A stretch of 64,000 bases of DNA, taken from the NCBI RefSeq assembly GCF_029227915.1, contig NC_079876.1:27191828-27255827 (forward strand), given 5' to 3'. The notes beneath the pieces are model-generated. The model saw only the letters and a list, made by a program, of their open reading frames with translations. It did no database searches and had not been told where the DNA came from. A program made the position numbers and the translations under genes. Below, piece by piece: positions 1 through 64,000 of this stretch. Source of the stretch: Hydractinia symbiolongicarpus. Lineage: Eukaryota > Cnidaria > Hydrozoa > Anthoathecata > Hydractiniidae. Each line of letters begins with the position of its first letter. Position 1 is the stretch's first letter.

Positions 1-716
1 CCGACGTCAAAGTATTGCCCAGGCTTGTGAGGGCAATACGCAACAGAGGTCAATATTCAAAGGTATTGCCCGAAATAAACAGTTATTATATGGATTATTA
101 TCCGGGTACTGCATTTTACGACAAAAAAATATAACATTATAAGCAGGATGTAGAAACCATGTCTTTATAGAAACTATTCCCGTATGGAACGTACATTCGA
201 ACAAAAAATATTTTTTTTAAAATCGAATACCCTGTAAACATAACAGGTCTTAATTGTAGCTACAACATCGAATTCTTTAAAAGATAAAAGTAAGATTCAC
301 TTCTGCTTCGCGTTTTGTTTACTTTTTTCCGTGTTTATTTTACATTTAATGCTACCATATTTAAACTTTAAACACAGTTGCTATGGTGGCTGGCAATACC
401 GTGGAATATTGCCCGCTATGACATAAGTTCTAACCAATCACATTGCGCCAATTTCGAAAATATCGATGCCACCCTTTTACCCGGGTAATAAATGACAATA
501 TCAAACAGTTCTTCAAAATAATAGAAACAGCATTAACTTTATGATAAAAATAATTGAAGACTTAATGTTCTTTGGTTACTAACACAAGTAGCCCAAACAA
601 CAATCTATGTCAACAAAAATCATGTATCTTGAAGTGAGAAAGATAATAATAATAACAGATCACAGATCAGTTAGCACTTGTTCTACTAGGAAGAATAAAC
701 AAGAAAAATTGCATAC
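1..716. other. Presumed last visible ARMH1 intron, with a GGTATTGCC-motif repeat
   Basis: No exon was recognised here; the remaining ARMH1 C-terminal exons presumably lie to the left of the window. Positions 12-39 form a perfect 9-bp inverted repeat (GTATTGCCC, 10-nt loop, GGGCAATAC). The same motif recurs near 63-70, 392-400 and 408-414, suggesting an old short inverted-repeat element. Confidence 0.4.
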
Positions 717-3700
717 CTGATAAGTTTCGCTGCAGCTGCTTGTTGAATATACACTGGAAGAGAAGCTAGATAAAATCACAGCAAGTTGTAAACATGGCAC
801 TTCAAGATTATCTTTAATGTGTAAACAGAGTCAGACACACATTCTTGTACTTCAGTTAGAAAGCATCACACGAATAAAGCAATCAGAATGCTTAGACTTA
901 GCAAAAGATTTAGCTTAACTAGGATTATATATCTCAATTTACAATGTAACACATTCAGCTGCGCAAAATCGAAATTTTACAAAGCTTTTATATTTAAGTT
1001 TTTTTTTAATTATATTTTTTTAACAAAATTTATTGCCTAAAATCAGGCTCACGTGCAACTACAGTAAGAATGAACAAGGCAAGCCACCCATCACATTAAG
1101 CCTTTCTCTAGTTGGTAATATATGTGAGTTATCCCTGTGTTTAAAACATTGTAGAGTCTTCAAAAAATAAAATAACTAACCCTGAATTTCAGGAGCTTCA
1201 GGATCTAAAATTAAAAGAAGATAAAAGTGATCTGAAAATTAAAGGCTTCTAACAACTTTATTCAATAAAAATTTGCATGCTATTTTTGATTAAAGGTAAC
1301 AACAAGCAAGTTCAAAATTTATGGAGTAATAGAGAGTTTATTTGAACAAAAATATGAAAAAATGTCTAAACCTTTAAAGAGAACATGCTCAGATTAACCT
1401 GGTATTTCTTAAAAAAGTGTAATAGAGAAATAATTATCAGAAATGACAGTTTAAAATAAATAAAGGTTAAAATACCTAAAAAGTGTAATTGGAGATTAAA
1501 ATGTTACAAGTGTAAGGGTAGATTGCACACTATACAGTTTTTTCTCTTTATGTTCTCTTTTACAGAATGCATATTGATAAAAGTAAATGCATATCAGTAA
1601 CTGTTGAAGACCGAATAGTAACATCAAGCATAACTGAGGAAAACGAGCAGATAAAAAAAGAGCTTTTGAAAAGATAATAAGCTTTTAAATCAACCTAAAA
1701 CACTAGACATTCTCCTGCAACTTTTATATCGACTTTTCTATATCAATTATTTAACTTTGTCATTTTGAAAATTTAAAATTTTGACACCTACATCACCTTC
1801 GAAACTCCTACAGAGAATACTCAAAAACTGTATATAAAGTCGGGCAAGTTAAAATCCGGTCAGCTAATTTTACTCATCCAACTACAGTGAAATATGAGCA
1901 TAATGTAAATGTAAAAAACAGATTCACTGGTTAAGAACAAAAACACAAAAACGCAATTGTAAGTACCTTTTAAAATTTCTGGCTCCTCATCAAAATCAAC
2001 TTGTGACGGCTTCAATGAGCCAACCAGGCCAGTTAAAATTCCTAACCTAATATTCTCATACATCATGAGTAACGTGATAAGTTGAAATCCTTCATACTGC
2101 ACTTCAAGATGCAATGATCGTAATAACATGAGAGCTGGATCAACGATTCCAATACCTGCATTGTCCATCTTCGGCTATCAAAGGAGAAAAATACATAACT
2201 AGACCTTACCTAACCACATAATCTCTGATAACTAAAGACAATAGTGTTAAATAAAAACACCACTGGTTAATCAGGATACACAAAATAAATAACAAATGTT
2301 TTTAAACATAAGCACATGACTTTCTGTCTTAAATTAAAATTAAAAACAATTTTCACAAACTAGTCGGTGGCTTGTGGATAAATCCACGGGTTTGTCTATC
2401 CTTTATTTACCGCATTTCGTGTGTCTTGCTACTGCGGTTACCATTTCGTATGACAGACAGTATATATGTGGGTATTATAATTTTAGTTATACATTATACA
2501 TTAAGAGAATAATTATTATAGTTGACATTATCATCTACATCACTTGATTGCCAAACAATATTAACCGTTTAGACTATAGCTGGTTGTCTTAACACAGCCA
2601 TAAAAGATTCTTCAATGTTTTTTCTTTTCCTGAAAATTTGCGGTGCCATCGACAACACACTTCATGTAAAGTAGAGTTGTTTTCCAAGTACTTTTGGTGG
2701 TTTGATATCATTCTATTCCATACTCTCTACTTATATACATATAATCCTTTAATAACAGTGTTTGTTGTCAAATTAGTCAAAAGAGGTAAGCTAAAAATTT
2801 ATTGCTACAATATACATGCTGCTAGAAGGGATCTAGCAGCTAATTTATTGTTGCAAATGCATTTTCCAACCTCAAATTTCAATTGTTTTCCTCTGCGCCA
2901 ACCAAGGTGGCACTTAACGGACATACTATTTAAACAGACAATATGATCAACAAATCTCTGGATATGCCACAGAGTATATATTCATTTTATTATTATATTA
3001 AACTAGTCGATAAGGCCCGTGGAGAAATCCACTTAGGCAGGAGGGACAATGTAAAAATTGGTTATTTTAGACCTTTTGCTGATGTCAGCAGTGCATATGC
3101 AAAAACAAATTGACGAAATTCAGTTTATCCGTTGTCTCTATTGTGTAGAGCTCGACACGCTCATGAAGAGAATGTATGTGATCATGTGACTTTGATAAAC
3201 GGTTAATGATATATAAGGGTTTAAAAATTATGCTGACGTCAGCAAAGACCCACGAAAACACACAAAATTATTTTTTAGAAATTTGTATACCTGTTGCCTT
3301 TAACGTATAGGTCTTGAAACGCTGATCAAGAAAATGTATAGGATCATGTACTTTTGACAAACGGTTACGGAGATATGGGTGTTTAAATGATTTTTGATGA
3401 CGTCATCAACCTGTCCATTCTGAAACGGATTCAGGGAATCAGGTTTGGGAAAATTACCCAAATTGGTCCTATCTGGTCCCTATTTACCCACGCGGTGAAA
3501 AATCATTGATGTCACCACCTCGTTTCCAAGTTATTTGGCCTCAAATATTTAAGTGCATTGTAATGGCTTCATTAATTTAATATAGGATATTGACGTTAGT
3601 AGTAGTGTTATTGACGTCGCGCCGTAACGTCAGTCAGTGATGACGTCAGCAATGATCTGTCAACAACAAAATATTTTTTCATGGAAATTTGTTTTCACCT

Positions 3701-6700
3701 TGCCTCTATTGTGTAGAGCGTAAACTGCTGATCAAGACAACGTATATGATCATGTGGTTTTAATAAGCAATTAATGAGATATAAAGGTTTAAAATGTTTC
3801 CTGACGGCAGCAATGGCCTGTCAAAACCCCAAAAAATTTTTTTAGAAATTTGTATACCTGTTGCCTTTATCGTATAGATCTTGAAACAATGATCAAGGAA
3901 ATATATAGGATCATGTACTTTTGAGAAACGGTTGCAGAGATGTTAGGGTTTGAAGAAGAAACAGATTTTGGGACCCAGGTTTGGAAAACTTACCCAAATT
4001 GGTCCCAGGTGGTCCCTAGTTACCCACGCGGTGAAAAATTATTGATGTCACCACTTCGTTTCCAAGTTATTTGGCCTCAAAGTTTTAAGTGCACTGTAAT
4101 GGCTTCACTTATGTTAATATACTTTCCTTTGATGTTAATATTGTTTACCGTTAAAGTTTGATAAATTACAGAACCGTTTTATGTATGTATATGTATTTTA
4201 TATTTTATCCACTTTGCAAAAGTCACAGACAGAAGCTCCGTATTATTATATAGATATTTCATATTTTACAGAGAAAATAAAACTCTTTTAAAAAGGAATC
4301 TTTTTTAATTTTTTAAAAAACTTCTTTTTGTTCTCAAATAATAAGGCTATTAAGAATGGTGACAAACTGGTTTTAATTCTTTCCAAGTATACCAATTTTT
4401 TCTGTCAGAGTGATAAAATAACAAAATCACAGTCTTTGTTAATCAAAATGCATGTAACCCTCACTTTACGAAAAATATATAAAAATGCACAGTCTTGTCA
4501 ATAAAGAAATGGCTAGGCGTCTTCAAAGAGTATGTCTACAATTTTGCATGTGCGCTATTAGTTTTACACGTGCAATTAAGATGCAAAAACAGCACAGGCA
4601 ATTTTGTTTCAGGCATGTGTGAAGGCGTGCAAGTGTCATTACACATGCAAGAATGATAAGACTGCTGCATAACAAATTAAAAATTGTGTTTTGTGAAACT
4701 TTCTACCCACTTCTAAATACCAATACAATAGAGGCAATGCGTAATTAAATTTTGTGAGTTTAACCATATAGTTAAAAACATACAAATTAAAAATGTACAT
4801 ACTTGTATAAGTTGCAATATTTGAGCTGCAATTCGTTGTGCTTCAGGTGACAAGCTTTTTAAGAGAGCAATCATGACTTTGTAGATCTGATGTTGATATT
4901 TAGGATTTCCCTATAAAGGTTAAGCACTGTTTACCACAAAAACACAAAAACCATATGTGCTACCTAGACACTAACAAACTTCCCGGACTTCTGACTGTTC
5001 ATTTGTTTCAATAAGTCATAAAGAAAGGTAAAAATTAATCGTCTACCTAGATTTGACAATTTCACTGTCCTGTACTGCTTATTACTGGTTTTTCTGAAAA
5101 ATTTCAAGTTCATATCAAATCTTCGGAAATCAGAAAAAAAACAAGTTAAAAAATAAACAACATAACGTTCATTTATAACTAGTATTACAAGCACAAACAC
5201 ACACACACAAAAAACGTGCTTGTATAAAACAATAGATAACAATAGTTAAATTTCTAGAGCTATACCTTGTGTTGTATAATATAAACTCTAAGACTTTCAA
5301 CGTTTTTTTTTCACAATTGTCTAATATTTGTTTATGCAACTTTACTTCTGGAGAGCCTAAGGTTGCCAAGGGTATAGGGTGTTTTTTGGTCCTAAGTTGC
5401 TTAGCTGAGTTGGTTAGCTACTATTTTTCTCTGACTTTAACTCATGTAGCTTCTATGAGAAACATTTGAATTATTTAATTGATTTAGTTTATTGACAGTG
5501 GTCTGGTGAACTCAACATACACAAAATTTTTTTCCATAGGACACTATAGTTTTGCCACTTTTAGTCAGCTTTTAATCTAGACTTTTCTGCCTGTTTTCTT
5601 AGAGATATTTTACTACATTCTAAAATTCCAGATTTTCTAGGTATGCTACATACCCTGATTTAATTCTTAATGTAGTTATAAAACATTAACTTTGAAACAC
5701 ATTCAGCTATTCTCACAAAATGATATTATTCCACTTACAACAGACAATTCTTTTAAAATAATTTTGCATGCGTTCTGACAATTGATACTTTCACACTTCG
5801 TTAAGCATTGAGCGATTGCTTTTATACCTGTAACAGACAAAATTTTCCAAATATATATATAGGAAAATAAATTCTGTATCTAAAGGTATGTACTTTTTGT
5901 GTTAAGTAATGCATTATAAAATAAACACTGTGCAGGAGTTGTAACATAAAAGAAGGACAATTAATAAATATAATAAATTTTATATCTAAAATCAGGAAGT
6001 TGAGATTTTTTTTAGAACTAGTCCCGTGAGAATTCAAATATACCATATAGACTATCAGGAATATTATCTTATTAAGGTTTTCCCTTTTTATAAAAAATTT
6101 AATTCGTGAAGTCGTTGCAATTTCTCACAAATTCCAAGAATTATTGACTTGGATAAAGTTTCTATAAAGATGGTGATATTTAGATTATTTTGCTTTTAAA
6201 AATAGTTTACCTAAAAGATAATATTTCTATTTTCATACCTTATTTGTTTTGTTTTGTGCAACTTATATGAAGTATAATCCGATTTATTATTATTAAAATA
6301 AATTACTCTTTTTGTTAATATTTAGATGACAAACAATGATTTTAGTGGACTCCATTAGTATTGCTAATTCAATGTGATATTTTGGCGAAGGAAAGTCAAT
6401 CTTCTGTGTCACATTAAAAAAAATTAATTAAAAAATTTGCAAATAAAAAGGTTTTTTATTGCATTAACACATGCAGATGTGCATGCCTATTCAAAGTTTT
6501 TTGATAGCGTAAAGTTTTGACGCATCATATTCATTACAAATTCAAATTTTGACGCATCATATTCATTACAAGTGCAAGGGAAAACTTCATGGCATCGCAA
6601 AAATATTTTGTGGAAATCTAAGGCGCTCTTTCTTTGTTCAAGGTCAAATAACACCCTTTTGCAGTAGCAAGAAGGTAACACAGACACAATAACCCAAAGA

Positions 6701-8484
6701 TCAACCTCCCTTGGCCTTAGAAGGCATGCTCAACATTTCTGATAAAAAAACTGAATGCACAATATTATTAAGTAAACAAGAAAAATAGGATACCAAAACT
6801 TTCACATATCAATTCTTTATACTTTCTTCCATTTAATGCAATTACATTGATAAGATCAAGAGCTACTTTTTTGTCATTCTATAAAGCAACAAAAAAATGA
6901 ATGAATGAATCAATAAATAAAAAAAACAATAATTGAACATAAATATGCACAATACAAAAAGCATAGATGAAAACTAGCCAAGTCAAAAAACAGTATAAAA
7001 TACAAAAATACATACCTCAGCTAACTGGTTCAAGCCAAGAATTTCAAGAACGGTCAATATACCACCAACTTCAATAAATTCTGTCAAGAATTTATGCCTA
7101 AAATATAACCAAAGTTAAAAAAACAAAGTTAAACAGAACCCAAGGTATAAAATGATGTTGGACTTATATTATAGAGTTTAAAAAGTTGGTTAATAAGTCT
7201 TTTTAACTTTTTTAAAAAGCACTTTTTTCTCAAGATATTCACTTTTGAAGAATTTCAGAATTAACTACGCTGCATAAATTAAGATGTCATATTTAAGCAT
7301 TAGCACATCCAAAATTTATCAATGCATTAATATTATAAAGGTGAATTGATTGACATAATTTTTTAAAATAAATAAATTGATAAATAACAACTATATATTA
7401 CATCAAAAAGTGAACTTTACAAAATGCTTAAAATAAAAAAATTACTTACCCACTTGAAGACCCAACAAATATCAGAATGGCCAAAAGTTGTTTGTCAACA
7501 CAATACCCGTTCATGTAACTTTAAACAGTTGTTAAGAAAATTATTATTGAAATTATTTACCCAGGATAGCTTCTTCAGTTCATTTTGGTACTGCTATCAA
7601 CACGAAGGGATCCTAGTGCATTTAAAGTCCCATTTGAGCTACGAGGTCGTGCAAACACAGCAATCGTTCTACTAAACAACTGCCTGAGGTTTTTATAATC
7701 ATAATCTTGTGCCGAACGCTAGCAGAATGGATAGATTCACACTTTTATAGTCTTTGGCATGACTCGATCGGGGTTTGCACCCAAGGCAAACTCTCTACCA
7801 CAAGGATACCAGCGGTTATTAAATTGAATCACATAATACGACAGAAAGGTTTAGTTGAACCACTTAAAAAGTTAACTTTAGCAAATTCCACAGAATTCTG
7901 CTAGCTGGAAAATTCGATTTTAACAAAGATATTAAACTTTATGACTTGCTTGTAAACCAATGCTTATTAGGTACTAGTGTGTATTATTAAGATACACATA
8001 GATACGTTCGCCTAGATTTTTTTCTATCTTCATTTTGTAATGCCTTTCATCCGAAAATGCCCTTAAACGAAGTTAGGTCTTTTCTAAGCTTTCTTGTGAT
8101 ACATACATATATAGATATTAGCCACATCCCAAACGTTGTAACTATTCTTCACAAATTTTGACTCTTTTGCTTAAAGTGGCTGTCCTTCAATGTCCTTTGC
8201 TTACCGTTTTATAGTTTTTCAGTCCTTATACCTAATTAATTTAATTTATATATGTATACATGCCTTGGTACCTATAGAAAGTTTAAACAAAAAGGATACG
8301 AAATTCTCAGCCACGATGTTAGTCTTGTAAAAAATAAGCTAGCTCCATTAATATATACTTGCTCAAGTTCTGCTGCTCTCTTTCCTTTATGCATGTTGAT
8401 AAAAGCTTCCAAAATTTTAACACGTTTAGATTTTGATGCATTGTCCCACTCTTGAAGAAATCGGGTTAGCTCTGATGGAGTCAT
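717..8484 (-). CDS. ARMH1: Armadillo-like helical domain-containing protein 1, partial (C-terminus beyond the left edge)
   Basis: Nine coding exons in transcript order: 8300-8484, 7450-7518, 7016-7097, 6794-6878, 5739-5827, 4803-4910, 1967-2174, 1181-1204 and 717-765. All have GT-AG borders and every phase joins, giving 899 coding nt (about 299 residues) before the window ends. The start at 8484 gives MTPSELTRFLQEWDNA, which matches the N-terminus of animal ARMH1 (FLQEWDNAGK). Later landmarks also match in order: ELEQ..GASLF..RLTSWLR, EFIEVGGILTVLEILGL, YKELICES, GNPKYQHQIYK, LHLEVQYEG and SLPVYIQQAAAAK. The protein is an all-helical armadillo-type scaffold of poorly known function. The seventh exon carries most of one repeat; the eighth is only 24 nt. 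Introns hold a SINE (7598-7822) and short Helitrons (2360-2485, 3003-4254). Confidence 0.93.
2360..2485 (-). mobile_element. Short non-autonomous Helitron
   Basis: Read on the minus strand, the element starts near an AT-rich head followed by a GTCTGTC motif. It ends with a hairpin (CCCGTGGAT/ATCCACAAG type), a short spacer and CTAG next to a host T. This hairpin plus CTRR terminus with an A|T target is the Helitron 3' signature. It lies in an ARMH1 intron. Confidence 0.7.
3003..4254 (-). mobile_element. Longer non-autonomous Helitron with an internal duplication
   Basis: On the minus strand it begins TCTATATAATAATACGG with a nearby CTGTCTGTGAC. It ends with a GTGGATTTCTCCAC hairpin and ...TCGACTAG before T. 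Two halves (about 3050-3600 and 3640-4140) repeat each other, sharing blocks such as TTACCCACGCGGTGAAAAAT and GTTATTTGGCCTCAAA. The copy at 10131-10785 has the same ends and internal blocks. No transposase is encoded. Confidence 0.75.
7598..7822 (-). repeat. tRNA-derived SINE, family A
   Basis: The minus strand begins with a degenerate tRNA-like head, with GTGGTAGAG near the A box and GTGCAAACCCCGATC near the B box. It is followed by GTCATGCCAAAGAC and a body containing TTTGCACGAC, CTCAAATG and TTTAAATGC. The plus-strand element at 23163-23415 shares the same sequence of landmarks, which defines a family. It lies inside an ARMH1 intron. Confidence 0.65.
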
Positions 8485-8878
8485 TTATACTTTCGCTAAA
8501 ATGTAAGATAGAAATTTGTCTTTCAAAGAGAAATCTAAATGTGTTAACATAGCTATTGAAATTTAACATCCTTAGTTTTAAACAAGTCCAAAAGATGTTT
8601 ATTTTAAACAGTGTTTCCTTTTTTTGAGAAAAAGGGCAAAAGCTTTTCGTTTTTACCTAGTATCTGGTTCTTGAGAAGCACTGTTCAACTTTAGTTTCGT
8701 AATTATCCATATTGTTACATTGTTTTAGCTCAAAATATGTCAAATTTATGCCAAATTTTTTTTGCTAAAAATAAACCTCTTTAAAAATAAGGAATATCTA
8801 CGTTATACATTATATACACTTAGTCCCTATACAATACTTGTGTGAATATTGGACTTCTAAAATTAATTATATATCCAA

Positions 8879-9067
8879 CAGGGTGGCAAAAAAAAATTTT
8901 TTTAGAGGATTCTAAAGGAGATTTTGCACTGAATTTAGAGGGAAACTATAAAATTATTAATCATTGTACCTAGAAAAATAGAGTGTTAATGAGGACAATA
9001 GAGAACTTTAGAGGTTTTCCAAAAAAGAGGACTTTAGAGGATTTGAGAGGAGGGCATGGCTACCCTG
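8879..9067. mobile_element. Possible hAT-like MITE
   Basis: The left end CAGGGTGGC and the inverted right end GGCTACCCTG resemble hAT terminal inverted repeats (CAGGGT...). The body repeats GAGGA/TTTAGAGG motifs and has no coding potential. I see no convincing 8-bp target duplication, so the call is tentative. Confidence 0.45.
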
Positions 9068-9595
9068 TGCCTTTTTTGATCAAATTTAGTGAGGGTGATT
9101 TTTATTATTTTTGGTTCAAAAATGTATAATATTAATATAGACATAAAAAAGAAAGAGTATGCTTCAAAATAACATTTCAGGACCTGTTTACTCATTTACA
9201 GTGAATCAAAATATTACTTTTGTTTTTTTGCATTTTTATGACAAAGTCCTGTGAGTTTTAAAGCTTTCATCGCGATTGATCATGAAAACCACAATAGTTT
9301 CACGATGGGAATCACGATTCATTAAAAGTATGAGGAATACGAAGTCAGAGAATGATTTAGGAAGGCTTTGCAGTGCTTAGAGTCAACATAAATCTTTGTT
9401 TAGAAGCCTACTTAATTGATTTGTTTTTACTTGTGGCTGCACTAATTATCACAAATATTGTTAATGGAATACAGAGTTATTTACTATATCTTGCATTCAG
9501 TATCTTTTTTCTGATTTTATAATTCAAGCTTTAATGGCATTTTAAGCTTTTTGTATTTGGCTTTTTTAAAAATTTATATCCACAGATATTTTTAA

Positions 9596-10010
9596 CTTTT
9601 AAAACTCGATCTAAAAAAGCATTGTATCACCGTTTTTAAACGTGATCTAAAAAAGCATTTCTATCACTGTTTTTCCTTCTTAAACTTTTAAAACACGATC
9701 TAAAAAAGCATTTCTATCGCCGTTTTTCCTTCTTAAACTTTAAAAAAAGCGATCTAAAAAAGCATTTCTATCACCGTTTTTCGTTCTTAAATTTTTAAAA
9801 CGCGATCTAAAAAAGCATTTCTATCACTATTTTTCCTTTTTAGACTTTTAAAACGCGGTCTAAAAAAGCATTTCTATTGCGTTTATCCTTATTAAACTTT
9901 TAAAACGCGATTTAAAAAAACATTTATATCTCGCTTTTCGTTCATAATTTTTTAAAATGCGATCTAAAAAAACATTTCTGTTGTCGCGTGTTCTTAAACT
10001 TTTAAATTAA
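9596..10010. repeat. Minisatellite, ~55-60-bp unit, about eight degenerate copies
   Basis: A unit built on CGATCTAAAAAAGCATTTCT followed by ATCACCGTTTTTCCTTCTTA and AACTTTTAAAACG recurs head to tail about eight times. Base changes are scattered and some units are shortened. I see no gene inside it. Confidence 0.85.
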
Positions 10011-10130
10011 AGTCTCAATTGATAACATTTACAATTATCCTATTGGGAATAATTATGTGCATACTATATAACAATAGTTACGCTCAGTTATAATAACAGA
10101 ATATTTTTTTTCAATTGCTTTTGATTTAAA

Positions 10131-10785
10131 TCTATATAATAATACGCTGAGTGTGTCTGTCTGTGACAGGCAAAGTGGATGTGTTTATTTTCCTTTGATG
10201 TTGCCGAGAAATGGATGTCTAATATGTTAAACTTTCTGGCGTTACGGTGCGACAAAAATAACACTACTTTCACGTCAATATCCTATATTAAATTAATGAA
10301 GCCATTACAGTGCGCCTAAAACTTTGAGGCCAAATAACGTGGAAACGAGGTGGTGATGTCAATGATTTTTCACCGTGTGGGTAACTAGGGACCACCTGTG
10401 ACCAATTTGGGCAAGTTTCCTAAACTGGGTCCTTGAATCCGTTTGGGAGACTTCATCAAAAAACCGTTAAACCCTAATATCTCTGCAACCGTTTGTCAAA
10501 AGTACAGGTATACAAATTTCCAAAAAATATTTTTTAGGTTTTTACGGACCATTGCTGACGTCAGCATAATTTTTAAACCTTTATATCTTCTTAACTGTTG
10601 GTCAATAGCACACGATACTATACATTTTTATCACCAGCGTTTCAAGCTCCGCAAATTTAGAGATAACAGATAAACAAATTTCGCGAACTTTTTTTTGTTC
10701 ATGCACTGGCTGATGTCAGCAAAAAACCTAAAGCAGCCATTATTTTTCTGCCTAATTGGATTTTTCCACGGGCCTTATCGACTAG
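10131..10785 (+). mobile_element. Non-autonomous Helitron
   Basis: It starts TCTATATAATAATACGC with CTGTCTGTGACAGG close behind. It ends with a hairpin around TTTTTCCACGGG followed by CCTTATCGACTAG and a T. Internal blocks such as GGGTAACTAGGGACCACC and GCTGACGTCAGC match the element at 3003-4254 on the opposite strand. No transposase is encoded. Confidence 0.75.
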
Positions 10786-10849
10786 TTGATAATAAAGCAA
10801 TAAAACTTTCAAAATTATATATCATAAATATCATAATTATATATATAAC

Positions 10850-11121
10850 TTCCTCTGTATCCAGTCTGTCCTTATAACCTCCTGCCAAGTCTTTCTCGGT
10901 CTGCCTCTGGGCTTTGCCCCAGGAACTCTCAAGTCTCTACACTTTCTTACCCAATTATCCCCGTCATTTTCCCCATCATCTCCACAATTTTCCTCACATG
11001 GCTTGGGTTAACCCGGAGCTACGGTAACATTAACTCGCCCATGTTAAATCACCGTCAAGAGGAATCGAACCCCCGTCTCTTGCACAGAGTACGAGAGCTA
11101 TAACCACTAATCTACGGCGCC
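10850..11121 (-). repeat. tRNA-derived SINE, family B
   Basis: The minus-strand head GGCGCCGTAGATTAGTGG with GGGTTCGATTCC (B-box-like) is a tRNA-like Pol III promoter. It continues with AACATGGGCGAGTTAATG and GGGTTAACCCAAGCCATG, as in the copies at 42001 and 42835. The tail differs from those copies. It is not a functional tRNA: no cloverleaf closes after the T-arm. Confidence 0.7.
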
Positions 11122-12459
11122 ACAATATGAAATGGGACAGCTTAAAAAAAGATGTTATAATGCTATTTGGGTTTAGAAACTGCTTCTTCTCATTTTATAT
11201 ATATATATATATATATATATTTTTCGATCCTGTGATACACCCTTAAAATTTTGCTTCAGCACTCAGTAATTACCAAAGTCATGTGTTAGATTAGCTAGCT
11301 AGCAATTATGTATGTTAAGGGGATTCACTTCAGCAAAAAAAAATGCTGAAGCATAAACTCAATTGCCCAATGTGATATTGTTTCATAATTCTTTAATATT
11401 TATTTTCACAAAACAAAGAGCAACAAATGATAAGTGTTCTACTACTATTGACAACTACTAAACATTTTTTTCTGCAGGACTGCAAAATTATAGCTAGCTA
11501 GATTCTTAAATTTACGATCTAAAATTAAAGCTGAGACAATAAAAGAATCAAATACAACACTAGGTTATGCCAGGTTTACATAGCTAGCTTAATTGCAGTG
11601 CGAAACATGTTATGTTGATTGTTTTCTACACAGACTACAGAGTAACAGCGTGTCTCTGGATACCATCTATGTTTTGATGGATATCAGCCGGCAAACAAAA
11701 ATGGTTTTGTCCCCGAAACGCGTCTTTTTTGTCCCCGAAAAAAAATCCGGTCTCTTTAAAGTCAAAGTTGTAAAAGGAGTCTTGAGGAGAGACTTTTTTC
11801 TTATCCACTGCACGAAATCATTAAATACAAGTAGAGGTTACTTAAAGGGATTTTCCCAACTTCGCGATTTAAATTTAAACCAACTCCGCCCCTGGATTTT
11901 TAGAACTTTGCCCCGAGAGCTTTTTTCTATTTCTGTAAATACGACCATGTAATTCACGTTTTTTTTATCGGGGGCAATGATGATTTTTTGCACAGACTGG
12001 CACGGCGTTAGTGCCCCCATGTCCCCATGGTTTTTAGCTTTTTAATATGAGAGAGGACGAGGTGGGCGTTGGTGCTAATCCTTTTTTAGGAAATTTAAGT
12101 CTGAAAGTTTGAAAAAATCGAAAATACACACCGATCTTCTTTCTTGAAAGTCTCGAAGCCTTAACTATCCGTGTTAATAAACTTTGTTTAAAATAATCCG
12201 TCTTATGCGATTTTACAATCACGTGGCGTCATTTTGATTAGCAACTGATGATTAATGGATTTTAATATAGTGCGTCAAAAGAAAAAATTAATGATTCATT
12301 GACCTAAACTTTGTAAAAAAAGATTAGCATTAACGCCGAGCTGGTCTGTGCATACAATTAAAAGCGAAAGGCTATGAAAAGAGGCAAATCTTAACTCGAA
12401 AGTTTTTCGCCATTTTTGTGCTTCCCCATTGATCATTTTATATTCCAATCTTAAATTCC

Positions 12460-12495
12460 TTGATCAACAATGGAAACAGAGACATTGTTGATCAA
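12460..12495. repeat. Hairpin, 13-bp perfect arms
   Basis: TTGATCAACAATG (12460-12472), a 10-nt spacer, then CATTGTTGATCAA (12483-12495). Confidence 0.8.
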
Positions 12496-12562
12496 CGGAA
12501 AACGGGGAACATTTTCTTTCTTGGTACTGCACTTCAAGCAATTGCGCAAATTACGCAAATTT

Positions 12563-12616
12563 GAATTAATGTATTAGATGCGCTACTAACAAGTAGCGCG
12601 TCTAATACATTAATTC
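12563..12616. repeat. Hairpin, 25-bp arms with one mismatch
   Basis: The arm at 12563-12587 (GAATTAATGTATTAGATGCG...) is matched by 12592-12616 in inverted orientation with a single A/G mismatch and a 4-nt loop. Confidence 0.85.
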
Positions 12617-13387
12617 GAACACCATTGAAATTTTCAACTTTGAATAAAAGTACGCGTAGCAGCTGCCTTGTCGTATAACATTTTTAAAGAAAAGACTAAA
12701 AAGTCTGAAATGCAATTTTTATTTTGTTCCCAAACTTAAGCTGCATCGAAAGGCTTACTCCTTTATTGGTCAAGATTTACAACATTTTTAACACTGTCAA
12801 GAACTTTTGTAACCGTCCACTTCCTTCGTTTTTCATTTCGCGAACTCAACACTGGGCGCTTAAGAAACACCAGTGGCAGTAAAACAGTTGATACAAGGGA
12901 AAGGAATATTGCTACACAAAGCCGTTGAATGAGGTTCCACTAAAATTGGATCACAAATTTGCTGATGTATTGTTATGATCAAAATACATGTTACGATCAA
13001 AATAAACCGCTGGAATTAAAAGCTATGATTCATTTAAAATACTAGCTTTGAGTAATCGTCTCTTGTAACAATGAACTGATACCATAAGTTTCCCACATGT
13101 GCCCCTTCAAACGTAGCAGTTTTTTACCAACATTAATGTACCGTTTTTCAACTTAAGAATTTACATAAAACTTATCCAACTTGATTTAGACATTATAATG
13201 GACATTTTTTCAGCAGGAAGATTTATTCAACAACGTAGCATATTAATTTAACTAAAAATTTTTCTCAAGGACAAACTTTGCATATTGAGTGGAACACTGG
13301 ATTTTTTCAGTAAACTGATAAATTTTAAGGGAAAGTTTATTCCTGTCACTGTCTTGTTCTATCAACAACCATTTTCAAACAAGGTTC

Positions 13388-14690
13388 AAGGCTTTCGACA
13401 CCATAAGCCATGGTGCAATTCTTAATAAATTAAGTGACTATGGTAACACCTCAGTTGAATATGAGTAGTTTTGCAGTTATTTATTTGGTCGTTCACAGTG
13501 TGTCCACATTAATGGATTTCTATCTGATAGTTTACCTGTATTCTGTGGAGTACCACAAGGATCGGTCCTCGGACCTCTGTTGTTTCTAATCCATTTCAAC
13601 GATATTTGTGACAAGTTGGATAAATGCAAAATACTAATGTACGCTGATGATACTGTGGTATATTTTTCTTACAAAGATTTGTCGACCATCGAAAATACCC
13701 TTCAAACCGAGTTAGTTTCTATTGCTTGGAAGAAAACGAATTAATTATGAATTTGAAGAAGGGTAAGACGGACAGTATGCTCTTTGGAACTGGAAAACGC
13801 TTTTCGAAAGCTGATTACAAATTCTTGTCTTTGAAAATCGGTTCAACAGTCATGTCACCGACTGAACTTTATCTCTTCTATCTTGGTGTTTATTTGGACC
13901 CAACGTTGAATATGTCGATAAACTTTGATAAAATGTATGAGAAAATATCATCGAGAGTTCAATGCTGCAAAGAATCAGATCATACGTAACAACGAAATGT
14001 GCATTACAGATTTACAAATCGTTCATCTTCCCAATTTTGAATTATCGTTCGCTAGCTAACTTAGCCACTTGTATTACAAGAAGCCTGAAAGTAAAGTCGT
14101 TGGAAAATCGTGCGAAGTCTGTAATTGTAAATAACTCTGATGCTGAAATGAAATTTCCAACTTATGAAATGAGCCAAAATAGAAAGTTATGTATTTTCAA
14201 CTATAAATGTTTAAACAGTGAAACTTGTGAAAATTTTGAGGGTTATTTTGATTTAATAGATCATATTATAAGAACACGGAGCAACGGTACATTGGTGAGG
14301 TTGACACGTGTTAGACTGGAAGTTGGTAGGTTGGGATGCTTTTTTCGTGCTGGGAAAGATCGCTGTACGTGAAGCACTAACCTTATCAGACTTCCAGAAA
14401 ATGTTGAAGTAATTTTACTGTGATATACTTATTGAGTCATATTGTCTATCTTTTTGATTTCTTTTTCTTTTCATGTGTATTATTCGTGTGTAAAATTCGT
14501 ATAATTTTGTCCACCATTCTATGGTCCAATTACTTACTATTTGATGTTCAACTAATCTTTTGTTTCGTATTACTCTTCCACTTAGTTCTTAGTTGCAGTT
14601 TATATTTTATTTACAGGAACTTATTAGATAACAGTACCATATTGTAACTGGTTAGGCCATCCTGTGTAAATATTAACTAATAAATAAGTA
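13388..14690 (+). pseudogene. Non-LTR retrotransposon (LINE) reverse-transcriptase fragment
   Basis: Broken frames carry reverse transcriptase motifs in order: KAFDTISHGAILNKL near 13388, FCGVPQGSVLGPLLFLIHF near 13540-13600, the catalytic YADDTVVYFS near 13641-13670, and a LGVYLDPTLNM thumb region near 13880. Stops and frameshifts separate these, and the 5' part (endonuclease) is absent, as usual for 5'-truncated LINEs. The sequence ends near 14690 in a TAAA-rich tail that runs into the microsatellite. The motifs suggest a CR1/jockey-like clade, but I cannot place it firmly. Confidence 0.85.
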
Positions 14691-14720
14691 AATAAATAAA
14701 TAAGTAAATAAATAAACAAG

Positions 14721-14755
<35 letters not shown>

Positions 14756-14865
14756 GACAATATATAAATAAGAAAATAAATTAATAAGAGAATAAATAAA
14801 TAAGAAAATAAATAATAAGTAAATAAGTAAATAAGTAAGTAAGTAAATAATTAAATAACCAAATA

Positions 14866-15500
14866 AACAAATAACCAAATAACCAAATAAACAAATAAAC
14901 AAATAAACAAATAAACAAATAAACAAATAAACAAATAAACAAATAAACAAATAAACAAATAAACAAATAAACAAATAAACAAATAAACAAATAAACAAAT
15001 AAACAAATAAACAAATAAACAAATAAACAAATAAACAAATAAACAAATAAACAAATAAACAAATAAACAAATAAACAAATAAACAAATAAACAAATAAAC
15101 AAATAAACAAATAAACAAATAAACAAATAAACAAATAAACAAATAAACAAATAAACAAATAAACAAATAAACAAATAAACAAATAAACAAATAAACAAAT
15201 AAACAAATAAACAAATAAACAAATAAACAAATAAACAAATAAACAAATAAACAAATAAACAAATAAACAAATAAACAAATAAACAAATAAACAAATAAAC
15301 AAATAAACAAATAAACAAATAAACAAATAAACAAATAAACAAATAAACAAATAAACAAATAAACAAATAAACAAATAAACAAATAAACAAATAAACAAAT
15401 AAACAAATAAACAAATAAACAAATAAACAAATAAACAAATAAACAAATAAACAAATAAACAAATAAACAAATAAACAAATAAACAAATAAATAAATAAAA
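14866..15500. repeat. Giant (AAATAAAC)n microsatellite
   Basis: Roughly 75-78 near-perfect copies of the 8-mer AAATAAAC are preceded by degenerate AAAT/AAGT units (14688-14865). Since 8 is not a multiple of 3 and the unit has no stop on the minus strand, all three minus frames are open; the apparent proteins (CLFVYLFI repeats) are artefacts. It grows out of the 3' tail of the LINE fragment. Confidence 0.97.
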
Positions 15501-16005
15501 TCAACTTCACTGTCGTCAATGTTGGGAAGCAGGAGGTATTACTTAGTACAATTGTAGTAATGATGTGCCACATGAAAGTAAATCAATAGACGTTAGAAGT
15601 GTCACGTGCAAAAAAGATGTAGAGAAGCAACCAGTGTCTAAAAATCCACTATTGTTGAATCTATTCAATTTCGTTTTAAAACGGGCTAGGCAAAAATGCT
15701 CTATCGGGTTTTTTATTTTCAGATTGCCTTAAAATCACTGACTTTAATCTTGCAGTAGTAAAGTTTTAACCTATGCGGCTTTAATATGGAAAAAAATAAT
15801 TAAGTGCGCCACAATCAGGTGATCACTTCTGTCGTTTATTGCGAGGCGGGAAAAGCGAAAAGCTATGATCTCTGTTCTTGATAACAACAAATACCATTTT
15901 GTAGTTACGCAGGCTACGCAATGTAGAAACAGTTTTCCGCCTTTTGGCCGCTCTTTGAGTTTTTCAAAATTAAGATAACTCCAATGTATGTACTTTTATA
16001 TTGTA

Positions 16006-16119
16006 CTAGTCGTTAGCCCGTAGAAAAATCCACGGGTTCGCCAGTCGCAGCTAAGCTATCATTTTGCGTGATAGAGAGATGGACAGACAGACAGACGTAT
16101 ACGGGCATTATAATATAGA
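16006..16119 (-). mobile_element. Short non-autonomous Helitron
   Basis: Minus strand: 5' TCTATATTATAATGCCCG, GTATACGTCTGTCTG, then AAATGATAGCTTAGCTGC. The 3' hairpin is CCCGTGGATTTTTCTACGGG followed by CTAACGACTAG before T. Confidence 0.8.
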
Positions 16120-16388
16120 TACATATACATGGAAAGTGATTGTTAGTTTTTATCTCATTTTGATGTGAGACAACTGTATTAACCTCAAAAAAATTAAGAT
16201 TATTTTGGCTCTCCATTATAACAACAGAAACCTTGAAAGCAAGGTGGAAGTCTTAAATTCCGGGATGTGTTTCTCTGTAGATTAATTTGGTATAATTGGG
16301 GCTTTTAAAACTTTTCTCGTAACTTTTACATCGCAACATTTAATATTTCGTAATTTGCGAGCTGATACATTGACAATTAACCAAGTTA

Positions 16389-16524
16389 TCTATGTTATAA
16401 TGCCCGTATACGTCTGTCTGTTTGTTACGCAAAATGGTAACTTAGCTGCACAATAGCGAGAAGCACGCAATGCAGTATAAAAAGGACGGGCGAACCCGTG
16501 GATTTTCCACGGGCTAACGACTAG
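16389..16524 (+). mobile_element. Short non-autonomous Helitron
   Basis: It starts TCTATGTTATAATGCCCG and contains GTATACGTCTGTCTG, CAATAGCGAGAAGCACGC and TATAAAAAGGACGGGCG. It ends with the perfect hairpin CCCGTGGATTTTCCACGGG and CTAACGACTAG before T. It is the best-preserved copy of this family. Confidence 0.85.
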
Positions 16525-16691
16525 TCACATATAAAAATGAAGCTGCCATCTTTATTAATTTATGACTGTTACGGTCTTATGACTGTCATGCAGAGTTAAG
16601 AAAATTAAACAATAGTTCAAACATAACAGGGGTATGTCAAAGTTAAAAATATTTCACTGGGAATCTTAAAAGTCAGCGATATATTATTTGA

Positions 16692-16815
16692 TTAGTCAAT
16701 GGACCGTGGATAAATCCACAGGTTCCCCGTTCTTTATTCACCGCATTTTGTGCGTCACCTACTGCGGTTACCATTTTGCGTACCAGAAAGACGTACACGG
16801 CTATTGTAATGTAGA
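16692..16815 (-). mobile_element. Short non-autonomous Helitron, diverged
   Basis: Minus strand: 5' TCTACATTACAATAGCCG. The 3' end is CTGTGGATTTATCCACGG, then TCCATTGACTAA before T (CTRR = CTAA). Confidence 0.75.
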
Positions 16816-17557
16816 TATGGCAAGATCGTGAAAAAAAAGTGTTTATAGAGGTCTAGTGGCTGAGTTAACAACTTCTCCAAGTGCGAGAAGATGTATATAA
16901 AAAAAAATATATGTAAAATTATTTTCATAATATATAAGAATTTCTTTACCCTGGGGTGATGCGTAAATGCGATGTGTTTTACATGTTACTCGAAATTTCT
17001 ATTTCAAGGGTGGATATTCCACCAAAGGTAAATATTACTCCAACAACATGTTTCGAGCCCCATAAAATTCTTCATTGGGATGTACTAAAAATCACTGGGG
17101 GAAAATCGTGATAAACGCCTTCTTGAAGCCCACAAAACATGAATAAAGTTTTTGGCTGTTTGGAAATTCCCGAAACGAAAATGAAGAATTTTAATGCTTG
17201 AAATAGAGGGAAGAGTAAAATTTGTTTGTTGTTGAACTTTCTTTTCTTTTCTAAGTCATAAATCGTTCTCTTGATGTCACTTTGTAAATTACTTTTTTTG
17301 TGGAAAGTTGTAGAAAAAGAAAAAGAAGAAGAAGAAAACGATTAAGGAAGAAAGGAAAAAGAAGAAAAAGTACCAACGAAAAAGAAAATGAAAAAGGTAA
17401 TACAAGAAAGTAAAATGATTAACAGGGAAAAAATTGTGGTGTGTGTGTATATATATATATAGGGAGATAGCTAGTAAGAAATAGAAAACTATGTTAAAGA
17501 ATTGTAGAAGAAGAAATCTTGAATAAAACTTGTAATCAAAGATAATATAATATCAAA
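16816..17557. other. Upstream region of the helical-protein gene
   Basis: It contains a purine-rich GAAGAAGAAAA tract near 17310-17400 and a short TATATATA run near 17448-17460, about 100 bp upstream of the start codon. Parts, such as TTTGGAAATTCCC near 17158, match the region upstream of the second copy (near 27220). The duplication therefore included flanking regulatory DNA. Confidence 0.5.
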
Positions 17558-18630
17558 ATGAATTCATTGTTAAGTATAAGTATTGTGATTGGTAAGTTGT
17601 AAACAGATGTGAATAAGATTTCTTAGAAATATCAACACAAACAAAGATATGTAAAATTATAAACACAGGCTACTATGCTAAACGAAAATATTATAAGAAG
17701 AAAGAATAACCTAAAGAGCATATTGACACTGAATTAAATTCTCTTTTTCAGCTTTAACAACTTTGTCAGAAGAACAAGTTATAAACAGCAATCATTGTGT
17801 TGGTACAGACCCATATTTCATGCCACTTGCAAACATCACAAATCACGCTTTGTACTTTGTCAACAAATATAAGATTAATATTGTAAGTTAGTTATGCGTA
17901 ATATAAAAACAAAGAAATTCTTGGAACTAGTTAAATCATGTATATATATATTATTTTTAGGATACTTCAGGCAAAGATAACAGTTGTGATCAAACGTTAT
18001 GTTACATGTTCCATCCAATACAACTAAATAGGAAACTACTGGTAGGTGGCTATTCTCTGTCTTGCTCTACATCTATAAATTTGACAGGTAACAATACAAA
18101 ATGGAGGGACAATTTGCATGTTATATAAGATTAACTTTTTGAAAATTATAAAGTTTTATCTTTCGTGGAAGTATCAAAATCAAATTTTGGTCAAAATAAA
18201 TTCCCATCTTCATATACATTCTTTTACGTTTTCTCTTTAGATTTATGAAAATATTGATATTATGGTCACAAACGTAGAAAAAATCAATTCATATATTGTA
18301 GAAAAAGATATTAACAAAACTGTCAAAAGCCTTCTTTATGTTATGAAAAGACATAGAAAGGTAAAAATATTCTTAATGACTTTTATTAATGCTCAAAGAA
18401 TTTCGTTGATAAATTTAAGCAGTTTCTTTTATAACCAGTGTTGTTTTTCTTTTAAGGACTTCTACAAGTTTGCTCATGGCTCAGAAGTAGTGAAAACGAA
18501 TGTGTATCAAATGAACGTAACTAGGGTACCATCGTGTTGTCACCAAGGGAACGTACAAAAGAAAAATAATTACCAACAATTAAACGTTGTACTTCGAATA
18601 AACTATATGTTTCTTCGAAAACAAATTTAA
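17558..18630 (+). CDS. Small secreted predicted-helical protein, copy 1 (class-I-cytokine-like gene layout)
   Basis: Five coding exons: 17558-17591, 17752-17882, 17961-18041, 18241-18360 and 18457-18630. All have GT-AG borders; intron phases are 1, 0, 0, 0 and the product is 179 residues. The start ATG opens a hydrophobic leader (MNSLLSISIVIGALTTLS), split by intron 1 as in many secreted-protein genes. Mature landmarks are CVGTDPYFMPLANIT, SCDQTLCYMFHP, an amphipathic VEKINSYIVEKDINKTVKSL stretch, VPSCC and a C-terminal basic helix (LNVVLRINYMFLRKQI). It has five cysteines and Asn-glycosylation sequons NIT, NKT and NVT. I do not recognise the family. Length, helix-rich character and exon-phase pattern resemble IL-6/G-CSF/EPO-type genes; a cytokine function is inference. 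A paralogue lies at 27730-28867. Confidence 0.85.
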
Positions 18631-19295
18631 AATCGTTGAAACCACAAAAACACAAAAGTAATAATTTATAGTCAATTTTTATAGGATTGAAATTATTTAT
18701 GTAGTATTTCTATATTTAAATAAATATTTATACAATAGCTGGTCGAGTTATTGGTGCAGAACCTGTATATAGTTAAAGAAAGTGATTTTTAAAAGGCATA
18801 CCCTTTTATATAGATATTACCCTCTCCAAAAATTATTGCTTTTTTGAACTTCTTCCAATATTTTAGAAATATAAAAAATTGTTGTTATATTGATTCGTCG
18901 AGAGCGCACAAAATTTTTTAATCATTCTTTTAAAGGAATGATTTGTACGCTAACATCAGTAATAGGGACAAACAGTTTCTTTAAGACTTGTCCTGTCAGG
19001 CGATTGCATTTTACATCAGAAGTCGAAGTGTTATGTAGTAAGTGTTTTACGAACTTGTATTAATACTAAAATTGTACTTTCTTTAACCAGATTGATTTTA
19101 TGTCACTTGTTCCTACTATTCTGATAAAAAAACACTGCAGAATGTTTCTTTCAGTGCATTTATTTCCGCATGGCTAAGTCGAAATGATGTTATATATATT
19201 TTTTCTCTTTCCTTGTGGTGAAGAAAGCTAGTCTGTTGTAATCTGAATATTTTTTTAAGTTAACAACAAACACACAAGATTATTAATATTAAGAA
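18631..19295. other. 3' flank of copy 1; duplicated segment, no gene
   Basis: Blocks such as GAGAGCGCAC (near 18900) and GTCGAAATGATG (near 19171), ending at about 19290, recur around 21139-21400. They mark a duplicated 3' flank. No exon was seen. Confidence 0.5.
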
Positions 19296-19409
19296 CTAGT
19301 TGGTATCCCGTCTTTTATGTGTCTCATTTCGTTGTGTTTGTAGCACAGAGTTGCTGCTGTGGTACCATTTTACGCAAAGACAGACAAAATACGGCTATTA
19401 TAATAGAGA
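19296..19409 (-). mobile_element. Short non-autonomous Helitron, diverged
   Basis: Minus strand: 5' TCTATTATAATAGCCG, an internal GTCTGTC-like block and GTAAAATGGTACCA. The 3' hairpin is eroded, ending ...CAACTAG before T. Confidence 0.65.
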
Positions 19410-19606
19410 TAAAAATATTTTAATATTCATTAGTAATTCATTAGTAATATTAGTATTCAGTTAGGGTTCATAATCACGAAAAATACGTTCCATAGAAATA
19501 CATGTTTTTTTAAACACGATCAAAAAAGAAAGTTACAACGGCCAAATATATTACTCAACAATTGACAAAGAACTAATAATATTAATAAAATTATGATCTT
19601 TCCTAG

Positions 19607-19633
19607 TTTAATTGACAAAAGTTGTCAATTAAA
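19607..19633. repeat. Hairpin, 12-bp perfect arms
   Basis: TTTAATTGACAA, a 3-nt loop, then TTGTCAATTAAA. Confidence 0.75.
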
Positions 19634-19938
19634 TATAAAGCATCCCTCGATAAAAATATAATAATATACTTAAGGAAATGGCAGATCTTCCCTGGTTTAA
19701 CCCTAAGTCCGGGGATGGGGCGTGCTATACATTCATGCCACATGGATGTGATACTTATGGAGTTGTATTACTGATCTATTAGACACCTTTATGCTGTATT
19801 TTTAGCTCCCGTACCCGATAGACGTTTAGATATTGGTCATTACTCGAAACTACGCTTTAAATATTTTTTGAAATCCTCATAATATAAGTATTGTGAAGTC
19901 GTTCTTACAAAAAAATAGTTGGTATTTCTTTTTTTTAG

Positions 19939-20090
19939 GATTTCTACAAGCTTGTTCATGGCTCAGAATTAATGTAAACGAACGTACAACGAATGAACGT
20001 ATCTCCCGGTACAAAAAAAACAACTCATAATTCATATTCAATTTTTATAGGATTGTTTGGCCAGTTCAAATTCTTATTACAACTAAAAAA
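19939..20090 (+). pseudogene. Relic of the last exon of the helical-protein gene (copy 3)
   Basis: A TTTTTTTTAG acceptor precedes DFYKLVHGSELM and then an in-frame TAA. Copies 1 and 2 read DFYKFAHGSE... and DFHKFAHDLE... at this point. The homologous sequence continues (ACGAACGTAC, ATGAACGTA) with losses. The shared 3'-UTR block TCAATTTTTATAGGATTG follows. Exons 1-4 were not found upstream, so this is a truncated, dead third copy. Confidence 0.75.
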
Positions 20091-20099
20091 AGTCTTTTT

Positions 20100-22451
20100 A
20101 AAGCTCACAGAGATATTGCCATTCTCGGAATGTGAATAAAATATGTCAAAGTAGATCAAGTTTTTCCTAATGTTATTTGTCGATTTTTTTTTATTTCTTT
20201 TAGCGATAAGGTAAAGCTTTCACCAAAAAAGAATTATAAGGATTAAGATTTTTTTAATAAAGCCTGACTTACAGTAATTTTTTCAAGCAAAAAAATTTGC
20301 GTCCTAAAATGAAACAGTTGTAATGGTTTGCAGTATAAAATTTAATGTACCTTGTCGTAAATATTTTTTACTTGTTTTATAAAAAAAATAAGTATTCGAA
20401 TAAGGCAACTCTGAGTGCTGAAAAGACAAAAAAAAAACCCACGAAAAAAAACTGTTTAATTAAAAAATTGTATCAGGATAGGCAGAAAGAAGAGTTGAAA
20501 GTTGGGAAAGTACACAAAAATAATGCAGGTTTTTCGAGATTTATTTTTACGACTTTTTTACATGGTTGCGATGTATTGCGAAATGAATGAGGATTTGAGC
20601 TATCTAATAATTGTTGCGCAGAAAAATCTGGTTTTACAAATAGAATTCATGCTTTTCTATACGGAGCTGAACGCAATAACGCTGTCTCAAGACAAAGGAG
20701 ATAATTGGTTTGATTGTGTTTACGTCAGGAAGAAGAAAGAAAACGCTGCCTTTTCTTCAATTAAGACGGTTGACAAAGAAAAAGGCTGTTAGGTATACAC
20801 CATACGATCAGTTTGTTTGTTTGATTGGTCATTTGTAATAGGAATAGGGACAATTAAATGGCAGCTTCTGCAGATATGTCGAAAAGCAAACAAATTTGTG
20901 CTAAGGTACCAAAAATAACTACTTCAGATCAAGTTTAAAGTTTTAATTGCCCCCCATAAAGACCACTTACATGTTTCCGAAATCCAAGTTTGCAGCTGTG
21001 AAAACATGTTTACGACTTAAATTAAGAATCTTTAATTCCTTTTTTAGATATTGCCCTATCTTTATTATTACCTTTAAATAAAGAGTTTGTGGAAATGTCT
21101 GCTAATGTTTTCAGAGATATAGAGAAATTGATGTTACATCAATTTGTAGAGAGCGCACGAAGAAACAGTAGCTGACTCTGCTGCAAGTGTCTCGTGTTTT
21201 GTAAATATCAGTTTCTATTTCAGTTTGTTTATTAACCCACTCATATTTTCATTTTTCCCAGCGCATTGATCTTCGTCCCGATCCGTCGAAATGATGCTAC
21301 ATATTTACTTTCCCTTCACTAGTTTCTATCGAAACTTGTCTGTTATCATCTGAATATGTCTTCAACTTTAGCAACAATCAACATTAGCACTGTTTAAAGG
21401 TAAAAAATAAATAGCAAATAATGACTCAGCTGTTTCTTCAGGGAATGCTCACAATTTTTTATTACAAGATTATGCGTTTTTTCACCATAACAACAGTGAC
21501 ACGGGAATTTTTTGGAAATCCCCCTGTAAAAACACAAAATTGTCGGCACGATTGGCCTACCGTGCCATAGGCTAGCTTTGTTTACAAGAAAAAAGCTAAA
21601 TCGTCCATAAAATCTTTTAATTAGTCATCAGTAAACTAAATTTATATGCTGCATAACTTTCTCTATAATTTGGCAACTTCCTAAAATGTTAAAACATGTA
21701 AACATGTGTTTAAATAGATAGCTGACTACCTAACGAGATATTTAGAAATGTATCTCTTAAAATTAATTTATCATGAAAATATTTCATATGCAAAGTTATA
21801 CTACATTCGATAATGTGATCATCTCTATTCCTGTGTAATTGTCAAGTAAAAAAAGCTCTGTGTCAATTTTATCATTTTTACATGACTATGAGCATTGTTT
21901 AGTTAGTGATCCTTGCTGTTGACATCAACATGCTGAGACTTACAAAAAATGTGTTAATAGGTTCTGGAACCTAATTAAAACAGGTTATTTTTGTTAATTA
22001 TTGTGATATACGCCATTAAGACAAAGAATGCGTTCCATAGAAAAACTAAGAAAACTCAATGGACCATGCTAAAGTTAAAGTTAAAACTTCGAAAAAATGA
22101 AAAGCATTCAATGACAAATCAATAACCTGCGCAAACCTAAATATGCCATACATAATCAATTTTTTTGGTATGCTGCATGGCTATGCTACATGAAGGAGAG
22201 GCGAATAAAAAAATATTTTGTGGCAACCAGAAAATAAATTTTAAGCGAGATAAAAAAAACTATAGACTTCTAAATCCCAAAATCTACTAAGATAACTACT
22301 ATAATAGAAAATAAATAAATATATTTCACGACTAAGAATATGTATATCTTCCTAACAACAGTTTTACAAAATTTTTATAGCTGTATGGGGTGAAAATAAG
22401 TAGGTTTTGGATGTAATTACTAGTAAACATCAAAAATAAGAACATTGACTT
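20100..22451. other. Intergenic, no convincing gene
   Basis: Two overlapping open frames near 20345-20792 (81 and 96 codons) do not resemble a known family and have no supporting splice context; I leave them uncalled. The duplicated 3' flank of the helical-protein family lies near 21130-21400. The rest looks like plain AT-rich sequence. Confidence 0.35.
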
Positions 22452-22673
22452 CAGATAATCAAGAATATTTTACGTACTATAGTAGTAACAGCATTTTATA
22501 ACCTTCGTCCAGCAACAATATTTTTTCGATGTTTTGAGATTTCTTTTTACAACACACTACGAGCTTTAAACGATGCAGTGTGTTATGATGAGATGGTGCT
22601 AAATTTAATGAATATACAGACCGGAAAGATTCAACAACAAATTAAACACGCAATATGGTGGCTTCATTTTTAG
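22452..22673 (+). CDS. Possible terminal exon, unrecognised
   Basis: An open stretch begins after a CTTCAG acceptor-like site and runs 74 codons to a TAG. Its second half (LRALNDAVCYDEMVLNLMNI, then QQQIKHAIWWLHF) looks coding and helical. No initiator, upstream exon or family match was found, so it may be chance. Confidence 0.22.
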   Translation, partial: QIIKNILRTIVVTAFYNLRPATIFFRCFEISFYNTLRALNDAVCYDEMVLNLMNIQTGKIQQQIKHAIWWLHF

Positions 22674-22827
22674 TCACGAATTTTTACTTTCTTTATCTTT
22701 TTTACTCAGAAATATGTTCAGCAAGTTAGTAGTACATAATAATAAAAATATGTTCATCACATATTGTTCAACATTCTTGTTTGGTAAATTTGTGAAAATC
22801 CTAAATTATAAATAATTCAACACTTAC

Positions 22828-23052
22828 AAAAATATAAACAAAATTAGTATTTTTAATAGACTGTTTTATATTACGGGTCTGGAGTGTTTTTACGTGAAAG
22901 CATAAATTTTTAATAACTCTACGAACATTTTCAATATCAAAACATTCTTTTGTTTCAGGATTTTGTTTTGCCACGATGGCGAACATGTAAATTGACTTAT
23001 TACAGAACAGATCAAGCCAGCCGGTCTTGTCTTCATAATCAACACTGTCATC
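22828..23052 (-). CDS. Internal exon of an unrecognised small gene
   Basis: A 75-codon open block is bounded by a GTTCAG acceptor and a TTT|GTAAGT donor, phase 0 at both ends. It encodes DYEDKTGWLDLFCNKSIYMF, IVAKQNPETKECFDIENV, then VIKNLCFHVKTLQT. It has three cysteines and amphipathic helical segments. Part of it (DIENVRRVIKNLCFHVK) is loosely reminiscent of exon 4 of the nearby helical-protein genes (DINKTVKSLLYVMK). A few bases past the donor there is a TTTAG followed by codons reading DFHKF, as in exon 5 of copy 2, then a quick stop. It may be a diverged or decayed family member in opposite orientation; I could not find its other exons. Confidence 0.45.
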
Positions 23053-23162
23053 CTGAACTTCTATTTACTAGTTCTCCTCTCCTTTAATGAATTTTTATTT
23101 TTATAAACACATGCATGCCAAATTTTTATGTCCCATAAATCTTAGATATTGGCTATTACTCA

Positions 23163-23415
23163 AACCTACCAACTGGTGGCCTTATGGTAGAGCGTTCGCC
23201 TTTAGTGCGGAAGGTTTTGGGTTTAAACACCAGTCGAGCCATGCCAGACACTCCAAAAAAATGAATCTATCCTTTCTGCTTAGCACTCAGAGAGAATAGG
23301 GTTGATATCTTAGACGGTTGTCTAGTTGAGCAGCTGTTGCGCTTGCACGACTTTTGAAGCTCAATAGAGAGCTTTAAATGCCTAGGACACCCCTTTGCAG
23401 GACCCTCATTGATAA
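23163..23415 (+). repeat. tRNA-derived SINE, family A
   Basis: The head GGTGGCCTTATGGTAGAGCG (A box) and GGGTTTAAACACCAGTCGAG (B-box-like), then AGCCATGCCAGACACTCC, are a degenerate tRNA promoter. The body has CGCTTGCACGAC, AAGCTC and CTTTAAATGCCTAGGAC, shared with the copy at 7598-7822. Confidence 0.7.
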
Positions 23416-24069
23416 CAGTTCTATTAAGAACTAAAAAGGTTATTTTGGGTATATAATAGTAATAATGATTATAGTACCCCTAGGATTATACTTAGAATGT
23501 GAAACCCAAAGTACAACTTCATTTTATCAAGTGGAATACATTTGCAAGGTTCTTGATTAACCAGATTCTCTGATGGTTTTCTGAATAGGGTAATCTTTCC
23601 AAGTTTATTCTTTATGCTGCAAATATGCCTGACTATCTCCATTGGTGTATTGGTGAAGCTGTAAATTCACTACATTTGCGCATGCTTTATCCATTTGAAA
23701 GAGTTGTTAATCTGATATTCGCAGTTTCCATCAAATCCATAAATGCAATAAGCCACGTAGAGGCATTCGCAGGTTTCAGGACTTTGGACCCAACCAAATA
23801 ACATAAGATTTTAAGTCATAAGTCATTAGTAAATTCTCGCAAGTTCATTTTAACCTATTCGAAATACGCAAATTCAAGCTAACAATAGCGCACGTACTTC
23901 AAGCCAGCAAATTGCTTGCGGAAAAAAAGTTGCGAAACTTTCTTTAGTAGAATATATTTTGCAAAATTAGCCTAAATCTGTGAAAACAAATTTCGCAGAT
24001 ATAAATTCAGTTACAGCATTTATTTCTTGCATGTTTACTTACCTAAAACCAAAAAAAGTTTTTCCACGG

Positions 24070-24985
24070 TACTCGCAGCTAGTAAACCTATAGTTCGGGA
24101 AAGGTACGAGCATACATTATAAATGGAAGAAAATAAAGCAATAAAGATCTATTGTGACTCGCTTGAATAACAAATTATAAGCTAAACAATTAGTATCGTT
24201 TCTATGGTAACTATCAGAACTCTACACATTCCGTTTTTGCATAATTGCATATAGTAAAGGTCTTGTCTGGGCAGGATATATAAGTAAAACACAAAATGTA
24301 TGTTCCGGTTATTTTCAAGAAGTAAAATTCGGAGAATAAATAAATTGTATTCCCTAGTGGGCTACACCTTCTTAAAATGAAGTTTGGGAAATTTAAAAAA
24401 ACCTGATATAAATAAAATGTTTCGTTTTGAAAAATAAATCATGGACAGAAAGATGAATAACGTTTATGAAGTGGCTTCTGAACTTAGAATGATAGCTGAT
24501 GAAGTAACAGAGGCGTATGGGAGAAACAAACAAGTAAAAAGGAATGTCCACATGCTCGAAAGTGTTTACGTTGTTTCGTCGATGTGTTTCTTTTGTTACG
24601 TGTGCTGCTACAATAAGCTGATAGTGACAGTCGCTGGTGTTTTGTACAAAATATTATTACATCGTTTAGTTTATATGCGGACGAGATGAAGCTATTGTGA
24701 TATATGACATTTGAAGAAAATTTCCAAATGCTTGAAAGTGTTGTGTTGTTGCATTGATATGTGCCTCTTGTCATGTGCACGGTTGTAACAAATCGTTAGA
24801 TTTTCTTTGGTTCCAAAAAAGGTTGATCATGTAATGAACACATCAATTATTTAACACGACAATAAATCATTCAACAAGAAATAGTGTAAAGTATTATGTT
24901 TTGTATGAACGAGTTTATGCTAGAATATAAAAGACTAGTTGTGATCTTTGACTTTATTACTGTTCTAGGCTAAAAGGTGGGTAGA
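24070..24985 (+). repeat. Dispersed ~0.9-kb repeat, inverted relative to copies at 49.3 and 54.3 kb
   Basis: This block matches, in reverse orientation, about 49250-50165 and 54250-55180. It contains an 82-codon frame (24441-24689, starting MDRKMNNVYEVASELRMIAD) kept open in all three copies with a few conservative changes. Its C-terminal part differs in the 49-kb copy because of a deletion. Nearby are two or three ~90-120-bp internal repeats around the CATATCAATGCAAC motif. Whether the ORF is a gene or a passenger of the repeat is unclear. Confidence 0.6.
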
Positions 24986-25029
24986 CTGGATTGGATCTTC
25001 TCAAAAAGTTTAGTGAACATTACTAAACA

Positions 25030-25131
25030 CTAGTCGTTAGCCCGTGGAAAATCCACGGGTTCGCCCGTCCTTTTTATACCGCATTGCGTGCTTATCGCTA
25101 TTGCGCAGCTAAGCTACCATTTTGCGTGAGT
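25030..25131 (-). mobile_element. Short Helitron, truncated at its 5' end
   Basis: It retains the 3' terminus (CCCGTGGATTTTCCACGGG hairpin, CTAACGACTAG before T) and the GTATAAAAAGGACGGGCG block, then stops after AAAATGGTAGC; the TCTATATTATAATA head is missing. Confidence 0.75.
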
Positions 25132-26002
25132 ATTTAAGCATAACAAAGATGGAAAATTTTAGAGCCTATTATTTATGAAATTTTTAATTAAAGAATTGCT
25201 TTTGGAGAAATCCACAAAAATTCGTGAGCATCATTATCTACACATTGGCATGGGGTAATTAAAAGCTAATCTAGGGTATTTCCGAATAAATGTGCACCCA
25301 TTCCTTTTTGACACAAAGGCGATTTTCCTGTTATAAAAGAGACTCCGCAGGTGACATGCTTAAAGAGGGTAAAAAACGAGCGGTTACTTTTTGACTATAG
25401 TGACGTATACGAAAGTCGAGCTTATGGCAAGGGGAATTTTATAAGTTTGTAAGCAATGAAGATACAAACAACATCTTAAATCATCTACGATATTATTTTG
25501 ACCTAGCTAGCTGGCTATTTTCTTTTAAATTATACACAGAAACATATCAAATAATTGCATATAAAACCGGGTCAGGCAACAACAATGGCTTTAAAAATTT
25601 TTAGAGGTATTAATTACATTTTTAGGGATATTTAATACAACAGTTTTAACAAATACAGTCCCTCGTGTTGTTTCTTTTGATTTTAATGTTACGTATTATA
25701 TTTTGCAGGGCGTAGCTTTGCGAGAAAATACAATTAAAATGTAGCAAATCATAAAAGAGTAATTGTTTATTAACAGATTCTCTATTATTTTTTAAAAAAG
25801 TGGGTATAACTTCTTGTATCTGACCTTCTGGGTGGTCTGGTTATTAAACAAAGATATTCGGAATGTGCGAGAATGGAGAGTAAAATCAATTACAGAGATT
25901 TTTCTTGAGCCGTTTTGCAGTCTTTTAAACAATTGCTCTATCTGAAACATACACATGTGTGTATGTTTCGGATGAAAGGACTCGATTCTTATATATAAAT
26001 TA
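25132..26002. other. Intergenic, nothing recognised
   Basis: AT-rich sequence without coding stretches. A short inverted pair, CGAAACATACACAC and GTGTGTATGTTTCG, lies near 25945-25972. Confidence 0.4.
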
Positions 26003-26179
26003 TCTCCTTAATAATAGCCGTCGTCTGTCTGTCTATGTGTCCGCAAAAGCCGTGTCCCGTAACGGAAACACGAAATTTTCAAAATGCGCGTCAATACCAA
26101 ATGCGATATATTTCTGCCCACTTTGTTGAAACGGGTTAATTTAAAGGACTGGCGACCCGTGGATTTTTCAACGGACTAA
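26003..26179 (+). mobile_element. Short non-autonomous Helitron, upstream member of a head-to-tail pair
   Basis: It starts TCTCCTTAATAATAGCCG with GTCTGTCTGTC. It ends with a hairpin near CCCGTGGATTTTTCAACGG and ACTAA. The next base begins another element. Confidence 0.75.
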
Positions 26180-26320
26180 TCTATATTATAATACCCGTAT
26201 ACGTCTGTCCTTCTGTCTATCACGCAAATGGTAGCTTAGCTTCGCAAGTAGGGAGACGCACGCAATGCGGTATAAAAAGGACAGGCGAACCCGTTGATAA
26301 TTCCACGGGCTAACAACTAA
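26180..26320 (+). mobile_element. Short non-autonomous Helitron, downstream member of a head-to-tail pair
   Basis: It starts TCTATATTATAATACCCG exactly where the previous copy's CTAA ends. It contains GTATACGTCTGTCC and GTATAAAAAGGACAGGCG, and ends CCACGGGCTAACAACTAA before T. Confidence 0.8.
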
Positions 26321-27335
26321 TTTAATATAAAAATTAAATTGATCAAAACAGTGAGGCAGAAAATAACTGAAAAATAAAAACAAAATCAGTAATAACAAAT
26401 ATAATATTTAACGGAGAAAATAACATTGAAAAGATCAAATTAATTTCTGTGAGGGAGAGGTACTTCAAAAAGAAACGGGAGATGAAAGAACCAATAGATT
26501 TGGCTTCAACCTGAGGTGTTTTATTCTCTAGCTATTCTTATCCAAATTATTCTCATAAAAAATTATATCTAAAATGTTTTTTAGAGTTATGTATGTTGAC
26601 AAATAAATAAGTTAGGCATTACACATTGATTTGTCTGAGCGTCAAGTGGCATGGTGTCCGTGAATATTCGTGCAAACAGTACGTGTAGACAAAAAAACAG
26701 TTGACAGAAGAAAATTTGATAAAATTATGCTCAAACAAGAAGAAAACACAGTGTTTTGAATTCTTAAAAAGCCTTGTACATTTAGATAAATTGTTAATCT
26801 GTCCGGTACAGTCCTTCGTTTTCTGCCTGCACCTTTTTCCTTAATCTATAATCCCTGCGGACGCCACGTTCGAAAGCAATCTTTTTTTTTTTCTACTATA
26901 TGTAAAAACTAGTTTCCTTTTTTGTCTATTTGATGACATGATAAGTTTACATCGTTAACCAATTTCATCAAAACGATCTAGCCATTCCCTTATTCCATAA
27001 CACAACATTTCTGTTTAAGAATCCTGCTGGTGTAGTCCATTGCCTTGCAAACAGTTTCGGAAATATATTATTGTAAGGTCGAAGACAATGACGAAAATCT
27101 CCCTTTTGCAACTTGTTGTTCGGTTTGTCTACAGTCTAAGCAACGCTTTTAATAATTCATTTAGTTGTAATATAGATATACTTCAAAGAGCATACACCTG
27201 ACTAAGGTTTTTTGTATGTTTGGAAATTCCCTAGAAAGTAGAGATTTAAGTAGAAATTAAACGTTTTATAAAGGGAAAAATAGAAGTTTAGTAATCATTA
27301 ACTACTAACTTCAAGATATAGTTTTTTTCCCTCAA
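26321..27335. other. Intergenic, nothing recognised
   Basis: AT-rich sequence. No exon or element was identified beyond weak similarity to the upstream flank of helical-protein copy 1 towards 27200. Confidence 0.35.
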
Positions 27336-27428
27336 TCTATATTATGATATTTTCATGAGTCTACCTGTAAGGAAAAATGGTAGCTGCACAGCGGCGAATT
27401 CCTGTGGATTTATACGGGTTAACGATTA
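27336..27428 (+). mobile_element. Degenerate short Helitron
   Basis: It starts TCTATATTATGATATTTTCA, keeps AAAATGGTAGCTGCACAGCG and ends TGTGGATTTATACGGGTTAACGATTAG. It sits upstream of helical-protein copy 2. Confidence 0.6.
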
Positions 27429-27729
27429 GCATCATAAATTATTCTTTAAAAATACGCAGTTTAATTTACTGTTGAGAGTGTATCGCTTATTAATGTTGCT
27501 TGGTAAATTACTTTCTCTACAATGAAAGAAGAAACAGAGGAAAAGTACCGATGAAAAGGAAAACTGAAGATGCAGTGTAAAAAGGTAAAAAGAGTTAGCA
27601 GGGCAAATTTATTTTATGTGTATATATATGAAGGGCAGTGGTAAGAAATCTACCAAACTAAGTTAAAAAGTGGAAAAAGAACAAATCTTAAAACAAATTT
27701 TTTTTGTTCAAAGATAATATAATATCAGT

Positions 27730-28867
27730 ATAAAATCAATATTGTGCATAAGTATTGTGATTGGTAAGTTGGGAACAGATGTGAATAAGATTTCTTAGAA
27801 ATATCAACACAAACAAGATTCTTTATAGACTTTTATGGGAAAGAATTACCCAAAGGAAGACACTATAATGAAGAATATGAATATTTTTTACAGCATTAAC
27901 AATTTTGTCAGAAGAAAAAGTTATAAACAGCAATCCATGTGTTGGTACGGACCCATATTTCATGCCACTTGCAAACATCACAATCCACGCTTTGTATTTC
28001 GTCAACAAATATAAAATTAATATTGTAAGTTGATTTGTTATGCCATACTGTATCTCTATAGTTACACGTAGTATTTAAAACAAAGAAATTCTATGAAGTA
28101 GTTAATCTTAAAATAATGTTAGCAAATGTATTTGTCTTTCTTCAGGATACTTCATCCAAAGATAAAAGTTGTGATCAAACGTTATGTTATATGTTCCATC
28201 CAATACAGCTAAGTAGGAAAATACTGGTAGGTTTTGTTTTTTATCTCCTTTCTTTTCTCTTCTTCCTTACCACCTCTATAAAACTTAAATTTAACAGGCA
28301 TCTGTAAAAATTAAGAACAACTTTTATGTACTTTAGAACACACTGAAAGTAATTTTTTGAGTTTTATAAAAGTATTAAAAATGTTAAAAATGCATTTTTT
28401 CATGTTCTGTCTAGATTTATGAAAATATCGATATCATGGTCGCTAACGTAGAGAAGATCAACTCGTATATATTGGAAAGGGACGTAAACAAACTTGTTAA
28501 AGGTCTCGTTGATCTAATGACAAAACGAAGAAAGGTAATAATAAAGAAAAAGTGATAAGAGTGGTATTCATTTAGTATTTTGAGATTTCTGTGTTGATAA
28601 ATTTTTGTTGGTGTATGAATATAAAATGAGTGTTTCTTTTCTTAGGACTTTCACAAGTTTGCTCATGATTTAGAAGTAGTAAAAACGAGCGTGCATCAAA
28701 TGAACGTAACCACGGTACCATCTTGTTGTCAGCAAGGAAACGTACAAAAGAGAAATAATTACCAACAATTAAACGTTGTACTTCGAACAAATTATATGTT
28801 TCTTCGAAAACACATTCACAGTTTATCGAGAACACAAAAAATAATCATTCAAAGTCAATTTTTGTAG
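27730..28867 (+). CDS. Small secreted predicted-helical protein, copy 2 (initiator ATG lost)
   Basis: Exons homologous to copy 1 lie at 27730-27763, 27894-28024, 28146-28226, 28415-28534 and 28646-28867. All splice sites and the 1-0-0-0 phases are intact and exons 2-5 contain no stop. All five cysteines are kept (PCVGTD, SCDQTLC, VPSCC), as are sequons NIT and NVT. The last exon lacks copy 1's stop and runs 16 residues further. The codon aligned with copy 1's ATG is ATA, and no in-frame ATG lies between an upstream TAA and the end of exon 1. The gene is therefore dead, uses another first exon, or starts at a non-AUG codon. Intact exons and splice sites argue against old decay. Confidence 0.75.
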
Positions 28868-28950
28868 AGGAATGATATGCCAGTTCAGACACTTCTTTTA
28901 ACCATATAAGAAAGTCTTTTGTATTTTAGATAGACAGGATGCTTCTTCCT

Positions 28951-30340
<1,390 letters not shown>

Positions 30341-30466
30341 TCATTATAATCTAATACCCTTATACGTTTGTATGCTACGCAAAATGGTGCCACAAGTAGC
30401 AAGATGCACGCAATGTGTTAAAAAAGGACGGGCGAACCCGTGGATTTACTCACTGCCACCGACTAC
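30341..30466 (+). mobile_element. Degenerate short Helitron
   Basis: It keeps TCATTATAATCTAATACCCT at the head, then CGCAAAATGGTGCCAC and AAAAAGGACGGGCGAACCCG. The 3' hairpin is damaged (GTGGATTTACTCACTGCCAC) and the element ends near CGACTAC. Confidence 0.6.
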
Positions 30467-30553
30467 TGCCACCAATTATTGTTTATAACAAACAATGATT
30501 ATTAAAGAAGACAGTGCATATGCAAAAATGGTATGTTACCTGGCAATTTCTAG

Positions 30554-30940
30554 TACCATAAATGACGGATTAAGCGCGCGGGTCACTTATTTCAGAATTT
30601 CATCTTACCAGAGAGCGCTAATTTGTCAGGGGCGGGTAATTTAGCAGCGGCGCTTAATATTTTTTTTCAAAAAGGCAAATTTTTTAATCTTCTTTCTCAT
30701 AATTTTTATGAATATAAAAGAGAAATACAAAAAGAAAGAAAAGAAATACAATAATAATAATGTATCTTTTATGTATCTACATTATTTTTCGTGTCAATCT
30801 AAATAACTGCCCCTTTACCCTAGCGGGGGAGGGGCTATTAGAGCAGGGGCGCTTATTTACAAAATTTTCCCTAACACCGGGGCGTTTATTTTACATGGGC
30901 GCTTATTGGGCACGGGGCGCACAATCCGTCACTTATGGTA
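30554..30940. mobile_element. MITE with TACCATAA(A/G)TGACGGATT terminal inverted repeats
   Basis: The left end TACCATAAATGACGGATT is matched by an inverted right end (AATCCGTCACTTATGGTA) at 30923-30940. The inside repeats GCGCTTAT/GGGGCG motifs. The element is 387 bp with no coding capacity. A TA target duplication is possible, which would suggest a Tc1/mariner-type parent, but this is unproven. Confidence 0.7.
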
Positions 30941-31139
30941 ATCATTAAAATATAAATAAAATAAAAAAGAAAATATATCATTATTTGTGTGCACATCATC
31001 TTTTAAGTATTTTTATGCTAAATAAAAATAACATGTATTATTTTTATAAGCAACTAGTCAATAGGCAACTGTAAAGGGTGCTAACAAACTTAAATACGAG
31101 TGATATTGAAGATAAGCAACAAATTATATGAATTTTCAT

Positions 31140-31310
31140 TCAATAATGAATTTTGTTTTTAACAGGTTTTCTTGTTGTGTCTCCGAGATAATCCTTTTTT
31201 ACTCCTTCATGGAAACTCTCATTTTTTCTTGATTTAAAACCTAATAGAAACTGATCCTCGTTATTAGCCAAGAATTTGATATAGAACTTAACAATTGTAT
31301 ATGGATAAGG
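31140..31310 (-). CDS. Coding-like fragment, unrecognised (gene or transposon remnant)
   Basis: A 57-codon minus-strand block ending at a TGA has clear protein character: TIVKFYIKFLANNEDQFLLG, then SRKNESFHEGVKKDYLGD and TRKPVKNKI. The DYLG..TRKPVKNK end vaguely recalls Crypton/DUF3504-type tyrosine recombinase relatives, but I cannot establish that. The upstream frame is interrupted by stops within about 10 codons. Confidence 0.4.
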   Translation of the reverse strand, partial: PYPYTIVKFYIKFLANNEDQFLLGFKSRKNESFHEGVKKDYLGDTTRKPVKNKIHY

Positions 31311-31451
31311 GTTTTTTTAGCAAAGGTTTTTTCGTGGTCTAAGTTAGCTGTATCCTTAAACCTTCAAGTCGTGCAACTTTTAAACAGAGAAAAGACATAT
31401 TAAAAAGAGTAGACAGAAAAACCAATGAAAGGGTATCTTCTACTTTAAATA

Positions 31452-32927
31452 TTACAAATTTGAAATATTCCTTAAAACATCTTTTCTCCCGGGATTTTTT
31501 CCCTTTGCCTTCACTTTATTATATTCTTCGTTAGATTCTTCTTCTACAGTTGGATCTGATGGTTGATTTAAATCGGCATCTGGTAGACAAATTCCGGTCG
31601 CTTGAAACCTTGAAAGCTATTTGCAAATAAAAGAATAAAAGCTAATTAAAAAAAACCCATTTATTTGAAGTACCAAAAAGGACAGCTTGGTATCCTGAGT
31701 TTTAGCAGAATCGTCTCCCTTGCTATATATAGAGATTTTTACAAACACCAGGTTATTCATAAGAAATCTAAAATATTTAAAAAATCACTCCTAACAATTT
31801 GTTCTATCCTAAACCTAGAACTCCCTTTTTCCCTGACTTTGTAGAAGTCATATGTTACGGAATCCACTTCCTATCTACTTACCCCGTGACAAGAGAAAGT
31901 TGTACATGCGTTTATCTCTTCAAACATACACCATTGTTTATTGCATTCCGAATTAGAAGTACAGCGTTCATACATACAATGACCGCAATCCTAAAGTAGA
32001 ACCAAACAACAGTTAAAAAATGCAGTAATTTTAGCAAAATATAGAAAGCTAACTAAATAAAACAAAAAAGAAGTACCCATAACAATATTCTCTTTTAGAA
32101 CGGTCTATTTCATTACAGATCAGAGGCATTTAAAGTCACAGACTTTAAATTTTTTTGGCTTTTTGCAAGTAAAGATACGCGGAAATTCTTGAAACTAATG
32201 ACAAAAAACAGCAACTGTCTTTTCAATTGGTTTGTTTGAGTTAAGAGTTACTGCTGTAGTGTTGGGGATGAGAAGATGTATGAGAAATTTTTTTTTTTAA
32301 CACGATGCTTATTACAATGTGTCACAAAAAAATGTGAAGTTTCTCGGATCGGAAGATGGTGTTTATTAAACACACAACCTTTATCAATGACGGCGTTTAT
32401 CAATGACGGCGTTTATTAAAGACGGCGTTTATTAATGACGGCGTTTATTAAAGACGGTTTTTATTAAAGACGGCGTTTATTGGACGACGATGTTTATAGA
32501 GGATTATTTTCCTCAAAGAGGGGTTTTTTGGACGTTTATTATAGAAGGCGTTTATTACAGGAAATTATCAAAGACATTGTTTATTAAAAAAGGACGTTTA
32601 TTTCGGGCGGTGTTCAACATTAATCTTTTTTACAAACGAGGCTGCCTATTGGAGGAGGGCTTTCATTGAAGATGGCGTTTATAAAAAGCGAGTTATAACA
32701 AACACGGTTTTTTATAGAAGAGTTCGTCTTTTAAGTGGTTAGCTGGTTAAAAAATATCAAGTAGAAAAGCAAGCAAACAAATAACAAACACAAAAAAAGC
32801 GAACGATCTGACATGTAAACGATCAAAAAATGCTACTATTAAAAAAAACCAGATTACTTACACCACTGCGTTTAGCGTATATGCAGATGACGAAAAGAGA
32901 GAAGAGAAGAAGTGCTTTTTCATACAT
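31452..32927 (-). CDS. Secreted eight-cysteine small protein, three exons
   Basis: Exons 32862-32927, 31883-31990 and 31452-31616 have GT-AG borders, all phase 0, and encode 112 residues. Exon 1 is a textbook signal peptide: a MYEK start, a LLLFSLFVICIYA core and an AKRSG end. Exon 2 (36 residues) is cysteine-rich, with spacing C-x2-C-x4-C-x5-C-x4-C-x7-C-x4-C. Exon 3 adds one cysteine (GICLPDAD), then an acidic/basic low-complexity tail (VEEESNEE, KVKAKGKNPGRKD). The CTSNSEC step resembles small disulfide-rich modules of several kinds. I cannot assign a family or exclude a venom, defence or signalling role. Eight mature cysteines would allow four disulfides. Confidence 0.83.
32380..32720. repeat. 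Degenerate short tandem repeat, GACGGCGTTTATT unit
   Basis: The motif GACGGCGTTTATTAAA recurs about ten times with drift. It lies in intron 1 of the eight-cysteine gene. Confidence 0.75.
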
Positions 32928-33182
32928 CTTTATGCTAACAAACAGATAGTCTGATTTTTGTTTACTTACAAGCGTGCTTTAATAGGTTAAAAGTAATATC
33001 AGTTATATTAAATTCCGTTTCCTATATTCCCTGAAATTTGCATACTAAATTATGCTTTACGTTATATTATGCCCGCCCTGAAAAACAAACGATTTTCAGT
33101 CTTTTTCTTTCTTCTCGTGTCATATCTTTTTATATTTATTTTTTAACGATTCATTAAAAGTTCGTTGGTTAATATCAAATAT

Positions 33183-33595
33183 TTAATTCTTGGTTAATGA
33201 AGGATATAGGCGTAGGATTGTGTGTATAGATGGACTTCCTGGGTTGGTATATACTGATTTTTTTAGGAATTCACTATCTTCTAAATGTATTAGTTACTCA
33301 TTTCTGAATTTAATTTGAGAGCTTTTTAGAATTTTGACTCTGAAAAAAGTTTACAATGACAATTTTCATACAGGTGAAGATTTTTGATGTTACAATTTAT
33401 TTATTAAAATTAAAAAGATTAAAAAAATGTATTTCCTTTACCTGTTGTACAATTTTCTAAATTTTCTCTAACTTTAACAAGGACCTTGACATTCTCATCC
33501 TGTTGACAGTTAAAATGTTGGGCAAGGGACAAAAACCAAGTAGTTTGATATTTATTTAAATATTTATTAACTTGATTTAGTGAGTATAAATTCAT
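33183..33595 (-). CDS. 3' exons of an unrecognised small helical gene
   Basis: Exon 33442-33595 (or from 33570 if an internal CAAG acceptor is used) ends ACAACAG|GTAAAG, phase 1. It joins exon 33183-33238, which follows an ACCCAG acceptor and ends in TAA. The coding content is clear: TTWFLSLAQHFNCQQDENVK, VLVKVRENLENCTT, then SPSIHTILRLYPSLTKN. An in-frame TAA sits immediately before the ATG at 33595. So either this ATG starts the protein (68 residues, no signal peptide) or the exon begins at 33570 and belongs to a longer gene upstream. The helical character and two cysteines are consistent with a small secreted or cytoplasmic protein. Confidence 0.55.
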
Positions 33596-33648
33596 TTACA
33601 TATGTGATTATCAATCTGCTAAATATTTCCGTTAAAATGATAAATCTA

Positions 33649-33725
33649 TTATTTTATGGTCAAAACAGTGAAAATACTGCATAAAAAGGCCAATATTATA
33701 CAAACTGAAGATTTTATAACAGACT
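33649..33725 (-). CDS. Candidate terminal exon encoding a transmembrane helix
   Basis: A strong acceptor (TTATTGTTACAG) opens a 25-codon block (SVIKSSVCIILAFLCSI, then FTVLTIK) that ends in TAA. It is a hydrophobic segment of membrane-span length followed by a short basic tail. The acceptor takes an upstream phase-1 donor, the same phase as the alternative acceptor at 33570, so the two could be alternative last exons. Confidence 0.4.
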
Positions 33726-34039
33726 CTGTAACAATAACAATAACATCGTGTAAGAAACATATTGGATACACATACATAATATTACTACACTTTCTCTGGT
33801 CAAAAGACAATAGTCAACAAAGAAGTACCACAAAACACATTTTTACTGAGAAACTTTAGTCACCAATTATTTATAATGATCAGTGCTTTTAGTATTATTG
33901 TTGCTTACAAAGCAAATATAACAATAGAATAAATATACATATAAATATAAAAACGTAAAAAGATAAAATAATGAAAGTGCAATATTCGAAGAATATATTT
34001 GACTTCGACTCTATTGTTTTTTTATAGATAACAAAAAAA

Positions 34040-34594
34040 TTAGAGAAGTTTAACGCTTTTAACTTTATCAATATGGTTCACAAATGACAGCAACAACAAC
34101 AACAACTGACTGGCCGGTTTAGATGCTGTATTGTTTAAGTCGAAGGTCAAAGAGAACAAACAGAGATATAGATATAGGTGGTGTACTACAAGACAGGACT
34201 TTGTATTTTCCAATGCAACATTAGGATTTGTCAGTGTCTGTTTAATTTTTTGATTACATCTGGTCTGTAAAATAAACATAATGTAATCAAAGTTAAAACT
34301 TTTCATTTTTAATTTACAACGAAAGAAAAAGATATCTTTGATGCATAGAAAATGTCACAAACTTTCGAAGATAAGTTATTAATTGAGTTTTGGGAACAAA
34401 AATTTTCTAGAATAAACTGCAATGGTTGCGGTTGCGATCATAAACTGTCGAAAATAATGCAAAAATAAAAAAACCTTTTGCCAATAGCTTAAGAGAGAAA
34501 AATTACCTGTTTGAATGCAAGTAGATATTTAATTATAGCTTGCAATAGGAGAATTATAAAAGCATTAAAAATTAAAGAATTTTGATAAAATTTT
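34040..34594 (-). CDS. Possible two exons of the same or another small membrane/secreted gene
   Basis: Exon 34507-34594 (AG acceptor, CAAACAG|GTAATT donor) encodes a hydrophobic AFIILLLQAIIKYLLAFKQ. Exon 34111-34264 (or to a stop at 34040) follows a TTTTACAG acceptor and encodes TRCNQKIKQTLTNPNVALEN, then TKSCL. Phases fit (0, and phase 1 if the donor at 34110 is used). No start codon or known domain was identified. I treat this as a weak gene model. Confidence 0.3.
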
Positions 34595-36139
34595 CTGAAG
34601 TTCGCAAAATATTAAAAAATGATGGCCTCACAAACACGATTTAGTATACAGTAAAAACCAACTAAAAGACATATACAAGTATTCTATATAACAAATATTA
34701 ATCAAACAAAAAAAAATCATAAATAGTGTAGTATATATAGATAATAAATATTATAAAACATTATAAACCAAAAAACGTGTATCGAGTAACTCATGAATTT
34801 TCATTTTAATCATTCAAATAGTTGAAACATTAAGGATGCATGAAACACCTATTACCCATGCTGAGAATATTGTCTATATTTCCTAAACTGCGAAATAAAA
34901 TAGATACAAGTACTTATTTTCCGAAAGCTAGATAAATGTCCTGTTCAATAGTATTTTTTTGTCATAAAATAAAAAACTGCGTTTTGTTTTTTAAGGTGTA
35001 GTTTTGAATTTACATAGAAAAGTTGCTTTTCGTGATTCTCTGTTGTAGTTTTCACACTGCGATAAAATTTAAATAATTCGTTTTTTTAAATAAAATTGAC
35101 ACTGTTTGAGTTTCAGATGCCTAGGCTATTAATAATTTAGTTTTGGCTCCATATTCATAAATGCTTGTACCTTTTAGCAAAAAACGTAGAGGTGTATCAA
35201 GCGAAAATTGCTTTTTAGATGTCGGGATTGTAAACAAATTAAAAAAAACTGAAAAAAATGTTTATTTTCCTTTTTATATCTTTTTTCCGTTAATTTTTTT
35301 ATTTTTGTACTTAAAATAAATATTCTAGGAATTATTAGCTATCAATGATATAAAAATAAAAAAAACTGACAAAATATTAATTTGGGTGTTTCATGTATCC
35401 TCCTTTGTTTTAGAATTAATTAATATACTAAATATTGGTTCAAAGGTATTTTAAAATTATTGAGGCGGGAACTGCGTGAACATTTACAAATGCATTCTTC
35501 CCTGAAAACACATAGATTTTATAAAAAAGGTTAAAACGTAGTAACAACTGGATACATAATGAGAGTTTATCTCCGTAATACATGTCATTCTTATTTAATA
35601 TCTCCGTAATACTGTCAAAACCTACTCGACTGCGTCTCCTTAAATATCACTTCACCTTGTGTTGATAAAACTTGATGTTACACGAATGGTTATAAAATAA
35701 CATTAACAATACTAACAATAACATTTGCATTAACAAAAAAATTTCAGACTTTTTTTTTCCGGATAAATGTGTCCTTGAAAATCTAATTGTCCGAATTTTT
35801 AGCGTCCAATTTTTTTAATGCCCAAAATTTGCTTAATGGTGTTTTTATTTTTTATTTTTAATTGAATAAACACGCAAGTAATCGATAACACACGCTTTTA
35901 TTTGATGATACGACTTATTCGTTATCATCGTCATTGTCATCATTTACAGATTTAGTCTACGCATCTTATCTTCCATAGATATTTTATCTTAGAGGTAGAT
36001 TCTTAATATTGGTGTTTTTTTTTCCAACATAAATTCAATTTGTCCAAAAGTTTGTCCGAAATCGTTGTAATAGTGTCCGAAAACAAATGTCTGAAATTTT
36101 TCGATGTTAATGTAGTATCCATAAATAATACCTGAGAAA
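34595..36139. other. Intergenic, nothing recognised
   Basis: AT-rich sequence between the small-gene cluster and the 3' end of the pseudokinase gene. I see no exon with both splice support and coding character. Confidence 0.4.
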
Positions 36140-39100
36140 CTAAATATCATCTTCACAAGTTTTTCTTCGCTTTTCTGGAACACTATCAGCATCTGTTTCC
36201 ATATCAGTTGAATTGGAACGCTTCTTAGAATTTAGTACACCCAAAATTTGATCAATGCTTGGACGTCTTGTTGGGTCACGATCAAACATACTTGCAACCA
36301 GCTGTCGTATAGCTTCACTATATTTGTATGATACTTGTTCGTATTGAATGTAGCGGATTTTATTATGTACCTGGAAAAATTTGTCTCTGCTACTCGTACA
36401 ACCCTAAAAATAACACACATTCCTGACATTGAAGAAGAACTACTTTGTCCATCACTAACATATTGCCTGGCAGCGAGCGGGATTCGATCCCAGAACCAAG
36501 CCGCAGACGAACCCACTACTCTACGTGTATATGTTATATGTTAGTGATGAACTCAGTTTATCCGGATGGTGTGAATACATAGGTTCCTGAGTCTTCCACA
36601 ACTTTAACTATTCTTCCTTAAGAGCTAATCATACATTGTAAACATCAACACTTAATTAGGTTTAACGAGTTTCACTTTTCTTGTTTATCGAGCATTAAGA
36701 GGGAAAACGGATCAAAAATTAAAGGATACAAGGACTAGATATTTTAGGTTAACATAAATTCTGACCAAAAGTTGTTAGATGGATTTTTTTTAAAAAGCAA
36801 CCAGTTTAGCAAGTGTATTAAAATCTGCAAAATCGCTAAGCAACTTCATGAAAACATGAATATAAGCAACAATTTATATATTCTTGTTTATAAAGGCTTT
36901 GAAAATAAATAATGCCTAATCAAATACAAAAAAGCTTTAAGATTCCATTTCTCCTTAGATAATCGTTACCTTTTATCATTTAATACTTTTTGTTTCTCGC
37001 CTTTTAAACCAAATAGCTATTTGCTACGTGGGTATTATGTAAGAACTGTGAGTTCGTGAAAAAATCCACGGAGATTTTCGTTTGTTACAGGTATCTTTTT
37101 ACCCAGAGGCAGGCAGCAAGAATTACAATATAGATAGGTGAATCGGCGTTGAACGGTTGGTCAAGCGCTTAAGTGCAGCTAAATCGTGCCACACAAAAAG
37201 GTGGTTGAGTTAGCAAAAGTGTAATTTAGAATGACATGAGTTAAGGAGTCAGATTGGATTAATCAGATTTCACTTGCTCATTAGTTGATGCAGAATATAA
37301 ATATTTTGCATTTCGTTAACCGTCGTTAACCTGTGGAAAATTCTACGGGGTCGCCCGTCCTTCATATATCGCATTTCATATATCGCATTTCGTGTTTTCG
37401 TAACAAGAAGACAAACAGACGCACGAACAGACAGACGACGGCTATTATTATAGGGATTGTGTAAGGAATTATAGGAAGCGTGCTGGCACGCGAATTTTGA
37501 TATTTGCACGAAATAACAAATTCGATAAATTTTATTGACTTTGGCTGTTGTGATTGCTCATCACGAAGCCCGATTTTAACGAATAACCAATCAAAATGTT
37601 TTTCGCAGCCTAAGCACTCGGACGAAGAAATACTAGGGCAGAGCTAGTGCAATGGAAGTTAATTTAGTAGCATGGGGTCGAGGTTATATTTTTTCCCTTT
37701 TTATTTTCTAAAAGCGTTTTATTTTTGTAATATATATCTTTCCTTGGATAATGTTATTGTTTTATTTTTTATTTAGCAATCTGATTGGTGCAGTTTGGGA
37801 TATTTTGCCTACAAGGTTGGTTGCAACAAAACTTTTTAGCTGGTTAGACAAATCTTTCTTATGCTAAATGTACCTACGTAACTACAACTTTGATGGTGCT
37901 ATAAACTTGGGTGAGATTTTGAAATTTATTGACACAATGGCAGGTATACTGTACACAAAGCAAAACAGTCTTAGTAATACTTTTAAAGTTGGCTAAGTTT
38001 TGTTTACAATTAATTTTTGAATTTTACAAATCTTATTCCACAAAATAAGATTTTTGTGTGAATTTTTTAGGCTATTTATCCAAATGTATAACATTTACGT
38101 TTAATATTTGCATATTTTAAAAAACTTATTATGCAAAATGAAATTGTTATGAAAAACTACCCAATCAATCAAAACAGATCGATATGTCTACAAGGGAGAC
38201 AACTAAAAATATATTGACAGATATATCTATATCCTTACTTCAACATTAAATGTTTTTCTCAAAGTGAGCATTTCATGTAGAAGGCAACCCAAAGGCCATA
38301 AATCTGTCTCCTTAGTGTGCCTAAAAGAAAACATAAACAAGAACCTTAAAAAGCTCTTAATGTCTGTGCGAATGAAATTAAACATAACACAAAATATGTT
38401 GATCTAACTTGCATTTCTGACCATAGCCACTCGGCCACGCGCCATTTTTAAAGTTAGTACACTGTAACACCCTTAAAGAGGCTGCAGAACTGTTCAATTA
38501 AGTTCCCTGTCACTGTTCCAATATTTTAAAATACAGTATGTATTAAATGAAATATCCAAACAGGCACAAAAAAATAAAAAGATTTATATTAAAATAGTAT
38601 TAATGTCAAATAAATTATAAATAGGAAAATGTTTACAATCGAAACTTTTTCGTCATTTTTAGTCATTTTTAGTCAATTTCAGCTGGCTAATGTGATTTAA
38701 GGCGTTGTTTTGTCATCAAAGTGCATTATCTCGACTTTATAGCTTAAGTGACTAAAGTCAAAAACCAACAGTTCGTTCTGCAACCCCTTAAAGGTCCTAT
38801 GAAAAAGTAAACAAATAAAAATACTTTTCCGGTTTTAAGACAGTTTCAGGATGTTGATAATATCTTGCTTCATGGATGTACTGCAATAAAAGGAAGATAA
38901 CATACATGTAAATAAAACAAGTGATGCACAATGGAACATTCCGTTAGACATCGCTTGTTAAACTCTGTATGCTCTATAAGCGTCAGATTTTCTTTACAAA
39001 TCTGATCTTAAAAATCATAAGCAACTGGGTCTTATTAGAACCTAAAAAACAACACTTTTTTAGGTGTTCCAGCTTGAAAACTCTCTTTCATGTTTTTATG

Positions 39101-41468
39101 CTAGCGCTAAATGTGTTTTAGACAAATGTGCTAAATTGTATTAAATTAAACCTGTAAAACAATAAAAAAGTTGTTGCTGATCAAAGAGAAATTCATTTCA
39201 CACTTTTTTTCCAAATATTCGTACAGGATAGTTACTTCAGTGATCAAAATATATTAAACAATGCCAATTCTGTCTTCCCAACACATTAGATATGCATCAG
39301 AATTGCTACATAATTTTCCCCTGAGTTGACATGTTATGGTACATGCAAAAACAAGCCTATATGCTGTGGACTGAACTACAACCATATGACTACGAGGGAA
39401 ACCCAATAATCACTCTACCACATCGAACAAACATGGCCACAGCCCATGTGAAAGTATAAATAGCACAACTGCTTGTTTTGTTATATATAACATGAAGACA
39501 AGAGAAAAAACAACAAAAACATACCATCAATGTCGTAGGCAGTCTTGTTTCTTCCTCAAACTCAGAGATAACTGGCATGTTTAATTTGAGGACGTTGTTG
39601 TCATACATCAGAAAGTGTTTCATTGTGATACCCTTCAATGTTAAACCTTGATTGTGTAGGTACTTTGTTGCTTCTGCAATTTGCAGGAAGTATATTAAAA
39701 TTTCCTGAAACACAGACAATAATTGTACGGAATTGAAACAATGACAAAAATGGATCAGAAATCCAAGAGAGTGTTGTATGACCTCATCCTACAAGTCTTT
39801 CTAATTTCTAGAAAAATTCTTTTTCACAGATATTGTCATAACTAAAACAAATTCTATTTAACAGTGTCAATTGCCTAAACCTAAAACTTTAAAGTGCTTC
39901 TCAAATTAACTCTAAAAAATGCTACTATTGTATAAAGAGAAATATAGATCACCTGCTCGTCTAAGAGAATATCCTCTTTTCGCCTTTTGCGCAGATAATT
40001 GTGTAAGTTATCTAAAGTATATAGGAAATAAAGGAAAAACTTAATAAAAGACCATAAAATTATCACAGAACCATCATTACTGGCAAGAAAAGGAAAAATA
40101 CTGAATAATATTGATTTTACAAATAATATACAAACTACAAAATTTTCTAAGCACCTTCAACAAATATCCCTTTTGTTACAGCAAATTCATTAGTCCATTT
40201 TTTTAAGAGCATAATCTACATTAGCATGATTTAAGTATGTGTACTTGACTTAATGCTCTGGTGCAAAATTGTTACTAAATTAACCACACTTACTTGGTGA
40301 CAAGCATTCTGTCATTACACACATTGTATCTTCTTCAATCCAATATTCATGGTATTTGACAATATGCGGATGTTCAAGCAGGCAAACTTGATTGAGTAAA
40401 TCTTTTAGTTCTTTTATTTTATCGTCATGTACTCTATGCCTTCTTCTTTTCAGACTAATTTTTGCAATCGACATACAACTGTTTTTAAAATTAAATAAAG
40501 AATAGATAGATTTGTAACATAATCTTCTACAACAATACTTTGGCTTAGATATTTTATTCAAGTATTTGTGAGTAATAGTGAACATCTAAAATTCTAAAGA
40601 GGTATGGGACATATAATTATACAGCATACAGGTGCCTTATATAGATAATTATGAAATCTCATGAACAAACAAAAGTATCATATCCATGCAGCATTGTAAA
40701 AAAGAGTTACTAAAAAACAGCAGAGCAGGGGTTGCCTTCCTTCGAGATCGAATAGGGTTAGGATACATTATTGCTTTAATTTTTGTTATCCAAGCAGGAT
40801 TTTTGCATATTGTAAAATTTATCCAAAACTATTCATACCAACATGTGGGAAAAAATACAAGAACAATAAGTCAACAAAGAAAATTCTATGTAACAATCAT
40901 ACAATGAAATAATCTTAACTCTTTTCTTTTTGTTTAAATGTATAGATACAATTTATCTAGGTTTAAGGAAGGTATTTGACAAGGTATAGACCACTCCATT
41001 TTCCGTGGTAAACTGAGGCAAGTTAGTACTGATAAACTGACCAAAAGGATTAAATCATTCCTAAATACAGAACACAATATGTTTACGTTAAGGGGTAAAA
41101 TTTTACCTGCTAGATCAGGGAGTACATAGAAACTTGTTCTTGGCACATTGCTTTTCCTAATTGTGGTTAGTGATATCAAAATGAACAAAACGATTTTTTA
41201 TATGCAGCTTTGCTGATGAGACCAGAATAAATAAAGAGATTAATGACCTCATGGACCACTTAATAATAATACAGTAAAAACTGCTGAATAAAATCAAGTA
41301 ATGCTGTCCAAATTTCTACAAATTTTTTAACATATTAATTATGCACCTAACTAATCTACAACCAGAAGCTATGAACAACCGTGAAAATTTAACAGAGTAA
41401 GAAAAAAAATAAAATAAAAATTTGGTATATATTTACCCAATTCTTTTTTTATCAGCCGAATCTTCCAT
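36140..41468 (-). CDS. NEK-like protein kinase fold, predicted pseudokinase
   Basis: Seven exons in transcript order: 41437-41468, 40294-40478, 39953-40011, 39525-39704, 38825-38880, 38239-38320 and 36140-36370. Phases join throughout, giving 274 residues. Landmarks in order: MEDSADKKRIG; SIAKISL (VAIK lysine); CLLEHPHIVKYHEYWIEED; the hinge MTECLSP; YFLQIAEATKYLHNQG; RYYQHPETVLKPE (APE region); DLWPLGCLLHEMLTL (subdomain IX); and ASMFDRDPTRRPSIDQIL (subdomain XI, NEK-type). The catalytic HRD is replaced by LKG (GLTLKGITMKHFL) and DFG by NMP (KLNMPVISEF), so phosphotransfer is unlikely. No glycine-rich loop was found between exons 1 and 2; it may be lost or in a small missed exon. The tail has basic NLS-like patches (SKKRSNS, EKRRK). 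STKLD1-like NEK-related pseudokinases are a possible comparison. Confidence 0.85.
36440..36530 (-). repeat. tRNA-like SINE head, third type
   Basis: The minus strand reads GTAGAGTAGTGGGTTCGTCT, then GGGATCGAATCCCGCTCGCTG, a tRNA-like A/B-box pair. It sits in the last intron of the pseudokinase gene, so it is a transposed SINE rather than a tRNA gene. Confidence 0.5.
37045..37135 (-). mobile_element. Strongly decayed short Helitron
   Basis: The minus strand keeps TCTATATTGTAATTCTTGC at the head and a CCGTGGATTTTTTCACG-type hairpin at the other end. It is intronic. Confidence 0.5.
37318..37455 (-). mobile_element. Short non-autonomous Helitron
   Basis: Minus strand: CCCTATAATAATAGCCGTCG, CTGTCTGTTCG, then GGACGGGCGACCCCGTAGAA. 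It ends TTCCACAGGTTAACGACGG, so the CTRR end is eroded. It is intronic in the pseudokinase gene. Confidence 0.65.
38400..38450 (-). repeat. tRNA-Ser/Leu-like fragment
   Basis: The minus strand reads GGCGCGTGGCCGAGTGGC, like the 5' arm of a class-II tRNA. No T-arm or acceptor 3' half follows, so it is a fragment or SINE head. Confidence 0.35.
40955..41300 (+). pseudogene. Degenerate LINE reverse-transcriptase fragment
   Basis: Broken plus-strand frames read DHSIFRGKLRQVSTDKLTKR, IKSFLNTEHNMF, then LGTLLFLIVVSDIKMN and DETRINKEINDLMDHLNNNT. These align with the palm region of a non-LTR reverse transcriptase (..GPLLFLI..DI.., ..ADD..). It is distinct from the copy at 13388-14690 and lies in intron 1 of the pseudokinase gene. 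Confidence 0.65.
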
Positions 41469-42000
41469 TTTATTTATTTCTCTAAACGTATAACATACAT
41501 ACATAATGAAATTCGAAAAGCTATTAAAAATAAGAAACAAACAACCAACATCTCCACCTGTGTGGGTAACTAGGGACCAAGTGGGACTAAAGTCCTGACA
41601 ATTTTACAAATTTGTTAAAAAGACTGGTTGCTGATGTCATTCTAAAAATCTTTAGGCTGTAATATTTTTGTAACTATTTGTTTAAATATAATAATACTAT
41701 ATTGTTAATATACTAAAAATATTTTAAATATACTGTCCTTAAAAAACATTTCCAGCTGACAATTTAATATAACACGAATGAATTTATTTAAAAATATGTA
41801 TATATATTTTGTGTTCATCCAACACACCTTTCAGCAGAATAAAATGTTACAAAAAAAAGCTCAGCAAAAAAGAGAAATTTCGAATTTATATAATTAAAAC
41901 AATAATTAAGAAATCTAAGTATTAATCTCTTAACTCTTTTAAACCAGTGTAAGTTAAAGTTTTTTATAAAACGGAATTGCTGAGAAAAGTAAAATAACAT
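41469..42000. other. Upstream region of the pseudokinase gene, with a Helitron-family fragment
   Basis: About 41552-41690 matches the internal block of the 10131-10785 element (GTGGGTAACTAGGGACCA, GCTGATGTCATTC). Otherwise AT-rich; no TATA box stands out above 41468. Confidence 0.45.
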
Positions 42001-42310
42001 GGGGCCGTAGCTTAGTGGTTATAAATCTCATACTTTGTGTAGGAAGACAGGGTTTGATTCCACTTGGGGGCAATTAAATATGGGTGTGTGAATGTTACCA
42101 TAGCACTGAGTTAACCATAGTTTCCTAGTGATTTGATTACGCCCTTGATAATTTAGTTGGCTGTTTGATGTTGTATGGAGTTATCTGTTAGAGTGCGCGA
42201 ATTGGGTCTACGTGGCTCAAAATGAGCATTAAATGCTCTAGGACTCACCATCTAAGCCATGGCCCCTCCTGGAAATAATAGACAGGGTAGCTATATATCC
42301 CTTGATTTTT
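42001..42310 (+). repeat. tRNA-derived SINE, family B
   Basis: The head is GGGGCCGTAGCTTAGTGGTT (A box) and AGGGTTTGATTCC (B box). The body AACCATAGTTTCCTAGTG and the 3' part CATCTAAGCCATGGCCCC, AATAATAGACAGGG and TGTGAGG are shared with the next copy. Confidence 0.75.
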
Positions 42311-42395
42311 GTGAGGCTAGCTAAATTACTAAGTAGACATAATACAGACAGCATATGCTAGCTAGCTAATGAGCCGATAACATCAACAAATATAT

Positions 42396-42399
42396 ATAG

Positions 42400-42436
<37 letters not shown>
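42396..42436. repeat. (AT)n microsatellite
   Basis: An uninterrupted AT run between the two family-B SINEs. Confidence 0.9.
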
Positions 42437-42439
<3 letters not shown>

Positions 42440-42834
42440 TCAGCTATGCTATAGCTAACTAATGATTGCCACTACTTTAATTAGCAAGTCAGATGGCCTA
42501 AATCGGTGTGTCTAATTTGTTGCCCGTAAGGTGTTAAAAACATCAAAGTGTATGTGGTAATGAATCTTTACCTCAACGCACTTTCTTCGCAGAATCGCTA
42601 CCATATTTGTTTTGATTCAATTTTAGAGATGAGGGCACGGCCCGATATGACCGCTGTTGCCTGTGAAATCTAAACTCCTAAACAAACGGCCTTTGTAATT
42701 TAAGGACAACAAAATTACACCTCCAAGGAGAAAATAATATTTTTAGTCTATGATTTAGTTGATGATGCTTTATATGAAATGTTTCAATAATTTTGACTTT
42801 TATTGAACGTTAAACCTTTTCACCTTTAGATTAT

Positions 42835-43155
42835 GGCGCCGTAGATTAGTGGTTATAGCTCTCATACTCTGTGCGGGAGACCTGGGTTCAATTCCTTTTG
42901 ACGGCGATTCAACATGGGCGAGTAAATGTTACCATAGCCCCGGGTTAACCCAAGCCATGTGCGAGCCATTGGGCAGATGGCTTACTGTGTGGACCGTTGG
43001 ATGTTGCTGGGAGTTGTCTAGTAGAGTGCAGGCCCTAATTGGGTTTGCCGTAGCTCAAAATGAGAATTAAATACTCTAGGACTAAACATCTAAGCCATGG
43101 CCCCTCCTGAAAATAATAGACAGGGTATATCCCTCGATATTTGTGAGGGTACCCA
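42835..43155 (+). repeat. tRNA-derived SINE, family B
   Basis: GGCGCCGTAGATTAGTGG, GGGTTCAATTCC, GGGTTAACCCAAGCCATG and the shared 3' part (CATCTAAGCCATGGCCCC, AATAATAGACAGGG, CCCTCGATATTTGTGAGG). It is longer and cleaner than the copy at 42001. Confidence 0.8.
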
Positions 43156-44279
43156 TGTAAAATATCTATCTTTTTATAAATAAAAGTCGATTTAACGCTG
43201 TGGACCAATATATTAATCATGAACTAGTAAATAAAAACTGGATAAAGCAACATTTGTTATTTTTAGTTTAAAGATTTCGTACGTGGTTTAGCATGGAGCA
43301 GTTTTAGCTTTAAAGTTCATTAACATAATTTACAAGAAATAAGATTATGTCATAGGGGAAACCATTTCACGTAAGTTTAGACCCAGCATGACTTCCAAAT
43401 TTCTCGAAACTCGAAATTTTATACGTCGAAATATAAGTTTCTTCATAACATGGATTTTGTTCGATCGTTCTTCTCAAATGAAATATTAAAATGTTTCGAT
43501 ATTAACCACCTTCTCATCGCCGTACGACGAGACCAAAAATCGCATTTCAGTTTCCACTGAGTCTAATCGCACTCAGTGAGTACCACGCCTAAATTAATTT
43601 TATTGCACCGCTTTACCAGTTTTGCACTTCTAATGTACTGAGCTTTAACTAACGCAAAAACATTATATCGATGAGCGCAGATCCTTATACCAAGAATATT
43701 TTTCCATACCAGAAAGAATTAGTTTAAGGAATCGGTAGCATTGAAATACTTATATTGAGTATAAATCAATAAATTTCATTCTAATACTGTGTACGCTTAT
43801 CTTGATTTATGACATACTCCATGCCTGCACTAAAGAGCTCAGTCTGGATATGTGGTACAGTTAACGGCTCTTATTACGCGCTCAACCTCCCGTTGAAGAT
43901 AAATCTATTGTCGCGATTTCTAACCATGTATACAATTACAAACGAAGATATTTTGAAGGGCATATCCTAAAGCTAGCCATGTCTCACGCTATTCTTGTAA
44001 TGTTTTTAATCAGCTTGTTATAAGTGATTTTTTTTCCGAACTAATATTATTAACTTTTGTGCTGGGGTTGTGGATATCAGCTGGTTGCTACTTTTAGCTA
44101 TAAAGTGAAAAATATAGCCAAATAAAGTTGGCTGCAAAAAAAGATTTAAGTAATCCTTTTTACGCTAAATGCAGTTAGGTAGCTAGCTACACGTTTTACT
44201 GGGAAATAAACTTTGACAAAAGTCTGAAGTTTATTGATTTAAGGAGATAGCAGTCTCAATTAACCTGTGTGATACTTAA
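43156..44279. other. Intergenic, nothing recognised
   Basis: No exon or element identified. The sequence near 43790-43880 (GCTTATCTTGATTTATGACA, TGCCTGCACTAAAG) is a diverged match to 47965-48010 and 53240-53280, so part of the later duplicated spacer has an older relative here. Confidence 0.45.
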
Positions 44280-44421
44280 CACGTTGAGTCCCAGCCTGTT
44301 TTAGGTGTACTTCGTCAGACCCAAGCCTTGAAGTGGCTATGGACACATCATATATGATATTTTTTCAGAGTTCTGGGTGATTTGAATACTTTATTCTAAT
44401 TAGTAAGTGTGACCAATGAAC

Positions 44422-44575
44422 ACATATATATACGTTATCGGGCTGCAGCATCAAAATACTAACGTCCAAACCTAATCACGTATATATACGTTGTTCCGAC
44501 TTCAACGTATATATACGTAATTTGGTCTGGACAATCAATAAGTGAAGGTAGAGCACTGACCACGCATATATACTT
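44422..44575. promoter_or_regulatory. Subterminal ACGTATATATACGT palindromes of the piggyBac element
   Basis: Four copies or near-copies (44422-44435, 44478-44491, 44505-44518, 44562-44575) are matched by one near the right end (47553-47566). The placement suggests transposase-binding subterminal repeats; this is inference. Confidence 0.5.
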
Positions 44576-44892
44576 GTTATATTTATCGTTACAACCAATC
44601 ATATTTTAATTCTTCTGTGAGTTAACCAATTAGAGAACGTTCAAAATTTTTAAATAGAGCATTCTTGTGTATGCGATTTTCTTTTTCATCAACTGCTGTG
44701 CTAGTATAGACGTCTGTATTCGTAAAGTGAGTTGTTTATTTTCTTTTTTTGTAGTAACCATTCATAAAGAAGGCATGTTTAAGGCAAGAAAATCTTTTGA
44801 ACCACTTTGTAATGTAATATCATAGTCACATGAAAAATTGAGATGTAGGGACTGTCCTCATAAATAAACGTTTTTTCTTATTTTCTTCGTTT

Positions 44893-46640
44893 ATGAGTTG
44901 CTATTGCTTCATTTTCTCAGAAATAGCAAAACGGTACAGTGCTGAGGAAACTGCTGAATTGAAAATGAATGAAAATGGTGAAATGGATTCAGCTGACTCG
45001 CTTGACGAAGAATTCAGTTCAGATGCTGAATCAACTTCCGAATCCGAAATAGAAAGTGATTCTGAAGAATCTGACTTTACTGGTCGCAAAATCCTACAAA
45101 ATATTGCTCCCCAAACACATAGGGGAAGGGAGGATTAGAACAAGAGATGGTGCATTCAATATCCGTGGCCGAGGTCGAAGTGTAAGGACGCGTGGTGGCC
45201 TGCAAACTGCAGCACATCGTTTAAAAATAACAAAAGGAAACATTGAAGACTCCGAGGATTCTGCCACAGAACTTAGCTCAAGAGAAGAAAACGAAAACAA
45301 GGAAGAAGAAATATCGAGTGGAGGTGATTCTGCTATTCGTAATGATCTCATTGATGAAAAGGGCCCTGTGAATGAATTTGATTGGTTAGACGATGTCCTT
45401 ATTATAAAACCATTTGATTTCAATGAAGATACTGGGTTGCAGGTACAGGTTCCTATTGGAGATGATCCTTTGTTTTTCTTCAATCTATTCATAAACGACG
45501 AACTTTTACAAGAAATCGTCGATTGATCAAATGCATATGCAGATCGTGTTATAAACTCCTCTCGTCCATTGAGACGGAACAGTATCTTGAATACATGGAA
45601 TAACGTAACATTGGAAGAGATGAGACAGTTCCTCGGTTTGATTTTTCACATGGGTCTCGTTGCTATGCCATCATATCGCTGTTACTGGTCTACAGACCGC
45701 TTATACAAAAACGAACTGTTCAAATCAGTAATGTCTAGAAACAGATTTCAATCAATCATGCGATTTTTGAATTTTGGCGAGGAACCATAATTTCAGAATG
45801 ATCGATTGAGTAAGGTCAGATTTCTCTTGAATCACCTCAACAGCACAGTTGCTGATGTCTACACACCTGAAATAGAACTATCCTTGGATAAGTCGATAAT
45901 GCTTTGGCGAGGGCGATTGATTTTTCGCCAGTATATTAAAAACAAACGGCATAAGTATGTGGTGAAGTTTTTCGAATTGTGGTTCGTTCTAAAAGCAGAG
46001 ATTTATTCAGGTGTGAAATTTCCAGACACTGAAGCATTGGAAAAACAGGAGCTGTTGTTATTCACCTAATGAATTCCTATCTGGATAAAGGGTACCATGT
46101 ATTTTAACGACAACTGGTACAATTCCGTGCCATTGACAAAGCACATGACGCAAAGGAAAACTTACATTTCTAGCACCCTACGAGCAGACAGAAAACACCT
46201 TCCCGAGGAAGTTACAAAGAAAAAGTTGAAAAAATGAGAAATGATTTTTCGGTCGTCAGACGACATTTCTGTCACAAAATGGAAGGACAAAAGGGATGTT
46301 TGTATGATCAGCAATGCATTCATTCCTGAATTGGTTAAGACCGTAAACAGACATGGGAAATCTAGACAGAAGCCAAACATTGTGGATATTTACAATCAAA
46401 ACATGTCCGGTATTGATCGATCAGATCAAATGCTCTCGCATCATTCTGGATTGAGGAAAACAATCAGATGGTACAAAAAGGTCGCCGTCCATATCTTGGA
46501 AATTTTCATGGCAAATGCTTTCTACCTATATAAAAAGGCAACTCCATCTCCAAAAGTTAAAGCCATGAAAGGATTCAAGGAAACCATTATAACGAGACTG
46601 GTTGGCCAACCAAAACCATCGAAACACATGCAACCATAAG
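44893..46640 (+). pseudogene. piggyBac transposase, frameshifted and stop-interrupted
   Basis: An acidic N-terminal region (DSADSLDEEFSSDAEST, SDSEESDF) precedes the DDE_Tnp_1_7 core. Core landmarks: LGLIFHMGLVAMPSYRCYWS; LSLDKSIMLWRGRLIFRQYI (first catalytic Asp; the usual DE is DK); FNDNWYNSVPL (second Asp); MSGIDRSDQMLSHHSGLRKT (third Asp); and HILEIFMANAFYLYKK. Premature stops or frame changes lie near 45136, 45523, 45788, 46067 and 46235. All three catalytic Asp codons survive, so the breaks are fairly recent. Parts of the middle (around 46020-46090) are lost. It cannot make transposase as it stands. Confidence 0.9.
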
Positions 46641-46860
46641 CTTCTATTCACTACTTAGCTGCGATTGAACAACAGAAAAAAAGAAAGACACTGACAGAAC
46701 CTGCAAGCACTCTGCTCATCAAATGGTAAAAGACGCGAAACAAGATACACATGCCCTTGATGCCCACAACAACCAGCCCTATGCATTGATCCATGTTTCC
46801 GCATCCATCACCGGAATATTGGCGTTGCCGGTTTCATCATCATCTGAAGAGGAGTAGTTC
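46640..46860 (+). pseudogene. Decayed C-terminal cysteine-rich module of piggyBac
   Basis: In a shifted frame a PALCIDPCFRIHHRNI motif near 46773-46820 resembles the CxxCxxxPxLCxxxCFxxYH zinc-binding tail of piggyBac transposases. It is separated from the main frame by stops. A second copy lies near 52410-52455. Confidence 0.65.
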
Positions 46861-46945
46861 GCCTCTCTTAGTATTCTCAGTTATAAATACATGTACAGAC
46901 ATGTAATTGTGACAGTTTGCTTTGAAACAATGTGTTTTTCTTCGT

Positions 46946-47305
<360 letters not shown>

Positions 47306-48172
47306 CATTTGTGTCATCGAAAAGCGAATTTAAAAAAGTGCTATGATTACTTCCTTCAAACAGCGAAATAACCGACATGGTTTGTGTAAGTAATAGACGT
47401 AATACGACGTAAAAAATAAATCTGTCTTTGAAAACAAGAAACTTTTAAACTTTAATAAACACTTTCATAAACAGAAATTACAAAAACAATAATTACCCCT
47501 CTTTTCCCCAAACGTAAATGTACGTCGTTGGGTTATTGCGAAAGATCGCACAACGTATATATACATGATTGGGACCCGACGTGTTGACTAAAGTATTTTT
47601 ATTCCCAATTATTTTGTACGAACAGACTTTACGATGTGATTTGATTTAAACTAACAATGCATTTTGTTTTGGGTCAGAGCTGCGACGGGCTGTTTTCTGC
47701 TTTTTTTAGTAAAAAGGTGCTATGCATTTTTTTAGACAAAGGTACTGCGCCTATACAGATGTGCAATACGGTTTCTCGTACTAAGTGCCCAGCCTAGCGT
47801 CGCGATTAATTATTGAACTTTACCGGGAACTTTTTCCGCAAAATAAAAAATGCTTGCCAATGTCAGGGTAACAACAGGTTGCAAATGGTTTTTTTTTCAG
47901 CCAAAGTTTCGGGAAAGTTATTTTTGAAGAATATATTACACCCGAAATACTATGCTAATGTGTGCGCTTTACTTGATTTACGACATATAGTATACCTGCA
48001 CTAAAGCGCTGTTTAGCACAATTTACGGCTCTTATTAAGCACTCAGCCTGGTGTTTAACGCTGGTTTGTGGCTTAGCCTGGTATTTCGACGGCTAGCTCT
48101 GTTTTATTCCTGTACAAATCTGTATATACCAAAATTCATAATACTTTACACTATTTTTTGTTTAGTCATTTT

Positions 48173-48214
48173 GTTGTCATCACAGAGTCATTTTAATGAC
48201 TCTGTGATGACAAC
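48173..48214. repeat. Perfect 20-bp-stem hairpin with 2-nt loop
   Basis: GTTGTCATCACAGAGTCATT, TT, then its exact reverse complement. The duplicate copy is at 53447-53488. Confidence 0.9.
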
Positions 48215-48735
48215 ATATATATACAATAATTTATAATACTTTTTACTAATTCTATTTAGTCACTCTGTTGTCGTGTAGACCAGAACTTTATTTTAACGCA
48301 AGATAAATTATTACAGAGTCATATGATGTGTTAACGCTTTCCTCCACTATGACTACCAAAGAAAATCCGATGATATCTTACAATCGTGCATATATCAAAA
48401 GACACTGATCGAAGTAACAACGCAACCACTTTCAAGTATATCCAGATTTCCTTTACTTGTTTTGTTTGTCATACACTACAAGAGTTCCACATGCAGAGGG
48501 TATATCCCTTTGGTGGGAATCCGAGATTTTTGTCACCTTTGTGGTAAAAAAGGGATGGGCGCACACTGAACTCGGAAATTCCCTAAATTAGCTTTTAATT
48601 ACGCCATGCTAAAGAGTGAATAATGAGGCTCTTAATATTGGTGCGGGAAAGACACCGGACGGCAAATTTTTAAGGATTTCTACCAAAATGAATTATTGAA
48701 CAGATTTTGCAATTCTTTTAATTCACAAATTCAGA

Positions 48736-49006
48736 TATAAAAGGCACTAAAATAGTCAGGTCAGCGATAGTAATACAACAATGGAAAAATATATCTATGG
48801 ATTATTTAAAAAAGTTACCTCATAGCTGCAACATAGATATTATAGCATGTCCAACTCATACTAGCATGGAAAAAGGACGTTTAGTGGAAAATGTTCCATC
48901 TTTTCTTATTTTTAAAGTACCTCTTCGTGACGAAAATTATACCTTATACAAATATACAGTAGGAATGTTAATTTGTCAAATGTGTTTGATATATAAGCAC
49001 ACGTAA
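48736..49006 (+). CDS. Candidate small gene with TATA box (duplicated at 53792-54062)
   Basis: TATAAAAGG at 48736-48744 is followed after ~50 bp by two overlapping ATG frames. The longer (48797-49006) encodes 69 residues with plausible composition: MDYLKKLPHSCNIDIIACPT, VENVPSFLIFKVPL, ending LICQMCLIYKHT. The frame is identical in the duplicate (53853-54062). Since the copies are recent, that identity is weak evidence for function. The first ATG (48781) opens a different frame that stops after 14 codons. No family was recognised. Confidence 0.3.
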
Positions 49007-49249
49007 AGTTACTAGGTATTAAGTAATTCAACAAAAATATTTGTTTATGCGGACAAACAAAATGATAACTTACATGGCACAATAATAACAAAAAAACATT
49101 TGATTTACTGTTGCTTACAGCGAGGAAAAGATCACATAAGGTTTTTTTTAAAAAGAAATTCTCGAATGCAAACTGTTAATAATTACTTCTAAAATGTTTA
49201 GTAATAATCGCTAAGCGTTTTAATGAGAAATAAAAACACCCAACCCTTA

Positions 49250-50165
49250 GCCTAGAACACATGCAGCGGTCCCCAGAAAACTAGCAATAGTAATAAAAAT
49301 CAAAGATCAAAACTAGTCTTTAAAATTCCTGTATAAACCTATATATACAAAACAATATTTTACACTATTTCTTGTTGAATGAATTTTTGTCGTGTTAAAT
49401 AATTGATGTTTTCATTACATGATCACTTTTTTGGAATCAAAGAAAATCTAACGATTTGTTACAGCCGTGCACATGACAAGAGGCACATATCAATGCAACA
49501 ACGCAACAGTTTCAAGCATATCAAAATTTTCTTTAAATGTCATATATCACAATGGCTTCATCTCGTCTGCATATAAACTAAGCGATGTAATAATACAAAA
49601 CACCAGCGACTGTCACTATCAGCTTATTGTAGCAGCACACGTAACAAAAGAAACATATCGACGAAACAATGTAAACACTTTCGAGCATGTGGACATTCTT
49701 CTTTACTTGTTTGTTTCTCCCATACGCCTTTGTTACTTCATCAGCTATCATTCTAATTTCAGAAGCCACTTCATTAACGTTATTCATCTTTCTGTCCATG
49801 ATTTATTTTTCAAAAAAAACGAAACATTTTATTTATATCAGGTTTTTTAAAATTTCCCAAACTTCATTTTAAGAAGGTGTAGCCCACTAGGGAATACAAT
49901 TTGTTTATTTACCGAATTTTACTTCTTGAAATTAACCTGTGTATACGTTTTATGTTTTACTGAAATATCCTACCCGGACATGACCTTTATTATATGCAGA
50001 CATGCAACGGAATTTGTACAGATTTAATGGTTTCCATAGAAACAATGCTAATTGTTCAGCTTATAATTTTTTCTCTTTAAGCAAGTCACAGTAGATCTTT
50101 TTTTATTTTTTTCCCTCACATTTAAAATGTATGCTAATACCTTTTCCGAATAATAGATTTACTAG
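49250..50165 (-). repeat. Dispersed ~0.9-kb repeat, copy in spacer 1
   Basis: Inverted match to 24070-24985, with a second local copy at 54250-55180. The minus-strand frame at 49578-49799 starts MDRKMNNVNEVASEIRMIAD. It ends early here because ~7 bp are missing relative to the other copies. The partly overlapping plus-strand frame is also open, so openness alone does not prove coding. Confidence 0.6.
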
Positions 50166-51864
50166 TGGCGATTACCGTGAAAAAGCTCCTTCTTTTTGAG
50201 GAAGTAGGTATTTACACAAATTAATGTAGATGCTAAGTTTAGTTTTCCTGAATATATTTTCACAGATTCTTAGAATAAGCCTCATAAAAGTAAGCAACTA
50301 CTGTTAGATAGGATTCACAGAGTTTGAGTTAGTTAAAGTTCACTTGTCAATGCTTAAAGCGGACAAAGGACCGTAGGTTATTTTGTTAGATCCTAATTCT
50401 CAGGTTCTTGTGCCTTATCCTAATCTTGCTAAGTTGCAGGGTTTTTTTTGCTTCTGTGGCTAATTCCGTATTAGGGTTTGATAGAAAATGCGACTAGCAG
50501 ATTTAAAACAATTTCCACATGGCTTAGCTTCCGCAAAGGTTGTGAACTACCAGTTTTCTGACTGCGGAATGAGTACCGACCCTTGAAAGCAGTCAGCCAT
50601 ATTTGTGAATTGACGAAAGAGCTGTCGTTGGCTCAACTATTTCGTTCGAGATTGAAGCTTCATTAGGGGGGAATTCTGATTGGCGAAAAATCCACTTCAG
50701 CAAAATTGCAATTTCATCAATATTTACTTTAGAAGTTTTTTGCCGTCCAAACTTTCACTTTCTATGTTCTATTGAAATTTTTTAGCAATGTTTAACAAGG
50801 TTTATTTTAGGTTGGCGCATTCTGTGTTTTTACAATAATTATTCTCTTATAATAATAGGCCAGTTCCGTGTGTCACTTTTGCAAACGTGATATTTTTTAC
50901 CACCCGAATGCGCGAGTTTGTCGAGTTCTTTTGTTTTGTTTACATATGTCGCGCAAGCGTCATAAACCACGTGATAGAAAATAAACAATATGGTTCGCTC
51001 AAATACGTACTTTCGAACGGGACGGCATTCGAATACAAAGTTCCCTTGGTGTAAAAACAAACAAACAAAAAATTGTTTTTAAAGTTCTCGCGACAAAAAA
51101 CGAACTTAAAAAAGCGAATAAAAATTAGTATCGTTAGAAGATAAAGAAAAATACATAACTAACACAGTTTATGTTAAGTGGGAAGGAGGAATTCACAGGT
51201 AAAGTTTTAAATACTTAATCTTCTCTTTTACTGTTGTTTTAATAAATAGGCTAGCTAAGACATTTTTGTTTTTAAATATAAAGCTGCTAAAAGTATGTTC
51301 AAAAAATGCAGAAAAACATTGCAGCTACTAGGTTACTGAACATATTCTTAAAAAAAGAAATGTTAACAAAATCATATTTGAATAGCTGCAGCTATCTACA
51401 GTACATCAGCTTGCTTTCAAATTATATATCTAAAGCTTTACTTTTACTACATTAAGAAATATCCGCATAAATCAAAGTAGTCTGTTAAATAAATTAAGTG
51501 CAAAGAAAAGGGAAATATTTCTTATGCTTTCGTTTTTCCGATTTGTTTATATATATAAGACAACAAAAAAGCTAGCCTATTTGTTTACAAATTTTGCATA
51601 AATTAAAGTATCTTCAAGTGCGTAAATAATATGCGTGTTTAATTATTTAAAATGCTGCACAAAGATGTGGGTACAAACAATATCAAAACTGTTGTTTTAC
51701 GAATAAGGGGATTCTATTGAATTCAAAATAGTGGTATATATTAATTTTAAAGTATAAAAATTCAGAACTGTCAACCTTAAGTCCCTATATATTTATATCT
51801 TATTTTTTCTCATTTTAGGAACTGTGGTACCTAATTTGTTTTAATTAGTTTTAATTAGGATATA

Positions 51865-52219
51865 ATGTCTAATGAGTCTGGAATTAATGACAGCAGTAAT
51901 ACTGTTCGTGGTTTTAGACTGTTTAATAATTTGGGTAGGTTTGTGTTGCAACAACGTGACAATAATCAAGGTTTAGTAGGTGCTATTTTGAGGCAACGAT
52001 CACATATTTCCCAAAATTTTGGGGGAAATATAGTGCCACGTTTATTTCATAATGAGGATGTTGCATTAGCTAGACGTAGGCAACACGCTCAATGTGTCGC
52101 ATCTTTACGTCGATTGGAATCGAATAATTAGGCCAATACTAGGCAGCATAATGATACTGTTAGACAGGCTGCTAGACGTAATGCAGAATTAGCTCAGCAA
52201 ACTCGCAACAGACAATTTA
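51865..52219 (+). pseudogene. Truncated Helitron 5' coding region (duplication copy 1)
   Basis: It begins MSNESGINDSSNTVRGFRLF. After 88 codons it hits a TAG, then reads on as a Gln/Arg-rich stretch (QHNDTVRQAARRNAELAQQT) until it is cut at 52219 by joining to piggyBac sequence. It is the counterpart of 56883-57237. Confidence 0.85.
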
Positions 52220-52860
52220 AACCATTATAACGAGCCTGGTTGGCCAACCAAAACCATCGAAACACATGCAACCATAAGCTTCTATTCACTACTTAGCTGC
52301 GATTGAACAACAGAAAAAAAGAAACACACTGACAGAACCTGCAAGCACTCTGCTCATCAAATAGTAAAAGACGCGAAACAAGATACACATGCCCTCGATG
52401 CCCACAACAACCAGCCCTATGCATTGATCCATGTTTCCGCATCCATCACCGGAATATTGGCGTTGCCGGTTTCGACGATGCAACATCATCATCTGAAGAG
52501 GAGTAGTTCGCATCTCTTAGTATTCTCAGTTATAAATACATGTACAGACATGTAATTGTGACAGTTTGCTTTGAAACAATGTGTTTTTCTTCGTCAATAT
52601 ATATATATATATGTAAGTATGTATCATTTGTGTCATCGAAAAACGAATTTCAAAAAGTGCTATGATTACTTCCTTCAAACAGCGAAATAACCGACATGGT
52701 TTGTGTAAGTAACTTTTTTAAACTTTAATAAATACTTTAATAAACAGAAATTACAAAAACAATAATTATCCCTCTTTTCCCCAAACGTAAATGCACGTCG
52801 TTGGGTTATTGCGAAAGATCGCACAACGTATATATACGTGATTGGGACCCAACGTGTTGA

Positions 52861-55800
52861 CTAAAGTATTTTTATTCCCAATTATTTTGTACGAACAGAC
52901 TTTACGATGTGATTTGATTTAAACTAACAATGCATTTTGTTTTGGGTCAGAGCTGCGACGGGCTGTTTTCTGCTTTTTTTAGTAAAAAGGTGCTATGCAT
53001 TTTTTTAGACAAAGGTACTGCGCCTATGCAGATGTGCAATACGGTTTCTCGTACTAAGTGCCCAGCCTAGCGTCGCGATTAATTTTTGAACTTTACCGGG
53101 AACTTTTTCCGCAAAATAAAAAATGCTTGCCAATGTCAGGGTAACAACAGGTTGCAAATTGTTTTTTTTTTCAGCCAAAGTTTCGAGAAAGTTATTTTTG
53201 AAAAATATATTACACCCGAAATACTATGCTAATGTGTGCGCTTTACTTGATTTACGACATATAGTATACCTGCACTAAAGCGCTGTTTAGCACAGTTTAC
53301 GGCTCTTATTAAGCACTCAGTCTGGTGTTTAACGCTGGTTTGTGGCTTAGCCTGGTATTTCGACGGCTAGCTCTGTTTTATTCCTGTACAAATCTGTATA
53401 TACCAAAATTCATAATACTTTACACTATTTTTTGTTTAGTCATTTTGTTGTCATCACAGAGTCATTTTAATGACTCTGTGATGACAACATATATATACAA
53501 TAATTTATAATACTTGTTTTGTTTGTCATACACTACAAGAGTTCCACATGCAGAGGGTATATCCCTTTGGTGGGAATCCGAGATTTTTGTCACCTTTGTG
53601 GTAAAAAAGGGATGGGCGCACACTTAACTCGGAAATGCCCTAAATTAGCTTTTAATTACGCCATGCTAAAGAGTGAATAATGAGGCTCTTAATATTGGTG
53701 CGGGAAAGACCACGGACGGCAAATTTTTGAGGATTTCTCCCGAAATGAATTATTGAACCGATTTTACAATTTTTTAATTCACAAATTCAGATATAAAAGG
53801 CACTAAAATAGTCAGGTCAGCGATAGTAATACAACAATGGAAAAATATATCTATGGATTATTTAAAAAAGTTACCTCATAGCTGCAACATAGATATTATA
53901 GCATGTCCAACTCATACTAGCATGGAAAAAGGACGTTTAGTGGAAAATGTTCCATCTTTTCTTATTTTTAAAGTACCTCTTCGTGACGAAAATTATACCT
54001 TATACAAATATACAGTAGGAATGTTAATTTGTCAAATGTGTTTGATATATAAGCACACGTAAAGTTACTAGGTATTAAGTAATTCAACAAAAATATTTGT
54101 TTATGCGGACAAACAAAATGATAACTTACATGGCACAATAATAACAAAAAAACATTTGATTAAAAAGAAATTCTTGAACTGTTATAAATTACTTCTAAAA
54201 TGTTTAGTAATAATCGCTAAGCGTTTTGATGAGAAATGAAAACACCCCACCCTTAGCCTAGAACACATGCAGCGTTCCCCAGAAAACTAGCAATAGTAAT
54301 AAAAATCAAAGATCAAAACTAGTCTTTGAAATTCCTGTATAAACCTATATATACAAAACAATATTTTACACTATTTCTTGTTGAATGATTTTTTGTCGTG
54401 TTAAATAATTGATGTTTTCATTACATGATCACTTTTTTGGAATCAAAGAAAATCTAACGATTTGTTACAGCCGTGCACATGACAAGAGGCACATATCAAT
54501 GCAACAACGCAACAGTTTCAAGCATATCAAAATTTTCTTTAAATGTCATATATCACAATAGCTTCATCTCGTCTGCATATAAACTAAACGATGTAATAAT
54601 ATTTTGTACAAAACACCAACGACTGTCACTATCAGCTTATTGTAGCAGCACACGTAACAAAAGAAACACATCGACGAAACAACGTAAATACTTTCGAGCA
54701 TGTGGACATTCTTCTTTACTTGTTTGTTTCTCCCATACGCCTCTGTTACTTCATCAGCTATCATTCTAAGTTCAGAAGCCACTTCATTAACGTTATTCAT
54801 CTTTCTGTCCATGATTTATTTTTCAAAAAAAACGAAACATTTTATTTATATCAGGTTTTTTCTAAATTTCCCAAACTTTATTTTAAGAAGGTGTAGCCCA
54901 CTAGGAAAAAACAATTTGTTTATTCTCCGAATTTTACTTCTTGAAATTAACCTGTGTATACGTTTTATGTTTTACTGAAATATCCTGCCGGACATGACCT
55001 TTATTATATGCAGACATGCAACGGAATTTGTACAGATTTAATGGTTTCCATAGAAACAATGCTAATTGTGCAGCTGATAATTTTTTCTCTTTAAGCAAGT
55101 CACAGTACATCTTTTTTTATTTTTTTCCCTCACATTTAAAATGTATGCTAATACCTTTTCCGAATAATAGATTTACTAGTGGCGATTACCGTGAAAAAGC
55201 TCCTTCTTTTTGAGGAAGTAGGTATTTACACAAATTAATGTAGATGCTAAGTTTAGTTTTCCTGAATTTATTTTCACAGATTCTTAGAATAAGCCTCATA
55301 AAAGTAAGCAACTATTGTTAGATAGGATTCACAGAGTTTGAGTTAGTTAAAGTTCACTTGTCAATGCTTAGAGCGGACAAAGGACCGTAGGTTATTTTGT
55401 TAGATCCTAATTCTCAGGTTCTTGTGCCTTATCCTAATCTTGCTGAGTTGCAGGGTTTTTTTTGCTTCTGTGGCTAATTCCGTATTAGGGTTTGATAGAA
55501 AATGCGACTAGCAGATTTAAAACAATTTCCACATGGCTTAGCTTCCGCAAAGGTTGTGAACTACCAGTTTTCTGACTGCGGAATGAGTACCGACCCTTGA
55601 AAGCAGTCAGCCATATTTGTGAATTGACGAAAGAGCTGTCGTTGGCTCAACTATTTCGTTCGAGATTGAAGCTTCATTAGGGGGGAATTCTGATTGGCGA
55701 AAAATCCACTTCAGCAAAATTGCAATTTCATCAATATTTACTTTAGAAGTTTTTTGCCGTCCAAACTTTCACTTTCTATGTTCTATTGAAATTTTTTAGC

Positions 55801-56882
55801 AATGTTTAACAAGGTTTATTTTAGGTTGGCGCATTCTGTGTTTTTACAATAATTATTCTCTTATAATAATAGGCCAGTTCCGTGTGTCACTTTTGCAAAC
55901 GTGATATTTTTTACCACCCGAATGCGCGAGTTTGTCGAGTTCTTTTGTTTTGTTTACATATGTCGCGCAAGCGTCATAAACCACGTGATAGAAAATAAAC
56001 AATATGGTTCGCTCAAATACGTACTTTCGAACGGGACGGCATTCGAATACAAAGTTCCCTTGGTGTAAAAACAAACAAACAAACAAAAAATTGTTTTTAA
56101 AGTTTTCGCGACAAAAAACGAACTTAAAAAAGCGAATAAAAATTAGTATCGTTAGAAGATAAAGAAAAATACATAACTAACACAGTTTATGTTAAGTGGG
56201 AAGGAGGAATTCACAGGTAAAGTTTCAAATACTTAATCTTCTCTTTTACTGTTGTTTTAATAAATAGGCTAGCTAAGACATTTTTGTTTTTAAATATAAA
56301 GCTGCTAAAAGTATGTTCAAAAAATGCAGAAAACCATTGCAGCTACTAGGTTACTGAACATATTCTTAAAAAAAGAAATGTTAACAAAATCATATTTGAA
56401 TAGCTGCAGCTATCTACAGTACATCAGCTTGCTTTCAAATTATATATCTAAAGCTTTACTTTTACTACATTAAGAAATATCCGCATAAATCAAAGTAGTC
56501 TGTTAAATAAATTTAGTGCAAAGAAAAGGGAAATATTTCTTATGCTTTCGTTTTTCCGATTTGTTTATATATATAAGACAACAAAAAAGCTAGCCTATTT
56601 GTTTACAAATTTTGCATATATTAAAGTATCTTCAAGTGCGTAAATAATATGCGTGTTTAATTATTTAAAATGCTGCACAAAGATGTGGGTACAAACAATA
56701 TCAAAACTGTTGTTTTACGAATAAGGGGATTCTATTGAATTCAAAATAGTGGTATATATTAATTTTAAAGTATAAAAATTCAGAACTGTCAACCTTAAGT
56801 CCCTATATATTTATATCTTATTTTTTCTCATTTTAGGAACTGTGGTACCTAATTTGTTTTAATTAGTTTTAATTAGGATATA
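52861..56882. other. Spacer, duplication copy 2
   Basis: Counterpart of 47584-51864, with hairpin 53447-53488, TATA/ORF candidate 53792-54062 and dispersed repeat 54250-55180. No confident gene. Confidence 0.6.
54250..55180 (-). repeat. Dispersed ~0.9-kb repeat, copy in spacer 2
   Basis: Same as 49250-50165, but the minus-strand frame at 54564-54812 is full length (82 codons, MDRKMNNVNEVASELRMIAD start), like the inverted copy at 24441-24689. Confidence 0.6.
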
Positions 56883-59602
56883 ATGTCTAATGAGTCTGGA
56901 ATTAATGACAGCAGTAATACTGTTCGTGGTTTTAGACTGTTTAATAATTTGGGTAGGTTTGTGTTGCAACAACGTGACAATAATCAAGGTTTAGTAGGTG
57001 CTATTTTGAGGCAACGATCACATATTTCCCAAAATTTTGAGAGAAATATAGTGCCACGTTTATTTCATAATGAGGATGTTGCCTTAGCTAGACGTAGGCA
57101 ACACGCTCAATGTGTCGCATCTTTACGTCGATTGGAATCGAATAATTAGGCCAATACTAGGCAGCATAATGATACTGTTAGACAGGCTGCTAGACGTAAT
57201 GCAGAATTAGCTCAGCAAACTCGCAACAGACAATTTATAGATGGTCAAAGACACATTGTTTCTAGGCAATTAGAATCTAATGAGCGGGCTATAAATAGAA
57301 GGCAAGTTGATGTCCAAAGACATGCTGCTGTTCGTGCTCGCCGAAATGCACCGTATTATAAAATTGCGCGTCAAAATATATTAATTTATATTTTTTAGGT
57401 GCTATGAACAAAAAGTGTGAGTATTGTCAAATGTTAAAGTTTCAAAATGAGAATTGTTTTAAATGTTGTCACACTGGTAAAGTTGCATTAGATGATTTGT
57501 CTCCTTACCCTCAGCAGCTTAGGGAATTATTAACAAATACAGATAATGTTCAGGCAAAGAACCTTCAGCCAAAAGTACGGAAGTATAATAGTGCCATTGC
57601 ATTGCCTTTATTTGGAGCAAACCTTCGCCCCCCCCCCCCCACCTGGCCGTGGACCACCATTGGCTGTAGAGAAGATGTGATGCAAACTGTTCAAGATGTG
57701 ATGAACAGAGTAAGCCCATTTGCTGCTGCCTATAGGTACATGGCTGAAGTTGAAGCTGAAGAATTAAATCAATTAAACCGTGCTCCATCTGCAGTACGTA
57801 TGTACATGAGAGTTGGCAATGACCGAAGGCGCCACAACCTTCCACATCATGATGAAGTTGCTGCAGTATTTGATGGGAAAGAAGGAACACCTCCTTAAAA
57901 CAGGGATGCTGTTATCTATCCGCGTGGAGGTGACTTACATAATATTTACACAATGTCTTCAAACTTGGAGTCAATGGCGTATCCTCTTTTTTTCCGAAGG
58001 AATAAATCAGGTTGGCATAATAGGATACCTCATGTTGCTGTACGTGCAACCCGTACTCGCAACACTACTACAATGTTGCAGTATTATACTTACCGTTTAG
58101 CTGCTCGGGAGTACTTCAGCCCAATTCATTATCGTAAGAAATTACTTCAGCAGAATTGTGTTGATTCTTATGTTAAAGTTGAAGATAATAATTTAAATTA
58201 CATTCGAGCAAATCAAACCAACCTTCGTGTTGATAGTTTGGCTGACCATTTGAATGCACGAGCTAAAGAGCGAGACCTTTAACCAGGTCGTATTGTTGTT
58301 CTTCCCTTCAAGTTTTGAAGGAAGTCCACGTGCCATGGCTCAAAACTATCAAGATTCTATGGCCGTCATTGGTAAGTTTGGAAAACCTGATTTTTTTCTG
58401 ACTTTTACGTGGAATCCAAAATGGCGTGAAATTACAGAAAATTTGCTTGCAGGCCAACGTGCATATGATCGGCCTGATTTAGTTACTCGAGTTTTTAAAT
58501 TGAAACTAAATGAACTCCTGATGTTACTGAAATGGGAGTTCTAGGTAAGACTATAGCACATGTGTATGTTATAGAGGGGTTTACCTCATTGTCATTTGTT
58601 AATTCATTTAGATCCCAATGACAAACTTAGGGATGCAGATGACATAGACAGTGTTATTTCAGCAGAAATTCCTAATAAACAGGAACACCCTGAGCTGTTT
58701 GAAATTGTACGATCGTGTATGATTCACGGACCATGTGGACATCTGAATCCTAATTCCAGATGTATGGAAGATGGTGTTTGCACTAAAAGTTTTCCAAAGA
58801 ACTTTTTAGCATCTACCCAAGCTGTAGTCAACGGATATCCATTATATAGACGTCGTGATAATGGTATACATATCATTGTCAATAATGTTGACATAGATAA
58901 TCGCTGGATTGTTCCACATAATCCATGGCTTTCCAAGAAATACAATGCACATATAATCTTGGAGGCGTGCATGTCTGTTAAATCTGTTAAATAACTCTAT
59001 AAGTATGTTTATAAAGGTCATGATTGTGCCAACATTGAGATCAATGAACGTATTGATCATGATGAGGTGCACACATTTTTAGATGCGCGGTATGTCAGTG
59101 CACCTTGCGCAGTATGGCGTCTTTTTGAATTTAACATACACCAACAATCTCATGTTGTCCATAAATTGCCAGTGCATTTGCCAAATAACCATATTGTTTA
59201 TTTTCAGCAAGGACAAGCTGAAGAGGCTCTGGACAGAGCTGCAGATCAGGCTACAAAATTAACAGTTTGGTTTGTGTTAAATGCAGAGAATCGTGATGCT
59301 CGCCAATATATGTATCCAGATATTCCTCTTCATTTTGTTTTCCACAAGAACAAAGTTTGGAAGCCAAGACAACGCAGTCATGGTAAAATTGTATCCAGAA
59401 TGTATAGTGTAAGTCCTCGCACAGGTGAGCTTTTTTATTTGCGTATGTTGCTACTGCATACACCTAGTGCAACTTCTTTTGAAGATTTACGAACTGTCAA
59501 TGGCAATGTTGCTGAAAAATTTCGCGACTCCTGCTAATTGCGTAGACTCCTGCAAGATAATACGGAATATAATAATACTTTGCAGGAAGCTATTAACTTT
59601 TA
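56883..59602 (+). pseudogene. Helitron transposase, N-terminal and Rep (HUH) part, broken
   Basis: It starts with MSNESGINDSS and a TAG after 88 codons, then a Gln/Arg-rich linker. A Helitron-like N-domain follows (CEYCQMLKFQNENCFKCCHT, then GKVALDDLSPYPQQLREL, near 57404), then YPRGGDLHNIYTMSSNLESM, AMAQNYQDSMAVIGKFGKPD and FFLTFTWNPKW. The HUH metal-binding motif LPHCHLLIHLDPND is intact (His codons 58586 and 58592), but bases just upstream are lost, shifting the frame. The two-tyrosine motif reads K-stop-LYKYVYKG: the first tyrosine codon is TAA (58992-58994), the second is kept. A poly-C tract (about 57629-57640) lies near the N-domain. The end of the Rep part degrades after 59540. Confidence 0.88.
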
Positions 59603-59603
59603 G

Positions 59604-61037
59604 ATGCCTCGACAATTGAGGCAACTGTTTGCGGTGATACTTACTCACTGTGAACCTTCTGATCCTTTTACTAAAAAAGTTGATGTAGCTGTGGAGGCTA
59701 AAAGAGTTTCTCAACGAAGGGCTCAACTTCCTGACGAACAGACTGCGCTGGATAATGCAGTCATAGAAGCTGTTGTAAATGTTGCTAACAATGCAGCCCA
59801 AAACAACCGTCTCTTTTATTTAGAAGGTGATGGTGGTAGTGGTAAGACCTTTACTTATAATTACCTTATTTCTGAATTTACAAGTAGAGGTTTCCAAGCT
59901 GGAACTGCTGCATTAACTGGCATACCAGTAGCACTTTTGAAAAAGGGTACCACCATTCATAGACTATTCCGGTTACCTGTTGTAGAGAACAGTACATGCA
60001 GCGTAACCCCGGTTTCTGCTTATGCTGCAGAATTACGACAAAGGAGTATCTTTTTACTTTATGAAGCTTCCATGATTTCTAAGCATGCTTTTCATGCAAT
60101 AGATCATCTTCTACAAGATATTTGGAGGTAAGGTTGCTCTTTTAGGTGGTGATTTTTCACAGTTACTGCCTGTTGTTAGGAAAACAGAATTTCGATTACT
60201 TCGAAACATGAGAACAAGGCCAGGAGAACAACAATTCGCTGCATGGCGTCTGCAACTTGGGAAAGGTGTATTACTTGTTCGGGAGCAAGAACCTTTTCAA
60301 GGTGCAATTGAAGTGCCGTCCCAATGTGTGAATCAAAGTGAATGTATTGTTGATACTTTGTTTAGGGATCTTTCACCAGAAATTATGGCATCATCTGTGG
60401 TACTAACAGCCCCAAATGATGACTCACTTACTATTAACTATCCGGTGTTGGCGCTGTTGCCTGGTGAAGAAAGAGTTTATTTTAGTGCAGATGTTGTTGT
60501 GTGTGATGATGAGGAGGAACGGAATCAATATCCAGTAGAATTTTTAAATAGTATCACACCTTCAGGTATGCCTCCTCATTGTCTTAAATTAAAACTGGTG
60601 CCATTGTTATGTTATTAAAAAACATAAACATAAATAATGGTTTATGTAATGGCACTCGCCTAATTATAAGACGTGTTCATGGCATTTGTGTCGATGCTGA
60701 AGTACTCACTGGCAATGCCATTGGAGATAGGGTACTTATTCTAAGGGTGGAACTTGTACTTTCGGATACAGGTATGCCTTTTGTTTTACGTCGCATTCAG
60801 CTTCCACTAAGGCTGTTTTATGCTACGACAATAAACAAGACACACGGTCAAATCTTTGAAAAGGTTGGAATATTGTTGCGCAGGCCATGTGTTTCTCATG
60901 GTCAGCTGTATGTTGCTTTTTCTAGAGCAAGAGCATTTGGTGATGTTAGAGTAAGTGTTGTTCCCTCATCCATGCAAGGATTTTTTAATGGTAAATGTTA
61001 TACCAAAAATATTGTTTACCGTCAAATTCTTACATAA
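59604..61037 (+). pseudogene. Helitron transposase, PIF1-like helicase part, broken
   Basis: Superfamily-1 helicase motifs in order: LPDEQTALDNAV; Walker A EGDGGSGKTFTYNYL (near 59827-59850); TGIPVALLKKGTTIHRLF; motif II read as FLLYEASM, where the usual DE is YE; then a frameshift near 60130, after which GGDFSQLLPVVRKTEF is seen. Next come ALLPGEERVYFSADVVVCDD, a frame change near 60610, LLKNININNGLCNGTRL, ATTINKTHGQIFEKVG (motif V region) and HGQLYVAFSRARAFGDV (motif VI), ending with TAA at 61037. The helicase would unwind DNA during rolling-circle transposition. Loss of the Walker B aspartate plus frame breaks make it non-functional. Confidence 0.9.
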
Positions 61038-64000
61038 TTCATACAATAATGTAATAGACAATGATGCAGCTATTAAATGCTTAGCAGAAATGCAATATTT
61101 TGCACTTTATATCTATCTGCCATGTTGTGCGAAGTGAAAAGAGGTTGACGTGTTAGAGTAATTATACTGACATCCCCCTTTGTGCAACATGAGAGTAGCG
61201 TGCACTGTAGATGGGAATAGATGTTCCTATTCGGTGCACCCTTGCCTTGCAGATTTATAAGGCACATCAGGGTTTGGTAGGGTCTTAGAAAGTGCGACAG
61301 TCCAGAAAAAGCTCATAATACTACTCTTTTGCAGATATTTATTTGGCTTTTAAAATTTTCATCGTGCCGAGAATATGTTGTGAATCCTAAAAGTACACTA
61401 AAGATGCATTTTTTTAAAATGTTGTGTTATACATGCATCTTTTTTTCTTTTAGGTGAAGTGCAAAGTCCTATGGCTTACCTTCACGTGGTGCACTTCGTT
61501 AAATAATTAGCATATTAGGGGGGGATAATTAAAAGTTGATTGCAACATAAATTATTGGTTAAAAAAATTAGTGTGTGAGATAAGTCATTTCTAATCTACT
61601 CTTTCACATATATTTTGCCACATAAGTTATTGAATTATTGAAGTTTGAGTTGTGAAATTTTTTGTGCAGAATTTGTTTTTAGTTTTGTGACAACAAAGTT
61701 AACTTAAAGGCACCATTTTCTACAATGTTCTTATGATTTCCTTCTTGCAATAAAGGTTAGGATTTCACATTTCGTAAATAATTTTTAATGCAGTTGGAGG
61801 CAAAAATAATAATTAATGATGCAATCATTTTCAACTACAAAAAATTATGGCCTTAAGACCTGCTTGAAATTTTTGTTTTTCGCAGCCTGAAAGGTACTTA
61901 AATTCATATTTCTAAGGTTTAAGATATGGGGCTGACCCTTTATATTGTATCATCTTTATTTTGGAGTATGAGTTGTTTATATTTTGAAAAGTTTGTTATT
62001 TTCATCCAAATTTAATTTTAAACAACTGTAATTAATTTAAAAGAAAATCTGTTTATTCTGGCCTCATATACCTATAGAAAGTCCCAAACAATAAAAAATA
62101 CTTAAAATCTAATTAATTTGTTTAAAAAAATAATTACACACTGCGCTTTTGATCCATTTTTGCAATTTTAGCATGTAATAAGGCTATTGTCTTATTATAG
62201 CTAAGATGTTACAGAGGTTTCTCAGAACCCAAATAGGGTTAAGGTGTTTATTTCTCAAACTGAAATTGAAAGGGTAAAAACAAAAACAAAAAAAAAAACG
62301 CATTAACTTTCCTTTGTTATGTTAGCACTTACATTTACATAAATATTTTATGTCAAATAGTAGTTGCATTACATATGCTAATCATGAATTGAAAGCCAAG
62401 GCATATCTTCAAACGGATTTACACTTTTACGTCCTGTTGGTACTATTTATTCAGCACGTACATGCTGTAATTCCTATGTCATGGATAGTACTATGGCTAC
62501 TAAACCACTATTATGGTAACATTTACATCTATTGTTAATATTCTTTTTCAGTTATAAATAATAATGGAAGAAGGCTTGCCTGAAGAGGAAATGCTAGCTA
62601 TTTGACAAGACCTTATTTATACAAACATATCAATTTGTTATAGCCTTATTATTATAGAGATCATTATTATTTAGAGTATAATAAAAGCCAGCACAAACAT
62701 TTCATACACTAACACACCCATGGACATATAAACAAACAGGAAGTACACATTTTTATTGTGATATGTAGTTCTTATTGTTAATAGTTTGTTATTTTCTTTA
62801 GAAGTTGAGCAAGTTGGGAGGAAAGAGGGTATGGTTAATCTTTTATTTTATCATATTTGCTAATAATAATAATGCGATTAAAAGTTCCCATTTTTGTTAA
62901 AACTTCTTTCTTTAGAAAGTACACCAGAATCAAGTGAGCACAGTATATTGTATTTTATTATTCGTTTCTTTTTAATACTTTTTCCCTCTGACTACTATAA
63001 CAGAAACAGTATTTTTCTAGACAATAAAGAAAAGGAAGTTAAAAATGCAGAAGGTGCCTGTTGTTACATAATAATAGTGTTTATATTGGGTTTTTTTGTT
63101 GTTGTAATAAATGTCCTATTTTGTCTTTTTATAGCCTTGACATATTCATCATACTTAAAGTATAGAGAATCACATCCTGGCTCCCTTTCCAAAAAGTCTT
63201 TCAATTGGTGGAAAGCACACGGGGTCAGGATTTTTGTGTGAAAGAAAGTAAGTAACCGCCGACGCTGGAAACACCGACGCACACCCACACCCACACCACA
63301 CAACCAATATATTAATTGCAACTTTAATTACAATAAATAACATGCACCATTTATTCTTACATTAATTTAAATTATTTGTTTTCGTGTGTTTTGTTTTTTA
63401 GTCATTTGTTCGTTCTGTACATAGATGAACTATGTAACACGGTTATTTTCCTTCTTCTATTCTAATTTTGGAGATCGCATATTTAGCTTCCTGGATCATA
63501 AAAGTTTTTTTTCCTTAAGCATCTCTGGAATTTCTGTAAAGTCAAATTATATTTTTTCCCGGTGAACCTAAAATTTTAGTCTGCTAATATGTATAAAGTT
63601 TAATTTAATTTAAGCTGTAATTGATTTGTTTTGTTATTAAAATTAGTTTAATTACAATCAGTTCAGTTATTTCATCAATATAATACTAGAATTTATCACG
63701 TACTTGAACTTGAGTTTAATTCTGGATTTAGTGAACGTTTTTCTTATAAGAAACACCTTTTTTTAAAAAAAACCACATTTGTGATTAAGTCACACGATTT
63801 AATTCTTTTATCCTCACCTTTCTCACATCATAGAGTGCCTGAGTTAAAAGACCGTTTTTTTAAGAATCCTGTTTTTTGACAATGTTTTGTAGGTAAATTA
63901 ATTAAAGATTAATTGGAGATTATTCATGAACTAAAAGTCACGGCATGTCATGCTATATCACTGCATCGCACATTTATTGGTATTGGAAAGGCTACAGCCA
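61038..64000. other. 3' flank of the Helitron and right edge; no confident gene
   Basis: Near 61193-61245 a compound hairpin (GTGCAC...GAATAG-ATGTTC-CTATTC...GTGCAC) lies downstream of the helicase. Near 61454-61500 GTGAAGTGCA...GTGCACTTCG forms another. Either could belong to the Helitron 3' end, but no clean CTRR terminus was identified. A 115-codon frame (62894-63241) with a hydrophobic segment and several splice-like sites near 62550-63130 do not assemble into a gene. A CACACCC-rich tract lies near 63280-63300. Confidence 0.45.

Follow-up and report, generated by a model that had tools for sequence, protein, structure and literature searches.

The window analysed here is a stretch of 64,000 nucleotides from the Hydractinia symbiolongicarpus assembly (C2:27191828-27255827; assembly size, 480,894,487 bases), in which no tRNA and no Rfam family was found. 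It contains two tandem genes, copy 1 and copy 2, both of which are real. Each was read from the DNA as a gene model of five exons, with GT-AG boundaries at all introns and intron phases of 1-0-0-0, and the exon coordinates (Table 1) bear out the preliminary description on these points. Introns 2-4 are also backed by an outside relative, P0003, and intron 1 is in phase 1 whichever first exon is used. The five conserved cysteines (27, 64, 69, 149 and 150) and two sequons (N39 and N142) described previously were likewise confirmed, being common to copy 1, copy 2 and P0003.

Table 1. Features of the two genes and their surroundings, in window positions
Feature	Position	Strand	Evidence and remarks
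Putative copy 1 counterpart of alternative first exon (TKKKMKKVIQE)	17376..17409	+	Open; ATG at 17388; donor A/GTAAAA, phase 1
Copy 1 exon 1 (predicted leader exon), MNSLLSISIVI plus first base of next codon	17558..17591	+	ATG; perfect donor GTAAGT, phase 1; hydrophobic
Copy 1 exon 2: Cys27, sequon N39, helix A in model	17752..17882	+	GT-AG, phase 0 after; matches P0003, also NCBI P0002 from residue 35
Copy 1 exon 3: Cys64, Cys69; AB loop in model	17961..18041	+	Gene model, relatives, AlphaFold2 model
Copy 1 exon 4: helix B and most of helix C in model	18241..18360	+	Gene model, relatives, AlphaFold2 model
Copy 1 exon 5: helix C end, CD loop, Cys149-Cys150, helix D in model; stop TAA	18457..18630	+	Gene model, relatives, AlphaFold2 model
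Polyadenylation-type signal (AATAAA/ATTAAA), 89 bases past copy 1 stop	18719..18724	+	Sequence motif
Decayed third copy: exon 5 piece with in-frame stop (19926-20004) and 3' sequence (20013-20055)	19926..20055	+	Similarity
Copy 2 counterpart of P0003-type first exon (MKRKTEDAV*K against MKRQIEDAMQK), in-frame stop	27551..27584	+	Donor G/GTAAAA, phase 1
Copy 2 counterpart of exon 1; ATA replaces ATG	27730..27763	+	Copy comparison
Copy 2 exon 2	27894..28024	+	Matches P0003; NCBI P0004 from residue 35
Copy 2 exon 3	28146..28226	+	Gene model, P0003 match
Copy 2 exon 4	28415..28534	+	Gene model, P0003 match
Copy 2 exon 5, 16-residue tail also in P0003; stop TAG	28646..28867	+	Gene model, P0003 match

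When the spliced copy 1 protein was searched against a database of 5.8 billion proteins, three proteins were obtained at E ≤ 10 among 22 candidates: LOC130627456 isoform X2 (100% identical, with 81% of the query aligned), LOC130630457 (copy 2) and P0003. A profile search, with 3304 candidates, returned the same three proteins only. P0003 is a protein of 195 aa read from a 920-nt contig (source 'lgn'). Because all four blocks matching exons 2-5 lie without introns within these 920 nt, the contig is most simply interpreted as a spliced transcript, the alternative being a retrocopy. To look for longer isoforms (about 313-996 aa), three family members were concatenated into one query, which gave no match at E ≤ 10 among the 8000 candidates scored, and none of 80 pattern-matching stretches in the IMG/VR viral contigs encoded a relative. 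In six-frame searches of the assembly, all seven matches to P0002 fell at window positions 17820-28816, as did eight of the nine matches to P0003 at E ≤ 10, the ninth lying elsewhere with an E-value of 0.92; searched at E 0.001, the 481-Mb assembly showed no further copy among the best-scoring candidates. Between the genes, the segments 21086-21161 and 21252-21380 resemble sequence downstream of copy 1. No mention of LOC130627456 or LOC130630457 was found in the part of the literature covered.

Exons 2-5 are under purifying selection. Identity between copies 1 and 2 was 92, 91, 75 and 89% in these exons and 58-79% in the four introns, with intron 2 (79%) above exon 4 (75%). The copies differ at 15, 16 and 42 sites in the first, second and third codon positions, respectively, with dN of 0.093 and dS of 0.446 by the NG86 method. 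The 34 amino-acid changes observed, M1I included, compare with a mean of 48.8 and a minimum of 35 under simulated neutral evolution, and none of 5000 simulations gave as few. P0003 matched exons 2-5 of copy 2 in ungapped blocks of 44, 27, 40 and 73 residues, of which 35, 20, 34 and 60 were identical, without a gap at any exon junction, and it also carries the C-terminal tail of copy 2. In the three-way comparison, 18 residues were found in copy 1 alone, 9 in copy 2 alone and 22 in P0003 alone.

The fold was modelled in two AlphaFold2 runs, both based on a three-row alignment of three database sequences. With P0002 (copy 1) placed first, the best of five models had a pLDDT of 60.1 (46.7, 39.4, 35.1 and 29.4 for the others) and a pTM of 0.54. 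Helices were predicted at residues 3-16, 49-66, 70-95 and 116-144, and short strands at 19-22, 35-38 and 109-112; 34 must be added to these positions to obtain the 179-residue numbering. Judged by their lengths in this model of pLDDT 60, the helix connections run long, short and long, an order shared with up-up-down-down cytokines. In the 179-residue numbering, exon 3 (residues 56-82) of the model coincides exactly with the AB loop and contains Cys64 and Cys69. Helix B starts at the first position of exon 4 (83-122), which terminates within helix C, and the CD loop, Cys149-Cys150 and helix D all fall within exon 5. After re-alignment of the structures with this model, the top 11 of the best 50 were class I cytokines. 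Foldseek detected no match at E 0.001, and its PDB E-values, from 0.56 upwards, resemble the noise level of a viral fold library (from 0.46 upwards), where a cytokine was named in none of the best 50 rows (several rows being nameless). With P0003 placed first, the model showed an alpha+beta outline (pLDDT 35.3, pTM 0.30), and cytokines appeared in none of its best 50 structural rows. The four-helix bundle considered in the preliminary description is suggested by the copy 1 model, with cytokines as the top neighbours, but not by a significant structural match, and the P0003 model differed. Its 'helix-rich' exons and 'basic C-terminal helix' agree with the four helices of the copy 1 model, but a single low-confidence model is their sole basis. 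The cytokine reading weakly passed one risky test, and the second model gave it no backing.

An alternative interpretation is that the genes encode a lineage-specific small secreted protein with another fold, such as a gland, nematocyst or immune effector, and that the cytokine-like exon layout arose by chance. It is common for leaders to carry phase-1 introns and for introns elsewhere to be in phase 0, which counts in favour of this interpretation, as does the finding that two of the only three relatives in the protein database are these genes themselves. Profile searches linked the proteins to no known cytokine family, either in Pfam at E ≤ 10, where copies 1 and 2 matched no cytokine family and had no match near a cut-off, and P0003 had no match at all, or among PDB sequences; such a match is not a defining feature, since cytokine families seldom match each other by sequence profile. 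Pfam SRR1, PreP_C and DUF5339 (E 0.038-0.11) fell below their own cut-offs, each in one copy only. A match to the octopus chemotactile receptor CRT1, a Cys-loop receptor, covered 37 residues only (E 0.0022) and was dismissed as chance because it is one short stretch that weakened with the family profile (E 0.014); the full ligand-binding domain and transmembrane helices of CRT1 were not found. The alpha+beta P0003 model and the strand-leaning composition (strand propensity, 1.09; helix propensity, 0.99) also point to another fold. Helices A, B and D showed no significant amphipathicity (p = 0.086, 0.20 and 0.60), and the supposed core was not significantly more conserved (9/13 versus 20/34). 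On the other hand, AT-rich codons by themselves raise N, I and Y and therefore strand propensity, and because the genome is AT-rich we gave the composition less weight against helices. In addition, of the two models, the one with the higher confidence is four-helical with cytokines as its best neighbours. We consider another secreted fold possible, though somewhat less likely than the cytokine-like reading.

The second point at issue is secretion. P0003 starts with MKRQIEDAMQK, a leaderless segment joined straight to exon 2. The best match to this segment in the six frames of the window was located at 27551-27583, on the same strand and 179 bases upstream of copy 2 exon 1, and 3 of 300 shuffled versions scored as high anywhere in the window, with position, strand and donor not counted. 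The counterparts of this exon in the two copies are weakly conserved (25/38 bases). The family therefore appears, from sequence, to have two alternative first exons, one with a leader and one without. The leader exon is hydrophobic in copy 1, with a peak 9-residue KD mean of 2.83, and lies within a conserved stretch, yet it is the least conserved part of that stretch (27/34 bases versus 71/75 in the immediate flanks; Fisher p = 0.033). Of the five coding exons previously described as shared, exons 2-5 are upheld and the split leader is not, since its start is ATG in copy 1 and ATA in copy 2, P0003 has another first exon, and its conservation is below that of the flanks. Copy 1 would carry a secretion signal provided that exon 1 is used, and P0003 has none. 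With ATA in copy 2 and a leaderless first exon in P0003, secretion of the product is only putative.

The protein might then not be secreted at all, if exon 1 were non-coding, transcription came from upstream, and either the upstream exon or Met35 supplied the translation start. The in-register match of MKRQIEDAMQK upstream of copy 2, followed by a donor of suitable phase, is in line with this explanation, and so are the NCBI proteins P0002 (copy 1) and P0004 (copy 2), both of which start at Met35, the low conservation of exon 1 and the missing ATG of copy 2. Against it, copy 1 still has its ATG and a hydrophobic leader, followed in phase by a consensus donor, and the conserved cysteines and sequons fit secretion. 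Furthermore, the P0002 cluster has two members, of which the one shown is labelled 'isoform X2', and a longer X1 using the leader may therefore exist. We regard a wholly non-secreted protein as unlikely. Decay of copy 2, or of both copies, without function in this animal is very improbable: the ATG is missing from copy 2, its other first exon is interrupted by a stop, and the third copy is already a fragment, but exons 2-5 of both genes have intact frames and splice sites and are under purifying selection, and a leaderless form starting at Met35 could still be made.

Taken together, the tandem genes represent a credible candidate for a cytokine-like ligand, to which we assign a probability of roughly 40%. 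The cytokine interpretation offered earlier is supported in part, in that the exon layout and the copy 1 model fit, whereas secretion and fold stand at candidate level. Because the defining fold, secretion and receptor all rest at that level, we do not class the protein as a class I cytokine. According to the cytokine-like interpretation, the pair would encode a small disulfide-bonded helical protein acting like a class I helical cytokine, with the AB-loop cysteines 64 and 69 probably bonded to the pair 149 and 150 before helix D. Secretion would depend on which of two first exons is used, that of copy 1 supplying a signal peptide and the P0003 type supplying none, and the soluble ligand would bridge receptors at the cell surface and signal through a putative receptor. 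Copy 2 of the sequenced allele, without either upstream start, can begin only at Met35 and is hence leaderless; it may be losing the secreted form. The fullest version of this proposal, a cnidarian pair of class I-type helical cytokines with the vertebrate exon-to-helix plan and a first-exon switch that yields either a secreted or a non-secreted form, perhaps with CRLF3 as the receptor, is rather unlikely. If the exon plan and fold of vertebrate helical cytokines were indeed present, this ligand class would predate the cnidarian-bilaterian split, or the convergence would be striking, and the field would gain a defined gene to test.

Five coding exons with phases 1-0-0-0 are usual, not obligatory, in class I helical cytokine genes. 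The Hydractinia pair resembles these cytokines (EPO/TPO, IL-6, G-CSF, growth hormone/prolactin and leptin) in this exon number and phase order, in a length of about 180 residues and, in the copy 1 model, in an AB loop with an exon to itself, an exon 4 that opens with helix B, and the top structural neighbours. It differs in that there is no sequence match, the model is weak, the leader exon is not conserved, and the cysteines are distinct, numbering five, two of which adjoin each other ahead of helix D. In human EPO, the junction probes given in the accessible part of PMC12832296 indicate that the end of exon 2 and the starts of exons 3 and 4 all fall between codons; combined with the known helix limits, they place the start of exon 4 near helix B. 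Class II cytokines (the IL-10 family and interferon lambda) are also five-exon helical proteins. In the IL-10 family, introns split no codon (PMC2654155, in the part available), unlike the phase-1 intron 1 of the Hydractinia genes. The same portion of that paper reports an extra 5' exon in interferon lambda and an alternative 5' exon that removes the secretion signal of a zebrafish interferon, a parallel to the two first exons described here. No description of a cnidarian helical cytokine ligand was found in the part of the literature covered. As to receptors, an exon-by-exon search of the genome gave no match to EpoR_lig-bind (PF09067) at E ≤ 1, a search that receptors such as CRLF3 could escape. 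CRLF3, an orphan class I cytokine receptor, is reported from cnidarians in the accessible part of PMC6797617, where the natural ligand is described as unknown, and it may be a candidate receptor type for the Hydractinia protein.

Intron 1 was compared between the twin five-exon gene models, LOC130627456 (copy 1) and LOC130630457 (copy 2); over its initial 53 bases the copies were identical at 51 of 53 positions, exceeding the conservation of the adjacent exon 1, the putative leader exon (27/34 bases identical). This conserved intron 1 start is perhaps a regulatory element or an element of an alternative transcript.

Features of the window, in window positions
Feature	Position	Strand	Detail
Exon with DUF5578 domain end	1863-2174	-	E 3.7e-9
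Reverse transcriptase fragment	13469-14369		RVT_1, E 2.7e-11, with X in place of stops
Long microsatellite, perfect or near-perfect	14675-15499		8-base unit x103
Conserved stretch around exon 1/intron 1 start	17536-17644 (copy 1), 27708-27816 (copy 2)		
Long microsatellite, perfect or near-perfect	28950-29320		TTTA x92
Two exon-like pieces	36143-40585	-	Matches to protein kinase below threshold (E 0.006 and 0.0048)
piggyBac-type transposase pieces	45527-46636		DDE_Tnp_1_7, E 2e-17 and 9e-18
Long microsatellite, perfect or near-perfect	46948-47305		AT x179
Helitron remnants	58254-61034		Helitron_like_N, E 7.9e-26

The two exon-like pieces with kinase matches would perhaps belong to a single spliced kinase-like gene.

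A tandem duplication of approximately 5 kb was observed at 46581-57237, in which 48454-52219 and 53511-57237 showed a 97% match, accompanied by two more collinear pieces. The start of the Helitron coding region is present twice in this duplication (51859 and 56877). The Helitron remnants at 58254-61034 also include a Pif1-type helicase piece, in broken frames. Three copies of a 1-kb repeat were also detected in the window, of which that at 23975-24968 lies on the strand opposite to those at 49281-50268 and 54287-55282 and is 86-87% alike to them.
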